Part shown: one piece after another, positions 1-51,977 of the stretch
How positions within the stretch are numbered: the first letter of the stretch is position 1
How the letters are laid out: each line of letters starts with the position of its first letter
Virus record (IMG/VR): IMGVR_UViG_3300008261_000116
Span: 1-51,977 of that record
DNA from: a virus
Direction: 5' to 3' (one strand)
Length of the DNA: 51,977 bases
Program-made: the position numbers and the translations under genes
Notes under the pieces: generated by a model
Seen by the model: the letters and a program-made list of their open reading frames with translations, nothing else
The model's database searches: none
What the model was told of the DNA's origin: nothing

Positions 1-121
1 AATCTCCTATTGAAAACATCCAAGTCCATTTATAAAACATAATATTTAGATATTTACCTTTTTGACCTATGGTGTAGGATACTCCAAAATTCCATCCGTT
101 ATGTTTCTTGCTTTTTATCAT
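1..121 (-). CDS. Hypothetical protein, N-terminal part (runs off left edge)
   Basis: Forty codons are visible on the minus strand. The ATG overlaps the TGA of the upstream gene (ATGA at 118-121), the usual sign of translational coupling in this operon. The frame stays open to the window edge. The peptide starts MIKSKKHNGWNFGVSY and is rich in aromatic residues. I recognise no family. It is the last visible gene of the late operon, downstream of the tail tube and AAA genes, so a tail-related role is an inference from position only. Confidence 0.6.
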   Translation of the reverse strand, partial: MIKSKKHNGWNFGVSYTIGQKGKYLNIMFYKWTWMFSIGD

Positions 122-360
122 TTTATTAAAGAACTTATAGCAGCTTCTAATAGTTCTAATTCCTGTAGTATTATTTTTTTTTCATCATCCGAAACATCTA
201 TAGATATTTCTTCCATTGTAGGGATCACTTCTATCATTTTTTGTATTTGTTCCCTGGTTTCTATTATAGTGGAGACAACAGTATCTACTTTATACCTATG
301 CACAAATTCCTTTATATTTAATGGCGATAGCTCGCCAACCTCACAATTTTTTGTTAACAA
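118..360 (-). CDS. Hypothetical 80-aa acidic protein
   Basis: The product is an acidic, probably helical protein with many Glu and Ile residues and a C-terminal segment ILQELELLEAAISSLIK that could form an amphipathic helix. There is no ATG near the 5' end; the only plausible start is TTG at 358-360, just after a small inverted repeat (CTTACG...CGTAAG), so the start is uncertain. Its TGA overlaps the ATG of the next gene. It lies downstream of the AAA ATPase gene in the late operon. No family recognised; a small tail-assembly factor is possible but unproven. Confidence 0.6.
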   Translation of the reverse strand: MLTKNCEVGELSPLNIKEFVHRYKVDTVVSTIIETREQIQKMIEVIPTMEEISIDVSDDEKKIILQELELLEAAISSLIK

Positions 361-404
361 ACTTACGATCAGACGTAAGTAAAGGTATGTGACACCTAAA
401 AAAA

Positions 405-608
405 TTATTTAACTTTTAGACTTACCCCAACCCTGGCTGCTACTGTTTGTACAGTTTTAAGAGGTCGGTGCAAAATATTTGCAATACTTCTTCCTGTCAT
501 TTTCCCAGCATTTTTAACGATAAATTCAACAGATCCCGGGGTTAGTTTCTTCCCTGACTTAGTTGCCTTGCCGTTAACCGAGGATAGCCTCTTTGTCTTT
601 GTACCCAT
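405..608 (-). CDS. Small basic protein with possible helix-turn-helix
   Basis: I chose the ATG at 608 (MGTKTKRLSS) over an upstream TTG because AAGGAA lies a few bases before it. The 67-residue product is strongly basic. Its second half (SVEFIVKNAGKMTGRSIANI, then PLKTVQTVAARVG) looks like a short helix-turn-helix, so DNA or RNA binding is likely from composition. It starts 19 bp after the AAA ATPase stop, in the same operon. A regulator of late transcription or a small virion DNA-binding protein are both possible. The family is not recognised. Confidence 0.65.
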   Translation of the reverse strand: MGTKTKRLSSVNGKATKSGKKLTPGSVEFIVKNAGKMTGRSIANILHRPLKTVQTVAARVGVSLKVK

Positions 609-627
609 TTCTTTCTTCCTTTTGTTG

Positions 628-1623
628 TTATCCAAGTCCAAGCTTACTCTTGGCTTTTTGAAAAGCTACTTCAATTTTTTTCTTATGCTCTTTCATCTCC
701 CTAATAACCTCTAAGTAAGTTTTGTCATGCAATTCTGATCTAATAATTACTTCAGAAATATGGGCAATACTCAACCCGTCTGCCTCCCTGCTCATCAGGG
801 CTTCACGCTGATTATCGGTAAGTTTGTTGCCAAACATATGTTCTGCTAACTTAACCCTCTCCTCTGCATCAGGTCCCATAAGTTCAAACATTTGGTCAAA
901 TCTTCCAGGTCTGTCTGCTAAAGACTTGAGTAGATTCTCAGGGGTGTTAGTGGTGGCGATAATGAATGTAGGAAGCCTAAAATTTACAGATGCTCCATCC
1001 AAAAGCTCAAGGAGGCTTGAATCAGCTGTTCGAGGTCCATGGTAGTCTTCTGCATTTCCACCGCCAATATCCTCCATAATAAAGAACATTCTGGTGCATT
1101 TATTAGAGAACTTACTTCCCGTAGCCAAAAACTTGCTGACTGCAGCCGATCCGATGTCCGATGTATCCCAAAATATCACCACAGTTCCTTCGTCTTCTTG
1201 AAGAAAGTCATTGCTAATCTTAGCAATTGTAGAGGACTTCCCCATTCCTGGTTGAGAATAGAGTAGAATGGATCTTTTAGGTTCTTTTTTGAATTTCTTG
1301 TAAACATCTAGTTTATCGAAAAAAATCCTTGCCTCTTTCTGAATCAAAGCACTATTAGTGGCTGTCTCTAATAAATTATGGATTTTAAGCTCAAGCTTTT
1401 TAAGTCTTAAAGACCCCCCAATATTTGCAATGGTCCAAATGCCTGGTTTAATTACAACCTTGCCTTTATTTTCATCCTCTTCGTCAACGTATTTATATTG
1501 AATGATGTGAGAGCTGGTCTGAACACAAAGGTCTGATTCAGGCAACTCCTTTACGACACCTTCGCTAATATCTACTAGCGATGTCGTTTTAATAATTTTA
1601 AATTTACCTGAATTGTCTTCCAT
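628..1623 (-). CDS. AAA+ ATPase in the tail gene cluster
   Basis: This 331-aa protein has a complete AAA+ core. Walker A is SQPGMGKSS near residues 125-133, Walker B is MFFIMEDIGG, sensor 1 is IIATTNTPENLL, and the arginine-finger region is ADRPGRFDQM, as in FtsH/Bcs1-type ATPases. The N-terminal 80 residues contain SSHIIQYKYVDEED, a motif shared with two other proteins of this operon (ending at 5128 and 7063). It sits between the tail-tube gene and the left edge, where tail-assembly chaperone and tape-measure genes usually lie. An ATP-driven remodelling role in tail or baseplate assembly is inferred. It is not a terminase: there is no nuclease domain and the motif set differs. Confidence 0.88.
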   Translation of the reverse strand: MEDNSGKFKIIKTTSLVDISEGVVKELPESDLCVQTSSHIIQYKYVDEEDENKGKVVIKPGIWTIANIGGSLRLKKLELKIHNLLETATNSALIQKEARIFFDKLDVYKKFKKEPKRSILLYSQPGMGKSSTIAKISNDFLQEDEGTVVIFWDTSDIGSAAVSKFLATGSKFSNKCTRMFFIMEDIGGGNAEDYHGPRTADSSLLELLDGASVNFRLPTFIIATTNTPENLLKSLADRPGRFDQMFELMGPDAEERVKLAEHMFGNKLTDNQREALMSREADGLSIAHISEVIIRSELHDKTYLEVIREMKEHKKKIEVAFQKAKSKLGLG

Positions 1624-1632
1624 AAAATCCTT

Positions 1633-1842
1633 TTACTTAAAATTTCTGATTCTTTTATTAAGACCTATCCTCGTGATAGTAAACCCTTCTTCTTCGTTTT
1701 GTGTATTAAAAATATCATAAAACTCTGCATGAAACAGGTATTTCTTTTTATTAATATCATAACAATTCTTTAAGAAACCAAAATTTTCTTGCTCATCCCC
1801 ATCTTCGTACTGGTAGATAACATCTAGTTGTTTGTCTTTCAT
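1633..1842 (-). CDS. Hypothetical 69-aa protein
   Basis: A small gene whose ATG follows the TAA of the upstream gene directly, so it is probably translated by re-initiation. The peptide (MKDKQLDVIYQYEDGDEQEN...) alternates polar and aromatic residues and looks like a small beta-rich fold. No family recognised. It lies between the tail tube and AAA ATPase genes, where tail-assembly chaperones often sit. Confidence 0.65.
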   Translation of the reverse strand: MKDKQLDVIYQYEDGDEQENFGFLKNCYDINKKKYLFHAEFYDIFNTQNEEEGFTITRIGLNKRIRNFK

Positions 1843-2223
1843 TTATTCCCAAAGGTTTTTGTCACTAAGCACGATTTTAGCAGGTTCCTCTACATGTGTC
1901 AACTCTTCAGCTTTCTCTAGAGAAATTTCAATTATTTCAATATCCTGTAGGGTTATTTTGGCATGGTCGTCAAAATTAAGCATTTTTCTAACTTCTTCCA
2001 TTTTACTCTCCAAGTAATCCACCCTCGACAGGGCTATCTCTTTTAAATAAAAAAGTTCGACCAGCTTAAACTCTGCATCGGTTAATTTGTTGATTTTCTT
2101 AGATTCTAGGAATTCTTTAGTACAAGGGACGGATTTTGTCCAATTATGCTTGGACGAGGAGATGGTTAATTTGGCTGTTGCCGTAAGGTTTGTGAAAATA
2201 CAATTTCTTTTATCTTCATTCAT
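1843..2223 (-). CDS. Hypothetical 126-aa protein, possible tail-assembly chaperone
   Basis: This is the first gene after the tail-tube gene and a terminator. Residues 1-40 are beta-like (NCIFTNLTATAKLTISSSK). Residues 50-110 are helical (LTDAEFKLVELFYLKEIALS...), and the C-terminus is acidic. Position directly downstream of the tail tube is where contractile-tailed phages encode tail-assembly chaperones. No frameshift signal was found here and no homology is recognised, so the role is inferred from position only. Confidence 0.65.
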   Translation of the reverse strand: MNEDKRNCIFTNLTATAKLTISSSKHNWTKSVPCTKEFLESKKINKLTDAEFKLVELFYLKEIALSRVDYLESKMEEVRKMLNFDDHAKITLQDIEIIEISLEKAEELTHVEEPAKIVLSDKNLWE

Positions 2224-2237
2224 GACCTTATATTATC

Positions 2238-2275
2238 ACAAAAATAAAAAAGCCACCCGAAGGTGGCTGTTTTAA
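2238..2275 (-). terminator. Rho-independent terminator after tail-tube gene
   Basis: Read on the minus strand this is AGCCACC-TTCG-GGTGGCT followed by TTTTTTATTTTT. The stem is perfect, the loop is a stable UUCG tetraloop and a U-tract follows. It separates the sheath/tube genes from the downstream genes and may reduce read-through so that tube and sheath are made in excess. Confidence 0.85.
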
Positions 2276-2370
2276 ATACTAATAAGTATTATTTTTTTAT
2301 ATTAATTGGCATGCGTTATCCTCTTGATATTAATATCAATTAATAGGAGTTTGTAACAAATATTATTTTA

Positions 2371-2820
2371 CTATGGAAGACTTGACGCTCCAGCAGATTC
2401 GTCTTGATCTCCAGACTCATCGCTAAGAACCGTTCCAAGATAGCTAATATTAAATCTTGTAGTACCCTTTGCTTGCTGGTTTTCAGACCAGTTTGTAGGA
2501 ACACAATTTTTAATAATTGCAATTGTTTTGCCTGATTGACGATCTTCCACTTCCAACTGGATAGATTCAAAATTTAACAAATCCTGCAGCTTAGGTGCTG
2601 CTGGTAGTATGTGAACACCTTGGTCAATGATTCTGAAACCAGAACAACTAGCCTGAACAGCTTCGTAAGAATTGATTGAAATTTCAGCTGGAGAGTAGCG
2701 ACCCAATGTATGGATGGCTTCCGCTCCTACAGTCCCTCCATATTGGCAGGAATCAAACACTCCTACATATTGTCCGTTAACTTTTACTTTGGCTCGTGCG
2801 CCTGTCATTGTTACGCTCAT
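2371..2820 (-). CDS. Tail tube protein
   Basis: The 149-aa product (MSVTMTGARAKVKVNGQYVG...) follows the sheath gene by 25 bp, the sheath-tube order seen in contractile tails. It has the size and beta-rich composition of tail tube proteins. The start is supported by AAGGAG upstream. The region just upstream (2834-2848) carries the recurrent WAATCTTTA element, suggesting a dedicated late promoter for this abundant protein. Function is inferred from context and size and from resemblance to contractile-tail tube proteins. Confidence 0.82.
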   Translation of the reverse strand: MSVTMTGARAKVKVNGQYVGVFDSCQYGGTVGAEAIHTLGRYSPAEISINSYEAVQASCSGFRIIDQGVHILPAAPKLQDLLNFESIQLEVEDRQSGKTIAIIKNCVPTNWSENQQAKGTTRFNISYLGTVLSDESGDQDESAGASSLP

Positions 2821-2833
2821 TTTATTTCTCCTT

Positions 2834-2848
2834 ATATCTTAAAGATTA
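2834..2848 (-). promoter_or_regulatory. Candidate late promoter element upstream of tail tube
   Basis: Minus strand reads TAATCTTTAAGATAT, overlapping the stop codon of the sheath gene and ending about 15 bp before the tube RBS. It matches the WAATCTTTA element in front of other virion genes. Confidence 0.5.
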
Positions 2849-4894
2849 TGCCGATGCACTAGACTGAATCTGACTCAATTCAAGTTCAATAGGTATGAAC
2901 AAGATTGCTGTTGCAAGTTTAGCTTCAAGTCTTACTTCTGCAATAGGTCCGTTGATAGAAACGCTAACGTTTTTATACCCCAAAGGAGCGTCATCAGAAG
3001 CCCCGATGATTTTAAGCTTTCTATATTCTTCCATTTTTTTAGAAATGAAAGCGATAATCCCTGCAGAGGTAATATCTGCAAGAGATTGACCTACAGCGAA
3101 CTTTTCAAGAGATTCAGACAATTGAATCGCAAGAACATCAGCCATATAAACAGCTTGTAATGAGTTGTATACAAAATTTGTATCAAACCCGTAAGTAGTT
3201 TGGTCAACCACCCACTTATTACCAGCGGTTTCTTGTTGCATGAAGAATAACCCTGCATCAATTGCATCCTCAACGTCACCTGGATTACCAGAATCAAAAC
3301 CAGCAGGGTCTTTGAAACTGATAACATTTGCAAACTTATTAGTCAAAGATTTATTGAATCCTGCAGATTGCATACCAGCTGCAACACAGGCCGCATGCCA
3401 TGGTTGGTGCTCTACCCTAAGTAGTGCCACTCTGTTTCTCTTCATCTTAGGAGTTGACATCGCAAGAGCGTGAGATTTTACAAGAGCGTTAATAGCATCG
3501 ATTGTATAAGTTGAAGCTGAGTCTGTTAAACCATCTGCAATATCTTCAGAAGCATCTCTAGAAAATAGAGGGATAACAAAATTAACCTTAACACCTTCTA
3601 ATGAAGGAACAGCATTGGCAATGTCAGCAGCGGTTGTTGCACCCTTTGCACCACCAGCCAAGAACTGAGAAGCAGCCATTTCAGCTGGTAATCCTGCAGC
3701 AGCAGATGCTTCAAAATCAAGAACGGCACTTTCAGCAGCCTTAACTTTGAAATTATGAAGTGCTCTTTTAATTCTACCGGCTTCAAATCCGCCTGAAGTA
3801 GCAATTCCGATTGCAGCCACTTCATCCAACTTAAGAGGACTTAGGTTGTTAGAAGAAGAAACTGAAGATGCAGAATACCCTGCTTGAGAGTTGATAAACG
3901 CAGCAAGATCTGACATAGTTGTAAATTCGCTCAGAGCGATATTCAGGTTAGAACCAGACCCGCCCACTACTGTTGTCGTAAGATTTCCGCCAGAAATTGA
4001 AAGAGTGGCAGAAGTACCATCATATCCTACAGACATGGCTATTTGAGCCTCTACCATAAAGGATTCGTTAGTATTTGTATCTTGTCTATTGATAGCTAGT
4101 TGAATTTCTGGCTCTTGAGAAGAAACAGTAAGATCTTCATCGTGACCTAGAACTGCTAAATCACCAGGGGTTGAATCGATTAATTCAAATGATTTACCCG
4201 ATCCCTTCCCATTGGCATCTGCATCAGCGTCAATAGAGAAAGCAATAGAAGTACTGGCAGGAACTGCTGAACAGCTCATCCCAGAAGGAAGAAGGGCATC
4301 GATCTCAGAAGCAAGAGCGGTAAGAGAAGCGTGAGTACCAGTACCTAGGGTAATTGCTACTTCTGCTCCACCATTTAGTCTTACTGAAAAAGAAAGACCA
4401 TCAAAGTCTGTGGCAGTAAATGGAGCCAAGCTGTTTCCTGTGATTGAAGGAGCAACTTCAGCCTCTACTTGACTTACTTTAAAGTAATATTTGTTACCAT
4501 CTGCTCCAAAGTTTTTATCAGAAAGAACACCAAAAACACCCGACGGTGAGGCACCCATGTCTGCTTCGGCTTTTGATCCACCATTGGTTTTAATGATGTA
4601 CACTTTACCAATTGATCCTTGGATATTGGTGTCATTGCTTGGAGATATAAGAGCAGCCATAGCATCAACTATTGGTCCTCTTAGGTATTTTGCTCTTACT
4701 CTTGTTAATTGAGTAGCAGTAAAAAAGTTATCTTTAAGTGCATCTACTGTATAATCAGCACCGCCTTCGGCCTCTCCGATGATAACAATATCTCCAGTGC
4801 TAGAAATGCCTACTGGGGTTGACTTTACCGTTACGCTTGGGTAAGCACCAGGGATGTTGGTGTTTACGAAGCTAGTAGTTAATCTTTGTGCCAT
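2846..4894 (-). CDS. Tail sheath protein
   Basis: This 682-aa protein would form the contractile sheath. The N-terminus (VNTNIPGAYPSVTVKSTP...) has the typical IPGAY opening. The middle, roughly residues 130-400, is a large Ala/Ser/Gly-rich, beta-rich insertion that probably forms outer domains. The C-terminal third (ALLRVEHQPWHAACVAAGMQ..., then KKMEEYRKLKIIGASDD and AIPIELELSQIQ-like end) resembles the conserved sheath core. An AAGGAG precedes the ATG. The tail tube follows directly. At 682 aa it is longer than Mu-type sheaths and similar to T4-type ones. Confidence 0.9.
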   Translation of the reverse strand: MAQRLTTSFVNTNIPGAYPSVTVKSTPVGISSTGDIVIIGEAEGGADYTVDALKDNFFTATQLTRVRAKYLRGPIVDAMAALISPSNDTNIQGSIGKVYIIKTNGGSKAEADMGASPSGVFGVLSDKNFGADGNKYYFKVSQVEAEVAPSITGNSLAPFTATDFDGLSFSVRLNGGAEVAITLGTGTHASLTALASEIDALLPSGMSCSAVPASTSIAFSIDADADANGKGSGKSFELIDSTPGDLAVLGHDEDLTVSSQEPEIQLAINRQDTNTNESFMVEAQIAMSVGYDGTSATLSISGGNLTTTVVGGSGSNLNIALSEFTTMSDLAAFINSQAGYSASSVSSSNNLSPLKLDEVAAIGIATSGGFEAGRIKRALHNFKVKAAESAVLDFEASAAAGLPAEMAASQFLAGGAKGATTAADIANAVPSLEGVKVNFVIPLFSRDASEDIADGLTDSASTYTIDAINALVKSHALAMSTPKMKRNRVALLRVEHQPWHAACVAAGMQSAGFNKSLTNKFANVISFKDPAGFDSGNPGDVEDAIDAGLFFMQQETAGNKWVVDQTTYGFDTNFVYNSLQAVYMADVLAIQLSESLEKFAVGQSLADITSAGIIAFISKKMEEYRKLKIIGASDDAPLGYKNVSVSINGPIAEVRLEAKLATAILFIPIELELSQIQSSASA

Positions 4895-4924
4895 GGTTAT
4901 TCTCCTTTATGTCAAAAAAATATA

Positions 4925-5116
4925 TTATAATTTATATCCGAAATGTTCTACGCCCTTATCAAACAGCTCTTTTTTATCATGCTCAATTGTTTTAAGGTGT
5001 ATCCAAATTACTTCTTCTAAAGATTTATTCAGATTAAGTTTCTTGTTTAATTTCAAGAAGTACTTTCTAAATTCTTCTCTGTTGTTGTCTTTGTTTTTTT
5101 TCTTGTTTGTTATCAT
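4925..5116 (-). CDS. Small 63-aa structural-operon protein
   Basis: The product is Lys-rich in its first half and ends with EEVIWIHLKTIEHDKKELFD and HFGYKL. The pattern HLK...LFD.G..HFGYK resembles small conserved proteins found near tail genes in other large phages, though I cannot name the family. It lies between the sheath gene and a 503-aa structural protein. The start ATG follows AATAGGT. Confidence 0.65.
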   Translation of the reverse strand: MITNKKKNKDNNREEFRKYFLKLNKKLNLNKSLEEVIWIHLKTIEHDKKELFDKGVEHFGYKL

Positions 5117-5127
5117 ATTTTTACCTA

Positions 5128-6639
5128 TTAACTAAATTGTTTTTGCTGTTGCTCTAAACTAAGAGGTTCAGGTCTAAGTTTTGTAGAACCCTGATCAGCC
5201 GGTTTTATAGGATTAGCGCTTGGAGCAGTTTCAGTATTTGGAGTGGCTGGACTTGATTGTATAGCCTTTTGTTGCCTTCTTAATTCAGGGTTATATTTAT
5301 TCCCCACCCCTTGAGCAAAATCATCTTTTGTAAAAGAATGAAAAGATGCTTCTTTCCCCGATTTAGGGTCGGTATATTTAAAAGTATCATGAAGTTTTGG
5401 GTTATATGTACCAGCGGCTATTTGTTGTTCTCTTCCTGCTCTTGCTGCTTTAAAAGCCTCTCCAAATGATTGAGGTTTTGCAGCGGCTTCTGTCGGAGCT
5501 TGAGCAGCTGGAGCTTGAGCAGCCGGAGCTTGTTTGACGACATCTCCTGATTGATCAATACCCATGTCCGAGTTTGGTCCTGCATTTTGTTTTGTTTTTG
5601 CTACTTGTCTATCCCTTGCAGCAGGAGATTGTGCATAATTCTGTTTCGCTTGTTGTTCAACAGCAGCATTTGAAGCTGAAGGATCTCCATAGGATTGTTG
5701 ATATTGTTGTTCTGAAATTCCACCGATTGATTCAGGCAATAACGAACTTAGCTTTCCCATACCCCTCTCTACTGCATTAGATTTTTCTCCGTATTTATTT
5801 GTTTCGGTTGTATATTTATCAATTAAAGGATTGACAACATAATCACCTACTGCTCTACCACCTTCAAAAGCCCCGTATAATTGACCTGCTGGGCCTAATG
5901 CGGTTGCTGCACGAGCGGCACCTTGTCTTGCTAATTGCCCTGCGCCGGAAGCTCCAACTCTAGAAGCAAGATTACCTGCTCCTTGAGCAATTTGGCTTGG
6001 TGCATTTCTTACCCCTTGAGCTATTTGGTTTGGTGTTAAGTTTCCAGCTTTAGATGCTAAATTAGAAACTCTTTCACCCAATCTGCTTCCAACATCTTTC
6101 GCTCTTGTTTTTAATTTGCTTCCCAAAACTCTCGGAATTTCCTTAATTGGTCTATCTCTAAGAGATCCCCCTTGTAAAGGCAGGGGCAATTGTTGCTTCC
6201 TCAATTCCTGAATCTTTTGAATGTAAAACTTTTCTCTTTTCTTCATTTCTTTGTCTTCACATTCACACTTTTCAGCTTTATCTTCACATTTACATTCTTC
6301 TTCACTAGCAGCAAGTTTTTGTTGTTTTTTTTCTTTGTCTTGTTTTTCTTTTTTAATTCTTAAATTATGAGCCAATTCTCCTCTTTCAGCTGGAGTTATC
6401 ATTCTTTTTTCATCTTTAGCATCTGCTATCATGTTGTCTAATAATTTAACACCAGTTTTTTTACCCTCTCTAGCATGTTGGACCAATTGATTTTGAAGTT
6501 TATCACTGGATTTTCTAGGTGAATCTTCATCTTTTTTTAAATTAATTGATTTAACCATCTTATACTCGATGGTGTGGCCGCAAGCCTCGGATTTTACTAT
6601 TTTGTATTGAATATCATTATTGTCTATTTTCTTATTCAT
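5128..6639 (-). CDS. Structural-operon protein with HTIEYK motif
   Basis: I use the ATG at 6639 (MNKKIDNNDIQYKIVKSEAC) because it overlaps the stop of the upstream frame (ATGAATAA). Residues 10-30 contain KSEACGHTIEYKMVK, shared with the AAA ATPase and the frameshift gene ending at 7063. Next comes a Lys/Glu/Cys-rich charged segment (residues about 85-140), a Gly/Ala-rich helical region (RVGASGAGQLARQGAARAAT), and a long Gln/Ala/Pro-rich low-complexity C-terminus. Such composition fits an internal head or neck protein. No enzymatic motif seen. About 503 aa. Confidence 0.75.
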   Translation of the reverse strand: MNKKIDNNDIQYKIVKSEACGHTIEYKMVKSINLKKDEDSPRKSSDKLQNQLVQHAREGKKTGVKLLDNMIADAKDEKRMITPAERGELAHNLRIKKEKQDKEKKQQKLAASEEECKCEDKAEKCECEDKEMKKREKFYIQKIQELRKQQLPLPLQGGSLRDRPIKEIPRVLGSKLKTRAKDVGSRLGERVSNLASKAGNLTPNQIAQGVRNAPSQIAQGAGNLASRVGASGAGQLARQGAARAATALGPAGQLYGAFEGGRAVGDYVVNPLIDKYTTETNKYGEKSNAVERGMGKLSSLLPESIGGISEQQYQQSYGDPSASNAAVEQQAKQNYAQSPAARDRQVAKTKQNAGPNSDMGIDQSGDVVKQAPAAQAPAAQAPTEAAAKPQSFGEAFKAARAGREQQIAAGTYNPKLHDTFKYTDPKSGKEASFHSFTKDDFAQGVGNKYNPELRRQQKAIQSSPATPNTETAPSANPIKPADQGSTKLRPEPLSLEQQQKQFS

Positions 6640-7111
6640 CTGTAGACCTTTTTCTAGGAGCATTTCTTTCTTGTTCATAAGGTAAATTCTTTTTTCTAAA
6701 TTCCCGAGCGGGCTTTTTTCTCATATGAACAGTGCCCTCTTTTTCTCTTCTATTTTTTGCAGTTTCTCCATACCTAGAATCTAACTGGCCAGTTTCAGCA
6801 TGTTTTTTTCTGGCTTCATTTTTTTCTTCTCTAACTCTTTTTTGGTTATCGGTTTGGCCTTTTAGGCTAGAAGTACCTGGTTTGGCTGTTACAGCGTTTC
6901 TTTCTTCTTGACTAATTGTTCTTGCTTTGCCTTTTTTGCTATGGAACACTTCTGTTCCTTTTCCTTCTTTAATTTTTTCTTCGTAGCTTTTATCCATTCC
7001 TTCTGGTTCTTTGCTTTCTTTCTCTTTTTTTTCTCTAGCAGCCTTGATACCTTCGTATTGACCTATATTACTTGTCTTTCTTTCAGAAGAAATAGACTGA
7101 CCAAACCCTGC
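6632..7111 (-). CDS. -1 frameshift extension of the gene starting at 7620
   Basis: This frame is open for 159 codons, from the slippery site at 7111-7117 to a TAA at 6632. The first part reads AGFGQSISSERKTSNIGQYE, then a very charged Lys/Arg/Glu-rich segment to ...RKRSTDE. Its first ATG (MDKSYEEK, at 6997) has no Shine-Dalgarno sequence, while the coding-like sequence begins well upstream of it, directly at the heptamer. Its stop overlaps the next start codon (ATGAATAA). I read it as the C-terminal part of a -1 fusion product of about 329 aa. Internal initiation at 6997 is the alternative. Confidence 0.7.
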   Translation of the reverse strand, partial: AGFGQSISSERKTSNIGQYEGIKAAREKKEKESKEPEGMDKSYEEKIKEGKGTEVFHSKKGKARTISQEERNAVTAKPGTSSLKGQTDNQKRVREEKNEARKKHAETGQLDSRYGETAKNRREKEGTVHMRKKPAREFRKKNLPYEQERNAPRKRSTDE

Positions 7112-7620
7112 TTTTTTGAGGCGGAAGAAGGGGTTGAAGATGCTGTATTGCCTTTGATACCAGCGGCTATTGAAGATCCTAAGTTTGATCCTAGGGGTGC
7201 TCCTTGGGAGCCGAATTTCTTTAGTGTCTTATATTGCACAGTGTGCATACCTGATTCAGACTTTTTGAATTCAAACTTATCTTCCTCGTCTTCACTTTCT
7301 TCAGACTCATCTTCTTCAGACTCACTCTCATCTGAGTCGCCGTCGCTTAGAGGTTCGTCTTCCATTTCAGAATCTTCGCTTTCTGCTACAGGAGAGTTTT
7401 CCTTTTTTGACTCACTTTTTGATGCACTAGAGCTTCCTTCACCTTTTAATGAATCAGGACATTCAGCTTCGTCATTATTAGGCTCTTCACCAGCATCGAT
7501 CTCGTGAGCAGTATTTTTAGATTTCTGAAGCATTTCTTCATGTTTTTTCAATGTATTATGAGCTTTCTCCAGAATCATTCTGGCTACTTCCTCCGCTGTA
7601 AACATTTTCTTTTCAGACAT
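7063..7620 (-). CDS. Acidic virion-operon protein, 0-frame product (185 aa)
   Basis: The N-terminus MSEKKMFTAEEVARMILEKA is a helical domain often seen at the start of phage structural proteins. Residues about 50-120 are a Ser/Glu/Asp-rich acidic tract. KSESGMHTVQYKTLKKFG (near residue 125) carries the shared HT-QYK motif. In the 0 frame the protein ends 15 codons after an in-phase A AAA AAG heptamer (7111-7117) with an atypical hydrophobic tail. A -1 shift there joins it to the open frame ending at 6632, giving about 329 aa. A late-promoter-like element lies at 7639-7652. Confidence 0.75.
   Translation of the reverse strand: MSEKKMFTAEEVARMILEKAHNTLKKHEEMLQKSKNTAHEIDAGEEPNNDEAECPDSLKGEGSSSASKSESKKENSPVAESEDSEMEDEPLSDGDSDESESEEDESEESEDEEDKFEFKKSESGMHTVQYKTLKKFGSQGAPLGSNLGSSIAAGIKGNTASSTPSSASKKQGLVSLFLLKERQVI
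7111..7117 (-). other. Candidate -1 ribosomal frameshift site A AAA AAG
   Basis: The heptamer AAAAAAG is positioned exactly in phase (TCA AAA AAG). After slippage the next codon is GCA and the -1 frame stays open for 159 codons. This is the most efficient bacterial slippery sequence known (dnaX type). I see no strong Shine-Dalgarno-like stimulator just upstream. A sequencing or real indel in the A-run is the alternative. Confidence 0.6.
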
Positions 7621-7638
7621 GGCAATCCCCTGATTTTA

Positions 7639-7652
7639 TATATTAAAGATTA
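7639..7652 (-). promoter_or_regulatory. Candidate late promoter element
   Basis: Minus strand reads TAATCTTTAATATA, about 20 bp before the start codon at 7620. It belongs to the recurrent WAATCTTTA element family. Confidence 0.5.
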
Positions 7653-7728
7653 ATTCTATACATGTTTTTAGATCAAATTATATCAACAAAATCAAATACT
7701 TATTAGCAATCCCATCTTTTTTAAATAG

Positions 7729-8448
7729 TTAAAATCCTGAAAAAGATTGCCAACCTTTGTGCTTCCCTTTTTTATATTGTGCTATTCTTCTTAATTGTCT
7801 ATTCGATAGGTTATATTCCCTTGAAAAAGATCTGATATCGGACACCCTATATATCAAACCCTCCGGAGAAATTAAAGTATATTTTTTTCTTAATTTTTTT
7901 ACTGTTTTTTCTATTTCTTCGCCAGTCTTCTTTCTGGTAAAACCCTTGTTTAGCCCTAATTTGGCTCTTTCTTGCTGTATTTTTTTCATGTTTTCAATCA
8001 TTTCTTCTGTGATAACTCTTTCTGAATTGTATTTTTTGAGCCATTTTTTTTGATTTTCAGAACCTTTTTCCCCGTACATAGGGTTATTTTTGCCTGATAA
8101 TCTTGAGCTTAGAAGCTTTCTTGTGGATTCACTGATTGTTTTTTTATTCCCACCTATCCTAAGATTGTACCCGTTTGGAGATAAAGAATTTAGTTTATGA
8201 ATCCATAGCCATTCTTTGTAGTTTAGTTCGGTTTCGTTTGTAGCCCAATCTATTACCTCAATTTTAAAATTATCAGACCCATGTTTAGCTATCGAGGTAT
8301 GTAAATATCTGCATATTTTTCTATTACTATTTCCACCCACATATCTGGTTTGACAAATATGTTGCTTCCATCTTTGTTCTAGAGTTTTAACGGTTTGTCC
8401 TATATAAATTTTATTGTTAATTAAATTTGTTATTTTATAAATTAACAT
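7729..8448 (-). CDS. GIY-YIG homing endonuclease
   Basis: The ATG at 8448 gives the canonical start MLIYKITNLINNKIYIGQT: the I-Y-K-I and Y-I-G signature of the GIY-YIG nuclease domain. The catalytic Arg region is TLEQRWKQH. A NUMOD3-type segment (SGKNNPMYGEKG) and a C-terminal NUMOD1-like DNA-binding repeat (REYNLSNRQLRRIAQYKKGK...HKGWQSF) follow. At 239 aa it has the usual length of free-standing phage homing nucleases. It starts inside the last codons of the upstream structural gene and leaves that gene intact, so it looks like a mobile insertion into the late operon. The nucleolytic role is known for the family; its target site is not visible. Confidence 0.92.
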   Translation of the reverse strand: MLIYKITNLINNKIYIGQTVKTLEQRWKQHICQTRYVGGNSNRKICRYLHTSIAKHGSDNFKIEVIDWATNETELNYKEWLWIHKLNSLSPNGYNLRIGGNKKTISESTRKLLSSRLSGKNNPMYGEKGSENQKKWLKKYNSERVITEEMIENMKKIQQERAKLGLNKGFTRKKTGEEIEKTVKKLRKKYTLISPEGLIYRVSDIRSFSREYNLSNRQLRRIAQYKKGKHKGWQSFSGF

Positions 8449-9185
8449 TTCCAGCGTTTCCTTGCTTTGCAAGCCCTTTTTTCAGGGTCTTTTTTGCAAT
8501 CTATATTATGCATATCTATTTGGCCCTTATTTCTTGCGCAAAAAGACTTTTTTCTTTTACCACCTTCTGGTTGAGGTCTTTTTAAGTTAGATCCAGTGGC
8601 TTTATTATATGCCCTTCTGCCTTTTTCGGTCAAGCCTCCTTTGTCGGATTTATGGTCTGCCTTAAGATTAAAATGTTCTTTTTTATCAATTTTAGACGGT
8701 TTTTCTTTTTCTTCTTTTTTAATAGGTTGACAAGATCCTTCGGAATAGGCTTTTTTCCCTGGGGTTGGCTCATATCCTTCCCAGCATCTTTTTTCCATTT
8801 TAGACTTACAAGCCTTTGAAATTATGTCCAAATTCTTCATAAGCTCGCTAACTATTTCTTCGCTTTTTTTGACATCTTGACCGGCTTTTACTTCATTACA
8901 TATAGCAAAAGCACTCTCTTTATCGTGTCCCTTAGCCTTAACCTTTTTAACACATCTTTCATGTGTTTCAGGATCTGCTTCTTCCGGAACTCCTTGTTTT
9001 TTCTGCATTTTAGATTTATTTAAAGCACCAACTCTCCCTTTAGGGATGTTGTCAGGACTGACTTCTGCTGTTGTATTTGAATCTAAAACATCTTCTACGG
9101 CATCTTTTTTATGCTTGAGCCTGTTGACGTTTTTATAAAGAGATTTTAACAACGAATCAGCTTTTTCTTTTAAATAATTATCCAT
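8442..9185 (-). CDS. Cys-motif virion-operon protein (DUF6321-like C-terminus)
   Basis: This 247-aa protein is a chain of short conserved Cys motifs. They are HERCVKKVKAKGHDKESAFA-ICN (residues about 75-100), KRCWEGYEPTPGKKAYSEGS-CQP (about 130-155) and GGLTEKGRRAYNKATGSNLK (about 180-200). A C-terminal SFCARNKGQ...DCKKD...CKARKRWKC block completes it. The last two match, from memory, a phage family called DUF6321. The same SFCA...C block ends the cyclase-like protein of this operon. Cys spacing suggests small metal-binding or disulfide modules. It is probably a head-neck or internal virion protein; the function is unknown. A late-promoter-like element precedes it. Confidence 0.78.
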   Translation of the reverse strand: MDNYLKEKADSLLKSLYKNVNRLKHKKDAVEDVLDSNTTAEVSPDNIPKGRVGALNKSKMQKKQGVPEEADPETHERCVKKVKAKGHDKESAFAICNEVKAGQDVKKSEEIVSELMKNLDIISKACKSKMEKRCWEGYEPTPGKKAYSEGSCQPIKKEEKEKPSKIDKKEHFNLKADHKSDKGGLTEKGRRAYNKATGSNLKRPQPEGGKRKKSFCARNKGQIDMHNIDCKKDPEKRACKARKRWKC

Positions 9186-9194
9186 ATTTACCTC

Positions 9195-9207
9195 TAAATA
9201 AAGATTT
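9195..9207 (-). promoter_or_regulatory. Candidate late promoter element
   Basis: Minus strand reads AAATCTTTATTTA just upstream of the gene starting at 9185, overlapping the end of the previous gene. Confidence 0.45.
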
Positions 9208-10189
9208 ATTCTGGATCAGTTTTAGATGTCCATATTTCTTCTTCAGGATCAATAATATCAGGTACTTGACCGCCGTCTTTGTTTATCATAACTAAACCTG
9301 CGTCTATACCTTCTATAATGTTAATTGTTTCTATTATACGTTTCGGGGCTTTAATCCAAGTATTTTCTACCTGTCCGGTTAGAGTTATAAATCTACTATA
9401 CACATTTTCTCCAAACCCTTGAAACGCATCATTTCTAATCATGTCCGTAGTTGTAAGATTTGATATTTGAAAATTTCTGCTTTCTATTAACCCTTCTCTA
9501 TATCTTAGTAATCCATACATCATTATGGAATAAAGCCATAAAAGAGCATTGGGATCTCCATGAACGTGACATCCTATAGAAATGTTTTCTTGAAAAGTTG
9601 CAACCTCTCTCCTTGCCTTGTATATCCTGTATTCAGGAATTATTGCAATTACATCAAAATTTATGGCAGTGCCTGGGGTAATAAAAAACCCATTATTACT
9701 TTTTGAAGTAATAAGAAAACCCGCACCTGTCTGAGGGTTTATAACCGCCATATTTGGCTGAATTATTATCAAATCAACAGAACTAGGAACTTCAAAAAAT
9801 CCGGTTGCTTGATCATAAGAAGTATAATAAAAAGGGGCTATAATGTATGGGACCACCTTACCAATCTGAGTGGGATTTAAAGTTTCTACTAAATGAGTCA
9901 TATCCGCCATCCTGGCCAGACTTCTGTCTTCCATGTTTGTGCCAATTGCAATCGTCACGCATGGCATTTTTTCGAGATCCATTCTGTGCGGCAAAAAAAC
10001 CGATATTTCGTTATCGGTAATCCATTTTTTTGCATTTTCTATTTCTTTTTGACCATAGATACCAGAAAGCATTGGATCTGTAATAAAATCCGATAAAATA
10101 TCGTCCAACAGCCACGGGTTCTGTCTGACATCTCTTAGGATTAACTCTATAACTCGTCTAAAAAAGACATCACCTTGCCATATTGACAT
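9206..10189 (-). CDS. Probable tail terminator or neck protein
   Basis: The product is 327 aa (MSIWQGDVFFRRVIELILRD...). It follows the gp10-like tail-completion gene with a TAATG overlap at 10189 and precedes the sheath/tube block by a few genes. Connector-to-tail genes usually have this order: adaptor, stopper, tail completion, tail terminator, sheath. Sequence is mixed alpha/beta with repeated short hydrophobic strands (FFITPGTAINFDVIAIIPEY). I do not recognise a Pfam family; the role is inferred from position. Confidence 0.7.
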   Translation of the reverse strand: MSIWQGDVFFRRVIELILRDVRQNPWLLDDILSDFITDPMLSGIYGQKEIENAKKWITDNEISVFLPHRMDLEKMPCVTIAIGTNMEDRSLARMADMTHLVETLNPTQIGKVVPYIIAPFYYTSYDQATGFFEVPSSVDLIIIQPNMAVINPQTGAGFLITSKSNNGFFITPGTAINFDVIAIIPEYRIYKARREVATFQENISIGCHVHGDPNALLWLYSIMMYGLLRYREGLIESRNFQISNLTTTDMIRNDAFQGFGENVYSRFITLTGQVENTWIKAPKRIIETINIIEGIDAGLVMINKDGGQVPDIIDPEEEIWTSKTDPE

Positions 10190-10953
10190 TATTTGCCTTC
10201 ATATTTTGCCTTAATTGCCGGAAACAATTCATTTTGCCATAATTGTTCTGACCATTTAAGAGCTTTTTCCAATATATTTGTAGGAGGGGTTCCCGGATGA
10301 ATCCATTTCCCTGTTCCTTTATGTTTTTCCGATATAACCCTAAATGCTGTTATGCTTTTTTCAATCTTTCCTGTTTTAGGATTTTTACCTTGAAAAACAC
10401 TTACTCTAGATATATTATCAGAAATTTGCTTTTTGTCTCTTAAATCTTTAATATCAAAAGAATGTATTTTACCGATTCGAGGACTTCCTTTATTATCCAA
10501 TTCTAAATTATTTTTACCTGTTCTGACACCTTTTTTTTGCAAAAAAGACTTTATTTCAGGCACAAGATTTTCACCAGCCGAAGGAGTCTGGGCAGATCCT
10601 TTGCTCTCCTTTAGTGGTATAACTTTGTATCTAGACCCGTCTTTTGCTTTTTTCCCATTTTTAAGAAGATCTTCCATAAATCCGGATTTTCTTCCTTTTT
10701 CCATCCAAAGCGCTTTTTGATCTAATTCTATAATGACCATATCCTCTGATACCTGCTCTATTTTTAACGCAGTTTTATACATAGAGGCCAACTTGGGCGG
10801 AAAATGTTGTTCAGCAAGTTCTTCGGCTTTTTTTAATGCACCAGATCCCATAGTTTTAACAGCAAGCCTAAGGTCTTCTGTGATGTTGTTTTTTATTGCA
10901 CTAACATCCTCTTCTATGCTTCCCTGAACTTGTACGTCAATATACAAAATCAT
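10189..10953 (-). CDS. HK97-gp10-like tail completion / neck protein
   Basis: This 254-aa protein starts with a helical region (AIKNNITEDLRLAVKTMGSG...). It contains ALWMEKGRKSGFMEDLL, the spot where gp10-like proteins carry an 'E.G...' turn, and ends with GKWIHPGTPPTNILEKAL. The last block is the hallmark of this family. Such proteins join the head connector to the tail. A middle Lys-rich insertion (residues about 100-180) is longer than usual. Its ATG overlaps the TGA of the -1 extension of the preceding gene (ATGA), which ties its translation to that frameshift product. Confidence 0.78.
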   Translation of the reverse strand: MILYIDVQVQGSIEEDVSAIKNNITEDLRLAVKTMGSGALKKAEELAEQHFPPKLASMYKTALKIEQVSEDMVIIELDQKALWMEKGRKSGFMEDLLKNGKKAKDGSRYKVIPLKESKGSAQTPSAGENLVPEIKSFLQKKGVRTGKNNLELDNKGSPRIGKIHSFDIKDLRDKKQISDNISRVSVFQGKNPKTGKIEKSITAFRVISEKHKGTGKWIHPGTPPTNILEKALKWSEQLWQNELFPAIKAKYEGK

Positions 10954-11207
10954 GCAGGTCCTAATGGAGGGAGTTTGTTTTTAGTACCCCTTACTGGGCT
11001 TTGTCCAGGAGGAGCTGTCGGATCTCCGTTATTATCTAAAGCCAACCCTCTGGATGCATCGATCCATTTTGCCTTGCCTGTTTCACGGTCTGTGTCTTTT
11101 ATTTTATATCCCTTAACAGTCCCTTCGGCATGGTGTGGTTTAGGAATATGCTTTGTGGTTTGTTTGGTCGGTAGTCCACCACTTCTCTTATCTAACGACC
11201 CTAGTTC
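10950..11207 (-). CDS. -1 frameshift extension of the cyclase-like protein
   Basis: Directly after the A AAA AAG site at 11207-11213 the -1 frame is open for 85 codons with coding-like sequence: ELGSLDKRSGGLPTKQ, HAEGTVKGYKIKDTDRETGK, WIDASRGLALDNNGDPTAPP and a Pro-rich end. It has no ATG or GTG start of its own; the first possible start is a TTG deep inside. Its TGA overlaps the next ATG. The stop of the 0 frame follows the slippery site by one sense codon. The fusion would be about 723 aa. Confidence 0.72.
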   Translation of the reverse strand, partial: ELGSLDKRSGGLPTKQTTKHIPKPHHAEGTVKGYKIKDTDRETGKAKWIDASRGLALDNNGDPTAPPGQSPVRGTKNKLPPLGPA

Positions 11208-13120
11208 TTTTTTCTTTTCTTCTCCAAAAAATTCTTTAATTTTTCAGATTTTTGAATAGCAGGCCCTTTTTCAGCGTTTTTGCCTCTGCAGTTTAGTTTT
11301 TTCCTTGCAACACACATAGGAGAATCTTTATCCTCGTTTGCTCGGCAATCATTCCCTGCATTCTTCATTTTTTGATTAGAAGAAGCGCAAAAAGAAGCTG
11401 CTTCAACTTTTTTAGGTTTTGGCGGCTTTTTTTTCTTATCTTTAAATGACTTTTTTTTAGAATCAGATGCTTTACTTTTAAGCTTCTTTAGCTTTTCTTT
11501 CATTTTTAAAAACATCTGTTTTTTGTCTTCTTTTTTTCTCATTTCCAGAAGACTTTTTGCATTATTAATTTTGCTTATGAGATTGTAAAAATTTTCACTT
11601 TTTTCAAACCCCTGCTCTTCATCATCAGAAATTTGAAAATCAGCAGGATTCATTTCTTCATCATCAGAGACTTCAAAATCAGCAGGATTCATCTCCTCAT
11701 CGGCTTGAGGCTCTTCGCTCAAGCTATCTCCATACCCACCATAGCCAAGTTCTTTTGCCATTTCTATCATAGATTGTAAAGAAACTACAAGAGCATTATA
11801 AAGATCTGGGTTTTGAGAAGCAAGAGCAGATAGCATTTCTTTATTCTGTTTGAATATTTGTAAACTATCAAAAATAGCTTGTTTTAAAGATTCATCAGTG
11901 ATCTCTTCTTCAGCATCCATTGACTCTTCGTCTTCCATGCCTTCCATATCTTCAGCATCTATATCTTCTTCATCAGACATTTCTGAAGCTATTGAATCAG
12001 ATAATTCATCTTCATCTTCCATATTTTCTTCATCCATATCTTCCTCGTCCATATCTTCCTCGTCGGATTCGTCGGACTCTTCTTCTAAATATTCATCAGA
12101 AAAATCCCCTTCATCGCTGTATTCGTCTTCTTCTTGAGCATCTGCTGCCATTGCTTCTTCGTGCTCTATATCACCATCTTCATCCAGATCGTCTTCTGGA
12201 TTTATTTCACCATGTTCTTCCTGATCATCTGGACGACCGTCAACATCTAAATCTTCCTGATCAGTTACAGACTCTTCTTCATCGGATTCTTCGTCCTCTG
12301 CATCTAGGTCTTCGTCTGACTCTTCCATTAAATCCAAGCTTTCTTCCTCAGATTCCATGTCTTCGTCGGATTCTTCCTCATCAGACTCTTCCTCATCAGA
12401 CTCTTCCTCATCAGACTCTTCCTCATCAGACTCTTCTTCAGATTCCATATCTTCTTCAGATTCCATATCTTCTTCAGATTCTTCATCCTCTTTCTCGAAT
12501 TTAGGTTTGTCGCTTTCCATTTCTTTTAATTTTGAATAATATTCAGAATCTTCTGTGAGATGATCCAAGGCAATCTCTTCAGCCTCCCCTTCGTCATCAG
12601 TATGTTCTTTTTCTACTACAAGACCAACTTTTAATTGACCTGGTTTAACATCTGATTCTTCAGTTTCATCACCGACTCCGCCCTTCAGTTTTTGATCAGA
12701 AGGTTCTTTTTCTAGATTCCCTGTGATGGATTGCTTCATCACTTCTTCTATTTCAGGGGAGTAATCAACTATTTGATTTTTTCCATTAACTTTTGCATAA
12801 ATGAGAGCTTTTGCTGCATCGGATATTTTTTCACCAATACCTATTGATACAGAAAACCCTGTTTGTTTTTGGTATTTGTCTTTTAGGTCTTCTAATTCTT
12901 CAATGCTGGCTAAAGGAACTTGGAAAATAGCCTCATCACTACCGCTGCTGATTATAGCTCCGCCATTATATTCCGCCCATTTGGAGAATATCTGCACACC
13001 AGCATTTATTTTGCCCGAAATGTCGGATAGTTTATCTGCATCATCAGATAATACCGCTCCTCCAACACTTTGTCCTACATCATCAGCATCAATTGCTACA
13101 TAGGTCATTTGCTCTTTCAT
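11201..13120 (-). CDS. Acidic virion-operon protein with cyclase/polymerase-like (mCpol/GGDEF-type) domain
   Basis: Residues about 5-125 look like a nucleotidyl-cyclase/CRISPR-polymerase palm domain. There is a first metal motif YVAIDADDVGQ, a long helix, then NGGAIISSGSDEAIFQV (equivalent of GGDEF/GGDD), TGFSVSIGIG and a closing AKALIYAKVNGKNQIVDY typical of GGDEF proteins. Both candidate metal aspartates are present. Then follow about 300 residues of Glu/Asp/Ser-rich repeats (EESDEE, DMESEE) and Lys-rich helices. The C-terminal block is SFCASSNQKMKNAGNDC...CVARKKLNC. 639 aa in the 0 frame. Synthesis of a cyclic or linear oligonucleotide is inferred from family resemblance; a purely structural role is possible. 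Located among neck genes. Confidence 0.78.
   Translation of the reverse strand: MKEQMTYVAIDADDVGQSVGGAVLSDDADKLSDISGKINAGVQIFSKWAEYNGGAIISSGSDEAIFQVPLASIEELEDLKDKYQKQTGFSVSIGIGEKISDAAKALIYAKVNGKNQIVDYSPEIEEVMKQSITGNLEKEPSDQKLKGGVGDETEESDVKPGQLKVGLVVEKEHTDDEGEAEEIALDHLTEDSEYYSKLKEMESDKPKFEKEDEESEEDMESEEDMESEEESDEEESDEEESDEEESDEEESDEDMESEEESLDLMEESDEDLDAEDEESDEEESVTDQEDLDVDGRPDDQEEHGEINPEDDLDEDGDIEHEEAMAADAQEEDEYSDEGDFSDEYLEEESDESDEEDMDEEDMDEENMEDEDELSDSIASEMSDEEDIDAEDMEGMEDEESMDAEEEITDESLKQAIFDSLQIFKQNKEMLSALASQNPDLYNALVVSLQSMIEMAKELGYGGYGDSLSEEPQADEEMNPADFEVSDDEEMNPADFQISDDEEQGFEKSENFYNLISKINNAKSLLEMRKKEDKKQMFLKMKEKLKKLKSKASDSKKKSFKDKKKKPPKPKKVEAASFCASSNQKMKNAGNDCRANEDKDSPMCVARKKLNCRGKNAEKGPAIQKSEKLKNFLEKKRKKN
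11207..11213 (-). other. Candidate -1 ribosomal frameshift site A AAA AAG
   Basis: AAAAAAG lies in phase (AGA AAA AAG AAC TAG) one sense codon before the 0-frame stop. Slippage by -1 gives AAA AAA GAA CTA and opens 85 further codons. The same heptamer in the same phase occurs in the gene at 7063-7620. Confidence 0.65.
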
Positions 13121-13122
13121 AC

Positions 13123-13410
13123 CTATTCCTTATTCAAATTTTTCAATGTGTTTAATAACATTTCAATGTTTTCTGGGTCTATATTTTTGGGGAATTGCAT
13201 TTTTATAGCTTTTTCAGATTTCTGGATTTTAATATTTTTATCCCAATCTTCCCCGTAACAAATACATAGTGTTAAATTTTTTCCACCTTCATATAAATTA
13301 AATCCGCAATCCGGGCAGCTAATGCACTCAGCTTTTTTTATCTCAGCCTCTTTCCTCTGATCATCCTTAGATTTTTTTAAGAAATTCTCTAATTTTTTAG
13401 AGGAACTCAT
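13123..13410 (-). CDS. Small zinc-ribbon-like protein
   Basis: The 95-aa product has CISCPDCGFNLYEGG and later LCICYGEDW: a C-x2-C-x2-C cluster plus a second Cys pair, which could bind one zinc ion. The flanks are Lys-rich helices (KSKDDQRKEAEIKKAE). It ends two bases before the start region of the cyclase-like gene, in the same operon. The role is unknown; zinc binding is inferred from Cys spacing. Confidence 0.68.
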   Translation of the reverse strand: MSSSKKLENFLKKSKDDQRKEAEIKKAECISCPDCGFNLYEGGKNLTLCICYGEDWDKNIKIQKSEKAIKMQFPKNIDPENIEMLLNTLKNLNKE

Positions 13411-13423
13411 CAGTTGCTGCCTT

Positions 13424-13816
13424 TTAAGGGTTAACTCTTAAGTGATTGTCATCCCTTAAAACGTAAAGAAAAATACCAGCACTTGCTTTTACATATTTGT
13501 AATCTGCGGCTGAGTATCTGGTAAACGCTTGTCCTTCTACAGGAAACGTATTATCAGCTGGAGCAGAGCCAACCACTCCTATGCTGCCTGTTTCTGACAT
13601 TTCAACCCAACCCAATCCTGTGGTTGTTTTAAAGAAAAACAATTGATCACCTGGGCTAATTCTTAGCTCAGAACTTGCATCTCCAATAAACTTAAGAGCA
13701 GGTCCTACTTCCATGTTTTTTTGAGCACCAGATTCTGAGTTGTGTTCAATATTATCAATGGTTTGAGGATCTTCCATAAGCCTGCCATCAATTCTTCTTC
13801 TAAAAAACTTATTCAT
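13424..13816 (-). CDS. Hypothetical 130-aa beta-rich structural protein
   Basis: The ATG overlaps the stop of the previous gene (ATGAATAA) and has AGGAG upstream. The sequence is beta-rich (LRISPGDQLFFFKTTTGLGW...) with an FPVEGQAFTRYSAADYKYVK segment, consistent with a small head-decoration, stopper or neck protein. No family recognised. Confidence 0.68.
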   Translation of the reverse strand: MNKFFRRRIDGRLMEDPQTIDNIEHNSESGAQKNMEVGPALKFIGDASSELRISPGDQLFFFKTTTGLGWVEMSETGSIGVVGSAPADNTFPVEGQAFTRYSAADYKYVKASAGIFLYVLRDDNHLRVNP

Positions 13817-13982
13817 CTTGTTCTCCTATATCATTCATATCAACTTTTATTTCATACTCATAAATAGTATCAATTGGATCTTTTGGTTCTTCTATGTTTC
13901 TAACCAATTTTTCTTTTCCGTAGTCCTTATCAATATCATTATTTTGATTATAATAAACATATTCTCTTTGAATAACCTTCAT
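13809..13982 (-). CDS. Hypothetical 57-aa protein
   Basis: The start ATG at 13982 (MKVIQREYVYYNQNN) lies inside the last codons of the upstream gene; a further-upstream start at 14012 is possible. Tyr- and acid-rich, with an end (IGEQDE) that supplies the RBS of the next gene. No family recognised. Confidence 0.55.
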   Translation of the reverse strand: MKVIQREYVYYNQNNDIDKDYGKEKLVRNIEEPKDPIDTIYEYEIKVDMNDIGEQDE

Positions 13983-14616
13983 TAGGGATTTCTGTAATAT
14001 ACCAATGGGCATTGTATTTGTACCTTATCGAGTACACTCTTCCCTTGCCGGTATCTGGGTCGATTCCAGGGTTGTCTCTTCCGTCAATCCACTCAATATA
14101 GCCGTCTTGAATCTTAAATTGAACTCCCTCTTTGTATTCAACCCCTTTGCTATCAATCAAAAAATCAACGCACTTAATAGGGAATTGTGCTCTGTCAAAA
14201 TTACCCGGATCATATTGCATCCTTTGGTAATTAGACACTAAAACATCTAGATCCTTAATAAACACCCTGTCACCTGGGGCTAAGTGTATTTCCTTATCAT
14301 CATTATAAAATCTAGGCAACAAAAGCCTAGCAGTAGAGTAGTCTATGATCCCACCCTCTCCGTGCGTTTTTCTCTTAGAATTGGAAACAATTACGCCGGT
14401 AAAACACCCCACCTTCTTATATATCATCCCGTTTGAGGTCACAGAATCATACTGATCTGTTCTTCTATAATCCCCTCTATCTTTTAAGCCGAGAGGGGAG
14501 GGGATGGCTGCGTAATGTTCAAGACTCACTCCTCTGTTTTTGATAAACTCATCCTGGGACTCAAGATTGATTCCTATATCAGGATTTGGAGGAAATGGGA
14601 TCTTTAATTTATCCAT
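13948..14616 (-). CDS. Hypothetical connector-type structural protein, 222 aa
   Basis: The product begins MDKLKIPFPPNPDIGINLES and is beta-rich, with ERVFIKD-like, DFLIDSKGVEYKEGVQF and KIQDGYIEWIDG strands. Position among neck genes and size suggest a head-tail stopper or connector component, by inference only. It starts two bases before the stop region of the upstream gene. Confidence 0.68.
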   Translation of the reverse strand: MDKLKIPFPPNPDIGINLESQDEFIKNRGVSLEHYAAIPSPLGLKDRGDYRRTDQYDSVTSNGMIYKKVGCFTGVIVSNSKRKTHGEGGIIDYSTARLLLPRFYNDDKEIHLAPGDRVFIKDLDVLVSNYQRMQYDPGNFDRAQFPIKCVDFLIDSKGVEYKEGVQFKIQDGYIEWIDGRDNPGIDPDTGKGRVYSIRYKYNAHWYITEIPNEGYSKRICLL

Positions 14617-14618
14617 AT

Positions 14619-15155
14619 TTAGAATTTTTTCTCAATTTTTAACTTATTATTTTTAGCAAATTGTTTTATGGCCTTTTCTAGGCTTTTGCTCAATTCAGCC
14701 TTATTTAATCTGGAGAGTCTTTCTTCGTTTTTGAATGTTTTATTCAAAGAAAGAACAGAATCATCCTTGCTTGCCTGAATTGAGAATATTTCAAAATTAT
14801 GCTTTGTTATCTTAAAATCAACTTTGTCCCCATTCTTGATGGCATAAATATCTATTCCTAGTATATTTTTGTTCATAGGGGAGAGGTTTTTGGAATAATT
14901 AGTTACTTCGGGCGATGGTTTCCCTTCGCTTTTGTTTAGGGTTTCTTCAAATTTTTGCTCAAACTTCTTAGAAATCTGATAAGAAACTAAGGCTGGATGA
15001 GAGCCAACTGCTAGGATGGAGCTTTTTTGGCTATTTTCAGCTTTTTTACCAATACCAATATGCAGACCGCCTTTTAGGGTGACGAGCTTTACCTCATCTC
15101 CATTAAGATTGCCTAGTTTATTTACTTCTTTAATTTCGTCTTCTTTGATGTCCAT
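14619..15155 (-). CDS. Hypothetical 178-aa protein
   Basis: The N-terminal part (VKLVTLKGGLHIGIGKKAEN...ILAVGSHPALVSYQISKKFE) is beta-rich and resembles a small OB-like or ligase-type strand pattern. The C-terminal half is Lys-rich and helical. GAGGGCG lies before the ATG, and a WAATCTTTA element is about 30 bp further upstream. No family recognised. Confidence 0.68.
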   Translation of the reverse strand: MDIKEDEIKEVNKLGNLNGDEVKLVTLKGGLHIGIGKKAENSQKSSILAVGSHPALVSYQISKKFEQKFEETLNKSEGKPSPEVTNYSKNLSPMNKNILGIDIYAIKNGDKVDFKITKHNFEIFSIQASKDDSVLSLNKTFKNEERLSRLNKAELSKSLEKAIKQFAKNNKLKIEKKF

Positions 15156-15170
15156 ACGCCCTCTTTACAT

Positions 15171-15188
15171 AATATAATATAAAGATTA
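15171..15188 (-). promoter_or_regulatory. Candidate late promoter element
   Basis: Minus strand reads TAATCTTTATATTATATT about 15-30 bp upstream of the gene starting at 15155. Its plus-strand sibling at 24658 is nearly identical. Confidence 0.5.
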
Positions 15189-15207
15189 TTTCAGATATTT
15201 CAAACAG

Positions 15208-15468
15208 TTAAGTGGTTGTTTTTGTAGAATATTCTACTTCAAATTCTTCGTTATTTTTATTTAGAAAGGTTTTCATGTCAAAATTACTAAAAAGACGGTC
15301 AGATTTTTCCTTTTCCCATATTTTCAGTTTATTTTTCAATAAAATCAGTGATTTAGCATTTTTTTCTTTTCTAATAGAGTTTTCTAGTACAATTATATCA
15401 CCCGCCAGGTCATCCCAGCTTCTTTTTTTGGCTTTTCCGATAAGTTTTTCATTTGTGATTTTTTTCAT
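15208..15468 (-). CDS. Hypothetical 86-aa charged helical protein
   Basis: Start chosen at the ATG at 15468 (MKKITNEKLIGKAKKRSWDD). The product is Lys-rich and largely helical (SLILLKNKLKIWEKEK). It follows the lytic-transglycosylase gene closely. No family recognised. Confidence 0.6.
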   Translation of the reverse strand: MKKITNEKLIGKAKKRSWDDLAGDIIVLENSIRKEKNAKSLILLKNKLKIWEKEKSDRLFSNFDMKTFLNKNNEEFEVEYSTKTTT

Positions 15469-15482
15469 ATTTATATAGTGTA

Positions 15483-16448
15483 TCACTTATCTTTAGATCC
15501 TGCAATAGATCTGGCTGGAGCATCCTGTGTTTTATATTTATTATATTTTTGAACATAATCATGATTTAAATAGTCTTTTCTATTGGTGTCAAAAGATTCA
15601 GGGTTTATATTATGCCCTTGATTCCAGGCATATGCCATTTTGTTTTCATCACCACCGAATTTGTCGTAAAGCTTGTTTGCTAAAAAAGAAACCATGGCTT
15701 TTTCGTGATGAGGGTTTTTAGCCAAAGAGTTTGCTATTTTTTTCTTGTCCATTTTAGCATACGCTGCTATCTCAGGGGTGCTGCTCATTCTTCCTGCAAT
15801 TTCTTGCACTGTTTTAGGCATCAAGGCCCATTGGCCAATGGCGCTATCTCCTCTGTGTATTCCGCTTTTAATTTTAGGGTGTTTTAAATTTTTACCGCCT
15901 GAACTTTCTATCATTGCGGTTGTGTTTAAAAAGTTATTTATTTTACCCTCTTTTTCTAAAGAAGGTGCATTTTCTGATTCTTCAAAGTCGTCTTCTTCCT
16001 CGTCAATAGAAGAAGGGGCACTTGGTTGGTTTTGTAAAAAACTTCCTTTTTTAGATCTGTCTGTTTTTGGGGTATCTTCCCAGTTTTTGACTGATTCGGA
16101 TAGTTTGCTGCCTAAGTTAGATGTTTGTCTTGTAATAGCTTCGGGCGGGTTGATATTCTGGGGCATGCTAGGTTCTGTCATATAACGATGAGCATGGACC
16201 AGACCAAGTAGGGCTACTCCGTTTCTAAGAAGTTTGCCAAAATTTTTATTTAATTCTTCTTCAGATATGTCTGGATATTTTTCTTTATATTCGTAGGACT
16301 TTTTAATAGCAAATTCTTTTAAAATTTGAACAAGCTCTTCTTCAGAATAGATTTTTTCGTTTTCAAAAGAAGGAGACACCCAATTATCGAATTTTGAGGT
16401 ATTTGATTGTTCGTTTTTTTTAATCTCTTGTAAAATTTTTTTATACAT
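15483..16448 (-). CDS. Virion lytic transglycosylase (SLT-like domain)
   Basis: The C-terminal half (residues about 175-310) carries the lytic-transglycosylase pattern: AMIESSGGKNLKHP with a candidate catalytic Glu, then GQWALMPKTVQEIAG. Next come LAKNPHHEKAMVSFLANKLY and MAYAWNQGHNIN (the A..AYN.G motif). The N-terminal half is charged and low-complexity. Such enzymes open the peptidoglycan during DNA injection and are carried in the virion; location in the late structural operon fits this rather than a free endolysin. 321 aa. Confidence 0.82.
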   Translation of the reverse strand: MYKKILQEIKKNEQSNTSKFDNWVSPSFENEKIYSEEELVQILKEFAIKKSYEYKEKYPDISEEELNKNFGKLLRNGVALLGLVHAHRYMTEPSMPQNINPPEAITRQTSNLGSKLSESVKNWEDTPKTDRSKKGSFLQNQPSAPSSIDEEEDDFEESENAPSLEKEGKINNFLNTTAMIESSGGKNLKHPKIKSGIHRGDSAIGQWALMPKTVQEIAGRMSSTPEIAAYAKMDKKKIANSLAKNPHHEKAMVSFLANKLYDKFGGDENKMAYAWNQGHNINPESFDTNRKDYLNHDYVQKYNKYKTQDAPARSIAGSKDK

Positions 16449-16463
16449 AAAATGATAATATCA

Positions 16464-17294
16464 CTAAATATTAGTAACAAATCTCTTGTTATAAAACACA
16501 GCCTTAATTTTCTTAACCATCTGATCTCTTTCTGCCATTAATTCACCAATTCTTACCTGATACAGGTTTGGACCTGGGTTTGAGCTGGACTGAGAAATGC
16601 CGTCATGGCTAATACTTACAGAAGTATTCTTATTTTGAGCACCTAAGTTACCTAAAATATTAGCAGCTGCGATGCATCCGATTAACTCATTGATAATTGA
16701 TGGAACAAATCCTTCTTTTGTACATACACCTGTTGTGTATTCTATTTCCCAATAAGAAGGAACCCAATCAATTCCTCCATTCATTGCTGCGATGAAGGCC
16801 AAACCGGCAGCGCCCGTTGGCTGTCCTTGGCTGATACCTGTTGCCCCTACAACTGTCAGAGGAATGACATTTATCTGTTTTTGATAAAACCTGGCTGCGT
16901 CAATCCAATCAGCTGGTATTTCAAAAATGCTTTTATCGTTTGAGCTTCTTATGCACATTTTGTCAATTTGAAGAACTGGACCAAAATTTGCCATTAAATG
17001 AATAAAGGCACGATATAGACTTCTGTCAAATGGGTGTTTTTCCTTTCGTCTTACAGGGGTAATGGTAGTGCCTATTAAGAGTTCGGTCTTATCGGCAGCA
17101 ATTTGGATTATATCTTTTAAATCGTCGTTAGAGTATTGAGATAGATTGATTCCTTTTAAATATCTATTTACCAATTTTTCAGGCGTTAAGATAGGTTCTA
17201 TTCTTTTTAATACTTCACTACTTTCTTCAGCCCCCACTGGGTAGGCTTTTGTACCGTAGTCTTTAGGGTAGTTTTGATCAGATAAAAAAGGCAT
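16464..17294 (-). CDS. Head-tail connector/neck-like protein
   Basis: Start at ATG 17294 (MPFLSDQNYPKDYGTKAYPV), preceded by GGGAG and sharing its A with the upstream TAA. The 276-aa protein has an alpha-helical N-terminus (SEVLKRIEPILTPEKLVNRY...) and a beta/Gly-rich middle (VVGATGISQGQPTGAAGLAF). The helical end is IGELMAERDQMVKKIKAVFY. Position at the start of the neck block suggests a head-tail adaptor. Inferred from context; no family named. Confidence 0.7.
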   Translation of the reverse strand: MPFLSDQNYPKDYGTKAYPVGAEESSEVLKRIEPILTPEKLVNRYLKGINLSQYSNDDLKDIIQIAADKTELLIGTTITPVRRKEKHPFDRSLYRAFIHLMANFGPVLQIDKMCIRSSNDKSIFEIPADWIDAARFYQKQINVIPLTVVGATGISQGQPTGAAGLAFIAAMNGGIDWVPSYWEIEYTTGVCTKEGFVPSIINELIGCIAAANILGNLGAQNKNTSVSISHDGISQSSSNPGPNLYQVRIGELMAERDQMVKKIKAVFYNKRFVTNI

Positions 17295-17683
17295 TAGCAA
17301 CTCCCTGCGTCAAGAAGGTCAACAGAAATAGCCTGTTCTACTCTAAATCTACGCTGCTCTCCATCTTCTGTTATTGAAAATTTTACAGCACCTGGATTTG
17401 GTACTTCATCGCTTGCCAAGGTAATAGTCCAGATCGACTTGTCGTCGGGAAATGCTTGGGTGGCAATCTTTGTGATTTCTGAGGCTTCATCTATGTTTAA
17501 AAATGTTACAGATACTTCATCAATAACGGTGGCTTGACTCATATATCTCAAATCTTCTTTAAGTTTATCGACAAATTGAAAATACAAAACCTGTGCCGAT
17601 CCTTCTGAAATATTCCACTGAGAGGCGTATTGAAAAGAATTGACATTTGCTACATTTTTCAAGAACTTAACTGATAGTTTCAT
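17294..17683 (-). CDS. Hypothetical 129-aa virion-operon protein
   Basis: Beta-rich protein (SVKFLKNVANVNSFQYASQW..., YFQFVDKLKEDLRYMSQA...). It is the first gene of the left minus-strand block, with TAGGAG before the ATG and a WAATCTTTA element at 17698-17709. It probably belongs to the neck or tail; no family recognised. Confidence 0.68.
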   Translation of the reverse strand: MKLSVKFLKNVANVNSFQYASQWNISEGSAQVLYFQFVDKLKEDLRYMSQATVIDEVSVTFLNIDEASEITKIATQAFPDDKSIWTITLASDEVPNPGAVKFSITEDGEQRRFRVEQAISVDLLDAGSC

Positions 17684-17697
17684 GGGTGCTCCTATGG

Positions 17698-17709
17698 TTT
17701 AAAGATTAT
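17698..17709 (-). promoter_or_regulatory. Candidate late promoter element
   Basis: Minus strand TAATCTTTAAA, about 15 bp before the start of the left block (17683). It lies between divergent genes. Confidence 0.5.
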
Positions 17710-17724
17710 GATATTATATATTGT

Positions 17725-18267
17725 ATGTCAAGAAAAATAAGATGCATCTACATAGACGGAATAGATAAGGCAGGAAAAACCTCTGTTACCAGAGAGATGC
17801 GTAAGTATTTGAAAAATAAGAGTATTGACCTGCACGAAGTCAATGGTACAGATGATAACAAGTTGAAATTACAGAACGTACTTTTGGAAGACAATTCTAA
17901 TTCTATTGTTTTAAAAGAAAACTCTGTTTTATCCCTGTTTCAAAAAGACATAAAAGAAGGGGTGAGTATATTCTCTGTTGCTGATAATTATAGAGAATTA
18001 TTAAGAAAAGAACAAGACATAAACCACAGGTATGGGTCTGTCCATTTCTTTTTAATACCCGAAAACATGTCTATCCCAGTCGCAAGGTTTCAAGAAATAC
18101 CCGACATAGCCGGAATTTGGGATTCTTATAACTTTTTCAAGAATATAAATAATTACTCAGTTTCTCAGGGTCTAGATATTAGACTTATTCCATTCAACGA
18201 GGATGACAAAATATTTGATATACGAGATCGTATACTAAATATTCTGGAAAGTAACTATTTAGTTTAA
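17725..18267 (+). CDS. Thymidylate-kinase-like dNMP kinase
   Basis: The product opens with RCIYIDGIDKAGKTSVTREM, a P-loop of the thymidylate kinase type (GxDxxGKT). It has later segments that fit the NMP-kinase fold. At 180 aa it is short for a thymidylate kinase. I start it at ATG 17725 because upstream in-frame starts add a non-conserved leader; no Shine-Dalgarno is visible. It is a single plus-strand gene between two minus blocks, so it may have been inserted. Phosphorylation of deoxynucleoside monophosphates for phage DNA synthesis is the known family role. Confidence 0.75.
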   Translation: MSRKIRCIYIDGIDKAGKTSVTREMRKYLKNKSIDLHEVNGTDDNKLKLQNVLLEDNSNSIVLKENSVLSLFQKDIKEGVSIFSVADNYRELLRKEQDINHRYGSVHFFLIPENMSIPVARFQEIPDIAGIWDSYNFFKNINNYSVSQGLDIRLIPFNEDDKIFDIRDRILNILESNYLV

Positions 18268-18440
18268 TCTCGTCTTTTAACGATTCTTTTTCTAACTATT
18301 TGAAATGATTGATTTGATTTAAAGATATGATCTTTTAATTCGGCTGACGATAAAGGCTCGGGAGATGAGGGTTTTTTAGGTTCTGGTTTCTTGCGAAACA
18401 AGCTTTCCATTAAAACCCTCATTAGATCCGATTTTTCCAT
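18264..18440 (-). CDS. Small 58-aa protein
   Basis: A short frame starting 9 bp after the upstream stop: MEKSDLMRVLMESLFRKKPE, then a Pro/Lys-rich linker and a basic end (IVRKRIVKRRD). It ends overlapping by a few bases the convergent kinase gene. There is no strong RBS, so translation may depend on re-initiation. No family recognised. Confidence 0.5.
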   Translation of the reverse strand: MEKSDLMRVLMESLFRKKPEPKKPSSPEPLSSAELKDHIFKSNQSFQIVRKRIVKRRD

Positions 18441-18449
18441 TAATTATTA

Positions 18450-18890
18450 TTAAACAGCATCTGGAATTGCAGCAGCAGCAGCAATCGCAGCGTCCATTTT
18501 ATCTGCAACAGATTTAGCAATAGCTCTGTTTGCCATAGCAATTACCATTCTTTCTCTTGCCTCTTGGCTGATAGGAAGAAGTTGTGCCTGCTTAGCATTT
18601 AGTGCAGCATTATTTGCTGTTGAATCTGCTGCCTGAAGTTCCAAGCATTCTACTATTAGTTTTAGTTTATCGGAAATTTCTTTTCCGTGACGACGGCTGG
18701 TAAGAGCAATAATCATGTATTCTTCAATTTGTTTTTCTTCTTTTTCAGAACTTGAGATTACATCAAGAATAGCCTGAGCAGCTACTGCGTCGGCAGGGGT
18801 GACATCAATAACCCTAGCCACAATTTCGCTGGCAACTTTTTTGCTTGCAAGAGCAACAGTTAGAACAAATTCTTCGTTTTTACTAATCAT
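18450..18890 (-). CDS. Hypothetical 146-aa helical, Ala-rich protein
   Basis: Almost wholly helical and Ala-rich (VAAQAILDVISSSEKEEKQI..., NNAALNAKQAQLLPISQEAR). There is a strong AGGAG before the ATG and a 55-base leader with two small hairpins (ACGG...CCGT and ACGC...GCGT). A WAATCTTTA element precedes the leader. This architecture suggests an abundant late protein, perhaps a head-decoration or internal protein. No family recognised. Confidence 0.68.
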   Translation of the reverse strand: MISKNEEFVLTVALASKKVASEIVARVIDVTPADAVAAQAILDVISSSEKEEKQIEEYMIIALTSRRHGKEISDKLKLIVECLELQAADSTANNAALNAKQAQLLPISQEARERMVIAMANRAIAKSVADKMDAAIAAAAAIPDAV

Positions 18891-18941
18891 AATTTTCTCC
18901 TATAGAACGGTTAATCCGTAACGCTTATGGCGTACTATGTG

Positions 18942-18956
18942 ATATGCTAAAGATTA
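18942..18956 (-). promoter_or_regulatory. Candidate late promoter element
   Basis: Minus strand TAATCTTTAGCATAT, upstream of the hairpin-containing leader of the gene starting at 18890. Confidence 0.5.
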
Positions 18957-19011
18957 CAGTTACATAGCCGTTACACAGATAAATACTTGAAAATATTAGA
19001 TATTTTTTTAT

Positions 19012-19040
19012 TTGACAAGAAAAAATTGATAATGTAATAT
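19012..19040 (+). promoter_or_regulatory. Sigma70-type promoter
   Basis: TTGACA at 19012, 17-bp spacer, TAATAT at 19035; it drives the gene starting at 19067. Confidence 0.8.
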
Positions 19041-19066
19041 ATAAAACATAAAAGCAAGGAGGAAAA

Positions 19067-19345
19067 ATGCTTACAGATGAACAAAAAAGATTTATTGAAC
19101 TATCAAAAAAAGTAGAAGGTCTTAAGAATGAGCTTAAAGAATTGGGGGCAGAAGTTGAGGGGGTTTTGACAGCAATCGGTGTTGGTAAGGCTTTCCAAGA
19201 CCCTGAGGATGGTACGGTTTTTGAGATTGTGGCTCCAAAAGGTACTTTCGTAAGTTTTAAAACAGTGGATTACGAAAGAACAAAAAGAGCAGGAGAAGCA
19301 CGAGGGACTCTTAGCATGGCCAGAGCTAAAGAGTTAGGCTTTTAG
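19067..19345 (+). CDS. Hypothetical 92-aa protein
   Basis: The first 40 residues form a helical coiled-coil-like segment (KRFIELSKKVEGLKNELKEL). A compact beta-type domain follows (FQDPEDGTVFEIVAPKGTFV). There is a strong AAGGAGG and its own consensus promoter, unlike the neighbouring virion genes, so it is probably expressed early. No family recognised. Its end overlaps the convergent minus-strand gene by four bases. Confidence 0.75.
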   Translation: MLTDEQKRFIELSKKVEGLKNELKELGAEVEGVLTAIGVGKAFQDPEDGTVFEIVAPKGTFVSFKTVDYERTKRAGEARGTLSMARAKELGF

Positions 19346-19665
19346 TCTTTAAAGTGAGTTTTATCGATCATTTTAGTGAGGAGTTCTACCAACTGGCCAT
19401 GGTGTCTCCTCATTTCTTCTCTTAATTGTTCAATTTTATCTGACAATTCAGCTATCTTGCCTTCATGTTTGTCTTTTTGGTGAGCTAATTCTTGCTCCAA
19501 AGATTGACATTTTACATCGGTATAATCTTTTGCTTCTTTTAGTAGTTTTTCATTTTCACGATCTCTTTCTTCTCTTAAAGAATTGACCATCTTGTAAAGA
19601 GTTGCAACCCCTCCGCTTATCATAAATAAAGCAGCAAGAACCAATCCCACAATTTCATAGTTCAT
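19342..19665 (-). CDS. Membrane-anchored coiled-coil protein (holin- or spanin-like)
   Basis: One N-terminal membrane helix (IVGLVLAALFMISGGVATLY) is followed by about 80 charged coiled-coil residues. The topology resembles inner-membrane spanin subunits or small holin-associated proteins, but there is no partner lipoprotein next to it. AGGTAGG precedes the ATG. 107 aa. Role uncertain. Confidence 0.68.
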   Translation of the reverse strand: MNYEIVGLVLAALFMISGGVATLYKMVNSLREERDRENEKLLKEAKDYTDVKCQSLEQELAHQKDKHEGKIAELSDKIEQLREEMRRHHGQLVELLTKMIDKTHFKD

Positions 19666-19671
19666 AAAAAC

Positions 19672-20064
19672 CTACCTATTAGCCCAATGTTTTAATGCCC
19701 AGTTCTTATGAGCTGGTACATGTAATTCGTAAATATGATCAAATGGATCTTCATACGTCCAATCATCACATTCTTTATCCGGATCTCCAGAAGTGTCTAT
19801 CTTTTGTTCTGGATCTATTTTTACTTCAAATAAATAAAGCAGTAACTCATCTTCAAACCCTGCTTTAATCATTTTTATTTCTTTAGCATCTAATCCCGTT
19901 TCTTCCTTAAGCTCTCTTGCCATACCGGCAAATGGGCATTCGCCCTCTTCTATATGTCCGGCTGGGATTGTCCATTTATCTGTGTCGTTTCTTTTTCCCA
20001 TCAGCATTTTATTTTCTTGATTTACAATTAATCCAATTGCGATTCTGTTACTTTTTTTAGACAT
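19672..20064 (-). CDS. Nudix hydrolase
   Basis: A clear Nudix box GHIEEGECPF...RELKEETGL (G-x5-E-x7-REUxEExGU) lies at residues about 40-62 of 130. Upstream is IAIGLIVNQENKMLMGKRND, the usual start of MutT-like domains. Nudix enzymes cleave nucleoside diphosphates linked to another group; in phages they act on dNTPs, oxidised nucleotides, ADP-ribose or RNA caps. The substrate cannot be told from the sequence. It sits between the prohead protease and a membrane protein. Confidence 0.9.
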   Translation of the reverse strand: MSKKSNRIAIGLIVNQENKMLMGKRNDTDKWTIPAGHIEEGECPFAGMARELKEETGLDAKEIKMIKAGFEDELLLYLFEVKIDPEQKIDTSGDPDKECDDWTYEDPFDHIYELHVPAHKNWALKHWANR

Positions 20065-20069
20065 ATAAA

Positions 20070-21731
20070 TTATTTTTGTTTTTTAATACCACTAACACCT
20101 GGGGGGATTTTTTGTACTGGCACTTCCTTGGGTTGTGTATCTTGTTTTGCATAATTATTATGTATTTCTTGTAATTTATCCCATGTTAAATTTGCAGATC
20201 CTAAGGGATTTTGTGGATGCATTAATCTTCTCCATCCTTTTTTTATTTGATTTTGAATTTTAATTTTAAGCTCATCATCTATTATACCAGATTGTTCATA
20301 AATTTTATCTCTTTTAATCTTCCTTGATCTAAAGTCTGACAAATGAGTAAGGATTTCTTCGTTTAAGTCATTATCGTCAAGATTTTTGTAACTTGGTCTT
20401 GTTTTTAAATAATTTTTAACAACTTTTATTGAATCAGGAGAAAAATGAGACAAAGTATGTCTTACAAGTGAATTTCTTAAATTTTGTTTTTCTTCATCGG
20501 TTTTGCCTGGAGCGCCCAGTTGTATTTTGTTTAAATGATCATGCAAAGATTCGTGTTGAGTTGTAGTATCAAATTCTCCCCTACCTTTTTTAGCACGAGC
20601 TATTTCTGGATCGGAAGTTGGAGCCATGGAAAACGCTCTGGATTTTTTATTATCAAAACTAGCGAACCCCCTTATCTTTGGTTGGGGAGAGTTGGCATCT
20701 TGTTTGTTGGTAGGTGGTTCATTTGTTTGTTTCACGTTTTGACGAGAAATATTTTTAGGTTGTTTTCTTGCTTCATAAACCTCTTTGAGTGATGGAATAT
20801 CTCCACGATCTATTCCAGCCTGCATGGCAGCAAATGGGTCATCTACCTGTTTCACGTTTTGACGAGAAATATTTTCAGGCCCCAGTTTGGAAAAACTTAA
20901 ATCTTGCTGGGATTTCTTTACCTTTTTACCCTCTAGGTGCTCTGGAGCCAATGCCGCCATCCCCGTTTTGGAATCAGGACTTCCTCCAAACATTCCAGCA
21001 ATCAGAGCTTTTCTCATATTATTGTCTGTGCTGTATTCCTCAATCATGTCCTTGGCTTTAGGAGTTATCTTAAGTTCTTTGATTTGCTCCTCGTCTTCCT
21101 TAGACGGTTTCCATTCACTTTTCTTAATACTATCCAACAAAAGAGATCTATAGGATGTTGAATTTATTGATAGTTCGCTTTCTATAATTTCGCAATCAAA
21201 ATTTTGGTTTTTATAAAGAAAATCGTCTGCAACATCGCTTTCTATTACTTCTGCGTCACATATTTTATTACACGGTTTGACAGTAATGGCAACATCTCGG
21301 GCTATTGATTTCGTGACAAGCATGCCGTTTTTTTCAATCTTACCGCCTTCTATTGAAAAACCTACAACAAGCCTGCTATCTTCGCCTTTATCCTTATTCT
21401 TGTATTTTAGCATGGCTGCAACATCTTCAGCCCCTGAATGTCCCAGCCCATCGAACAACTCTGCCTTGATGTAGACAAAGGGTTTTTTTGCCTTGTTCCA
21501 AAAGTATTGCTCCCTTTGGGATTTGGCATCTTCTTTCTTCATGATTTTTCTGGCAAATGTAACCTTGCCAACGACCTGGCCAGGACGGTCTTTTGAGCCG
21601 TGCTCCCAGTTCAATATTGAATCAGGACCTCCCAAGCTGGAGATGTCCATTCCCTCAATACTTAAAGATTCGCCGGACGAGTCAATGTGCTCACTTGCAG
21701 CAATCCCGTCAATTATTGTATTTTTGCTCAT
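20070..21731 (-). CDS. Prohead protease (S78-like) with C-terminal HExxH domain
   Basis: Start at ATG 21731 (MSKNTIIDGIAASEHID). Residues 1-170 fit the phage prohead serine protease fold: NWEHGSKDRPGQVVG (candidate catalytic His44), then LVVGFSIEGGKIEKNG (candidate Ser124) and VAITVKPCNKICDAEV. The long linker contains two copies of NISRQNVKQ, encoded by a 28-bp repeat 120 bp apart. At residue 393 there is HESLHDHL, an HExxH motif, followed by a helical region with a possible third ligand (NEEILTHLSD). 553 aa is much longer than a bare protease. The N-terminal role is maturation of the prohead; the C-terminal metalloprotease function is inference. Confidence 0.82.
   Translation of the reverse strand: MSKNTIIDGIAASEHIDSSGESLSIEGMDISSLGGPDSILNWEHGSKDRPGQVVGKVTFARKIMKKEDAKSQREQYFWNKAKKPFVYIKAELFDGLGHSGAEDVAAMLKYKNKDKGEDSRLVVGFSIEGGKIEKNGMLVTKSIARDVAITVKPCNKICDAEVIESDVADDFLYKNQNFDCEIIESELSINSTSYRSLLLDSIKKSEWKPSKEDEEQIKELKITPKAKDMIEEYSTDNNMRKALIAGMFGGSPDSKTGMAALAPEHLEGKKVKKSQQDLSFSKLGPENISRQNVKQVDDPFAAMQAGIDRGDIPSLKEVYEARKQPKNISRQNVKQTNEPPTNKQDANSPQPKIRGFASFDNKKSRAFSMAPTSDPEIARAKKGRGEFDTTTQHESLHDHLNKIQLGAPGKTDEEKQNLRNSLVRHTLSHFSPDSIKVVKNYLKTRPSYKNLDDNDLNEEILTHLSDFRSRKIKRDKIYEQSGIIDDELKIKIQNQIKKGWRRLMHPQNPLGSANLTWDKLQEIHNNYAKQDTQPKEVPVQKIPPGVSGIKKQK
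20729..20756. repeat. 28-bp direct repeat inside protease gene, copy 1
   Basis: The second copy is at 20849-20876, exactly 120 bp (40 codons) away. Both encode NISRQNVKQ in the linker between the protease and HExxH regions. Confidence 0.9.
20849..20876. repeat. 28-bp direct repeat inside protease gene, copy 2
   Basis: Matches 20729-20756; the in-frame spacing suggests a past linker duplication. Confidence 0.9.
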
Positions 21732-21746
21732 TTTATTATCCCACAC

Positions 21747-21762
21747 TTATACTTAAAGATTT
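21747..21762 (-). promoter_or_regulatory. Candidate late promoter element
   Basis: Minus strand AAATCTTTAAGTATAA, about 16 bp before the protease start codon. Confidence 0.5.
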
Positions 21763-21903
21763 GTTTTCATTAAGTTTTGAGAAAGATATTTAATTGTAAC
21801 TATATAATATCATTCGATTTACCCCCATGAGAACTAATAATTTATACTAAACCGCTGAAAGTTCGTTCATACACAAATTTTCTATATTAATAGGAGGAAT
21901 TTT

Positions 21904-22293
21904 ATGTTAAGTAAAGCAAAATCTCAAGCAATGGCCCGTGAAATGAAGTCTACTCTTGAAAAAAGAGGGTTTTCTGTAGTCGAGTCTGATCTTGCAAAAG
22001 GTAAAAAATTAGTACTAGATGCTTGTATTTCTATCAGAATAGAAGCAAAAGATGCTGTTTCTAAAGATATTTTTGGAAATGCTCTTGATTCATTTGCTCC
22101 GCATGAAGTAAAACTTGCAATTGACAATGCTGTTGCTACTCATTCTCAAGTTGCTAAAGCTATGATGGAACTTGCAAAACAAGGTGTGGCTCTTAAAATT
22201 GGTGAAGATTCAACTCTTGCCGATGCTGAAATTGCTGCTGACAGTGCTGAAGAAGAAAGATACAATATGATGTGGCCAACTAAGGGAGCTTAA
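21904..22293 (+). CDS. Hypothetical 129-aa head-cluster protein
   Basis: It precedes the scaffold-like and capsid genes, with AGGAGG before the ATG. The product is largely helical and Ala-rich (MLSKAKSQAMAREMKSTLEK...), ending in EEERYNMMWPTKGA. Position suggests a minor head or assembly protein. No family recognised. The leader upstream (21763-21903) is AT-rich and contains no clear TTGACA promoter. Confidence 0.72.
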   Translation: MLSKAKSQAMAREMKSTLEKRGFSVVESDLAKGKKLVLDACISIRIEAKDAVSKDIFGNALDSFAPHEVKLAIDNAVATHSQVAKAMMELAKQGVALKIGEDSTLADAEIAADSAEEERYNMMWPTKGA

Positions 22294-22326
22294 TTTTTGT
22301 CTACTAATATATAAAGGAGAATCACC

Positions 22327-23151
22327 ATGTATACAAAAGCACAGGTTGATGAAATGCTCCTCCAGGTAGAACAAGAATTTGAAAGAACCTTGGAAAGCAT
22401 TGCAAAAAACGAAAAAAATCAAGTAATTGAGGAATCAGTTGAAGCTGATTCTGAAGAATTTGAAACTATTGATGATCTTTATGCTTCGATGACTAAAAAC
22501 GAAATAGAAGCTCATTACTCTTCTCTTAAAAAAGTTATGATGACTAAGTCTGAGGATGAGTCTGAAGAAGAAAAAGAAGAAAGTAAAGAACACGAAGAAA
22601 AAGAAAAGAAAAAAGATAAAGAACACGAAGAAAAAGAAGAAATGGAAAAGTGCGGCGAAATGTCAGCTAAAAAAGCTGAACGTGCTGAAGGAAGAGCTGC
22701 AGAACCAATGAGTGGATGGCATAAAAAAGTTAAAGAAGAGGGCGGTCACGACGAAGATGATTCTCCTCACGCTGCAGAACAAAAAGCCAGGGCAGCGCAA
22801 AAAAAAGCAGCCACTGAAGCTCATGGTGTTAGAAAGTCTGAACAGTCTTTGATTGAAGAAAATGAAGCACTTAAGAAAAATCTTGAAAGCTTAAATGATC
22901 TTGTAAGCAAACTTTTTGCTACAAAATCAGCCCCTGCTCAAAAAGCAATCACTGCTACTAGCTTTATTGCTAAGTCAGAAGAGCTTGAGACAGAAGCGGT
23001 TAATATCACTGAAATGTCAAAGGGTGAAGTTACTGCTAAGCTAAAAGCTCTTGATTTTCAATCATTATCTAAATCTGATAGAGATGCTATTAACAATTTT
23101 TATTTACAGAACGGAAGTGTAGAAAAAATTAAACACTTAATTTCAAAATAG
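22327..23151 (+). CDS. Capsid scaffold-like protein
   Basis: This 274-aa protein lies directly upstream of the major capsid gene, the standard scaffold position. It has a helical N-terminus (YTKAQVDEMLLQVEQEFERT), a highly charged Glu/Lys tract at residues 75-120, a coiled-coil (LIEENEALKKNLESLNDLVS) and a compact C-terminal helical domain. This is the usual build of phage scaffolding proteins. It is probably cleaved by the prohead protease; the cut sites are not certain. AAGGAG precedes the ATG. Confidence 0.78.
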   Translation: MYTKAQVDEMLLQVEQEFERTLESIAKNEKNQVIEESVEADSEEFETIDDLYASMTKNEIEAHYSSLKKVMMTKSEDESEEEKEESKEHEEKEKKKDKEHEEKEEMEKCGEMSAKKAERAEGRAAEPMSGWHKKVKEEGGHDEDDSPHAAEQKARAAQKKAATEAHGVRKSEQSLIEENEALKKNLESLNDLVSKLFATKSAPAQKAITATSFIAKSEELETEAVNITEMSKGEVTAKLKALDFQSLSKSDRDAINNFYLQNGSVEKIKHLISK

Positions 23152-23160
23152 GAGGAATCC

Positions 23161-24555
23161 ATGTCGAACACTATTGAACAACTGCAACAGCTAGTAAAGG
23201 CACTAGAAGTTGGTAGTTACAACGCAAGCCCAGACAGCCTTACTCAAGGTGCATCACTTCAGGTAGAAGATCTTTCTCCTGTTATGCAAAATGTTACTTG
23301 GGACGATTCTCACATCAAGCTTCAAAAGATGCTTGAAAGTAAGGATTCTAAGTCTCAACTAATCCAATTTAACCGTCAGCTTGACTACGGTATTTTTGGT
23401 GGTTCAGCTCAGTACGAAGGTGGTATCGGTGAAGAAGATACTTCAAACTACGTACGTGCTGTAGTTCCAATGGCTTACTACTCTACAACTCGTCGTGTTT
23501 CAGTAGCTGCTAACATGATCGGTGCTTTCGACGGCGTAAAAGCTGAAGACCGTGCTGCTTCTGATGCTGCTATGAAGCTTTCTGGTGATATTGAATTCGA
23601 TCTTTTCCAAGGTCAATCTTCATTCTCTTCTGACGGTTTCTTCACTGGAGATCCTGCTTCAATCGCTGATATTCCAAATATGGTTGGTGTAGATGCTCAA
23701 ATTCGTATGAGTGATGCTATGGCTAACACTCAAGACCTTATGTTTGCTGAATATGGTTCAGACCAAACTGTAGTTCTTTCTGCTGATGGTACTCTTACTC
23801 AGTCTATCATCGAAGATGCTGCTGTTCGTTCTGCAATGAACCACGGTTCTGCTGACAAACTTTGTCTTGACCCTATTTCTCTTGCTCAATATAATAAAAT
23901 TGCTCACGCAAAAGAAAGAATTGTTCTTTCTGGTTCTGCTACCTCTAAAACTGGTGCTGAACTTCGTCAACAGTGGACTTCTTCAGCTCTAGTTTCTCTA
24001 GAAGCTTCAAGATTCCTTTCTGGTAAGACTAAGCCAGCTCGTGCTCGTTCTGGTTCTCCGGTTGCTCCGGCTGCTCCGGTTCTTGCCTCTCCAGCTGATG
24101 CTAATTCAGTTCTTCCTGCTGGAACTTACGTTTACTTCGTAACTGGTGTAAATGAAAGAGGTGAATCACTTGCTTCTGCTTCGGCCTCAACAACTTCTGC
24201 TGCTGGCGATAAAATCACTGTAACTATTACCAATAATGGTTCTAAGTACTTCAATGTTTATCGTTCTGAAGCTGGTGGATCTGCTGCTTCTGCTAAATTT
24301 ATCGGTCGTGTAAAAGCTGCTGGTGGTGCTTCTACAGTATTTACTGATCTTGGCTTCCGTAGCCCAGGTGCAGTAACTGGATTCTTGATCCAAGCTAATA
24401 CTTGGGGAATTCATCAGTTATCTCCATATTCTCGTTTGAAAATGGCGATCAACGATCTTAGCTTGCCTGAAGCTCACTTCCGTTTCTTATGTCTTGCTGG
24501 ATACCAGCCTCGTAAGAACGTGCTTGTTGATAATATTACGGGCCAACTTTCTTAA
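23161..24555 (+). CDS. Major capsid protein
   Basis: The 464-aa product contains TSNYVRAVVPMAYYSTTRRV, typical of HK97-fold capsid proteins of large phages. The N-terminal 16 residues (MSNTIEQLQQLVKALE) look like a propeptide; cleavage after KALE is inferred. Residues about 300-400 (VAPAAPVLASPADANSVLPA ... FTDLGFRSPG) form an inserted Ig/fibronectin-like domain with the YVYFVTGVNERGES strand pattern, probably exposed on the capsid surface. AGGAGG precedes the ATG and a strong hairpin terminator follows. Codon use is notably uniform, as expected for a highly expressed gene. Confidence 0.9.
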   Translation: MSNTIEQLQQLVKALEVGSYNASPDSLTQGASLQVEDLSPVMQNVTWDDSHIKLQKMLESKDSKSQLIQFNRQLDYGIFGGSAQYEGGIGEEDTSNYVRAVVPMAYYSTTRRVSVAANMIGAFDGVKAEDRAASDAAMKLSGDIEFDLFQGQSSFSSDGFFTGDPASIADIPNMVGVDAQIRMSDAMANTQDLMFAEYGSDQTVVLSADGTLTQSIIEDAAVRSAMNHGSADKLCLDPISLAQYNKIAHAKERIVLSGSATSKTGAELRQQWTSSALVSLEASRFLSGKTKPARARSGSPVAPAAPVLASPADANSVLPAGTYVYFVTGVNERGESLASASASTTSAAGDKITVTITNNGSKYFNVYRSEAGGSAASAKFIGRVKAAGGASTVFTDLGFRSPGAVTGFLIQANTWGIHQLSPYSRLKMAINDLSLPEAHFRFLCLAGYQPRKNVLVDNITGQLS

Positions 24556-24561
24556 TTTTAA

Positions 24562-24596
24562 TATACAGCCTCGTTTTTACGGGGCTGTATACTTTT
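24562..24596 (+). terminator. Terminator after the capsid gene
   Basis: Perfect stem TATACAGCC/GGCTGTATA with an inner CGT/ACG pair, then CTTTT. It ends the head transcript. Confidence 0.8.
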
Positions 24597-24657
24597 GAAA
24601 CATTTCTTAATATTTTCAACAATATAAACAAAACACATTTTTTCAATCATAAAAGAT

Positions 24658-24675
24658 TTAATCTTTATATTAAAT
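24658..24675 (+). promoter_or_regulatory. Candidate late promoter element (plus strand)
   Basis: TTTAATCTTTATATTAAA lies in the 250-bp gap between capsid and tail-fibre genes, about 135 bp before the fibre start. It matches the minus-strand element at 15171-15188. The rest of the gap is AT-rich leader with no other feature seen. Confidence 0.5.
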
Positions 24676-24808
24676 ACACTAGATTTTTATTTATCAAAAA
24701 AAATCAATGTAAATATATAAATCTATATACTTTTGTATGTAGAGAATTAAACTTTTATATATAACAATTTTTTTTGGAATTGCCCAAAAATCACCGGAGG
24801 AATAATAC

Positions 24809-27571
24809 ATGTCCGATTTACGAATTAAGAAAAAACATTTAGCACCTGATGTCATAGACTATTTTGACAATCAGATAGATGCAGAGGCTTCTTTAAGAAT
24901 TGCTGCTGACTCTAGTTTAGCTGCTGCAGTATCTGCAGAAGAATCTGCAAGAGTTGCTGCTGACTCTAGTTTAGCTGCTGCAGTATCTGCAGAAGAATCT
25001 GCAAGAATTGCAGGAGATAGTTCATTACAATCTAGTCTTTCTGCAGAAGAATCTGCAAGAATTGCTGCTGACTCTAGTTTAGCTGCTGCAGTATCTGCAG
25101 AAGAATCTGCAAGAATTGCTGCTGACTCTAGCTTACAATCTAGTCTTTCTGCAGAAGAATCTGCAAGAATTGCTGCTGACTCTAGCTTAGCTGCTGCTGA
25201 TTCTGCAGAAGCTTCTTTAAGAATTGCTGCTGACTCTAGTTTAGCTGCTGATTTAGAAAATTTAGATGGTTATGCTCAGGATATTCGTTCTGACTTAGAC
25301 CAAGAAATTCTTGATAGACAATCTGCAATATCTGCTGAAGCATCTGCAAGAATTGCAGGAGATTCTAGCTTACAATCTGCTATAAGTTCTGAAGAATCTG
25401 CAAGAATTGCAGGAGATTCTAGCTTACAATCTCAAATTACTACAGAAAAAAGTCGTGTTGATGCAATCTTATTGGCTTCAGAAGCTGACAAGGATTCTTT
25501 TGCTGAAATTGTATCGTTGATTAACAGTGTTGATACTACAAATGATACCGCATTTGCAAGTGCTGTTTCAAGTTTACAAGCTGTTGATTCTGCAGAAGCT
25601 TCTTTAAGAATTGCTGCTGACTCTAGTTTAGCTGCTGCAGTATCTGCAGAAGAATCTGCAAGAGTTGCAGGAGATAGTTCATTACAATCTAGTCTTTCTG
25701 CAGAAGAATCTGCAAGAGTTGCAGGAGATAGTTCATTACAATCTAGTCTTTCTGCAGAAGAATCTGCAAGAGTTGCTGCTGACTCTAGCTTACAATCTGC
25801 AGTAAGCGCACTTGAACAATATGCTGAAAATATTGTACATGTTGATACTGTAAACGGAGTCGATGCTGTTGGGCGTGGTTCTATTATGCAACCATTCAAA
25901 ACAATTAATTACGCTTATTCGCAAGTATCAAGTGCTACAAGCAATCTTAGTAAATGGACGCTTGAAAAACTTATTATAAGACTTGCTCCGGGTGATTATG
26001 TTGAAAATGTAGAATTAGGTTTTAAACGTGCCCGCACAGCCATCATGGGTGAGGGTGTTTATATTAATGGTACAGTAACTCAAACATGGCAAGTTGCAGA
26101 CATTCCTTATTCTGGCTCACCTACTGCTCCTATTAATGGCGCTGCCGTTCCAGCTCCATATACAGGCTTTGTTGCACCGACATTTGAACTTATCGGTTTC
26201 GGTGGAGGTATGGAAGGTGGATATGTTTCTAAAAACTTAATGATTCAAGGACTTGTTAAGATCGCCACTATTCCATGGGCAGCAAACTCAAGCTGGCAAA
26301 GTGGTGGTGTTCTTCAGGGTTTTTGCATGATGAGTCATGTTCAACTCCGTGGTGGGTTTAATGTTTGTCACGATATTTCAACTCATGCTTCTTCTGTAGG
26401 TCCTGCTATCACTCTTGAAGTAAATTCATCATCTGTTGAAAACTCTTATCTTGGAGTTGCACCATACGCTTCTGGACAACAATTAACATCTAATGATATT
26501 AATTGTTCACTTGCTATTAAAGCTCATAATACTCAATTAAAGTCTACTCTAGGCCCTCGTCTTAGTATTGCTGAAATTGATGGTTGTCGTATCGTAAACA
26601 TGGATAGAACCATGGGTGCAACTGTAACTAACGGTTCAATTACTGGACAGAACTCAAGTTCATTCTCAGGTATTGTGAACTCTCCTTTTGCTGGTACTGT
26701 TTACAAGATTGGTAGATCAGTTGGTGCTACTGCTGTTGCATTTAAAATGGATGCAAACTCTTACGCTGATCTTCAATCTAAAACAATTGACACTGGTACA
26801 GCAGCAATCACATACAATCTAATTGATAAAGCGTCTGGTGTTGCCGTTGTTGATCCGGCTACGAATTACAGTCGTACAGCTAACACTGTTGAAGCTGCAT
26901 TAGAAGGTATTGATAATGCATTAGGCACACAATCTTCTTTAAGAATTGCAGGAGATTCTAGCTTACAATCTGCTATAAGTTCTGAAGCATCTGCAAGAAT
27001 TGCAGGAGATTCTAGCTTACAATCTGCTATAAGTTCTGAAGAATCTGCAAGAATTGCAGGAGATTCTAGCTTACAATCTCAAATCACTGCAGAAAAAAGT
27101 CGTGTTGACGCAATTCTTCTAGCTTCAGAAGCTGACAAGGATTCTTTTGCTGAAATTGTTTCATTAATCAATAGTATTGATACTACAAACGATACTGCAT
27201 TTGCAAGTGCTGTTTCAAGTTTACAAGCTGCTGATTCTGCAGAAGCTTCTTTAAGAATTGCTGCTGACTCTAGCTTACAATCTAGAATCAGTGTTCTTGA
27301 AGCCCAAACAGATGGTCCTGTTTTTGAGAAACAAAGTTTTGCTATGGGGCCTTCTTCTGATCTAAGCTCTGTTGAGCTTTCTCATGAAGGTATAGCAAAC
27401 TCTCTAGCAGTTTCTGTCGGTCGTCTGGTTCTGCATAAAGATGAAGATTACTCAGTATCTGTTGTTGGCGGTAAAACCGTTCTTACTTGGATGGGTGATT
27501 TTGCTGTAGGTGGAGCCGAAGCAATTACGGTTGGCGATGTTATTCACGTAACATTTGCTAGATTAGTTTAA
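24809..27571 (+). CDS. Tail fibre protein with tandem repeats
   Basis: The 920-aa product starts with a short attachment-like segment (LRIKKKHLAPDVIDYFDNQI). Next come about 15 repeats of roughly 18 residues, consensus AEESARIAADSSLQSSLS, which should form a long trimeric coiled-coil shaft. A central beta-helix-like domain follows (residues about 340-690; GVDAVGRGSIMQPFKTINYA). More shaft repeats and a C-terminal beta domain (VLHKDEDYSVSVVGGKTVLT) end it. A segment of about 72 residues (KSRVDAILLASEADKDSFAE...) occurs twice. This is a receptor-binding fibre. CGGAGG precedes the ATG. Confidence 0.88.
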   Translation: MSDLRIKKKHLAPDVIDYFDNQIDAEASLRIAADSSLAAAVSAEESARVAADSSLAAAVSAEESARIAGDSSLQSSLSAEESARIAADSSLAAAVSAEESARIAADSSLQSSLSAEESARIAADSSLAAADSAEASLRIAADSSLAADLENLDGYAQDIRSDLDQEILDRQSAISAEASARIAGDSSLQSAISSEESARIAGDSSLQSQITTEKSRVDAILLASEADKDSFAEIVSLINSVDTTNDTAFASAVSSLQAVDSAEASLRIAADSSLAAAVSAEESARVAGDSSLQSSLSAEESARVAGDSSLQSSLSAEESARVAADSSLQSAVSALEQYAENIVHVDTVNGVDAVGRGSIMQPFKTINYAYSQVSSATSNLSKWTLEKLIIRLAPGDYVENVELGFKRARTAIMGEGVYINGTVTQTWQVADIPYSGSPTAPINGAAVPAPYTGFVAPTFELIGFGGGMEGGYVSKNLMIQGLVKIATIPWAANSSWQSGGVLQGFCMMSHVQLRGGFNVCHDISTHASSVGPAITLEVNSSSVENSYLGVAPYASGQQLTSNDINCSLAIKAHNTQLKSTLGPRLSIAEIDGCRIVNMDRTMGATVTNGSITGQNSSSFSGIVNSPFAGTVYKIGRSVGATAVAFKMDANSYADLQSKTIDTGTAAITYNLIDKASGVAVVDPATNYSRTANTVEAALEGIDNALGTQSSLRIAGDSSLQSAISSEASARIAGDSSLQSAISSEESARIAGDSSLQSQITAEKSRVDAILLASEADKDSFAEIVSLINSIDTTNDTAFASAVSSLQAADSAEASLRIAADSSLQSRISVLEAQTDGPVFEKQSFAMGPSSDLSSVELSHEGIANSLAVSVGRLVLHKDEDYSVSVVGGKTVLTWMGDFAVGGAEAITVGDVIHVTFARLV
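24884..25830. repeat. Tandem repeats encoding the fibre shaft
   Basis: Units of about 54-57 bp (core GAAGAATCTGCAAGAATTGC followed by GACTCTAGTTTA-type sequence) occur many times, with near-identical nucleotides. Such arrays recombine easily and can change shaft length. Confidence 0.85.
25411..25626. repeat. 216-bp intragenic duplication in fibre gene, copy 1
   Basis: The second copy is at 27058-27273, of equal length and in frame. The copies differ mainly at synonymous positions, so the duplication is not very recent. Confidence 0.75.
27058..27273. repeat. 216-bp intragenic duplication in fibre gene, copy 2
   Basis: See the copy at 25411-25626. The two copies flank the central beta-helix domain. 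Confidence 0.75.
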
Positions 27572-27585
27572 TAAATCCTAAACGG

Positions 27586-27610
27586 GAGGGGAGAAATCCC
27601 CTCTTTTTTT
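27586..27610 (+). terminator. Terminator after fibre gene
   Basis: GAGGGG-AGAAAT-CCCCTC followed by seven T. The same stem and loop recur at 48666. Confidence 0.85.
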
Positions 27611-27653
27611 GTGCGGTAATTTTTGCTGAAACGCACACAGCAAAGGAAAAAAT

Positions 27654-29651
27654 ATGGCTAATATTTATGTAAAAAAAGATGGCTCTGGAGACAGTGCCAC
27701 AATTCAAGGTGGTATCCAGTTAGCACAGGTTGGAGATATTGTAAATATCGAAGCTGGTACATTTGATGAGAACTTAGATCTTTGGAAAGACGTTACCCTT
27801 ATGGGTGCTGGAATGGGATCTACAATTGTAACAGGTGCTATTAGATCTGCAATAACTTCAAAGACTTTTACTTGGACACTCGGTGCTACTACTCTTACTA
27901 TTTTCGGTGCTGGTAACAACACTAGTCAGTATGAGGTTGGTAGAATCATATCAGGTACAGGTATTCCTGCAAACACTAGAATTGTTTCTAAAACAAGCAC
28001 AACTTTAGTAATTTCTGCAGCTACAACTCAAGCAACTACAACTGCAAGATCTGTTGCTATGGCTCTGCAAAACGATGCTACTGTGAGAATGAGAGGTGTC
28101 GGTCCTAAGTTAGAAAACTTGAAAGTAGTTGGATTTGATGGGGCTTCTCCGGGAAGTGAGTTTCCAGCAATTTATTTTAAAAACGCAGGACTTGGATCTG
28201 TTCCTTGTACTCAGTTTTCAGTTAAAAACTGTGAAATTGAAGCTAAGGGAGAGGGCGCACTTCTTAGTGATTACATCAATACTGTAGGAAATGGAACTGT
28301 AGAGGGATGTATTATTTCTGGAAAAACTTTCACTGGAAGTGTTCCGGGAATTGGAAATCAATACTCAGTTGCTAACGTCCCAAGAGCCTTAGTTTTTTTT
28401 GGAAGTCCTAACTTGCCAATTACATTCAAAAATAACACTATTACAGCTGTAACAGGTGGAGTTGCCAGTACTGGTCTTCCTTCTTATAACACAGCTGTTA
28501 CAGTTGATGCTCCATCAAGTACTGTAACTGGGAACACCTTTAATGGTGTTTTTGGCACTGGCTTTGCATTACGTTGTAGAAATGTTATGACAATTGAAGA
28601 TAACATTAACTATTCTATTGCTCCGTATACAAATAACGGATATTATTTTGGAGCTTCAGGATCTGAACAAGTTGGAATGAATGTTGGAACTAACAGTTCA
28701 ATTACTGCAGAGCTTATATCTGTTGAGCAAACTGCTGGCGAAAGCTTTGTTACTTTTGAAATGAGCAAAGAAGTTCTAAAGCAACACAGTGCAGTTTCTT
28801 CTCACGCAGTTTTCTCCAACGAAGCTAACTGGAATATGGTGAGTTATGTATTTAAGCATAATTCTTCTGCCAGAAGACTTGTTGGATCGTTTAAAGATTT
28901 CAGTTCTCCAAAGAAATCTAAGCTTAAGCCTAATATGGCGATTGGCGATACCTTTGAGTTGCACAAGATTATTCTTGCAACTTCACCAAGAGATTTGTTA
29001 GTTCTTAAGAGAAGTCAGATTTCTGGAGCTTCTGGATTTGACTTTAACTTAGTTTCTGATGGTCCAGAGGAAAGTAATGGTGGAGGCGGAGGGATTCCAT
29101 TCCAATTATTTGCAGACTTTCAGTCAGTAAATCCATTAACTGATCCTACTTTCCTAGAAAGAACAGTAGATGGATTCTCTTCTCCTATATCTCAGGCACT
29201 ACATAATATTTCACTAGGGGCCATTGTTAATGGTGAAGCATATTATGATATAACTTTTAACCTTAGCTCATTAACAGCAAACTTAGGCTACGGACTTTAT
29301 TTTGGTGTACTAGGAAGTAGTCTCAATTCTGCATCTGTTACTCTTGGTGAAATCTCTAGTAACTATGAGAGCCTTGCAGCTACTTGCCTTGTAAACTCCG
29401 GCACAAATATGAATATTGTTAATTCTTATAGTGGTGGTAATAATTCTTTTACAGTACCTACTGGTGCTGCAAAAACTATAAGAATTAGACAGCAAGGGAC
29501 GACACTTGAGTATTATGTAAACAGTACATTGATCTCCACCGTAACAGTTTCATCTTCTGTTAATGTCCCTTATCTTTATCCGTATTTACGATCAAGTTGG
29601 GCTTACACTGTTGATTCAGTGACTATGTCTAGCGTAAGTGTATATGAATAA
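27654..29651 (+). CDS. Beta-helix tail spike/fibre protein
   Basis: The 665-aa protein begins NIYVKKDGSGDSATIQGGIQ, the opening of a pectate-lyase-like right-handed beta-helix. Repeated short strands follow (KNCEIEAKGEGALLSDYINT, GTVEGCIISGK, ITFKNNTITAVTGG). A Gly-rich hinge (NGGGGGIPFQLF, about residue 480) leads to a C-terminal jelly-roll-like domain that may bind carbohydrate. Such proteins bind or cut surface polysaccharides; no catalytic residues can be assigned here. It probably acts with the fibre encoded upstream. Confidence 0.82.
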   Translation: MANIYVKKDGSGDSATIQGGIQLAQVGDIVNIEAGTFDENLDLWKDVTLMGAGMGSTIVTGAIRSAITSKTFTWTLGATTLTIFGAGNNTSQYEVGRIISGTGIPANTRIVSKTSTTLVISAATTQATTTARSVAMALQNDATVRMRGVGPKLENLKVVGFDGASPGSEFPAIYFKNAGLGSVPCTQFSVKNCEIEAKGEGALLSDYINTVGNGTVEGCIISGKTFTGSVPGIGNQYSVANVPRALVFFGSPNLPITFKNNTITAVTGGVASTGLPSYNTAVTVDAPSSTVTGNTFNGVFGTGFALRCRNVMTIEDNINYSIAPYTNNGYYFGASGSEQVGMNVGTNSSITAELISVEQTAGESFVTFEMSKEVLKQHSAVSSHAVFSNEANWNMVSYVFKHNSSARRLVGSFKDFSSPKKSKLKPNMAIGDTFELHKIILATSPRDLLVLKRSQISGASGFDFNLVSDGPEESNGGGGGIPFQLFADFQSVNPLTDPTFLERTVDGFSSPISQALHNISLGAIVNGEAYYDITFNLSSLTANLGYGLYFGVLGSSLNSASVTLGEISSNYESLAATCLVNSGTNMNIVNSYSGGNNSFTVPTGAAKTIRIRQQGTTLEYYVNSTLISTVTVSSSVNVPYLYPYLRSSWAYTVDSVTMSSVSVYE

Positions 29652-29652
29652 T

Positions 29653-29776
29653 TACGTTCAATGGGTTAATCCAAGTCGCCGTATTGGGTAGCGTTAGATT
29701 TAGAGCTTCATTAAATTCTCCAAGTTGGGGGAATGGGGCAATTTTAAGCTCCGCTGAATATAAAGAAAATCTTTAA
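29653..29776 (+). pseudogene. Possible remnant of a structural-gene 3' end
   Basis: After the spike stop another frame stays open for about 40 codons and reads like protein (GSVRFRASLNSPSWGNGAIL-SSAEYKENL). It has no start codon other than a TTG and no RBS. It may be the leftover C-terminus of an older spike version. Chance openness is possible. Confidence 0.3.
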
Positions 29777-29808
29777 GACTGCGGTTGCTTAACTGTAATA
29801 AGTTTTTG

Positions 29809-29843
29809 AATAGGGAGAGGATTACTCTCCCTATTTTTTATTT
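29809..29843 (+). terminator. Terminator after tail spike
   Basis: Perfect 11-bp stem AATAGGGAGAG/CTCTCCCTATT with loop GATTA and a T-rich tail. It separates the plus-strand spike from the convergent lysis cluster. Confidence 0.85.
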
Positions 29844-29848
29844 ATAAA

Positions 29849-30076
29849 TCATTCCTTTTTATTATCAGTGGATCTGCGTAAAACATAAACAGCACCCAAG
29901 GCACCAATTGCTGCTGCATATTCACCACCACTGAATAAAGCCATTTTAAATCCATTAAATTCAAATCCCGAAAATATTAATTTAAAATTAACCACAGCAA
30001 ATCCTATGATAAAGGCTGTTGCTGTTAAGGATGGTTTGCCGTTTGAGTCTTTAATTAAAAATTTGTTTAAATCCAT
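29849..30076 (-). CDS. Holin-like small membrane protein
   Basis: 75 aa with two hydrophobic segments (SLTATAFIIGFAVVNFKLIF and GGEYAAAIGALGAVYVLR) separated by a short turn, and a charged end (RRSTDNKKE). The pattern 'FSG.EYAAAIGALGAVYV.RR' matches from memory a phage family annotated as holins. It lies at the end of a cluster with a signal-peptide coiled-coil protein and a lipoprotein, as lysis genes do. Expected to permeabilise the inner membrane at the end of infection. Confidence 0.78.
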   Translation of the reverse strand: MDLNKFLIKDSNGKPSLTATAFIIGFAVVNFKLIFSGFEFNGFKMALFSGGEYAAAIGALGAVYVLRRSTDNKKE

Positions 30077-30080
30077 ACTA

Positions 30081-30473
30081 TTACCTCAATTGACCAGCTG
30101 CCCAGGTTGCTCCCCCCATGACAATAACGCCGATACCAAAATAAATCCAGTTAATTTTATCAGAATTTGCTTCCATCTTTAGTAAACGATCTTCCACTCT
30201 GTACGTGGCTTGCTGCCAATTTTCTATTCTTTCATTTGAAAGATCCAAAGCCAGATCTTTAAGTTTTATCGATTGTTCTAAGTGTTCTATTTGTTTTTGT
30301 CGCTCTTTTTCTATCATTCTAAGTTTACCAAACTCTGAGTGGCAATCTTCGGTGTACATAAATTTACCTGTCTTAGTATCTTCAACAATATCAGTTCTAG
30401 GATTACAATTTCCTGCCATCGCTTGTAACGGTATCAGTACCGTCAGCGTTATGCATATTAATAAATGCCTCAT
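30081..30473 (-). CDS. Signal-peptide coiled-coil membrane protein, spanin-like
   Basis: 130 aa: an N-terminal signal peptide (HLLICITLTVLIPLQAMAG), two Cys in the periplasmic part, a coiled coil at residues 50-105 (RQKQIEHLEQSIKLKDLALD) and a C-terminal membrane helix (WIYFGIGVIVMGGATWAAG). Periplasmic coiled coils with a membrane anchor next to a holin suggest a spanin-type role, but a C-terminal anchor is not the usual i-spanin topology. AAGGAAG precedes the ATG. It overlaps the upstream gene by 71 bases. Confidence 0.68.
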   Translation of the reverse strand: MRHLLICITLTVLIPLQAMAGNCNPRTDIVEDTKTGKFMYTEDCHSEFGKLRMIEKERQKQIEHLEQSIKLKDLALDLSNERIENWQQATYRVEDRLLKMEANSDKINWIYFGIGVIVMGGATWAAGQLR

Positions 30474-30585
30474 ATTCTTCCTTTGCTTTTTCTTCTCTTT
30501 GGATTAAAGCCAGTCTTACGTTACACTTTCCTACTACCGGATCGTTTTCAGAATCCTCATACATAGCCACAACCGGACATTTCAT
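30403..30585 (-). CDS. Hypothetical 60-aa lysis-cluster protein
   Basis: It has a very strong RBS (AGGAGG) and overlaps the start of the downstream spanin-like gene by 71 bases in another frame. The peptide (MKCPVVAMYEDSENDPVVGK...) is soluble, with two Cys and a charged helix (QREEKAKEEYEAFINM). No family recognised. Confidence 0.65.
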   Translation of the reverse strand: MKCPVVAMYEDSENDPVVGKCNVRLALIQREEKAKEEYEAFINMHNADGTDTVTSDGRKL

Positions 30586-30592
30586 AATCCTC

Positions 30593-30799
30593 CTATCTGC
30601 ATAAACATCTTAACTCATTAACAAGACTGTGTTTTTGAACCGCATACACAGTGGATCTTTCTCCAAACTTCTTTTTGCACGACCTGTCGCATTTCTCGTA
30701 CACTATGGGACTTTCTGGAACCAACTCCACGGTATCAAAATCTCTACATCCCGTAAAGAACAACAAACAGAACAACACAAGTTTATTTTTTAATTCCAT
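30593..30799 (-). CDS. Small Cys-rich lipoprotein, possible o-spanin
   Basis: A lipobox (LVLFCLLFFTGC) near residue 18 marks a lipoprotein signal. The mature part has five further Cys (CDRSCKKKF..., LRCLCR). A small outer-membrane lipoprotein in a lysis cluster suggests an o-spanin, but the Cys-rich mature part is unusual for one. Its ATG lies inside the end of the upstream 53-aa gene. Confidence 0.68.
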   Translation of the reverse strand: MELKNKLVLFCLLFFTGCRDFDTVELVPESPIVYEKCDRSCKKKFGERSTVYAVQKHSLVNELRCLCR

Positions 30800-30944
30800 A
30801 TGTTATAATTAAGTTTGTCAACAACCCCAAAAACCAATATGCTGTTAGCAGCCATTTTCTGCCAATTGCATATTCCACAACCGCTCCTGCTTGTAGAATA
30901 ATAATTAAATTTACAAACAAATGCTGCTTAAACATTCCAAACAT
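30783..30944 (-). CDS. Small 53-aa membrane protein
   Basis: Two hydrophobic segments (LFVNLIIILQAGAVVEYAIG and WLLTAYWFLGLLTNLIITYG) separated by RK suggest a hairpin with two membrane helices. The frame overlaps the lipoprotein start by 17 bases. GGAG from the end of the upstream gene may serve as RBS. A second holin or antiholin is possible. Confidence 0.55.
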   Translation of the reverse strand: MFGMFKQHLFVNLIIILQAGAVVEYAIGRKWLLTAYWFLGLLTNLIITYGIKK

Positions 30945-30950
30945 ATAATA

Positions 30951-31460
30951 TCACATCTCCGCATATGTCCATTCAGGCTCTGTAGAATCATTATCCCATC
31001 TGGCGTTTAAATACAATTTATAAGCCAGGTGAACATCCTCTATGTGCTTGAAACTAATATTGTATTTGGGTGCAACGGTACAATTTGGAAACGAGGTAAG
31101 CTCTCCTGCTGGAATCCTGGCGGCAAAATAAGTGGCTCTTTTAATGTTATCCGGAACATTGTCATGTCCCTTGCCGCCTCTTTCTTTATGTTCTAGATAG
31201 AACTCTAAGGTGCTTTTTACCATGTGTAGGAAGTTTGAACGGTTGTGTCTAGCCCAGATGGTGCATGGGTGGTTAAAATGGCTTTTTGGGCTATATGGGA
31301 GGCTATTTTTACGTACCAGTAGTTGATCCCCCATCCCGCCATGGTAGGCAATCGCCACATTGATCATTTGTTGATATTCCGTGATGAACTTGTTCAATCT
31401 TCTGTTATCCAGAAACTTGGCATTTTGCTTGGGGTCTGGCGTAGGTACTGGATAATTCAT
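30951..31460 (-). CDS. Pyrimidine-dimer-glycosylase-like protein
   Basis: The start at ATG 31460 is fixed by AAGGAG. The 169-aa protein has KFLDNRRLNKFITEYQQM, SHFNHPCTIWARHNRSNFLH and EFYLEHKERGGKGHDNVPDN. This order of 'LD..RL.K...E', 'HP...W' and 'E...R.GK.H' blocks resembles phage proteins assigned to the T4 endonuclease V/Pyr_excise group. If so it would excise UV-damaged pyrimidines. Similarity is from memory, so the call is tentative. It is the first gene of the lysis-cluster transcript, with its own promoter. Confidence 0.55.
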   Translation of the reverse strand: MNYPVPTPDPKQNAKFLDNRRLNKFITEYQQMINVAIAYHGGMGDQLLVRKNSLPYSPKSHFNHPCTIWARHNRSNFLHMVKSTLEFYLEHKERGGKGHDNVPDNIKRATYFAARIPAGELTSFPNCTVAPKYNISFKHIEDVHLAYKLYLNARWDNDSTEPEWTYAEM

Positions 31461-31494
31461 AAATCTCCTTATGTGTTGACTATATCCTAGAATT

Positions 31495-31523
31495 ATGGTA
31501 GCATTTAGCTGTTTTTGTGTCAA
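31495..31523 (-). promoter_or_regulatory. Sigma70-type promoter (minus)
   Basis: TTGACA, 17-bp spacer, TACCAT on the minus strand; it drives the gene at 31460 and the lysis cluster. Its -35 overlaps the divergent plus promoter. Confidence 0.75.
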
Positions 31524-31543
31524 TAAAAAATTTATGATACTAT
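31515..31543 (+). promoter_or_regulatory. Sigma70-type promoter (plus)
   Basis: TTGTGT, 17-bp spacer, TACTAT; it drives the operon starting at 31592. The -35 region is shared with the divergent promoter, so the two compete for polymerase. Confidence 0.6.
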
Positions 31544-31591
31544 GGGTTGGGTATTACATGATAAAACACGCATCTTTTGGAGAGAGGTAAC

Positions 31592-32716
31592 ATGCAAAAC
31601 ACTGGGTTGATGAGTCCAATTGCAAAAAGATTAAAGGAAAAAGGGCCAAATAAGTATTGTTTGGTTAAAACACGAACCATTACAGACGATGACATGGAGT
31701 ATGTTGAAAAATGGAAAACAATAAAACAATGGTATGAAGCAATAGAAAATGATCCAAATGCTGAGTCCATCCATAAAATCCTTCAGAGTATGGTTAACGC
31801 TATCATTTATCAAGAGCGTATTTATTTCGCTATAACACGAGACAGTGTTGTGGAGCTTTTCAAAAATGATAAAAACTGGAAGGGTAAAAAAACCGGCATG
31901 AGAAATGCATCTTACAAAGATCTTTTGGAAGAAATGGTGGACAGCGGTATGTTTGAAGCCCATGCAGAAAATGATCGTTTTTATGCCCAAAAAAAGCCTC
32001 GAATTTTCAAACTTATTGATCAAAATGTCCTCTCACTTATGAAGCCAGTGTCTGAAGACATCCAACTTAAGCAAGTGTTTGATTTTGTTGAGAATAATTC
32101 TGGGGACGAAGTTGGGGACGATCTCGGGGACGAAGTTGGGGACGTAGTATTAGTAGAAGATTTAGTAGAAGGTAAAGAATTAGGTGAAGTGAATAGTAGT
32201 GCGGAACGCACGAACGCTTCACCTGTTACTAAAAACCAGGAAATAGAGTTTCTAGACTTGTTGGCTAGACAGTTTCCAAAGAATCTGCCAAAGTTTCAAG
32301 ACATAGAATTTTTGGTTGAATTAGCAATAGCTAACTGCAGCGATTTTGATGTTACTATTTCTACAAAAGAGTTTGAAAAACATATCAAAAATTGTGTTGG
32401 AGAAAAAACTCCAGCGCTTAAAAAGCATATTGCTAACTTGGTTGAAAAGTTTAAAACAGAATCTGACAAACAAACTAGGTTCAATAAGGCAAAGGATATC
32501 CCCTTGGTTTATCCTGTAAATCCATCCAGCGCAGGCTTTTTAAAAGCCAGTGTCAACATGGAGGAAGAGGCAGAGAATTATACTCTCAAAATGCTAAACA
32601 TCTCCTTTGGCAGAGAGAATATCAAGGTGTTAAAGCGCCAATTAGAGCGAGCCGATAATGAGCAACAAAAATTAGAAATTAAAGCAGAAATAGATTTTTG
32701 GGAAGGTGTTGTATGA
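31592..32716 (+). CDS. Hypothetical 374-aa protein, possible replication factor
   Basis: Start at ATG 31592 with GAGAGAGG upstream. The N-terminal half (residues about 40-140) is helical with an Arg/Lys-rich segment suggestive of a winged helix (VVELFKNDKNWKGKKTGMRN). A short acidic repeat follows (GDEVGDDLGDEVGD, about residue 170), then a C-terminal helical domain. It heads a six-gene operon. A domain, linker, domain build with a possible DNA-binding domain suggests a replication initiator or loader, but no motif proves it. Confidence 0.7.
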   Translation: MQNTGLMSPIAKRLKEKGPNKYCLVKTRTITDDDMEYVEKWKTIKQWYEAIENDPNAESIHKILQSMVNAIIYQERIYFAITRDSVVELFKNDKNWKGKKTGMRNASYKDLLEEMVDSGMFEAHAENDRFYAQKKPRIFKLIDQNVLSLMKPVSEDIQLKQVFDFVENNSGDEVGDDLGDEVGDVVLVEDLVEGKELGEVNSSAERTNASPVTKNQEIEFLDLLARQFPKNLPKFQDIEFLVELAIANCSDFDVTISTKEFEKHIKNCVGEKTPALKKHIANLVEKFKTESDKQTRFNKAKDIPLVYPVNPSSAGFLKASVNMEEEAENYTLKMLNISFGRENIKVLKRQLERADNEQQKLEIKAEIDFWEGVV

Positions 32717-33198
32717 GCAACGAGACAAGTATTGATTATTTCACAGGAACAGCTACGTTCATGGTAAATGTAGAGTCTGGAGTCACTAAAACCACGTATA
32801 AAGGTGTTTTTAAAGTCAAGTGCGTATTGAGTCCATTGGAGTATATTCACGCAGATGGCTTTTACAGGGAGCTTATTGGTAAGAGCAATCCACAATTTGT
32901 TGCCGATTATGTTGCACAGCTATGTTATGCTTTATCACAGCTTAAATACAGGGTTATGGAATGTCCGGATTGGTTTAAAAACAAAGACACAGGCATTCTT
33001 GGCAGTGGGGTAGATGACAATGTTTTACTATTTGTTCTTGACAAGACAGTGGATTGTGAACTACAATACCGAGAAGGCATCAAGGAACGCTACGAAAAGG
33101 CCCGAGAATCGGTCAAGAAAGCGATTGACGACAAAGAACTGACCAGCGGCAAGGAAGAGAGTGGTGAGGCCGAGGAGTCAGGGGAAACTAATGAGTGA
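32713..33198 (+). CDS. Hypothetical 161-aa protein
   Basis: The ATG overlaps the previous stop (ATGA). The N-terminal part is beta-rich (DYFTGTATFMVNVESGVTKT), the middle alpha/beta, and the end a Glu/Ser-rich tail (SGKEESGEAEESGETNE). No family recognised. Confidence 0.7.
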   Translation: MSNETSIDYFTGTATFMVNVESGVTKTTYKGVFKVKCVLSPLEYIHADGFYRELIGKSNPQFVADYVAQLCYALSQLKYRVMECPDWFKNKDTGILGSGVDDNVLLFVLDKTVDCELQYREGIKERYEKARESVKKAIDDKELTSGKEESGEAEESGETNE

Positions 33199-33460
33199 TA
33201 AAGACAAAGTGGCATGGGCTAAAAAAGAAGGCTCCTTTTTAGGATTAAACCTTACCTGGTTTGTGGGGGTTGTGAGAAAAGACAAAACATATGATCTTCC
33301 TTGCAATCATGAAGTGTTTACAATCACCTCATGTCTTCTGCGTCTTTATGAAGGTATTGATTATATTATTTCAGAGAATAGAATAAAATTTACTGCCGAG
33401 TTTTTTGGAGATTCTGAAGAAGAAGTTGTTAAGCTGCACTGCACAGAGGTTTTAAAATGA
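33191..33460 (+). CDS. Hypothetical 89-aa protein
   Basis: The ATG lies in the last codons of the upstream gene. It contains FLGLNLTWFVGVVRKDKTYD and ends with VVKLHCTEVLK. Small alpha/beta protein of unknown role; no family recognised. Confidence 0.65.
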   Translation: MSDKDKVAWAKKEGSFLGLNLTWFVGVVRKDKTYDLPCNHEVFTITSCLLRLYEGIDYIISENRIKFTAEFFGDSEEEVVKLHCTEVLK

Positions 33461-33648
33461 AGATGATATTGTTAACCAGTCAAGATACGGGCAGGGAAAT
33501 CTTGATAAACTTGACAGGCATTATTATAATCGAAGATGTAGGATCTTATCGGATAGTGGTTTACAAGACCACCAACAGCGGAAGTATAAGTAAGATTGAA
33601 GTAAAAGAGTCGATCAAAGATATATATGCAAAAATCGAGAATGTTTAA
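33457..33648 (+). CDS. Hypothetical 63-aa beta-rich protein
   Basis: ATGA overlap with the previous gene. Strand-rich (MILLTSQDTGREILINLTGI, SYRIVVYKTTNSG), resembling a small single-domain fold ending in a helix (IKDIYAKIENV). No family recognised. Confidence 0.65.
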   Translation: MKMILLTSQDTGREILINLTGIIIIEDVGSYRIVVYKTTNSGSISKIEVKESIKDIYAKIENV

Positions 33649-33662
33649 ATTAAAAGAATAGA

Positions 33663-34121
33663 ATGATAAATGAATTAGAAATCCTTGCTTTAAAATCTGT
33701 AGCTCTGAAAGACTCTGAGTATTTTACCAGAAAGGTATGCAGGTATTATAGCGAGAAATTTCATACTCCACTTACTGATGTCTACAACCTGCCATGGGCT
33801 TTTGTGTTCACAAACTATATCGAACACATCATAGAAACTAATAATACGAAAGAAGATATTTATAACATTGCAATTGATGTATTCTATCCTGAGAAAAAAC
33901 GTGTTAAAAACTTTATGGGAGAGTTTGAAAACGAGGAGGAAGAGGTTCAGGCATGGATTAAGAAGATTGAAAAAGAAGCGCAAGAAGAAAGGGATAGAAA
34001 AAGTGTAAAGCAAGAGTTAAAACAGGAACAAGTGTCCCAGTCCACATATCCCGACCCTGAGATAAGCTTAGAAGCAAACCAGTTTGAACATTTAGATAAG
34101 GAGATGGAAGAAGATGAATAA
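33663..34121 (+). CDS. Hypothetical 152-aa protein
   Basis: Helical N-terminal domain (SEYFTRKVCRYYSEKFHTPL...WAFVFTNYIEHIIE) and a charged Glu/Lys C-terminus. The layout resembles small phage assembly or replication cofactors, but nothing specific is recognised. No strong RBS; probably coupled to the gene before. Confidence 0.65.
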   Translation: MINELEILALKSVALKDSEYFTRKVCRYYSEKFHTPLTDVYNLPWAFVFTNYIEHIIETNNTKEDIYNIAIDVFYPEKKRVKNFMGEFENEEEEVQAWIKKIEKEAQEERDRKSVKQELKQEQVSQSTYPDPEISLEANQFEHLDKEMEEDE

Positions 34122-34377
34122 TGATGATTTTACAGCAATAGATGATTTTTTTAAGTATCTTTCAAATTTAAATTCCTCTGTTGGCACTAAAAGAAGAATA
34201 AATAGAAATGGAAGCAAAGGGTTTAAAAACGAAAACATAAATATCAGAAAAGGAAAAATTACTACAGATTTAATATCGTGCAGAGAAACTGGAAAGAGAA
34301 CAGGATCAAATAAGAAAAAAGGTAGATTTGACAATTCAAGTCGTTTTAATCCACTTTATTTCATAGATGATCCATAA
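34114..34377 (+). CDS. Hypothetical 87-aa basic protein
   Basis: The ATG overlaps the upstream stop (ATGAATAA), with GGAG nearby. The second half is Lys/Arg/Asn-rich (KRRINRNGSKGFKNENINIR), suggesting nucleic-acid binding. It is the last gene of the 31592 operon and ends nose-to-nose with the minus-strand operon at 34386. Confidence 0.65.
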   Translation: MNNDDFTAIDDFFKYLSNLNSSVGTKRRINRNGSKGFKNENINIRKGKITTDLISCRETGKRTGSNKKKGRFDNSSRFNPLYFIDDP

Positions 34378-34385
34378 TCCACATA

Positions 34386-34508
34386 TTAAAGAGTGGAAAA
34401 TAACGCAGAAATTATAGCCACATCTATACCTAATCCAAATCCTACAGCAAATGGAGCAAGATCCATTCTACCCTTTTTTTGACACAACACTACAAGAATT
34501 GTTGCCAT
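34386..34508 (-). CDS. 40-aa hydrophobic peptide
   Basis: The ATG at 34508 has AAGGAG seven bases upstream. The peptide (MATILVVLCQKKGRMDLAPF-AVGFGLGIDVAIISALF) has two short hydrophobic stretches and could sit in the membrane. It overlaps the end of the zinc-ribbon gene in another frame. Last gene of the 36868-34386 transcript. Confidence 0.5.
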   Translation of the reverse strand: MATILVVLCQKKGRMDLAPFAVGFGLGIDVAIISALFSTL

Positions 34509-34638
34509 AGTTATCTCCTTTACAAACTGGACAAGTTTCCCATTTATCTTCTTCAATAAATTCTTCACCTAAAATCCACATATAAGTACCTGTTACAATC
34601 ATTTCTAATCCATCACAAACATTGCAATCATTCTTCAT
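34468..34638 (-). CDS. 56-aa zinc-ribbon protein
   Basis: Two CxxC pairs (NDCNVCDG and ETCPVCKG), about 30 residues apart, form a classic zinc ribbon. The RBS is a full AGGAGG. An ATCCACAT iteron copy lies inside the gene. Probably a small nucleic-acid- or protein-binding regulator. Confidence 0.72.
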   Translation of the reverse strand: MKNDCNVCDGLEMIVTGTYMWILGEEFIEEDKWETCPVCKGDNYGNNSCSVVSKKG

Positions 34639-34945
34639 TTTTCTCCTCCTGTTTTGTTAAAGAAACTAATGTTAATGTTTTGCCATTGTCTTCTGCGGTT
34701 TTTTTAAAGTCCCTATAAATAGCAGAACTCAAATAAGTCATTCCCTCCATGTCTTTGTGACACTTGTAAAGAGATCCGGAATGATTTCTAATCATGAAAA
34801 AATCACCCTCTTCTTTCATTTCTTCAATACCAGAGGACAGCCTCCATTCATCAGAACCTAGATATCCACCTACCCATGCTGCCAATACTTTTTGTAATCC
34901 ATCTACTTCAATAATTACCCATCGATCCGGCTGATATAAACTCAT
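34628..34945 (-). CDS. Hypothetical 105-aa protein
   Basis: Contains WVIIEVDGLQKVLAAWVGGY and WRLSSGIEEMKEEGDFFMIR; likely a small alpha/beta fold. AAGGAG before the ATG, which overlaps the previous stop. No family recognised. Confidence 0.7.
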   Translation of the reverse strand: MSLYQPDRWVIIEVDGLQKVLAAWVGGYLGSDEWRLSSGIEEMKEEGDFFMIRNHSGSLYKCHKDMEGMTYLSSAIYRDFKKTAEDNGKTLTLVSLTKQEEKNEE

Positions 34946-35205
34946 AAATTATTCTCCTTCAAGAATTCAAGACTTACCACATTATCCCCTTCCCAGTCAA
35001 GAAGAGAAATAAAAACTCTACTAAATTTTATAGTATCATTATCCACTTCATAATCCCACTCCCATTCGTCAACACCCTCCGTCCTTGGGTGTAGTTTTAA
35101 ACCATTGTAAGACACTACCCCAGCAAACTGGCCCTTTGATTCTGGTAGGGTGTATTTTTGTACTCCCATAGACAGTATAAGAGGGATGGACAATAAAATG
35201 CTCAC
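34942..35205 (-). CDS. Hypothetical 87-aa protein (GTG start)
   Basis: The GTG at 35205 overlaps the upstream TGA, with AAGGAG nine bases before. The peptide begins with a hydrophobic stretch (ILLSIPLILSMGV) and continues with an acidic beta-rich part (DEWEWDYEVDNDTIKFSRVF). Possibly exported, but no clear signal cleavage site. Confidence 0.6.
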   Translation of the reverse strand: MSILLSIPLILSMGVQKYTLPESKGQFAGVVSYNGLKLHPRTEGVDEWEWDYEVDNDTIKFSRVFISLLDWEGDNVVSLEFLKENNL

Positions 35206-35558
35206 TTTAAAATCTCCTTGGCAAAAATCTTTTTATCCTTTAAAACAATTACACTCGCACCACTCACAGCTTCTCCTGTGGCTTTAATCACAAAGCTGCT
35301 GTACTTATAAGGATTATAAGTCAATTCCACAAAGTCACTCAAGTCGTGAGGAGTTTGGAATCCACATAACACCCCCTCAACACCTGCGTGGACATTTTTT
35401 ACCTTCTCCCGCAGCACTCTTTCTCTGCCTCTTTGAGAAACTTTAAGCTTACAATTATTCAAAACCACTGTATTGGAATGATGCTCAACAAGCCTAGTCT
35501 TTTGATTGCGTACTGAAAATACAAATTTATGCAAATTAAAATAACAAAAATGTCTCAT
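35202..35558 (-). CDS. Hypothetical 118-aa protein
   Basis: Basic N-terminal part (RNQKTRLVEHHSNTVVLNNC, QRGRERVLREKVKNVHAG) and mixed C-terminus. Overlaps both neighbours by a few bases, so it is co-translated. No family recognised. Confidence 0.65.
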   Translation of the reverse strand: MRHFCYFNLHKFVFSVRNQKTRLVEHHSNTVVLNNCKLKVSQRGRERVLREKVKNVHAGVEGVLCGFQTPHDLSDFVELTYNPYKYSSFVIKATGEAVSGASVIVLKDKKIFAKEILK

Positions 35559-35971
35559 ACTTCCGTCCTTGTTACGTTAAATTTATGTCTGGTATCAAAT
35601 GTTGGATCAACACTTTTCACTAATCTACTTTTTACAATAGACTCTCCGCAGCCTAGTTTTTCTGCCAAGTCTTTAATGTTAAGAGCAGTTGCCAATGTCT
35701 TGTTATTAAAATCTTTGGCGGTGTATCTAAACCTTACCTTATCTTCTATAAAGTAATTTGGATTGACAAAATTCTGCTCTCCAAAATCAATGATGAAAAC
35801 TTTGTCATTGAAAGAAACATCTCTCATATAAACATTTCCATTGTTTACCTGTGTAATTCCAAGTATTTCTACTCTTCCTACCCCTTCGAGTGGGGTATTG
35901 GGGAATATCCTGTTAAAAGACTCTACACTGCCATCGCTGTTATCAAATTCTCTAATTTTTACTCCAAACAT
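35555..35971 (-). CDS. Hypothetical 138-aa protein with possible HTH
   Basis: Strong AGGAGG before the ATG. The C-terminal part (ALNIKDLAEKLGCGESIVKS-RLVKSV) fits a helix-turn-helix. The N-terminal part is beta-rich (RVEILGITQVNNGNVYMRDV). A DNA-binding role is possible. Confidence 0.65.
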   Translation of the reverse strand: MFGVKIREFDNSDGSVESFNRIFPNTPLEGVGRVEILGITQVNNGNVYMRDVSFNDKVFIIDFGEQNFVNPNYFIEDKVRFRYTAKDFNNKTLATALNIKDLAEKLGCGESIVKSRLVKSVDPTFDTRHKFNVTRTEV

Positions 35972-35997
35972 AAATCCTCCTATCTTGTAATCTTATA

Positions 35998-36240
35998 TCA
36001 TTTATCGTCATTTGTCAATAGCCTCAATTTAGGCTTGTGCATTTCCATTCTTTGTTTCTTTAATTTGTCCAGAATTAACTCCACATCGTTGTTCAAGTTC
36101 GCCACAACATCCACCGGCAAGTCCACATGCTCCTGTTCAAGCTTTTGAATGGAAAGGAGATGATGTTCAAGCAAAACCAAATCCTCCAATTTAAGCTTGT
36201 CTTTTGTTAAAATAACACCAAGCTCATCAGTGGATAGCAT
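35998..36240 (-). CDS. Hypothetical 80-aa helical protein
   Basis: Leu/Glu/Lys-rich coiled-coil-like protein (LVLLEHHLLSIQKLEQEHVD...DVELILDKLKKQRMEM). Its start lies inside the end of the 33-aa membrane peptide. No family recognised. Confidence 0.65.
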   Translation of the reverse strand: MLSTDELGVILTKDKLKLEDLVLLEHHLLSIQKLEQEHVDLPVDVVANLNNDVELILDKLKKQRMEMHKPKLRLLTNDDK

Positions 36241-36328
36241 TTCTCATTCCTGCGACAAGTATTACACAAACAATAAGAATAATGATATTTTTTGTAACTA
36301 TAAAATCGTAATCAGACCTCTTACTCAT
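36227..36328 (-). CDS. 33-aa single-helix membrane peptide
   Basis: RBS GGAGG directly before the ATG. One hydrophobic helix (NIIILIVCVILVAGM) between charged ends. Overlaps both neighbours, a tight operon arrangement that supports translation. Confidence 0.55.
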   Translation of the reverse strand: MSKRSDYDFIVTKNIIILIVCVILVAGMRNAIH

Positions 36329-36482
36329 CCTCCACCTCCATCTCATACAAAGTGCCCGTTAATCTATCTTCAACAAGTTCTATTCTAGTATTTTTGGGTT
36401 TTTTAGACTTTTCAGCATTTTCCATTTCAACAGCTTCTTTAAGACTTTGTATCAATTCATCTGCAATACTTTTCTTTTTCAT
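36321..36482 (-). CDS. 53-aa acidic/basic helical protein
   Basis: The ATG overlaps the TGA of the MazG-like gene (ATGA). Begins MKKKSIADELIQSLKEAVEM; its end encodes the RBS of the next peptide. No family recognised. Confidence 0.6.
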   Translation of the reverse strand: MKKKSIADELIQSLKEAVEMENAEKSKKPKNTRIELVEDRLTGTLYEMEVEDE

Positions 36483-36868
36483 TTTGGCTCCTTTTCTTCC
36501 AAGATAGCCCTTTCAGCAGCTAAATCTCTATTCTGAGCATCGTATTCCGAGAACTTGTCTCCATATCTTGCTCTAAGTTTTTTGATATTGATATCTGCCA
36601 CCTCCTCAAACGAGTAGTCAATCTCCCGCAAAATCAATGCCAAATACCACATACAATCCCCCACCTCTTCCATAAGATTCACCTTATCGAGTGGCTTTCC
36701 ATAATACACATGTTTTTTCACAGCGTCAAGTAGCTCACCTGATTCTGTTGCAACACCAATAACACCATGCAACAGCCGAGTCATATCTGGTGTCACCCTG
36801 TCGTGAGCAGGGGAGATATCCTTCAGGTCGGTGCATTGTGATTCTTTAATATACTGTTCCATTTTCAT
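36479..36868 (-). CDS. MazG-like nucleotide pyrophosphohydrolase
   Basis: Start at ATG 36868 with AAGGAG. The 129-aa protein has the all-alpha NTP pyrophosphatase signature: GVATESGELLDAVKKHVYYG (ExxE) and NLMEEVGDCMWYLALILREI (ExxD), which bind magnesium. The end is KLRARYGDKFSEYDAQNRDL, typical of phage MazG-like proteins. It cleaves nucleoside triphosphates or ppGpp-type alarmones; the exact substrate is unknown. First gene of the minus operon, expressed from the promoter at 36891. Confidence 0.88.
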   Translation of the reverse strand: MKMEQYIKESQCTDLKDISPAHDRVTPDMTRLLHGVIGVATESGELLDAVKKHVYYGKPLDKVNLMEEVGDCMWYLALILREIDYSFEEVADINIKKLRARYGDKFSEYDAQNRDLAAERAILEEKEPK

Positions 36869-36890
36869 AACTTTCTCCTTTACAAAAACA

Positions 36891-36919
36891 ATCTTAGCAG
36901 ATAATATCGGATTTGTCAA
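36891..36919 (-). promoter_or_regulatory. Sigma70-type promoter (minus) for the MazG operon
   Basis: TTGACA, 17-bp spacer, TAAGAT on the minus strand. One copy of a 13-bp repeat lies in the spacer. Confidence 0.8.
36900..36912. promoter_or_regulatory. Direct repeat GATAATATCGGAT, copy 1 (candidate operator)
   Basis: Second copy at 36929-36941, 29 bp away centre to centre (about three helical turns), in the divergent promoter region between 36868 and 36966. Confidence 0.55.
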
Positions 36920-36928
36920 TGTTCATAT

Positions 36929-36941
36929 GATAATATCGGAT
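36929..36941. promoter_or_regulatory. Direct repeat GATAATATCGGAT, copy 2 (candidate operator / extended -10)
   Basis: Contains TGATAATAT, which could act as an extended -10 for the plus-strand gene at 36966. A regulator binding both copies would control both directions. Confidence 0.5.
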
Positions 36942-36965
36942 GATAACCACAAAAGGAGCAAAAAA

Positions 36966-37247
36966 GTGGACACAAGACAAGAATTGGAAGAAAGACTTGA
37001 AATCGTACTATCAGAGATTATGAGCGAGGTGCAGTCTCATAAGGGATCGTTTTTTGATGGAGAACTTGAGGAGTCCATCTCCCTTCTCAAAGAGGCACGA
37101 GAAATCCTGAAGCAGCTAAACAGTGATAATTACATCAATGATGACGAAGAAATGGACGAAAAGGCTTCTAATAAAAGACTTAGATCAGGCGGAGATGATG
37201 ACGAGGATGGATTTGGATGGGGTGACGATTACGAGGATGGGTATTGA
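36966..37247 (+). CDS. Hypothetical 93-aa acidic protein (GTG start)
   Basis: GTG at 36966 is preceded by AAAGGAG. Helical N-terminus (RQELEERLEIVLSEIMSEVQ) and an acidic, Gly-rich tail (SGGDDDEDGFGWGDDYEDGY). The tail resembles those of single-stranded-DNA-binding proteins, but the rest does not. No family recognised. Confidence 0.65.
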   Translation: MDTRQELEERLEIVLSEIMSEVQSHKGSFFDGELEESISLLKEAREILKQLNSDNYINDDEEMDEKASNKRLRSGGDDDEDGFGWGDDYEDGY

Positions 37248-37272
37248 CATCCACGCATTTTAGGTGTACTAT
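37244..37272 (+). promoter_or_regulatory. Sigma70-type promoter
   Basis: TTGACA-17-TACTAT; overlaps the stop of the upstream gene and drives 37292. Confidence 0.85.
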
Positions 37273-37291
37273 AGTTGAAACAGGAGGGTGT

Positions 37292-37588
37292 ATGGGATTT
37301 TTTGATGACCAGATTGTGTTGGACAGCAATGGAGTGGAGCTTATGTTCAACCCCTACACCCAAATGATCAACATTGGCATGGGAGGAGAATGGTGGGGAG
37401 GACGAGTCAAGATCGGCACAAACATTCTTAAACACAAAAAAGAAGATGTAGATGAATACTATAAACCTGTTATTGTTGCATTAACAGAGATTGATTCATT
37501 TACTTTAAACATTCGTGTCACAGGAGGTTTTGGCATGGAGGCTGAGTTTAAAATAGGAGAAGATCTACCCAAAAACAAACACCACTAG
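37292..37588 (+). CDS. Hypothetical 98-aa protein
   Basis: AGGAGGG precedes the ATG. Beta-rich and Gly/Trp-containing (TQMINIGMGGEWWGGRVKIG; FTLNIRVTGGFGMEAEFKIG). No family recognised. First gene of a short transcript that also includes 37600 and probably the tRNA. Confidence 0.72.
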   Translation: MGFFDDQIVLDSNGVELMFNPYTQMINIGMGGEWWGGRVKIGTNILKHKKEDVDEYYKPVIVALTEIDSFTLNIRVTGGFGMEAEFKIGEDLPKNKHH

Positions 37589-37599
37589 GAGAAATAATT

Positions 37600-37812
37600 G
37601 TGAAACTAAAAGATAAACTAGAAGAAAATAATAAAATCGAAGTCCCTTGGAATGTCTGGACAAAGTTTGGAGAACAGTGTAAACATATTGAAATGACTGG
37701 TAAGCATGCATTTTTGTCAACAAATGCTGATTCAGGTAGTTTACAAGAACTTCGAGATGCTGTAGAATGGTATGCAGAACAACTTGGCGGTAAAGTTAAA
37801 TGGGAAAAGTAA
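37600..37812 (+). CDS. Hypothetical 70-aa protein (GTG start)
   Basis: GTG with AGGAG upstream. Contains VPWNVWTKFGEQCKHIEMTG and ELRDAVEWYAEQLGGKVKWE; probably a small helical protein. Ends six bases before the tRNA. No family recognised. Confidence 0.65.
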   Translation: MKLKDKLEENNKIEVPWNVWTKFGEQCKHIEMTGKHAFLSTNADSGSLQELRDAVEWYAEQLGGKVKWEK

Positions 37813-37818
37813 TTTAAT

Positions 37819-37894
37819 GGGGTCGTAGTTCAATGGTCAGAGCATCCGGCTCATAACCGGCAGGTTGTAGGTTCGAGTCCTACCGGCCCCACCA
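37819..37894 (+). tRNA. tRNA with anticodon CAU (Met or Ile2)
   Basis: 76 nt with a complete cloverleaf. The acceptor stem is GGGGTCG/CGGCCCC with discriminator A and an encoded CCA. D-stem GTTC/GAGC, anticodon loop CTCATAA and T-arm GTAGG-TTCGAGT-CCTAC follow. The outermost anticodon-stem pair is mismatched (T-C), leaving four pairs. The 1-72 pair is G-C, so it is not an initiator tRNA. It could be elongator Met or, if lysidine-modified, Ile2 reading AUA, which would suit an AT-rich phage. Confidence 0.95.
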
Positions 37895-37901
37895 TTATAT
37901 T

Positions 37902-38063
37902 ATGAAAGCATGGATTTTAATTATTTCAATGATAAACGGACAAACCCAAATGGGTACAAAATTTAATTCTTACGAAGCATGTCGCAAAGAAGGAATTAAG
38001 ATTTGTTCCAAGGCTGTCCGTGCTATCCCTACCTGTAGAAAGGAAAGACCTTTCATCCCTTGA
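37902..38063 (+). CDS. 53-aa protein with hydrophobic N-terminus
   Basis: Starts 8 bp after the tRNA without a clear RBS. Hydrophobic start (MKAWILIISMIN), then a Cys-containing part (YEACRKEGIKICSK...PTCRK). The build resembles small exported phage peptides. The TGA stop is formed by the -35 box (ccTTGACA) of the next promoter. Confidence 0.45.
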   Translation: MKAWILIISMINGQTQMGTKFNSYEACRKEGIKICSKAVRAIPTCRKERPFIP

Positions 38064-38088
38064 CACCCTGATTTTTATGGTGTAGAAT
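38060..38088 (+). promoter_or_regulatory. Sigma70-type promoter
   Basis: TTGACA-17-TAGAAT; drives the HTH regulator at 38112. Confidence 0.85.
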
Positions 38089-38111
38089 AACACCAAGGAA
38101 AAGGGGTAAAC

Positions 38112-38642
38112 ATGAAAACAGTAAGTCTGATAGATGTATTTGAGAGCAAACCACTTCAAGACGTAAAGACTTTTAATTCAATTTTTAAGCAAACCAAAAT
38201 AAAGAACTACCCATCTGACGCAAGCGTTGAAATAAAAGAGCTTCACGCAGGGGATAAGCGAAGAATTGTAATAGGGGATAATGGAGAGGAGATTTTTTTA
38301 AAAATTGTCCAATCCAGTCCCAAGCCTAGACGCAAGAAAAAGGAAAAAGAGTTCATCCTTAAAAAGGTTTCTGCTGTAAACTCTTCTCTTCCAGAAATCT
38401 TCATGAAACTCAAACCAAGTGAGTTCATGGTGTTCCAAGCCATTAAACTTATTGGTTGTTCTGACAGCATAGAAGAATTGTCTAAGCAAATGTGCCTCAA
38501 TCGCAAGACCATTTCACAGGTTGTTCAAAAACTTATAAAAATGGGCATGATCGAGACAGAAAAGGCATCGGTAGATGGTAAGCCATCGTTAAGGTTGCAC
38601 TTGACACAGCAACCGATCAATGATAACATGGTTCTACAGTAA
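38112..38642 (+). CDS. Winged-helix transcription regulator (MarR-like C-terminus)
   Basis: 176 aa. The C-terminal half (PSEFMVFQAIKLIGCSDSIE-ELSKQMCLNRKTISQVVQKLIKMGMIETEKAS) is a clear win-HTH with recognition helix NRKTISQVVQKL and wing. The N-terminal half has a basic linker (PKPRRKKKEKEF). Family members bind operators as dimers. It has its own strong promoter and is the best candidate in the window for controlling the many near-identical early promoters. Confidence 0.8.
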   Translation: MKTVSLIDVFESKPLQDVKTFNSIFKQTKIKNYPSDASVEIKELHAGDKRRIVIGDNGEEIFLKIVQSSPKPRRKKKEKEFILKKVSAVNSSLPEIFMKLKPSEFMVFQAIKLIGCSDSIEELSKQMCLNRKTISQVVQKLIKMGMIETEKASVDGKPSLRLHLTQQPINDNMVLQ

Positions 38643-38658
38643 CAACAAGGAGAAGAAC

Positions 38659-39090
38659 ATGAACTTCGCAGATTTTATCGACAACAACAGACAGGCAATT
38701 GTCAATGACCTTAACACAATTAAGCATAATTTGACAAACATTTTTAATCTATCCGTAGGAAGTCGTTCAACCGAAAGATTCTCTTTAACAATCAACGGAA
38801 TGTCTGGTGTATATGGCAGAATTGACCAACACGGCAAAATTCAAATTGAAGTGACGGGAATGGATAGATTAAGAATAGGATTCGATGACCAAAAGACGCT
38901 GAAAAATGTTGATGAAAAACTTATTCCTAAGCTAAGTTCTACGGTAGAGGGTTTTTCTGTAAGGTCATACAGTAATCCGACAGTGACAATTTCATTTGAC
39001 CGGTTGACACAGGATGTGGTGCGTGATATCATGCTCTTAGTTCAAAGCACAAGTGCTGAACTCAAACCATCACACATTGGGAGATTCTAA
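38659..39090 (+). CDS. Hypothetical 143-aa protein
   Basis: AAGGAG before the ATG. Mixed alpha/beta (TERFSLTINGMSGVYGRIDQ; VTISFDRLTQDVVRDIMLLV). Followed by three more genes with TAATG or short gaps. No family recognised. Confidence 0.72.
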   Translation: MNFADFIDNNRQAIVNDLNTIKHNLTNIFNLSVGSRSTERFSLTINGMSGVYGRIDQHGKIQIEVTGMDRLRIGFDDQKTLKNVDEKLIPKLSSTVEGFSVRSYSNPTVTISFDRLTQDVVRDIMLLVQSTSAELKPSHIGRF

Positions 39091-39269
39091 TGACAACACT
39101 AAACCTACCAGATTCGGATATGAAAGCACTTATTAAGATTTTAGACAATGCTCTAGCAAACCCTGATCTCTTCACAGATGTTGACGATGATGGGTATGAA
39201 AAGTTTAATCGGGACTTTTTTGCTACGATCAATAACTTGAAGAAAGTATTTGAAAACAGTAATGGTTAA
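39090..39269 (+). CDS. 59-aa acidic protein
   Basis: TAATG overlap with the upstream gene and GGGAG upstream. Contains an EF-hand-like acidic stretch (FTDVDDDGYEKF), which could bind a metal. No family recognised. Confidence 0.65.
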   Translation: MTTLNLPDSDMKALIKILDNALANPDLFTDVDDDGYEKFNRDFFATINNLKKVFENSNG

Positions 39270-39317
39270 TAGTTTTTTTTAATTATTAAGAAGCAAACTA
39301 ACACAGGAGATTCTAAC

Positions 39318-39473
39318 ATGAAAAAAGTAACAGTGGATCGCTTGGATTTAGAAAAAGTATTAGATAACCTACAGTATTTTGTGTCCTACGGCTTTATCTT
39401 AGACGAGGAGCAAACAAAACTGGATCAAGAAGTTATCGACAAAATCAAGAATGAGTTGGGAAAACAGGAGTAA
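39318..39473 (+). CDS. 51-aa helical protein
   Basis: AGGAG precedes the ATG. Largely helical (DRLDLEKVLDNLQYFVSYGF, DQEVIDKIKNELGKQE). The final GGAG encodes the RBS of the next gene. Confidence 0.65.
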   Translation: MKKVTVDRLDLEKVLDNLQYFVSYGFILDEEQTKLDQEVIDKIKNELGKQE

Positions 39474-39477
39474 GACA

Positions 39478-39792
39478 ATGTACAGCTGCCGCTTGTGTTC
39501 TGGTGATCAGTTTACTGCAAAAGAAATGAAAAAAGAAAAATACCTTCATTCTAATAAACGAGGTGTTTGCAAACCCTGTACGACCGAGTATGAACGTCAC
39601 CGGATGCTTTTGCGTAAAGCCAGCCAGAATCCTAAGGATTATCTTTCGTGCAACAGTTGTGACAGGGTGTTTTCTAAATACAGCACAGGAAATTTTAAAG
39701 GAAACAACCAGTATGTAACGAAGAACACCAACTACTCCATGGTACGTGTGGCTTGCCCATTTTGCAAGAGTGACGACATAGAAAAATACTAA
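39478..39792 (+). CDS. Triple zinc-ribbon protein, 104 aa
   Basis: Starts at ATG 39478 after AGGAG. Cys pairs: YSCRLCSG and CKPC (first ribbon), LSCNSCDR and CPFC (second). The middle is Lys/Arg-rich (ERHRMLLRKASQNPK). It resembles small phage zinc-finger or HNH-associated proteins but lacks HNH residues. Nucleic-acid binding is likely. Confidence 0.75.
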   Translation: MYSCRLCSGDQFTAKEMKKEKYLHSNKRGVCKPCTTEYERHRMLLRKASQNPKDYLSCNSCDRVFSKYSTGNFKGNNQYVTKNTNYSMVRVACPFCKSDDIEKY

Positions 39793-39802
39793 AGAAAGAG
39801 TT

Positions 39803-39967
39803 ATGACAAGAAATCAGATGGCTGTCAAGATAGCACTAGAAATAGCGACACAGGCGATAGAGTCTGACAAAATAAACATAGACCTTTCGTGGCTAGACAC
39901 AGATAAGTTATTGGAATCAATAGAAGAAGACATGAAACCCAAAAAAGATTGGGAGAATGAGCATTGA
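39803..39967 (+). CDS. 54-aa hypothetical protein
   Basis: Weak RBS (AAAGAG). Helical (NQMAVKIALEIATQAIESDK). The stop codon lies in the TTGACA of the next promoter (CAT TGA CA). Confidence 0.55.
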   Translation: MTRNQMAVKIALEIATQAIESDKINIDLSWLDTDKLLESIEEDMKPKKDWENEH

Positions 39968-39992
39968 CACACTTCTTCTTTTGGTGTAATAT
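39964..39992 (+). promoter_or_regulatory. Sigma70-type promoter
   Basis: TTGACA-17-TAATAT; drives the gene at 40014 and the following short operon. Confidence 0.85.
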
Positions 39993-40013
39993 GATTGTAA
40001 CAGGAGGAGATAT

Positions 40014-40247
40014 ATGACACAGGAACAAATAAAAGCAATCAGAGAACTTAAAGACCAAGGATATGCCGTTGTTCTGTTCAACCCCGATGAGCTAGAAGGG
40101 GCAGAGGCAGACAGGGTGGAAGACAGACTGATTGAAATGGGATGGGATGTTATCTACGATCTAAAGCCCGAGACAGAAGAGGTAAGAGAGATTTTAATGG
40201 CTCTCCATAATGCAAGGAAAGAAACAGGAGATGGTAGCAATGAATAA
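40014..40247 (+). CDS. Hypothetical 77-aa protein
   Basis: AGGAGG before the ATG. Alpha/beta with a YAVVLFNPDELEG strand-turn and a helix (DRVEDRLIEMGWDVIYD), resembling small ASCH-like or regulatory folds; no family is recognised with confidence. Confidence 0.72.
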   Translation: MTQEQIKAIRELKDQGYAVVLFNPDELEGAEADRVEDRLIEMGWDVIYDLKPETEEVREILMALHNARKETGDGSNE

Positions 40248-40413
40248 CACAGACTCGATGTTCACGGTAACAGTTAACGATGTGCAACAGATAGCCAGCG
40301 AGTTCATCGGCAGAAGCCTGACAACTGAAGAATTACAACAGGTTAAGAACCAGATGGACGCTGACTGGGAAGAAACCACAAAACTTATCATAAGACTAGC
40401 AATAGAGGAGTAG
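40240..40413 (+). CDS. 57-aa hypothetical protein
   Basis: ATG at 40240 with AGGAG. Contains FTVTVNDVQQIASEFIGRSL-TTEELQQVKNQM, a strand followed by helices. No family recognised. Confidence 0.65.
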   Translation: MNNTDSMFTVTVNDVQQIASEFIGRSLTTEELQQVKNQMDADWEETTKLIIRLAIEE

Positions 40414-40415
40414 AC

Positions 40416-40634
40416 ATGAGCAACAATAAAGAGATCACCCTTACGTTGAACAAAAGAGAGGTGCAGGTGTTAAAAATGGCACTATTCTTTCTTTCTGATG
40501 ATATCAGATATGGCTCCCTTCGTGCAACAACCTACGATGAAAGAGATATCGACATCCTGCAGAATGAGTCAAATATCAACAACCTGTACAACATAGAAAG
40601 TATTCAAGACAAGATAAAGAAAGAAGGAATGTAG
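40416..40634 (+). CDS. Small paralogue-family protein A, 72 aa
   Basis: AGAGGAG precedes the ATG. The build is a beta strand (EITLTLNKREVQVLKMALFF), a helix, a variable loop and a second helix. It looks like a distant paralogue of the next two genes. Confidence 0.7.
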   Translation: MSNNKEITLTLNKREVQVLKMALFFLSDDIRYGSLRATTYDERDIDILQNESNINNLYNIESIQDKIKKEGM

Positions 40635-40635
40635 C

Positions 40636-40812
40636 ATGAAAACATTGACAGTGAAGACAGAATCTGCTACAATACTTCTGCAGTGCATCCTAGAGAAAGA
40701 GTTATACCTACTTAACTGCAACATCGAGGATAATGTTTATGAAAGCCAAGAAAAACAATTAGTTATGGAAGAAATGGACATTATCGTTAATTTATTGGAA
40801 CAATTAGGATAA
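40636..40812 (+). CDS. Small paralogue-family protein B, 58 aa
   Basis: AAGGA upstream. MKTLTVKTESATILLQCILE then LVMEEMDIIVNLLEQLG: the same strand-helix-helix build as its neighbours. Its 5' end contains a perfect TTGACA-17-TACAAT promoter (40645). Confidence 0.65.
   Translation: MKTLTVKTESATILLQCILEKELYLLNCNIEDNVYESQEKQLVMEEMDIIVNLLEQLG
40645..40673 (+). promoter_or_regulatory. Intragenic sigma70-type promoter
   Basis: TTGACA-17-TACAAT lies inside the first codons of gene 40636 and could drive the paralogue at 40816. No RBS-ATG pair lies just downstream. Confidence 0.5.
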
Positions 40813-40815
40813 TAT

Positions 40816-41202
40816 ATGAGCATGGAGTCTTTGTCAATCCCTTCTTCTGAATCTGCATCGGTGCTGGGACAGGTATTACTTAGAGAGTGGGTTCTTCTGA
40901 AAAAAGAGGCAGAGTATATTGAATGGAATGAGGAGACAAAACAAGAAAGAGACAACACGTTCAATGTGATAGATGAGGTGTTAAAAAAGTTAGACTACGA
41001 CAAAAAAACCAGTCCTATTCTCTTGACACTCTCCCCAGAAGAGGCTAAAATAACAGAATATCTGTTACAGAACAGAATGATAAGGAATGGGACGGTTTAC
41101 TCCGGCACTCTTTGCAAAAAAACAAAAACCGGTATTTTGATAGAAACGGATATTATTAACGATCTTTTAAAACAATTACTAAGGATGTCACATGAACATT
41201 AA
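40816..41202 (+). CDS. Small paralogue-family protein C, 128 aa
   Basis: N-terminal helical region (LREWVLLKKEAEYIEWNEET) and a C-terminal part (ILLTLSPEEAKITEYLLQNR, ETDIINDLLKQLL) resembling the two preceding proteins. Only AGGA before the ATG. No family recognised. Confidence 0.65.
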   Translation: MSMESLSIPSSESASVLGQVLLREWVLLKKEAEYIEWNEETKQERDNTFNVIDEVLKKLDYDKKTSPILLTLSPEEAKITEYLLQNRMIRNGTVYSGTLCKKTKTGILIETDIINDLLKQLLRMSHEH

Positions 41203-41332
41203 AACCATTATCGTACTATTTATCCTTGGCTTCCTAGCCTCCTGCTCAACCACACCACTGACAGAAGAAGAAAGGGAGCAACTACGCATAAACAGAATGC
41301 AATCAGCAGAAGCCGCCTCTAGCAGGAGATAA
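41192..41332 (+). CDS. 46-aa lipoprotein
   Basis: Signal with lipobox (IVLFILGFLASC, Cys at residue 18) and a short polar mature part ending AASSRR. Overlaps the previous gene by 11 bases. A tiny outer-membrane lipoprotein; superinfection exclusion and lysis control are possible but unsupported. Confidence 0.68.
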   Translation: MNIKTIIVLFILGFLASCSTTPLTEEEREQLRINRMQSAEAASSRR

Positions 41333-41575
41333 ATGACCAAATCCACATATAACCTAACATGGTTATTAAATCCACATTTTGGCGATGAAACTCCCTATCC
41401 ACATAGGGATAGTATAACTTTTGTTGTAGTGACCAGATATGCCCCCAAATCCACATACTCCCCTAAACTGACGGAGAGTATAGTAACATGGTCGGATGAC
41501 CACCTGCAACAAACCATAGACGAGATGCTGGGATTGGATGGCATGCAGGAGTGGGAGATAATAGAAGAGGAGTAG
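41333..41575 (+). CDS. Hypothetical 80-aa protein containing in-frame iterons
   Basis: AGGAG before the ATG. Beta-rich (TYNLTWLLNPHFGDETPYPH, ITFVVVTRYAPKSTYS) with an acidic end (EWEIIEEE). Four ATCCACAT-type iterons (41339-41458) lie inside the gene; two of them encode KSTY. No family recognised. Confidence 0.7.
   Translation: MTKSTYNLTWLLNPHFGDETPYPHRDSITFVVVTRYAPKSTYSPKLTESIVTWSDDHLQQTIDEMLGLDGMQEWEIIEEE
41339..41458 (+). repeat. Four ATCCACAT iterons inside a gene
   Basis: Copies at 41341, 41370, 41398 and 41449 share the core TCCACAT, all on the plus strand. Confidence 0.75.
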
Positions 41576-41577
41576 CA

Positions 41578-41688
41578 ATAGAACTAATCTTAAGTGTACA
41601 GAGAGGAGAGTTCTCCCTACTCCCCAACCATACCAAATGGAGGGACTACTCAGAGGATATCTCCGGAAAAGTATTACAACTCTTATAA
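41578..41688 (+). CDS. Possible 36-aa gene with AUA start
   Basis: A coding-like frame (IELILSVQRGEFSLLPNHTK-WRDYSEDISGKVLQLL) follows the upstream stop. The only well-placed start after AGAGGAG is ATA at 41578; an alternative GTG lies upstream without spacing for the RBS. Either a rare start or a gene that lost its ATG. Confidence 0.35.
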   Translation: MELILSVQRGEFSLLPNHTKWRDYSEDISGKVLQLL

Positions 41689-41847
41689 CAGGATAGTAAT
41701 ATGCTCACACTAAAAAGGATAACATAATTGTGTTGTCTGATGATGTAAATGGTGATATTATAGAATTGTAGTATAGATATTAGTACGGAAATGTGCTGAA
41801 AAGTGCGTTTTTGACACCGCGTATAAATAATTGTACGGATTTTTTGT

Positions 41848-41863
41848 TGCAAGAATAATGCCA
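41848..41863 (-). promoter_or_regulatory. Sigma54-like -24/-12 site 1
   Basis: Minus strand TGGCATTATTCTTGCA, preceded by T. GG and GC are 12 bp apart as in the sigma54 consensus. Confidence 0.45.
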
Positions 41864-41907
41864 ACACTCCCTTGTTGCAATGCACACCAGTCCTTGGTGT
41901 AATTATT

Positions 41908-41936
41908 ATCCTACCATAATAAAAAATTTATGTCAA
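41908..41936 (-). promoter_or_regulatory. Antisense sigma70-type promoter
   Basis: TTGACA-17-TAGGAT on the minus strand; back to back with the plus promoter at 41940. Confidence 0.6.
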
Positions 41937-41939
41937 CTG

Positions 41940-41968
41940 TTGACAGAACACTGTTGCTCTGGTATACT
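41940..41968 (+). promoter_or_regulatory. Orphan sigma70-type promoter
   Basis: TTGACA-17-TATACT with TGG before the -10 (extended -10). No gene starts before the next promoter at 42012; the transcript would begin with a GC-rich hairpin. Confidence 0.7.
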
Positions 41969-42011
41969 ACCGGCCTCGGGACTTATGTCCGAAGTCGGCA
42001 AAACACAGCTG

Positions 42012-42040
42012 TTGACAGGATTAGGATGGTGTGCTAATAT
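42012..42040 (+). promoter_or_regulatory. Sigma70-type promoter
   Basis: TTGACA-17-TAATAT; drives gene 42061. Confidence 0.85.
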
Positions 42041-42060
42041 GATTCTAACAGGAGGGTGGT

Positions 42061-42219
42061 ATGCAAAACTTTAGAATTATTGGATTGTCAATTGTCTATG
42101 ATCACAGCGGTTCAACATTCACACTGGCAACATATTCCAGTCTGTTAGAGGCAAAAATGGTCTTGGAACAATTGTCATGCCCAGAGGGATATTATCGGCT
42201 CACAGGTGAAAAACCTTAA
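42061..42219 (+). CDS. 52-aa hypothetical protein
   Basis: AGGAGGG precedes the ATG. MQNFRIIGLSIVYDHSGSTF then SSLLEAKMVLEQLSCPEGYY: a small beta-hairpin plus helix fold. No family recognised. Confidence 0.65.
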   Translation: MQNFRIIGLSIVYDHSGSTFTLATYSSLLEAKMVLEQLSCPEGYYRLTGEKP

Positions 42220-42234
42220 AAGTAAGACAGGTAC

Positions 42235-42263
42235 TTGACAGCCTAATCCACATATGCTATACT
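42235..42263 (+). promoter_or_regulatory. Sigma70-type promoter with an iteron in the spacer
   Basis: TTGACA-17-TATACT; the spacer contains AATCCACATAT, so an iteron-binding protein would block it. No gene starts until 42408. Confidence 0.65.
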
Positions 42264-42347
42264 ACCACGGCTATCCACATGCCATAATCCACATACAGCA
42301 ATCCACAATCCACATGCCACATACCACCTATCCTCCTAGTCCACATA
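42245..42347 (+). repeat. ATCCACAT iteron cluster 1 (six copies in about 100 bp)
   Basis: Copies near 42245, 42272, 42286, 42299, 42307 and 42338; core TCCACA(T), all on the plus strand. The core resembles the DnaA box TTATCCACA but no copy is perfect. Confidence 0.8.
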
Positions 42348-42357
42348 CCCCCCTCCC

Positions 42358-42386
42358 TTGACACAACACTGGCAATAGTGTAACAT
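42358..42386 (+). promoter_or_regulatory. Sigma70-type promoter
   Basis: TTGACA-17-TAACAT; drives gene 42408. Confidence 0.85.
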
Positions 42387-42407
42387 ACAACACAACAGGA
42401 GAGTAAC

Positions 42408-42746
42408 ATGAAAACAGAAGCAGACTTTGACAAACGCTACACCTACGACACAACTGTTGCCAGCACAGAGTTTGACTCAGATTCTCAGGCAGGCATGCTG
42501 GAGACATATGGTGCTGATATAAAACTTGTGTTAGACATTGCCAACAAAACTCCGCTGCGGGTATGGACTATGGTTGACGGAGATGACGGGATGTATTTAA
42601 TACAAGGCTATCATCTGGTCAACAGAATCTATTATGTCATCACAAACGAAGAGGCACAGTCAGAAGACGAAGAGTATCTGATCGACAGCTACGAGTCAGA
42701 CGAAGACGATGACATCCCTCCAACAAGTTCATTCATTGATGAATAG
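42408..42746 (+). CDS. Hypothetical 112-aa acidic protein
   Basis: AGGAGAG before the ATG. Mixed fold (VWTMVDGDDGMYLIQGYHLV-NRIYYVIT) and a strongly acidic C-terminus (EDEEYLIDSYESDEDDD), as in some DNA-mimic proteins. No family recognised; DNA mimicry is speculation. Confidence 0.7.
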   Translation: MKTEADFDKRYTYDTTVASTEFDSDSQAGMLETYGADIKLVLDIANKTPLRVWTMVDGDDGMYLIQGYHLVNRIYYVITNEEAQSEDEEYLIDSYESDEDDDIPPTSSFIDE

Positions 42747-42760
42747 CAATTCCCATGCCA
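42745..42760 (-). promoter_or_regulatory. Sigma54-like site 2
   Basis: Minus strand TGGCATGGGAATTGCT; overlaps the stop codon of gene 42408 and reads antisense into it. Confidence 0.5.
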
Positions 42761-42771
42761 ACCCAAAGGTT

Positions 42772-42787
42772 TGCAAAAATCGTGCCA
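42772..42787 (-). promoter_or_regulatory. Sigma54-like site 3
   Basis: Minus strand TGGCACGATTTTTGCA, a full consensus match, exactly 27 bp from site 2 in the same orientation. Confidence 0.55.
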
Positions 42788-42815
42788 AAGTCGACCAGAC
42801 TATGGCGCTATTTAT

Positions 42816-42844
42816 AGTATAACAGAAAAAAAGAATTTTGTCAA
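42816..42844 (-). promoter_or_regulatory. Antisense sigma70-type promoter
   Basis: TTGACA-17-TATACT on the minus strand, -35 to -35 with the plus promoter at 42849. Confidence 0.7.
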
Positions 42845-42848
42845 GGGG

Positions 42849-42877
42849 TTGACAAAAAAAATTATTCGTGTTATACT
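42849..42877 (+). promoter_or_regulatory. Orphan sigma70-type promoter
   Basis: TTGACA-17-TATACT with the recurrent ATTATTCGTGT before the -10. No gene follows before the next promoter pair. Confidence 0.7.
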
Positions 42878-42923
42878 TGCCAACTATATAATATCACACG
42901 CAAATTATAGCACACCAACTTAT

Positions 42924-42952
42924 AGTATACCACAGATGCGTTTGATTGTCAA
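42924..42952 (-). promoter_or_regulatory. Antisense sigma70-type promoter
   Basis: TTGACA-17-TATACT, minus strand; converges on the orphan promoter at 42849. Confidence 0.7.
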
Positions 42953-42969
42953 GCGTATAAGTAAAACGC

Positions 42970-42998
42970 TTGACATACTATAAGTTTTCGATTAGAAT
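42970..42998 (+). promoter_or_regulatory. Sigma70-type promoter
   Basis: TTGACA-17-TAGAAT; drives the pseudogene at 43018. Confidence 0.85.
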
Positions 42999-43017
42999 AA
43001 TCGTAACGGAGGATAAC

Positions 43018-43445
43018 ATGACAAAATCACAAGATTGGTATTTTAGAGTAAACGAGTACTGCCAAACAATTTCAGAGACTTACAGTGTTCCTCTGATCAA
43101 AGTAGCGGGCATTATGTCAGCACTTTCACCAAACAACACTTTTGCTAGTAATGTCAAGAGCTTAGAAGCTTTCTTGCGAACCAAGGGCAATTGTAAGGTT
43201 AGCACTTACAATGGACAAAAAATTAAGGCATTGACAATTCTTAACTCTCCTGATACGATTACAATCGAGGAAGTTAAAAAGATCCTTGGCGGACTTTTAG
43301 GCATTTTGGTATCGAGGGAAGTCTTACTCCTAAAAGATACAAAGATGCGTCTAATAAAATCAAGAAGTTAGCTAAAGAGTTGAATTTATTACCGCATCAA
43401 GTACAGGCAAAATTATGGGTTGACATAAGAGGGGCGGCATGGTAA
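43018..43445 (+). pseudogene. Degraded DUF7178-like gene (frameshift/internal deletion)
   Basis: The first frame reads VPLIKVAGIMSALSPNNTFA and NGQKIKALTILNSPDTITIE up to KKILGGL. Near 43295 the coding frame jumps by +2 to RHFGIEGSLTPKRYKDASNK and VQAKLWVDIRGAAW. Both halves match in order the N- and C-terminal parts of the DUF7178 family as I remember it, but about 25-30 middle residues are missing and the frame is broken. The unshifted frame ends early at about 43371. The promoter and RBS are intact, so a truncated peptide may still be made. Confidence 0.72.
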
Positions 43446-43448
43446 TAT
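43420..43448 (+). promoter_or_regulatory. Sigma70-type promoter inside pseudogene end
   Basis: TTGACA-17-TAATAT; drives gene 43468. Confidence 0.85.
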
Positions 43449-43467
43449 AAGTTTAATAGGAGGGAAT

Positions 43468-43632
43468 ATGTTTAAAAATCTTTTAATTGATGCAGTTATT
43501 GAGCAAATTAAGCGTGATATTTTAGATGGTGAATTATTGTCACTTGAAAACTTACTTAATGACTTAAGCGAAAAACAACTAGGAAGTTTTCTTCCCGAAG
43601 AAAAATTAAATCAACTTCTAGGCAAGGAATAG
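43468..43632 (+). CDS. QIKRDILDGE-family small protein, copy 1 (54 aa)
   Basis: AGGAGGG before the ATG. LIDAVIEQIKRDILDGELLS-LENLLNDL...SFLPEEK is clearly paralogous to gene 48013 (QIKRDILDGE...SFLPEG). The family (helical, ending in 'LPE') occurs as small proteins in many phages; function unknown. Confidence 0.78.
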   Translation: MFKNLLIDAVIEQIKRDILDGELLSLENLLNDLSEKQLGSFLPEEKLNQLLGKE

Positions 43633-43638
43633 GGAATT

Positions 43639-43785
43639 ATGTACGAACCAAAATTTCTATCATGGTGTAAGTCTTACGAGCAGGAAGTATCAGAGATGCG
43701 GGAATTGATAGCACAGAATCCCGCCGATGTCAAGATGCTGAAAAAAGAGTATGAAGAATTGACAGGTAAAAAATACAGGGGTTGA
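43639..43785 (+). CDS. 48-aa helical protein
   Basis: AGGGA before the ATG. FLSWCKSYEQEVSEMRELIA then VKMLKKEYEELTGKKY; a small helical hairpin. Its stop lies inside TTGACA of the next promoter. Confidence 0.62.
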   Translation: MYEPKFLSWCKSYEQEVSEMRELIAQNPADVKMLKKEYEELTGKKYRG

Positions 43786-43796
43786 CAGCTCCTGTT
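43775..43796 (+). terminator. Terminator with a -35 box in its loop
   Basis: ACAGGGG-TTGACAG-CTCCTGT followed by TTTTT. The loop is the -35 box of the promoter at 43782. Confidence 0.6.
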
Positions 43797-43810
43797 TTTT
43801 CCTGTATACT
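43782..43810 (+). promoter_or_regulatory. Orphan sigma70-type promoter
   Basis: TTGACA-17-TATACT. It points at three GTTAAC hexamers and a convergent promoter, with no gene between. Confidence 0.7.
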
Positions 43811-43839
43811 GTTAACCTGTTGTTAACTTTGTTGTTAAC
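43811..43839. repeat. Three GTTAAC hexamers spaced 11-12 bp
   Basis: Copies at 43811, 43822 and 43834, about one helical turn apart, placed between two convergent promoters. Candidate binding sites for a dimeric regulator. Confidence 0.65.
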
Positions 43840-43852
43840 CTGATGACCAGGG

Positions 43853-43881
43853 AGTATACCACAGACCACAGGATATGTCAA
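43853..43881 (-). promoter_or_regulatory. Convergent sigma70-type promoter (minus)
   Basis: TTGACA-17-TATACT on the minus strand, with TGG before the -10. Confidence 0.7.
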
Positions 43882-43906
43882 GCAAATTAAAAAGTTATTA
43901 TGGGTA

Positions 43907-43935
43907 TTGACAGAATCCTATTGCTGGTGTAAGAT
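43907..43935 (+). promoter_or_regulatory. Sigma70-type promoter
   Basis: TTGACA-17-TAAGAT; drives gene 43958. Confidence 0.85.
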
Positions 43936-43957
43936 TAGGATAACAACGGAGGACAAC

Positions 43958-44164
43958 ATGGAAAAGCAACAAATTATAGAAAGACTGGTCAATATGTACT
44001 TCTTGATTCAAAAAGATGAGAAGCACTTTAAAGATGATGAGATATCATTGGTGGCATTACGTAACCAGAGATTTGGTGTCAGAATGTCAGCGGGGGCACT
44101 TGGTCTTTGGGATGAGGTGTGCGAAAAAATAGAACAAGAACGCTTGACACAGAATAAGTCTTAG
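43958..44164 (+). CDS. 68-aa hypothetical protein
   Basis: RBS AACGGAGGA. Helical (IIERLVNMYFLIQKDEKHFK; GALGLWDEVCEKIEQERLTQ). Its last codons contain the next promoter's -35. No family recognised. Confidence 0.7.
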   Translation: MEKQQIIERLVNMYFLIQKDEKHFKDDEISLVALRNQRFGVRMSAGALGLWDEVCEKIEQERLTQNKS

Positions 44165-44172
44165 GATACAAT
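44144..44172 (+). promoter_or_regulatory. Sigma70-type promoter
   Basis: TTGACA-17-TACAAT, embedded in the end of gene 43958; drives 44194. Confidence 0.85.
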
Positions 44173-44193
44173 ACCTATAACGGAGGGAACAAT

Positions 44194-44367
44194 ATGTATT
44201 CGACTGATGTGTATTCAATGCTTATGAAGATTTACAAAGACCATGACAATAAGGAGTCAATGCTGCGGATTGTAAAAAATTGCATAGAACTGCATTTAGA
44301 GAACTCTACGGAGATAGACTTTAATTCATTGTTGAAAAGAATAAAAGAAGTGCTTGACAAGCAATAA
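44194..44367 (+). CDS. 57-aa helical protein
   Basis: AACGGAGGG before the ATG. Begins MYSTDVYSMLMKIYKDHDNK; helical. The end overlaps the next promoter. No family recognised. Confidence 0.68.
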   Translation: MYSTDVYSMLMKIYKDHDNKESMLRIVKNCIELHLENSTEIDFNSLLKRIKEVLDKQ

Positions 44368-44382
44368 CAAATAGGCTACAAT
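44354..44382 (+). promoter_or_regulatory. Sigma70-type promoter
   Basis: TTGACA-17-TACAAT, embedded in the end of gene 44194; drives 44405. Confidence 0.85.
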
Positions 44383-44404
44383 AACAACAACGGAGGAACA
44401 CAAC

Positions 44405-44629
44405 ATGGCAAAATTAGTAAACGAAGAGACAGGAATCGAGATTCAGATTGGCGACAAGGTAGTGAGTTTCAGGGGCGAAGAGTATATCCTGCAGAGCTTC
44501 AGAGAGCCGCACAAGCCGTCCAGTACGGGGAGGGTGTATGTGAAGCCTGCAAATGGCGAAGGAATGTCACGGGAGTTCTTCCCAAGCGTGGTGGGTGCGA
44601 AGATCATCGAACATCAGTTCGAGAGGTAA
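44405..44629 (+). CDS. 74-aa beta-rich protein
   Basis: AACGGAGGA before the ATG. SH3-like strand pattern: EIQIGDKVVSFRGEEYILQS, SSTGRVYVKPANGEGMSREF. Higher GC than its neighbours, which may mean recent acquisition. No family named. Confidence 0.72.
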   Translation: MAKLVNEETGIEIQIGDKVVSFRGEEYILQSFREPHKPSSTGRVYVKPANGEGMSREFFPSVVGAKIIEHQFER

Positions 44630-44630
44630 G

Positions 44631-44660
44631 AGAGGGGCGAAAGCCCCTTTCTCTTTTTTA
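44631..44660 (+). terminator. Terminator
   Basis: GGGGC-GAAA-GCCCC core with an extended GAGA/TCTC stem and TTTTTT. Confidence 0.85.
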
Positions 44661-44667
44661 GTCTAAT

Positions 44668-44696
44668 AGTATACCATGACAATTATATTATGTCAA
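44668..44696 (-). promoter_or_regulatory. Antisense sigma70-type promoter
   Basis: TTGACA-17-TATACT, minus; 3 bp separate its -35 from the plus -35 at 44700. Confidence 0.7.
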
Positions 44697-44699
44697 CAG

Positions 44700-44728
44700 T
44701 TGACAAGACGCTGTTGTTGGTGTAGTAT
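44700..44728 (+). promoter_or_regulatory. Sigma70-type promoter
   Basis: TTGACA-17-TAGTAT; drives 44750. Confidence 0.85.
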
Positions 44729-44749
44729 TACAGTAACGGAGGAAACAAC

Positions 44750-45058
44750 ATGAACTTAACAGCAGAACAAGAACAGGCACTTCAGAACTTGACCAAGGTA
44801 TTCAGTTTAACAGCGTCCAAGACAGCGTTTAACAGATTCTTTCAGGATGAGCTTGCGGATCTGGAATCATTAAACCAGAGACAAGATGAGATCAACGACG
44901 AGATCAGAGATTTAATGCAATACTCTGACACAGGTGCTAAGAGTCTCGTTGATCTGGTTGATGAGTTTTCTAGCAATGAGAGAGAAATCAAAAGGATCAA
45001 CAACAGGTTGCAAATGGCACAGGGTTTGCTAGTAGAGCTAGGAGTAACACTGGTGTAA
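44750..45058 (+). CDS. 102-aa coiled-coil protein
   Basis: AACGGAGGA before the ATG. Long heptad-like helices (FQDELADLESLNQRQDEIND; EREIKRINNRLQMAQGLLVE). Unknown function; may oligomerise. Confidence 0.72.
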   Translation: MNLTAEQEQALQNLTKVFSLTASKTAFNRFFQDELADLESLNQRQDEINDEIRDLMQYSDTGAKSLVDLVDEFSSNEREIKRINNRLQMAQGLLVELGVTLV

Positions 45059-45078
45059 GGGCGAAAGCCCTTTATATT
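45058..45078 (+). terminator. Short terminator hairpin
   Basis: AGGGC-GAAA-GCCCT followed by TTATATTATAG, a weaker tract. Confidence 0.6.
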
Positions 45079-45080
45079 AT

Positions 45081-45109
45081 AGTATATCATAGCAGGATGA
45101 TGTTGTCAA
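45081..45109 (-). promoter_or_regulatory. Antisense sigma70-type promoter
   Basis: TTGACA-17-TATACT on the minus strand, reading into the 3' end of 44750. Confidence 0.7.
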
Positions 45110-45134
45110 GCTGTAAATAATTTCATCCTGCCTA

Positions 45135-45163
45135 TTGACTTATTGTAAGTTTTGTATTAGAAT
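45135..45163 (+). promoter_or_regulatory. Sigma70-type promoter
   Basis: TTGACT-17-TAGAAT; drives 45194. Confidence 0.8.
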
Positions 45164-45193
45164 AAGTACAAGAACAACAACGGAGGAAATAAT

Positions 45194-45559
45194 ATGGGAC
45201 GATACATTACAGGTGATTTTGATTATAAATTTGTGTTCGCTGATCAGACATCAAGCTTTGGCGAAGTATTAGAACAATTAGCACAGGACACAGACAACAG
45301 TGTAACAAGGTATATTTCCGATGCTGGCGAAATTGTTAGACTTTATTTAAGCGATCCTAAAGGGTTAGCGAAAAACATTAATGAATTTACCAAGGAATAC
45401 AAACCTTTGACGGCTGAACAAGAAGAATTATGGAGCACTTTTAAATTAAAAATGGGCGACGAATACTGGGATATGTATATGATGAAACAATTTGCAGAGG
45501 AAATGGATTTAGAAAACAGGGAAGAGGGAGATTCATTGGAATTTGATGTTGAATATTAA
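45194..45559 (+). CDS. 121-aa hypothetical protein
   Basis: AACGGAGGA before the ATG. Mixed alpha/beta (DFDYKFVFADQTSSFGEVLE, YISDAGEIVRLYLSDPKGL) with an acidic end. No family recognised. Confidence 0.72.
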   Translation: MGRYITGDFDYKFVFADQTSSFGEVLEQLAQDTDNSVTRYISDAGEIVRLYLSDPKGLAKNINEFTKEYKPLTAEQEELWSTFKLKMGDEYWDMYMMKQFAEEMDLENREEGDSLEFDVEY

Positions 45560-45580
45560 GGGGCGTAAGCCCTTTATATT
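45559..45580 (+). terminator. Short terminator hairpin
   Basis: GGGC-GTAA-GCCC with TTTATATTATAG after it. Confidence 0.6.
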
Positions 45581-45582
45581 AT

Positions 45583-45611
45583 AGTATATCAGATAGTTAC
45601 AATTGTGTCAA
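45583..45611 (-). promoter_or_regulatory. Antisense sigma70-type promoter
   Basis: TTGACA-17-TATACT on the minus strand, reading into 45194. Confidence 0.7.
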
Positions 45612-45635
45612 TAGCAAAATAATTATTCCATAGTG

Positions 45636-45664
45636 TTGACACAAGACAGATTTTTTGGTAAGAT
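45636..45664 (+). promoter_or_regulatory. Sigma70-type promoter
   Basis: TTGACA-17-TAAGAT; drives 45686. Confidence 0.85.
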
Positions 45665-45685
45665 GATTGTAACAGGAGGGAACAC

Positions 45686-46084
45686 ATGAACACAGTACAA
45701 CAGGTAGTTATTATGAGTGCAGAGCTATCGAGCCTAAATTCGGTAGAAAATGTTAGACGGACTCTACTTCTTAATGATATGATAGCAGAACTAAGACTTC
45801 CTTTCAAGCAGTCAATAGGAGTGTACAAGGGAAGCAAAGAACGCTCATTCGTGGTGGTGGTCAATGACCAAGCTGAAATTGACACACTAGCAGGATTTGC
45901 CTTTAAGTCATTCGGGCAGGAGAGCATTTTGCACCAAGATTCAAACCAATTGGCACGACTGGTTTACTCGGATGGCAAGATGGAAACACTAGGCAAGCTG
46001 GTGCAGGTGTCAAAAGAATTGGCAGAAACATTGGAAAATTATACAGTTATGGATGGAAAATTTTATACGACTACTCCTATCTAA
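45686..46084 (+). CDS. 132-aa hypothetical protein
   Basis: AGGAGGG precedes the ATG. Contains FKQSIGVYKGSKERSFVVVV and FAFKSFGQESILHQDSNQLA, a pattern (GxYKG..E.SFVV ... GQESIL) that I recall in uncharacterised phage proteins but cannot name. Probably an early host-takeover gene by context. Confidence 0.72.
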   Translation: MNTVQQVVIMSAELSSLNSVENVRRTLLLNDMIAELRLPFKQSIGVYKGSKERSFVVVVNDQAEIDTLAGFAFKSFGQESILHQDSNQLARLVYSDGKMETLGKLVQVSKELAETLENYTVMDGKFYTTTPI

Positions 46085-46110
46085 AAAATAGGTTTAGACC
46101 TCCGTTGTTC

Positions 46111-46145
46111 AAGGAGCAGGTGTCATGTCCTGCTCCTTTCTTTTT
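46111..46145 (+). terminator. Strong terminator
   Basis: GGAGCAGG-TGTCATGT-CCTGCTCC followed by TTTCTTTTT. Confidence 0.88.
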
Positions 46146-46153
46146 AATATAAT

Positions 46154-46182
46154 AGTATATCAGATTAAATTAGATAAGTCAA
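46154..46182 (-). promoter_or_regulatory. Antisense sigma70-type promoter
   Basis: TTGACT-17-TATACT on the minus strand. Confidence 0.65.
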
Positions 46183-46185
46183 TAG

Positions 46186-46214
46186 TTGACAGAAAATAAT
46201 TATTCTGTTATACT
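46186..46214 (+). promoter_or_regulatory. Sigma70-type promoter of the micro-gene
   Basis: TTGACA-17-TATACT with the recurrent AATTATTCTGT before the -10; upstream of the 13-codon frame. Confidence 0.7.
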
Positions 46215-46239
46215 ACAACAAAAAAAAGAGAGGGGAGCA

Positions 46240-46281
46240 ATGTCAACTCCCCCACTCCCTCGAAAGTCATTAATAACCTAA
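46240..46281 (+). CDS. 13-aa micro-ORF
   Basis: MSTPPLPRKSLIT with GAGAGGGGAG upstream and a promoter 26 bp before. It may be a leader peptide or the rest of a deleted gene. Confidence 0.35.
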   Translation: MSTPPLPRKSLIT

Positions 46282-46305
46282 AGTCTTACCATCGCTGGTA
46301 ATCCA

Positions 46306-46334
46306 ATCTTATCATACTAACTTAATCCTGTCAA
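46306..46334 (-). promoter_or_regulatory. Antisense sigma70-type promoter
   Basis: TTGACA-17-TAAGAT on the minus strand; reads against the micro-ORF. Confidence 0.65.
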
Positions 46335-46369
46335 GCAAAAATAATTATCATAATTCTTGCGATATTGTG

Positions 46370-46398
46370 TTGACATAATGTAAGTCTTTTGATAGAAT
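46370..46398 (+). promoter_or_regulatory. Sigma70-type promoter
   Basis: TTGACA-17-TAGAAT; drives 46429. Confidence 0.85.
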
Positions 46399-46428
46399 GA
46401 TCGTAACGAAACAACAACGGAGGAAAAA

Positions 46429-47394
46429 ATGGCTCACGAATTAGAAATCATCAACGGAAACGCATCAATGTTTTATCGTGGCGAATCACCTTGGCACCGC
46501 CTCGGGACTTTTATTCACCCTGATAAGAAACTTACATCAGAAGAGGCGATTGTCGCAGCTAACCTTAACTGGACAGTAGGAACGCAGCCGCTATTTTTAG
46601 CAGATGGCACCTTGGCACCGGCAAATGCCGTGGTAAGAAACGACAGCAATAAAGTGCTAGGCGTTGTCGGCAAGGACTATCAGCCGCTACAAAATAAAGA
46701 TGCCTTTCGTTTCTTTGACACGTTTATCGAATCGAATCAAGCCCAGTATGAAACGGCAGGGGCATTAAGAGATGGCAAGCGTATTTGGGTACTTGCTAAA
46801 ATTAACTCTGATCTTGACGTTGTAAAGGGAAATGACACGCTTGAGAGATATGTTATGTTATCGAATTCACACGATGGTACGACAGCCGTACGTGCAGGAT
46901 TTACTAACATCCGAGTTGTATGTCAAAACACCTTGTCAATCGCTCATAGTTCAGCCGCTAGTAGATTGATCCGTGTAAGGCACGGTAAGAACGTCAAAGA
47001 TAACGTTGAGAAGGTGGCAGAAATTATGAATCTTGCCAACCGTGAGTTTGAAGCTACGCTTGAGCAATATAAATTGTTAGCTAACCGACAAATTAACTCG
47101 ACAGATCTTGAGAAATATGTTAAGATGGTTATGATCGGAGAGAAGAAAATGGAAGCTAACAAAGAGGCAGGGGCACGAATTCTTAACAGAATCATCCCAT
47201 TGTTTGAAAAGGGGCGAGGAAACGATATGCCAGAAATTAAGGGCACAATGTGGGCGGCATATAATTCCATCTCAGAATACCTTCAATATGAGAAGGGGCA
47301 AGACGAGCAGATTAGAATGGATAGTCTCATGTTCGGACAATCCGCTGTAACTCTTGAGAACGCTCTGAAGATCGCAGTCAAGATGGCAGCATAA
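46429..47394 (+). CDS. DUF932 phage/plasmid-like protein
   Basis: 321 aa. The whole length fits the DUF932/TIGR03299 family. It has the N-terminal ASMFYRGESPWHRLGTFI, the central AVVRNDSNKVLGVVGKDYQP, LQNKDAFRFFDTFIE and RIWVLAKIN, and the late SHDGTTAVRAGFTNIRVVCQ-NTL. Members are common on phages and plasmids; some are linked to DNA replication or recombination, but the biochemical role is unsettled. GC is higher than in the flanking small genes. AACGGAGGA RBS. Confidence 0.92.
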   Translation: MAHELEIINGNASMFYRGESPWHRLGTFIHPDKKLTSEEAIVAANLNWTVGTQPLFLADGTLAPANAVVRNDSNKVLGVVGKDYQPLQNKDAFRFFDTFIESNQAQYETAGALRDGKRIWVLAKINSDLDVVKGNDTLERYVMLSNSHDGTTAVRAGFTNIRVVCQNTLSIAHSSAASRLIRVRHGKNVKDNVEKVAEIMNLANREFEATLEQYKLLANRQINSTDLEKYVKMVMIGEKKMEANKEAGARILNRIIPLFEKGRGNDMPEIKGTMWAAYNSISEYLQYEKGQDEQIRMDSLMFGQSAVTLENALKIAVKMAA

Positions 47395-47398
47395 TTGC

Positions 47399-47420
47399 AG
47401 GGGCATGATGCCCCTTGTTA
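47399..47420 (+). terminator. Hairpin after DUF932 gene
   Basis: GGGGCAT/ATGCCCC palindrome followed by TTGTTA; a weak terminator. Confidence 0.55.
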
Positions 47421-47430
47421 CTCCGAATAA

Positions 47431-47446
47431 TGGCACAAGACTTGCA
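47431..47446 (+). promoter_or_regulatory. Sigma54-like site 4
   Basis: TGGCACAAGACTTGCA; forms an inverted pair with site 5, three bases away. Confidence 0.5.
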
Positions 47447-47449
47447 GGA

Positions 47450-47465
47450 TGCAAACTTCGTGCCA
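47450..47465 (-). promoter_or_regulatory. Sigma54-like site 5
   Basis: Minus strand TGGCACGAAGTTTGCA; full consensus match, reading antisense into the DUF932 gene. Confidence 0.55.
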
Positions 47466-47483
47466 TATTTCTTTGCCCAGCCT

Positions 47484-47512
47484 AGTATACCACACAACAT
47501 TTTTATTGTCAA
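47484..47512 (-). promoter_or_regulatory. Antisense sigma70-type promoter
   Basis: TTGACA-17-TATACT on the minus strand, 3 bp from the plus -35. Confidence 0.7.
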
Positions 47513-47515
47513 CAG

Positions 47516-47544
47516 TTGACAGAACAGAACTATTCTGTTATACT
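47516..47544 (+). promoter_or_regulatory. Orphan sigma70-type promoter
   Basis: TTGACA-17-TATACT (ACTATTCTGT before the -10). No gene before the next promoter; a sigma54-like site lies 25 bp downstream. Confidence 0.7.
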
Positions 47545-47569
47545 CAGCTATTCGGAAATTCCTAACAGT

Positions 47570-47585
47570 TGGCATGAAACTTGCA
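47570..47585 (+). promoter_or_regulatory. Sigma54-like site 6
   Basis: TGGCATGAAACTTGCA, between an orphan promoter and the -35 at 47590. Confidence 0.5.
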
Positions 47586-47589
47586 TGGG

Positions 47590-47618
47590 TTGACAGAATC
47601 CTATTATAAGTGTAGTAT
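47590..47618 (+). promoter_or_regulatory. Sigma70-type promoter
   Basis: TTGACA-17-TAGTAT; drives 47640. Confidence 0.85.
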
Positions 47619-47639
47619 TACAGTAACGGAGGAAACAAT

Positions 47640-47798
47640 ATGAGATTTAAATACGGCATGACAAAACTGGCATATAAAAAGAGTGTTATATCTTTTATGC
47701 GAAACTTAGGGTATTCAGATGATATTAAATTCATTCTTACAGCTATTAAGCAATACAATATGAACGGGTATAGGGTATTAGTTTTGGTAAAAGATTGA
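47640..47798 (+). CDS. 52-aa basic protein
   Basis: AACGGAGGA before the ATG. Basic and Tyr-rich (MRFKYGMTKLAYKKSVISFM, AIKQYNMNGYRVLVLVK). The stop is part of the next TTGACA. No family recognised. Confidence 0.68.
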   Translation: MRFKYGMTKLAYKKSVISFMRNLGYSDDIKFILTAIKQYNMNGYRVLVLVKD

Positions 47799-47823
47799 CA
47801 TAACATAAGTTTTGTAATACAAT
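47795..47823 (+). promoter_or_regulatory. Sigma70-type promoter
   Basis: TTGACA-17-TACAAT; drives 47845. Confidence 0.85.
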
Positions 47824-47844
47824 ACTAATAACGGAGGAAACAAC

Positions 47845-47982
47845 ATGAGAACAAAAACTATTATCGTTTACGCTGATCCGTTTAAGGAAACTCATACCAA
47901 TCGTTACTCAAAAATCAGGAACTACTATCACTATTCTAAGCCTAGAGTAGAGATTGCAAGAGTTGACGTAATAACTTTTTAA
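47845..47982 (+). CDS. 45-aa basic protein
   Basis: AACGGAGGA before the ATG. MRTKTIIVYADPFKETHTNR then YSKIRNYYHYSKPRVE. Its end contains the next -35. No family recognised. Confidence 0.65.
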   Translation: MRTKTIIVYADPFKETHTNRYSKIRNYYHYSKPRVEIARVDVITF

Positions 47983-47991
47983 TAGTACAAT
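47963..47991 (+). promoter_or_regulatory. Sigma70-type promoter
   Basis: TTGACG-17-TACAAT; embedded in the end of 47845, drives 48013. Confidence 0.8.
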
Positions 47992-48012
47992 ACTAATAAC
48001 GGAGGATGCAAC

Positions 48013-48201
48013 ATGAATAAAAATGATTTAATTGATTTAGTAGTGCAGCAAATTAAAAGGGATATTCTGGACGGCGAAACACAGGCATTGGAACTTTTGC
48101 TTGATAATCTGGACGATAAAATACTAGAATCGTTTTTACCCGAAGGGCATATTGATTCTAGGTATTTAGATGATAATGCAGATTTATTTGACAACGAATA
48201 G
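48013..48201 (+). CDS. QIKRDILDGE-family small protein, copy 2 (62 aa)
   Basis: Paralogue of gene 43468: LIDLVVQQIKRDILDGETQA-LELLLDNL...SFLPEG. AACGGAGGA RBS. A C-terminal acidic tail (DSRYLDDNADLFDNE) is absent in copy 1. Confidence 0.78.
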   Translation: MNKNDLIDLVVQQIKRDILDGETQALELLLDNLDDKILESFLPEGHIDSRYLDDNADLFDNE

Positions 48202-48216
48202 TTTTTAGATTATAAT
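48188..48216 (+). promoter_or_regulatory. Sigma70-type promoter
   Basis: TTGACA-17-TATAAT, a full consensus, embedded in the end of 48013; drives 48235. Confidence 0.88.
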
Positions 48217-48234
48217 ACTAACAACGGAGGAAAC

Positions 48235-48657
48235 ATGGGAACAAGAACACTGGTACACATCAAAGACGGCAAGAAAACAATTGCAACAATTTATCGTCAG
48301 TATGACGGCTATCCCACGGGGATGGGGGATGATATTAAGGAAGCTTTAAACCTTGGTAATGTAACAATTCTCAACGGTTTTAACAGTCAAACATCTCCTT
48401 CACACTTCAATGGCATGGGATGCTTGACGGCTTTCCTGATCGGAGAGTTAAAGCAGAAGAAAATTGGTAATGTTTATATCTTCCCTGCTAATAGCAAGGA
48501 CGTAGGAGAAGAGTTTACTTACACTTTATCAGAATCAAATGGTAAAGTCAAGCTGAAAGTGGTTGAAAATTATAAGAACAAGACTATTTTCAATGGACTA
48601 CTGAAAGATTTTGACGGGGAGACAGTAGAAGGACTTGACAAAGAAGACGCTTCATAG
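48235..48657 (+). CDS. Conserved phage protein, 140 aa
   Basis: GTRTLVHIKDGKKTIATIYR-QYDGYPTGMGDDI and FNGMGCLTAFLIGEL form a pattern I recall from a widespread uncharacterised phage family (YRQYDGYPTG ... NGMGCL). The fold is probably beta-rich. Function unknown. The gene end contains the next promoter. Confidence 0.78.
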   Translation: MGTRTLVHIKDGKKTIATIYRQYDGYPTGMGDDIKEALNLGNVTILNGFNSQTSPSHFNGMGCLTAFLIGELKQKKIGNVYIFPANSKDVGEEFTYTLSESNGKVKLKVVENYKNKTIFNGLLKDFDGETVEGLDKEDAS

Positions 48658-48663
48658 TACAAT
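48635..48663 (+). promoter_or_regulatory. Sigma70-type promoter facing a terminator
   Basis: TTGACA-17-TACAAT in the end of 48235. Its transcript would begin a few bases before the terminator at 48666, so only about 30 nt would be made. Confidence 0.6.
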
Positions 48664-48665
48664 CA

Positions 48666-48695
48666 AGAGGGGAGAAATCCCCTCTTTTCTTTTTA
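48666..48695 (+). terminator. Strong terminator
   Basis: AGAGGGG-AGAAAT-CCCCTCT followed by TTTCTTTTT; same stem and loop as at 27586. Confidence 0.88.
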
Positions 48696-48702
48696 AAAGG
48701 AT

Positions 48703-48731
48703 TTGACAAAATGGAAATAATAGAATATACT
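48703..48731 (+). promoter_or_regulatory. Sigma70-type promoter overlapping a start codon
   Basis: TTGACA-17-TATACT lies over the start of the 24-aa gene at 48711, so a transcript from it cannot express that gene. Confidence 0.5.
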
Positions 48732-48785
48732 TGTCTTATAATAATTGCTTATGCAATCCTCATGCTGCTATTCATTAAGAATTAA
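48711..48785 (+). CDS. 24-aa membrane peptide
   Basis: MEIIEYTCLIIIAYAILMLL-FIKN with AAAGGA nine bases upstream; one hydrophobic helix, like small phage toxins or regulators. Weak support. Confidence 0.42.
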   Translation: MEIIEYTCLIIIAYAILMLLFIKN

Positions 48786-48877
48786 TCCACATACCATCTC
48801 TCTAGTATACCCTAGTCCACATACCATGTCAACCCCTTCCACATAATCCACATACCCCTTGACACAAATCCACATAC
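48784..48877 (+). repeat. ATCCACAT iteron cluster 2 (five copies)
   Basis: Copies near 48784, 48814, 48836, 48845 and 48866, all plus strand. Two lie in promoter spacers (48804 minus and 48859 plus). Confidence 0.8.
48804..48832 (-). promoter_or_regulatory. Antisense sigma70-type promoter with iteron in spacer
   Basis: TTGACA-17-TATACT on the minus strand. Confidence 0.65.
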
Positions 48878-48887
48878 ATGGTACATT
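48859..48887 (+). promoter_or_regulatory. Sigma70-type promoter with iteron in spacer
   Basis: TTGACA-17-TACATT; drives 48910. Confidence 0.75.
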
Positions 48888-48909
48888 ACTAATAACGGAG
48901 GAACACAAC

Positions 48910-49257
48910 ATGAACGCAACACAAATCGCACAGACAATCATCAACCAAATCAGAACACTTACACCAGGGCCAGTATTTTGGTCATGGGGGCCGAGTGCTT
49001 TCAGGGCAGTAAGGGAGAATCAGATCCAAGGCATTAACGAGAACTACCTTGGCGGCTTGCTCTTTTATGTCAGAGGAATGAAGCACAAGGGTCATGTGTT
49101 TGTATCTCTTGCCCTTAATGACACCTACACTGTTTCTATTGGTAACGTGGTGAAAGGACAGATGAAACTAAAGAAACAAGTCAATGAAGTTTATTTTGAC
49201 CAGCTGGGCGAGATTATTGACGAACTCATCGAAAGGCAGGATGCCTACGCAAGCTAG
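48910..49257 (+). CDS. Conserved 115-aa phage protein
   Basis: AACGGAGGA before the ATG. GPVFWSWGPSAFRAVRENQI, GGLLFYVRGMKHKGHVFVSL and LNDTYTVSI form a compact beta-rich fold I recall from several phage genomes, without assigned function. Confidence 0.75.
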   Translation: MNATQIAQTIINQIRTLTPGPVFWSWGPSAFRAVRENQIQGINENYLGGLLFYVRGMKHKGHVFVSLALNDTYTVSIGNVVKGQMKLKKQVNEVYFDQLGEIIDELIERQDAYAS

Positions 49258-49263
49258 TGAAAA

Positions 49264-49279
49264 CGGCACGGGAATAGCA
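49264..49279 (+). promoter_or_regulatory. Sigma54-like site 7 (weak)
   Basis: CGGCACGGGAATAGCA; keeps GG and GC at the right distance. Inverted partner of site 8. Confidence 0.35.
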
Positions 49280-49281
49280 AT

Positions 49282-49297
49282 AGCAAACCCCGTGCCA
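49282..49297 (-). promoter_or_regulatory. Sigma54-like site 8
   Basis: Minus strand TGGCACGGGGTTTGCT, preceded by T; full consensus. Confidence 0.55.
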
Positions 49298-49308
49298 ATT
49301 TTAGGCCA

Positions 49309-49324
49309 TGCAAATCCCATGCCA
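49309..49324 (-). promoter_or_regulatory. Sigma54-like site 9
   Basis: Minus strand TGGCATGGGATTTGCA, exactly 27 bp from site 8, the same spacing as sites 2 and 3. Confidence 0.55.
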
Positions 49325-49330
49325 AAATTC

Positions 49331-49357
49331 AGTGTCAAAAAATTTGACACTTTTTTT
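49331..49357 (+). terminator. Terminator
   Basis: AGTGTCAAA-AAA-TTTGACACT followed by TTTTTT. Confidence 0.8.
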
Positions 49358-49367
49358 CGCTCCTTCT

Positions 49368-49396
49368 AGTATATCACAAAAAAAGTTTTTTACAAG
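49368..49396 (-). promoter_or_regulatory. Antisense promoter, degenerate -35
   Basis: TATACT -10 on the minus strand with TTGTAA at 16 bp. Confidence 0.5.
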
Positions 49397-49398
49397 TA

Positions 49399-49427
49399 TT
49401 GACTAAAAAAATTATTCATGTTATACT
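49399..49427 (+). promoter_or_regulatory. Orphan sigma70-type promoter
   Basis: TTGACT-17-TATACT with ATTATTCATGT before the -10. No gene follows for 160 bp. Confidence 0.65.
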
Positions 49428-49527
49428 CCGCAGGACTTTTTAAAAAAGCTGGAGTATAAACTAGAACTAGAACAAACACAAGAACTTTTTGATGCAAAAA
49501 AAACTTTTTATTCACTGCTTTTTTTTC

Positions 49528-49555
49528 TTGCAAACTATTTTAGTTCTGGTAAAAT
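49528..49555 (+). promoter_or_regulatory. Sigma70-type promoter
   Basis: TTGCAA-16-TAAAAT; drives 49587. Confidence 0.6.
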
Positions 49556-49586
49556 GACTGAGAGATTAACAACAACGGAGGACAAC

Positions 49587-49703
49587 ATGGAAAGAAAATT
49601 ATCAATGCCAGAGATCGTAGGTCAAATGAGTGCTACTCAAACAATCATCGAAATTAGTATAAACTATTATAATCACAAAGTCAACACAATTTTTTGCCAA
49701 TAA
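49587..49703 (+). CDS. 38-aa probable gene remnant
   Basis: AACGGAGGA before the ATG. The first 25 codons read like protein (MERKLSMPEIVGQMSATQTI). The rest runs through an antisense promoter module (49656), so the original 3' part seems to have been lost. Confidence 0.5.
   Translation: MERKLSMPEIVGQMSATQTIIEISINYYNHKVNTIFCQ
49656..49684 (-). promoter_or_regulatory. Antisense sigma70-type promoter inside gene remnant
   Basis: TTGACT-17-TATACT on the minus strand. Confidence 0.6.
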
Positions 49704-49734
49704 TTTGTGGCAGTAAAATAGTTGAAAAAATCGC

Positions 49735-49763
49735 TTGCATTATTTTTCGTTTGGGCTTACAAT
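49735..49763 (+). promoter_or_regulatory. Sigma70-type promoter
   Basis: TTGCAT-17-TACAAT; drives 49793. Confidence 0.75.
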
Positions 49764-49792
49764 GAATCAACACCAACACAACGGAGGAAAAC

Positions 49793-50005
49793 ATGAAAAC
49801 ATCATTCACACACAAAAGATTTGACGACAAGGTTCTTGTAACGCTTTTCGTAAACGGCAAGAAAGAGGGATCACTCTTTAAGATGCAAAAAGATGGCTTG
49901 TTTAGCCACTACGAAAACCTTAAGGATGCTGAGAAATCACTACTCCTAAACTACCAAGCAAGAATGGAGTTCGAGGCAATCGGGGACGAGGAGGAGGGCG
50001 AATAG
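49793..50005 (+). CDS. 70-aa hypothetical protein
   Basis: CGGAGGA before the ATG. KRFDDKVLVTLFVNGKKEGS then a helical acidic end (ARMEFEAIGDEEEGE). No family recognised. Confidence 0.7.
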   Translation: MKTSFTHKRFDDKVLVTLFVNGKKEGSLFKMQKDGLFSHYENLKDAEKSLLLNYQARMEFEAIGDEEEGE

Positions 50006-50015
50006 CCCTTTTCCT
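49995..50015 (+). terminator. Short terminator hairpin
   Basis: AGGGC-GAATA-GCCCT followed by TTTCC; overlaps the stop codon. Confidence 0.55.
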
Positions 50016-50024
50016 TAATATATT

Positions 50025-50053
50025 AGTATATCATTTTATTAAAACAATTACAA
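50025..50053 (-). promoter_or_regulatory. Antisense promoter, repeated module copy 1
   Basis: TTGTAA-17-TATACT on the minus strand. The 29 bp are identical at 50206-50234. Confidence 0.55.
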
Positions 50054-50078
50054 CAGGAAAAATAATTAAATTATCCTA

Positions 50079-50107
50079 TTGACTAAAAAATAGTTCTGAT
50101 ATAGAAT
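50079..50107 (+). promoter_or_regulatory. Sigma70-type promoter of the minigene
   Basis: TTGACT-17-TAGAAT; drives 50130. Confidence 0.78.
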
Positions 50108-50129
50108 GATTTTAACGGAGGAACACAAC

Positions 50130-50162
50130 ATGGAAAACAGAACACCAGTAGAATTTAAATAG
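50130..50162 (+). CDS. 10-aa minigene (MENRTPVEFK)
   Basis: Complete cassette: promoter, AACGGAGGA, ATG, nine more codons, stop and terminator. It is either a functional minigene or what remains after loss of the coding body. Confidence 0.45.
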   Translation: MENRTPVEFK

Positions 50163-50178
50163 TGCAAAAGCCATGCCA
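50163..50178 (-). promoter_or_regulatory. Sigma54-like site 10
   Basis: Minus strand TGGCATGGCTTTTGCA, inside the terminator of the minigene and reading antisense over it. Confidence 0.5.
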
Positions 50179-50195
50179 AGTGCATGGCTTTTTTA
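50166..50195 (+). terminator. Terminator of the minigene
   Basis: AAGCCATGC-CAAGT-GCATGGCTT followed by TTTT. Confidence 0.82.
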
Positions 50196-50205
50196 TATCC
50201 CGTAA

Positions 50206-50234
50206 AGTATATCATTTTATTAAAACAATTACAA
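50206..50234 (-). promoter_or_regulatory. Antisense promoter, repeated module copy 2
   Basis: TTGTAA-17-TATACT; identical to 50025-50053. Confidence 0.55.
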
Positions 50235-50259
50235 TAGGGAAAAATAAACTTATTTTTAG

Positions 50260-50288
50260 TTGACTTAAAATAAGGATAAGCGTACAAT
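50260..50288 (+). promoter_or_regulatory. Sigma70-type promoter
   Basis: TTGACT-17-TACAAT; drives 50310. Confidence 0.8.
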
Positions 50289-50309
50289 GAACACAACGGA
50301 GGAAACAAA

Positions 50310-50498
50310 ATGCTGATAACAAACAAGGAAAAATTTATGTCAAACAAAGAAATTTCATTTATGCTTGAGCAATTACAAATTGCCCTTGAAAAGGGTGATT
50401 ATTTTAGCACTTCTGTTTTAATCACAAGATTGAAGGGATTGGGTTATAAAATAGTTGAAGAAAATGCTTGTGCTGATGACCAGTCTGTAGTACAATAA
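50310..50498 (+). CDS. 62-aa hypothetical protein
   Basis: AACGGAGGA before the ATG. Helical: EISFMLEQLQIALEKGDYFS, TSVLITRLKGLGYKIVEENA. No family recognised. The end carries the next promoter. Confidence 0.68.
   Translation: MLITNKEKFMSNKEISFMLEQLQIALEKGDYFSTSVLITRLKGLGYKIVEENACADDQSVVQ
50468..50496 (+). promoter_or_regulatory. Sigma70-type promoter
   Basis: TTGTGC-17-TACAAT in the end of 50310; drives 50516. Confidence 0.7.
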
Positions 50499-50515
50499 CA
50501 TTAACGGAGGGAAAT

Positions 50516-50683
50516 ATGGAAAACTTAATTAGCAAAATCACAGAATTAGAGGTCTTGGCCTGTATTTACGCTGACCAATGGGGGCCAAATAGCTCAGAAG
50601 TTAAGGCAATTGACAGAAAAATTGCCGAACTAAACACAAAAATACTAGACCTAATGGTAGAGGAAGAAGGACAAGCAGGGTAA
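50516..50683 (+). CDS. 55-aa helical protein
   Basis: AACGGAGGG before the ATG. MENLISKITELEVLACIYAD then DRKIAELNTKILDLMVEEEG; coiled-coil-like. No family recognised. Confidence 0.68.
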   Translation: MENLISKITELEVLACIYADQWGPNSSEVKAIDRKIAELNTKILDLMVEEEGQAG

Positions 50684-50697
50684 AACCTGCTTTATTC
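50673..50697 (+). terminator. Terminator
   Basis: AAGCAGG-GTAAAA-CCTGCTT followed by TATTCTATAG; overlaps the stop codon of 50516. Confidence 0.65.
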
Positions 50698-50700
50698 TAT

Positions 50701-50728
50701 AGTATACCACAGCCAAATTTGTTGTCAA
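50701..50728 (-). promoter_or_regulatory. Antisense sigma70-type promoter
   Basis: TTGACA-16-TATACT on the minus strand, nearly identical to the modules at 51264 and 51631. Confidence 0.7.
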
Positions 50729-50743
50729 CCACTAAAATAGTTG

Positions 50744-50772
50744 TTGCATTTAAAATAATTTCATATTATAAT
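50744..50772 (+). promoter_or_regulatory. Sigma70-type promoter
   Basis: TTGCAT-17-TATAAT; drives 50795. Confidence 0.8.
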
Positions 50773-50794
50773 ACTTGTAACGGAGGATGAAAAT

Positions 50795-51250
50795 ATGAAA
50801 TATCTAATCATGCTACTATTAATCACAGGATGCGGCAAAAGTCTTGAGGACTTTATCAAGATAGGTCAACCCAAATTTAAAAAAGCCAAAACAAACCCTA
50901 TCTTTGTACCATTCATTCAATCGTTTGAGTCTGAGTTCAATCGTGAGGTCAATGTTCCAATTGTTTTGGGCACGATTGAACAAAGATATGCAGGAGTATG
51001 CCTTGTCTATTCAAATGGATACAGGGAGATCCAAATAAACAAGGACTTATGGGGTGACTATAGCTACGAACAAAGGGAGCAATTAATTTATCATGAGCTT
51101 GGGCATTGTGTGTTCAATAAAGGACACGACAACACGACCAGAGACAATTGCCCTCACAGCATCATGCGTTCATATATGTTCAACGAGTACGAAATAAATG
51201 AATGTTATTTACCAGAGTACGAACACTATATGCACAACCTAGGGAGCTAA
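50795..51250 (+). CDS. Lipoprotein zinc metalloprotease
   Basis: 151 aa. Lipoprotein signal with lipobox (MLLLITGC, Cys13). The catalytic segment is LIYHELGHCVFNKGHDN, an HExxH motif with a further His as possible third ligand. CPHSIMRSYMF follows, which resembles a metzincin Met-turn. The spacing HExxH-x6-H is one residue longer than the classic metzincin motif. It would be anchored in the cell envelope of the infected host and cut periplasmic or surface proteins. A role in receptor masking, superinfection exclusion or predation-like envelope remodelling is speculation. Confidence 0.82.
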   Translation: MKYLIMLLLITGCGKSLEDFIKIGQPKFKKAKTNPIFVPFIQSFESEFNREVNVPIVLGTIEQRYAGVCLVYSNGYREIQINKDLWGDYSYEQREQLIYHELGHCVFNKGHDNTTRDNCPHSIMRSYMFNEYEINECYLPEYEHYMHNLGS

Positions 51251-51262
51251 TCCCTAATATAA
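51240..51262 (+). terminator. Hairpin at end of metalloprotease gene
   Basis: TAGGGA-GCTAA-TCCCTA followed by ATATAATAG; includes the stop codon TAA in the loop. Confidence 0.55.
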
Positions 51263-51292
51263 TAGTATACCATAGCCAAATTTGTTGTCAAC
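51241..51292. repeat. 52-bp direct repeat, copy 1 (terminator plus antisense promoter)
   Basis: Identical to 51608-51659; a whole intergenic module has been duplicated. Confidence 0.9.
51264..51291 (-). promoter_or_regulatory. Antisense sigma70-type promoter
   Basis: TTGACA-16-TATACT on the minus strand, with TGG before the -10. Confidence 0.7.
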
Positions 51293-51316
51293 ACCTAAAA
51301 TAATGTAAAATAACTC

Positions 51317-51344
51317 TTGCAATATGTATTCAGTGTGGTAATAT
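51317..51344 (+). promoter_or_regulatory. Sigma70-type promoter
   Basis: TTGCAA-16-TAATAT; drives 51367. Confidence 0.7.
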
Positions 51345-51366
51345 CTTATCAACGGAGGATAACAAC

Positions 51367-51609
51367 ATGATGATGAAATGCGGATGCTCTCAAAATGGTT
51401 CAAGACAAAATAAGGACGGAACTTGGATTGAAGGATGCGTGATTCACAGCTGCTACGAGCCAATCGAAACCCCGTCACTGGAGAACAGAAAAGCTAAATG
51501 CAGCTATGGATGCAAAATAACGGAAAGTAAAACATCGCTGCCTTTTTTCAGACATCAACCCCAGAAAGAAATGGACTCATATTATTGTGGGTGCTGCGGA
51601 TGGGATTAG
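51367..51609 (+). CDS. Cys-rich 80-aa protein
   Basis: AACGGAGGA before the ATG (three in-frame ATGs; the first is best spaced). Nine Cys: KCGCSQNGS, EGCVIHSCYE, AKCSYGCKI, YYCGCCGWD. Probably binds two zinc ions or forms disulfides. The SQNGSRQNKDGTW...CVIH pattern is familiar from small phage proteins; function unknown. Confidence 0.75.
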   Translation: MMMKCGCSQNGSRQNKDGTWIEGCVIHSCYEPIETPSLENRKAKCSYGCKITESKTSLPFFRHQPQKEMDSYYCGCCGWD

Positions 51610-51630
51610 GGAGCTAATCCCTAATATAAT
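51605..51630 (+). terminator. Hairpin after Cys-rich gene
   Basis: ATTAGGGA-GCTAA-TCCCTAAT followed by ATAAT. Confidence 0.55.
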
Positions 51631-51659
51631 AGTATACCATAGCCAAATTTGTTGTCAAC
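51608..51659. repeat. 52-bp direct repeat, copy 2
   Basis: See 51241-51292. Confidence 0.9.
51631..51658 (-). promoter_or_regulatory. Antisense sigma70-type promoter
   Basis: TTGACA-16-TATACT on the minus strand. Confidence 0.7.
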
Positions 51660-51673
51660 CATTATTTTTTCGC

Positions 51674-51701
51674 TTGACTTAGCTTCAGAATCTGTTATAC
51701 T
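51674..51701 (+). promoter_or_regulatory. Orphan sigma70-type promoter
   Basis: TTGACT-16-TATACT; no gene before the next promoter. A sigma54-like site lies 21 bp downstream. Confidence 0.6.
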
Positions 51702-51722
51702 CCCACTCTCCCAAAAAAATGT

Positions 51723-51738
51723 TGGCATAAACTTTGCA
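51723..51738 (+). promoter_or_regulatory. Sigma54-like site 11
   Basis: TGGCATAAACTTTGCA, preceded by T, between an orphan promoter and the promoter at 51753 (as at site 6). Confidence 0.5.
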
Positions 51739-51752
51739 TACAAAAATAGTTG

Positions 51753-51781
51753 TTGCATTATTATAACTCTTTTAGTACAAT
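51753..51781 (+). promoter_or_regulatory. Sigma70-type promoter
   Basis: TTGCAT-17-TACAAT; drives 51809. Confidence 0.8.
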
Positions 51782-51808
51782 GAATTAACAACAACAACGG
51801 AGGACATT

Positions 51809-51977
51809 ATGTTTATAGCAGAAGGAAAAGATCAGACAAACCTATTCAGAATGAGAACACTCCTACTAGGACTTAGACTTGAAGTCAAGACAGGCATGAA
51901 GCTGACCAATCGTGCCCCATCGGCTTACTCGATCATCAAATCTGAGTATAAGCTGAAGGGAAATAAAGTCTCGGTTT
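51809..51977 (+). CDS. Hypothetical protein, N-terminal part (runs off right edge)
   Basis: AACGGAGGA before the ATG. MFIAEGKDQTNLFRMRTLLL then GLRLEVKTGMKLTNRAPSAY and IIKSEYKLKGNKVS; open to the edge. The pattern 'LL.GL.LE...GMK' followed by 'IIK.EY.LKG' is seen in small phage proteins of unknown function. Confidence 0.7.
   Translation, partial: MFIAEGKDQTNLFRMRTLLLGLRLEVKTGMKLTNRAPSAYSIIKSEYKLKGNKVSV

Follow-up and report, generated by a model that had tools for sequence, protein, structure and literature searches.

A predicted Panoptes-type cyclic-dinucleotide synthase in the virion module of a tailed-phage lineage, with a possible role against cyclic-nucleotide immunity

A multidomain protein encoded in the neck block

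The window analysed here is a stretch of 51,977 nucleotides of viral DNA (IMG/VR record IMGVR_UViG_3300008261_000116, positions 1 to 51,977), in which a gene for a 639-residue protein lies inside the virion structural block (Table 1). An earlier note, made from the letters alone, had singled out the interval 12740-13120 (-), which corresponds exactly to residues 1-127 of the ORF 11201-13120 (-). The four motifs that it had read there are all present, namely AIDADDVG (residues 9-16), SGSDEAIF (59-66), SIGIG (92-96) and YAKVNGKNQIV (108-118), and they lie within a full-length match to a Pfam profile, far beyond chance. The fusion to acidic repeats and a Cys block that the same note described is equally evident in the translation (residues 205-420, with 58% Asp+Glu, and 576-613, respectively). 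Between these two lies a helical-looking segment, the second recognizable block of the protein, which is matched in the orthologues of the window's own clade and shows a similarity by eye in the proteins of Myxococcus phage Mx1 and of a further group of relatives, the L061-type phages. In the latter, CxxC-rich linkers take the place of the acidic linker. Outside of the N-terminal domain, the proteins diverge much faster and switch between these two linker types.

Table 1. Coordinates of the gene, its parts and its neighbors (window coordinates unless a locus is named)
Feature	Coordinates	Strand	Basis or remark
Complete gene for the 639-aa protein: mCpol and DUF5661 domains, acidic linker, conserved helical segment and basic tail with Cys residues	11201..13120	(-)	
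mCpol (minimal CRISPR polymerase) domain, aa 1-127	12740..13120	(-)	PF18182, PDB OptS, AF2, Z-score
Motif 1, AIDADDVG; metal-binding D11 (KpOptS Asp6) and D13	13073..13096	(-)	orthologue conservation
Motif 2, SGSDEAIF (GGDEF-hairpin equivalent); D62 (KpOptS Asp57)	12923..12946	(-)	orthologue conservation
Predicted base-contact residues S35, N39 (KpOptS Ser30/Asn34)	13004..13018	(-)	alignment to OptS
YAKVNGKNQIV with conserved lysines K110, K114	12767..12799	(-)	putative phosphate-contact role
DUF5661 segment (PF18905), aa 161-203	12512..12640	(-)	E=1.9e-11
Acidic low-complexity linker, aa 205-420, 58% D+E	11861..12508	(-)	
Helical-looking segment LKQAIFDSLQIF...IEMAKELG, aa 412-462	11735..11887	(-)	
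FEKSE, aa 505-509, candidate prohead-protease site	11594..11608	(-)	motif enrichment
IQKSE, aa 622-626, candidate prohead-protease site	11243..11257	(-)	motif enrichment
C-terminal Cys block, aa 576-613	11282..11395	(-)	
Upstream neighbor with CxxCGF...CxC motif	13123..13410	(-)	adjoins mCpol in the syntenic loci examined
Downstream neighbor, neck protein, HK97 gp10-like by inspection; phrog_16819	10189..10953	(-)	syntenic in Mx1, 28% identity
SP10-terminator-like neck/tail protein, neighborhood marker	9206..10189	(-)	in 27/27 mCpol phage loci
SLT-domain (lytic transglycosylase) protein, same operon	15483..16448	(-)	
Predicted 2H phosphoesterase of relatives	L061:1547-2677, L060:738-1565, L073:5423-6313		orthologues in L121-L142

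The surrounding late block combines genes for the SLT-domain protein, the small CxxC protein, the gp10-like and SP10-terminator-like proteins, a DUF6321 protein and the tail sheath. The same gene order recurs in Mx1, upholding the placement among neck genes made in the earlier note. Mx1, the only cultured phage matched, has a genome of 169,621 bp with annotated portal, prohead protease, major capsid protein and sheath. The capsid proteins of Mx1 and the window share 52% identity, and that of the window also shows a distant similarity to those of SPO1-type phages. Several other elements were observed in these genomes. A stand-alone NUDIX hydrolase (19672-20064 (-); PF00293, E 5e-16) adjoins the presumed prohead protease gene of the window, a GIY-YIG/NUMOD3 homing endonuclease is inserted in its neck block (7729-8472 (-)), with similar insertions at different sites in L060, L067 and L073, and a tail-fibre-like protein with many repeats of the SLQSSLSAEESARIAADSS type is encoded at 24809-27571 (+). 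The Phage_L5_gp82 domain (PF25735) is encoded by a stand-alone gene away from the neck block of the window (35202-35558 (-)) and inside the neck block of Mx1, adjoining the mCpol homologue (L008:10820-11734).

An mCpol domain of the OptS family with conserved catalytic residues

The Pfam mCpol profile (PF18182) matches residues 7-120 (12761-13102) with E=7.2e-19 and 68.7 bits, against a curated cut-off of 26.4 bits, and the match spans model positions 1-114 of 114. In phmmer searches of the PDB, the sole clear sequence relatives are two OptS sequences of the Panoptes system (9mnr/9pd0 and 9nwn; E about 1e-10), while a search of PHROGs with the protein yielded no match. An AF2 model of the domain, computed from an 11-sequence alignment of the window and the collected loci, reached a pLDDT of 95.2 and a pTM of 0.88 and displays an OptS-type palm fold devoid of the accessory parts of the CRISPR or GGDEF enzymes. 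Its top Foldseek match is OptS (TM 0.77-0.89), and VIA-align superimposes it on OptS with Z-scores of 17.3-18.1 (1.7-2.1 A over 118-119 of about 120 residues), ahead of the next folds, namely GGDEF (Z 13.4 at best), the palms of Y-family polymerases and Cas10, all of which lie at Z 12-13. Two other assignments were rejected. For a GGDEF diguanylate cyclase (PF00990) there was no hit at E<=10 in P0001/P0002, the profile found no match in the records of the window's clade, and the structural Z-score was 13 versus 18 for mCpol. GTP cyclohydrolase III gave no Pfam hit, and its two-palm fold agrees only in part (2qv6, TMt 0.33) with what is here a single palm. Hence, the palm-type nucleotidyl cyclase fold proposed in the earlier note is borne out by the model; of the three affinities that it had left side by side, mCpol stands, whereas GGDEF and GTP cyclohydrolase III are clearly poorer fits. 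We regard the assignment of the N-terminal domain to the mCpol (OptS) family as secure.

Aligned with KpOptS, D11 and D62 of the phage domain correspond to Asp6 and Asp57, and S35 and N39 to Ser30 and Asn34, which contact the adenine side. In OptS, Asp6 is catalytic and Ser30/Asn34 contact the base (PMC12657218). Across 27 distinct phage orthologues, with identities to the window domain as low as about 26-40%, D13, G94, G96, G113 and S35 are invariant, and D11, D62, K110, K114 and G16 are unchanged in all but one, so that the conservation of both metal aspartates, already pointed out in the earlier note, extends to 26 of the 27 relatives. Motif 2 reads GGGDEG, GGGDEF or SGGDEF in relatives, with GGGDE in many of them and GGGDEF in one copy from a bog metagenome-assembled genome (G002:C54). 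Comparison of the mCpol domain of the window with those of its nearest relatives gives a dN/dS of 0.036-0.039, an approximate value as dS is above 1. These observations make it likely that the domain is catalytically competent. Position 39, on the other hand, varies (N, D, T and others), and the products may accordingly differ between phages.

The sole exception is the homologue in Mx1 (WNM70340.1), which has the substitutions D11S, D62A, K110Q and K114G while retaining the glycines and the fold signature; its loss of the catalytic residues points to a role of the protein that can do without catalysis. Mx1 also has a GGDEF-type gene (WNM70324.1; L094:17173-17904; PF00990 E=1e-9) in the head operon between the prohead protease and the scaffold, which is absent from every other record examined and looks, in this single genome, like a functional replacement of the degenerate mCpol.

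Vertical inheritance and a candidate link to the virion

The orthologues were gathered both by mCpol scans and, independently, by scans with neighboring genes; they come from contigs of up to 177 kb and from the bog metagenome-assembled genome (L067, G002:C54), and the proteins range from 430 to 860 residues. All loci found with the neighboring genes that cover the site carry the mCpol gene. Further, all 27 adjoin the same SP10-terminator-like neck marker, and, compared pair by pair, the loci show correlated identities in the two proteins (r=0.90, Mantel P 5e-4). As the neighbor-found loci all carry the gene and its identities track those of the neck marker, it belongs to the core of a lineage of large tailed phages and is inherited vertically rather than recently captured. 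Searching the phage collection with KpOptS by tblastn gave no match. A survey of 398 bacterial genomes for mCpol returned one new Panoptes locus and two phage-type copies in one metagenome-assembled genome, a yield too small for a tree of phage versus host mCpols. The new locus, in Pseudogemmobacter hezensis (L068:8001-8979), has an OptS adjoining a 2TM beta-rich OptE-like protein, with genes for a patatin-like protein and a nucleotidyltransferase nearby; by its gene content it is a Panoptes-CBASS locus. The main texts on Panoptes (PMC12657218, PMC12657230) mention no phage-encoded or prophage mCpol, although single phage sequences may already be listed in supplementary tables.

A short motif, [ILVMFY]xKSE, is concentrated in the scaffold, portal, protease and neck proteins of these phages (window 5128-23151; L008; L074-L082; L112-L118), with up to six sites in scaffold proteins. 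Its enrichment was evaluated against shuffled proteins, post hoc, the motif having been spotted in these very proteins. In the head/neck block of Mx1 12 sites were observed versus 1.0 expected (P 1e-9), as opposed to 1 versus 2.5 elsewhere in the genome; the corresponding blocks have 10 versus 1.4 in the window, 8 versus 0.67 in G003 and 14 versus 1.5 in G004, with a weak signal in G005 (5 versus 1.5, P 0.02). The bare tripeptide KSE was discarded as the unit, not being enriched (8 versus 4.9): the enrichment needs the hydrophobic residue two before the lysine and is seen in the head/neck block only. The mCpol orthologues themselves have 18 sites versus 2.6 expected, distributed over 11 of the 27 proteins, in three of which a site directly follows the mCpol domain; the other 16 lack the motif. 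This pattern suggests that [ILVMFY]xKSE is a candidate recognition site of the prohead protease. Together with the location in the neck block and the vertical inheritance with a neck gene, this candidate motif makes packaging plausible, and we are inclined, with some reserve, to view the mCpol protein as a component of the virion.

In Mx1, two further large proteins are encoded between the capsid and neck genes, a polyvalent protein of 1479 residues with GNAT, ART-PolyVal and NUDIX domains (L008:2433-6872) and a HipA/PI3K-like kinase protein (L008:6880-8739). They are candidate injected effectors by analogy with the types predicted to be injected in PMC5512222.

Possible roles and comparison with known systems

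A possible link to cyclic-nucleotide immunity is a second gene of the L061-type phages, which lies in the neck operon about 4 kb upstream of mCpol and codes for a predicted 2H phosphoesterase. In some phages it is fused to an SLT-like transglycosylase domain, and the counterparts of the window's SLT-domain protein in L061-type phages bear the 2H domain. Two histidines of the protein, each within an Hx[ST] motif, are invariant, and its AF2 model (pLDDT 88.8) aligns in VIA-align with CPDase (Z 9.3), rotavirus VP3 (8.9), Usb1 (8.8), Acb1 (6.1) and the penguinpox cGAMP PDE (6.1), with unrelated folds only below Z 4; a mitoribosomal protein is one further match (Z 6.8). The protein matches no Pfam 2H family, and neither hhalign nor a PDB sequence search links it to Acb1; the identification comes from the comparison of folds and from the invariant histidines. 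Acb1 is a 2H phosphoesterase that phages use against CBASS by destroying cyclic nucleotides, and the counter-defences known from phages act on such signals by degradation or sequestration. The 2H gene is lacking in Mx1 and in the clade of the window, and a phmmer search of 856 ORFs of five phage genomes with T4 Acb1 and Acb2 yielded nothing below E 0.2.

In Panoptes, OptS constitutively makes a cyclic dinucleotide, the guard nucleotide, that holds the effector OptE off, and removal of this product by phage sponges or Acb1 leads to cell death (PMC12657218, PMC12657230); T4 Acb1 in particular triggers the system (PMC12657230). The reading that we favor, and to which we give about an even chance, is that the phage gene codes for a virion-module protein with a competent cyclic-dinucleotide synthase, whose probable target is cyclic-nucleotide immunity of the Panoptes kind, with both catalysis and packaging being predictions. 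Sequence and model show the OptS fold, with both metal aspartates and the lysines conserved and the predicted base-contact serine invariant. An OptS-like dimer of this domain would condense two ATP into a 2',3'-type cyclic dinucleotide, with ATP and GTP as possible substrates in relatives that differ at position 39. Going by the motif and the neighborhood, the protein would be made late, enter the prohead, be trimmed by the prohead protease at the hydrophobic-xKSE sites and leave with the particle or the DNA. When the next cell is infected, the product could then interfere at an early stage with cyclic-nucleotide immunity of the host. Such an action on host defence at the start of infection, as the earlier note had envisaged, is strengthened by the 2H phosphoesterase, which is found in many relatives though not in the clade of the window. 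In its most specific version, the enzyme would replenish the ligand that keeps an OptE-type effector of Panoptes inactive, sparing the phage the penalty for removing host signals with a sponge or a phosphodiesterase. We consider it unlikely that a packaged Panoptes-type synthase serves as such a counter-guard, allowing the phage to destroy or sequester CBASS signals without setting off OptE; in many relatives, the destruction may be carried out by the co-encoded predicted 2H phosphoesterase. The OptE/Cap15 receptor (PF18153) is absent from each of 13 phage records that carry the gene, and a synthase without its toxin fits a counter-guard. A role directed specifically at Panoptes is a hypothesis that we consider unlikely.

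The strong constraint on the catalytic residues and the location within the late structural block are arguments for an active synthase that serves the phage's own late program or acts on host physiology, such as c-di-GMP/c-di-AMP pools or the timing of lysis, with no need for injection. The variable position 39, which allows the products to differ between phages, and the GGDEF-type gene in the head operon of Mx1, expected if any source of cyclic dinucleotides serves, would also be in line with this. However, fusion to a protein with head-protease-like motifs and a location among neck genes are superfluous for a purely intracellular signal, and a phage-encoded receptor was not identified; we deem this account possible but doubtful. 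Mx1, which keeps the domain with its glycines despite D11S, D62A, K110Q and K114G, brings up another explanation, wherein the palm is retained in a neck or head protein for a structural purpose or for binding nucleotides, with no cyclase activity. OptS palms dimerize or tetramerize (PMC12657218), which could suit the assembly of a ring or neck. Yet a scaffolding role leaves unexplained why every catalytic residue is kept in 26 of the 27 proteins at about 26-40% identity, even as the remainder of the protein diverges much faster and switches its linker type, and we consider it quite unlikely. The mCpol being the sensor enzyme of Panoptes (PMC12657218, PMC12657230), the gene could also belong to a phage-borne defence against competing phages that pairs mCpol with an effector. 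This is highly improbable: the control bacterium G001 has an OptE, detected by PF18153, adjoining its OptS, as against the lack of that domain in the 13 phage records, and the neighbors in all phage loci are virion genes.

Returning to the favored reading of a virion-delivered synthase, a Panoptes-family enzyme supplying the signal would be the expected next move in an arms race in which Panoptes punishes signal removal. If the counter-guard version is true, it would represent a virion-delivered immune antagonist that produces a signal, unlike the counter-defences that degrade or sequester one, and an enzyme whose action ahead of any phage gene expression could be put to the test. Even with a target other than Panoptes, it would be unexpected to find a cyclic-dinucleotide synthase conserved by vertical descent in a virion module; the gene would also add a phage-encoded mCpol family with predicted variation in its products and, for an uncultured lineage, a candidate motif for prohead cleavage.

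Among known systems, Panoptes OptS is closest to the window domain, with which it shares the fold, the full-length Pfam match, the catalytic Asp pair, the base-contact Ser and Asn and the conserved lysines. However, OptS stands alone as a protein of about 120-130 residues beside a 2TMbeta effector in bacterial defence neighborhoods, often next to CBASS as in the P. hezensis locus, whereas the phage mCpol is the N-terminus of proteins of 430-860 residues that lack an effector and are all encoded in the neck operon. GGDEF cyclases share the palm fold and the GGDE(F)-like hairpin, but structure and profile place the phage domain with mCpol. GGDEF and other signal enzymes such as RelA/SpoT are found in phage polyvalent proteins predicted to be injected (Iyer et al. 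2017, PMC5512222), in which a signal-nucleotide enzyme is likewise fused into a large protein whose gene lies among virion genes. The phage mCpol differs from these in not being a GGDEF domain, in having a single enzymatic domain with low-complexity linkers and in being a vertical core gene as opposed to a sporadic one. Acb1 is a phage enzyme that acts on cyclic nucleotides, and relatives of the window phage encode a protein with the 2H fold in the mCpol operon; yet Acb1 destroys cyclic nucleotides, whereas the phage mCpol is a predicted synthase. Finally, a precedent for the proposed mode of action is Alt of phage T4, a head-carried and injected ADP-ribosyltransferase (PMC5512222), which is an unrelated enzyme; for the mCpol protein, it is location and motif that point to a comparable passage in the virion.
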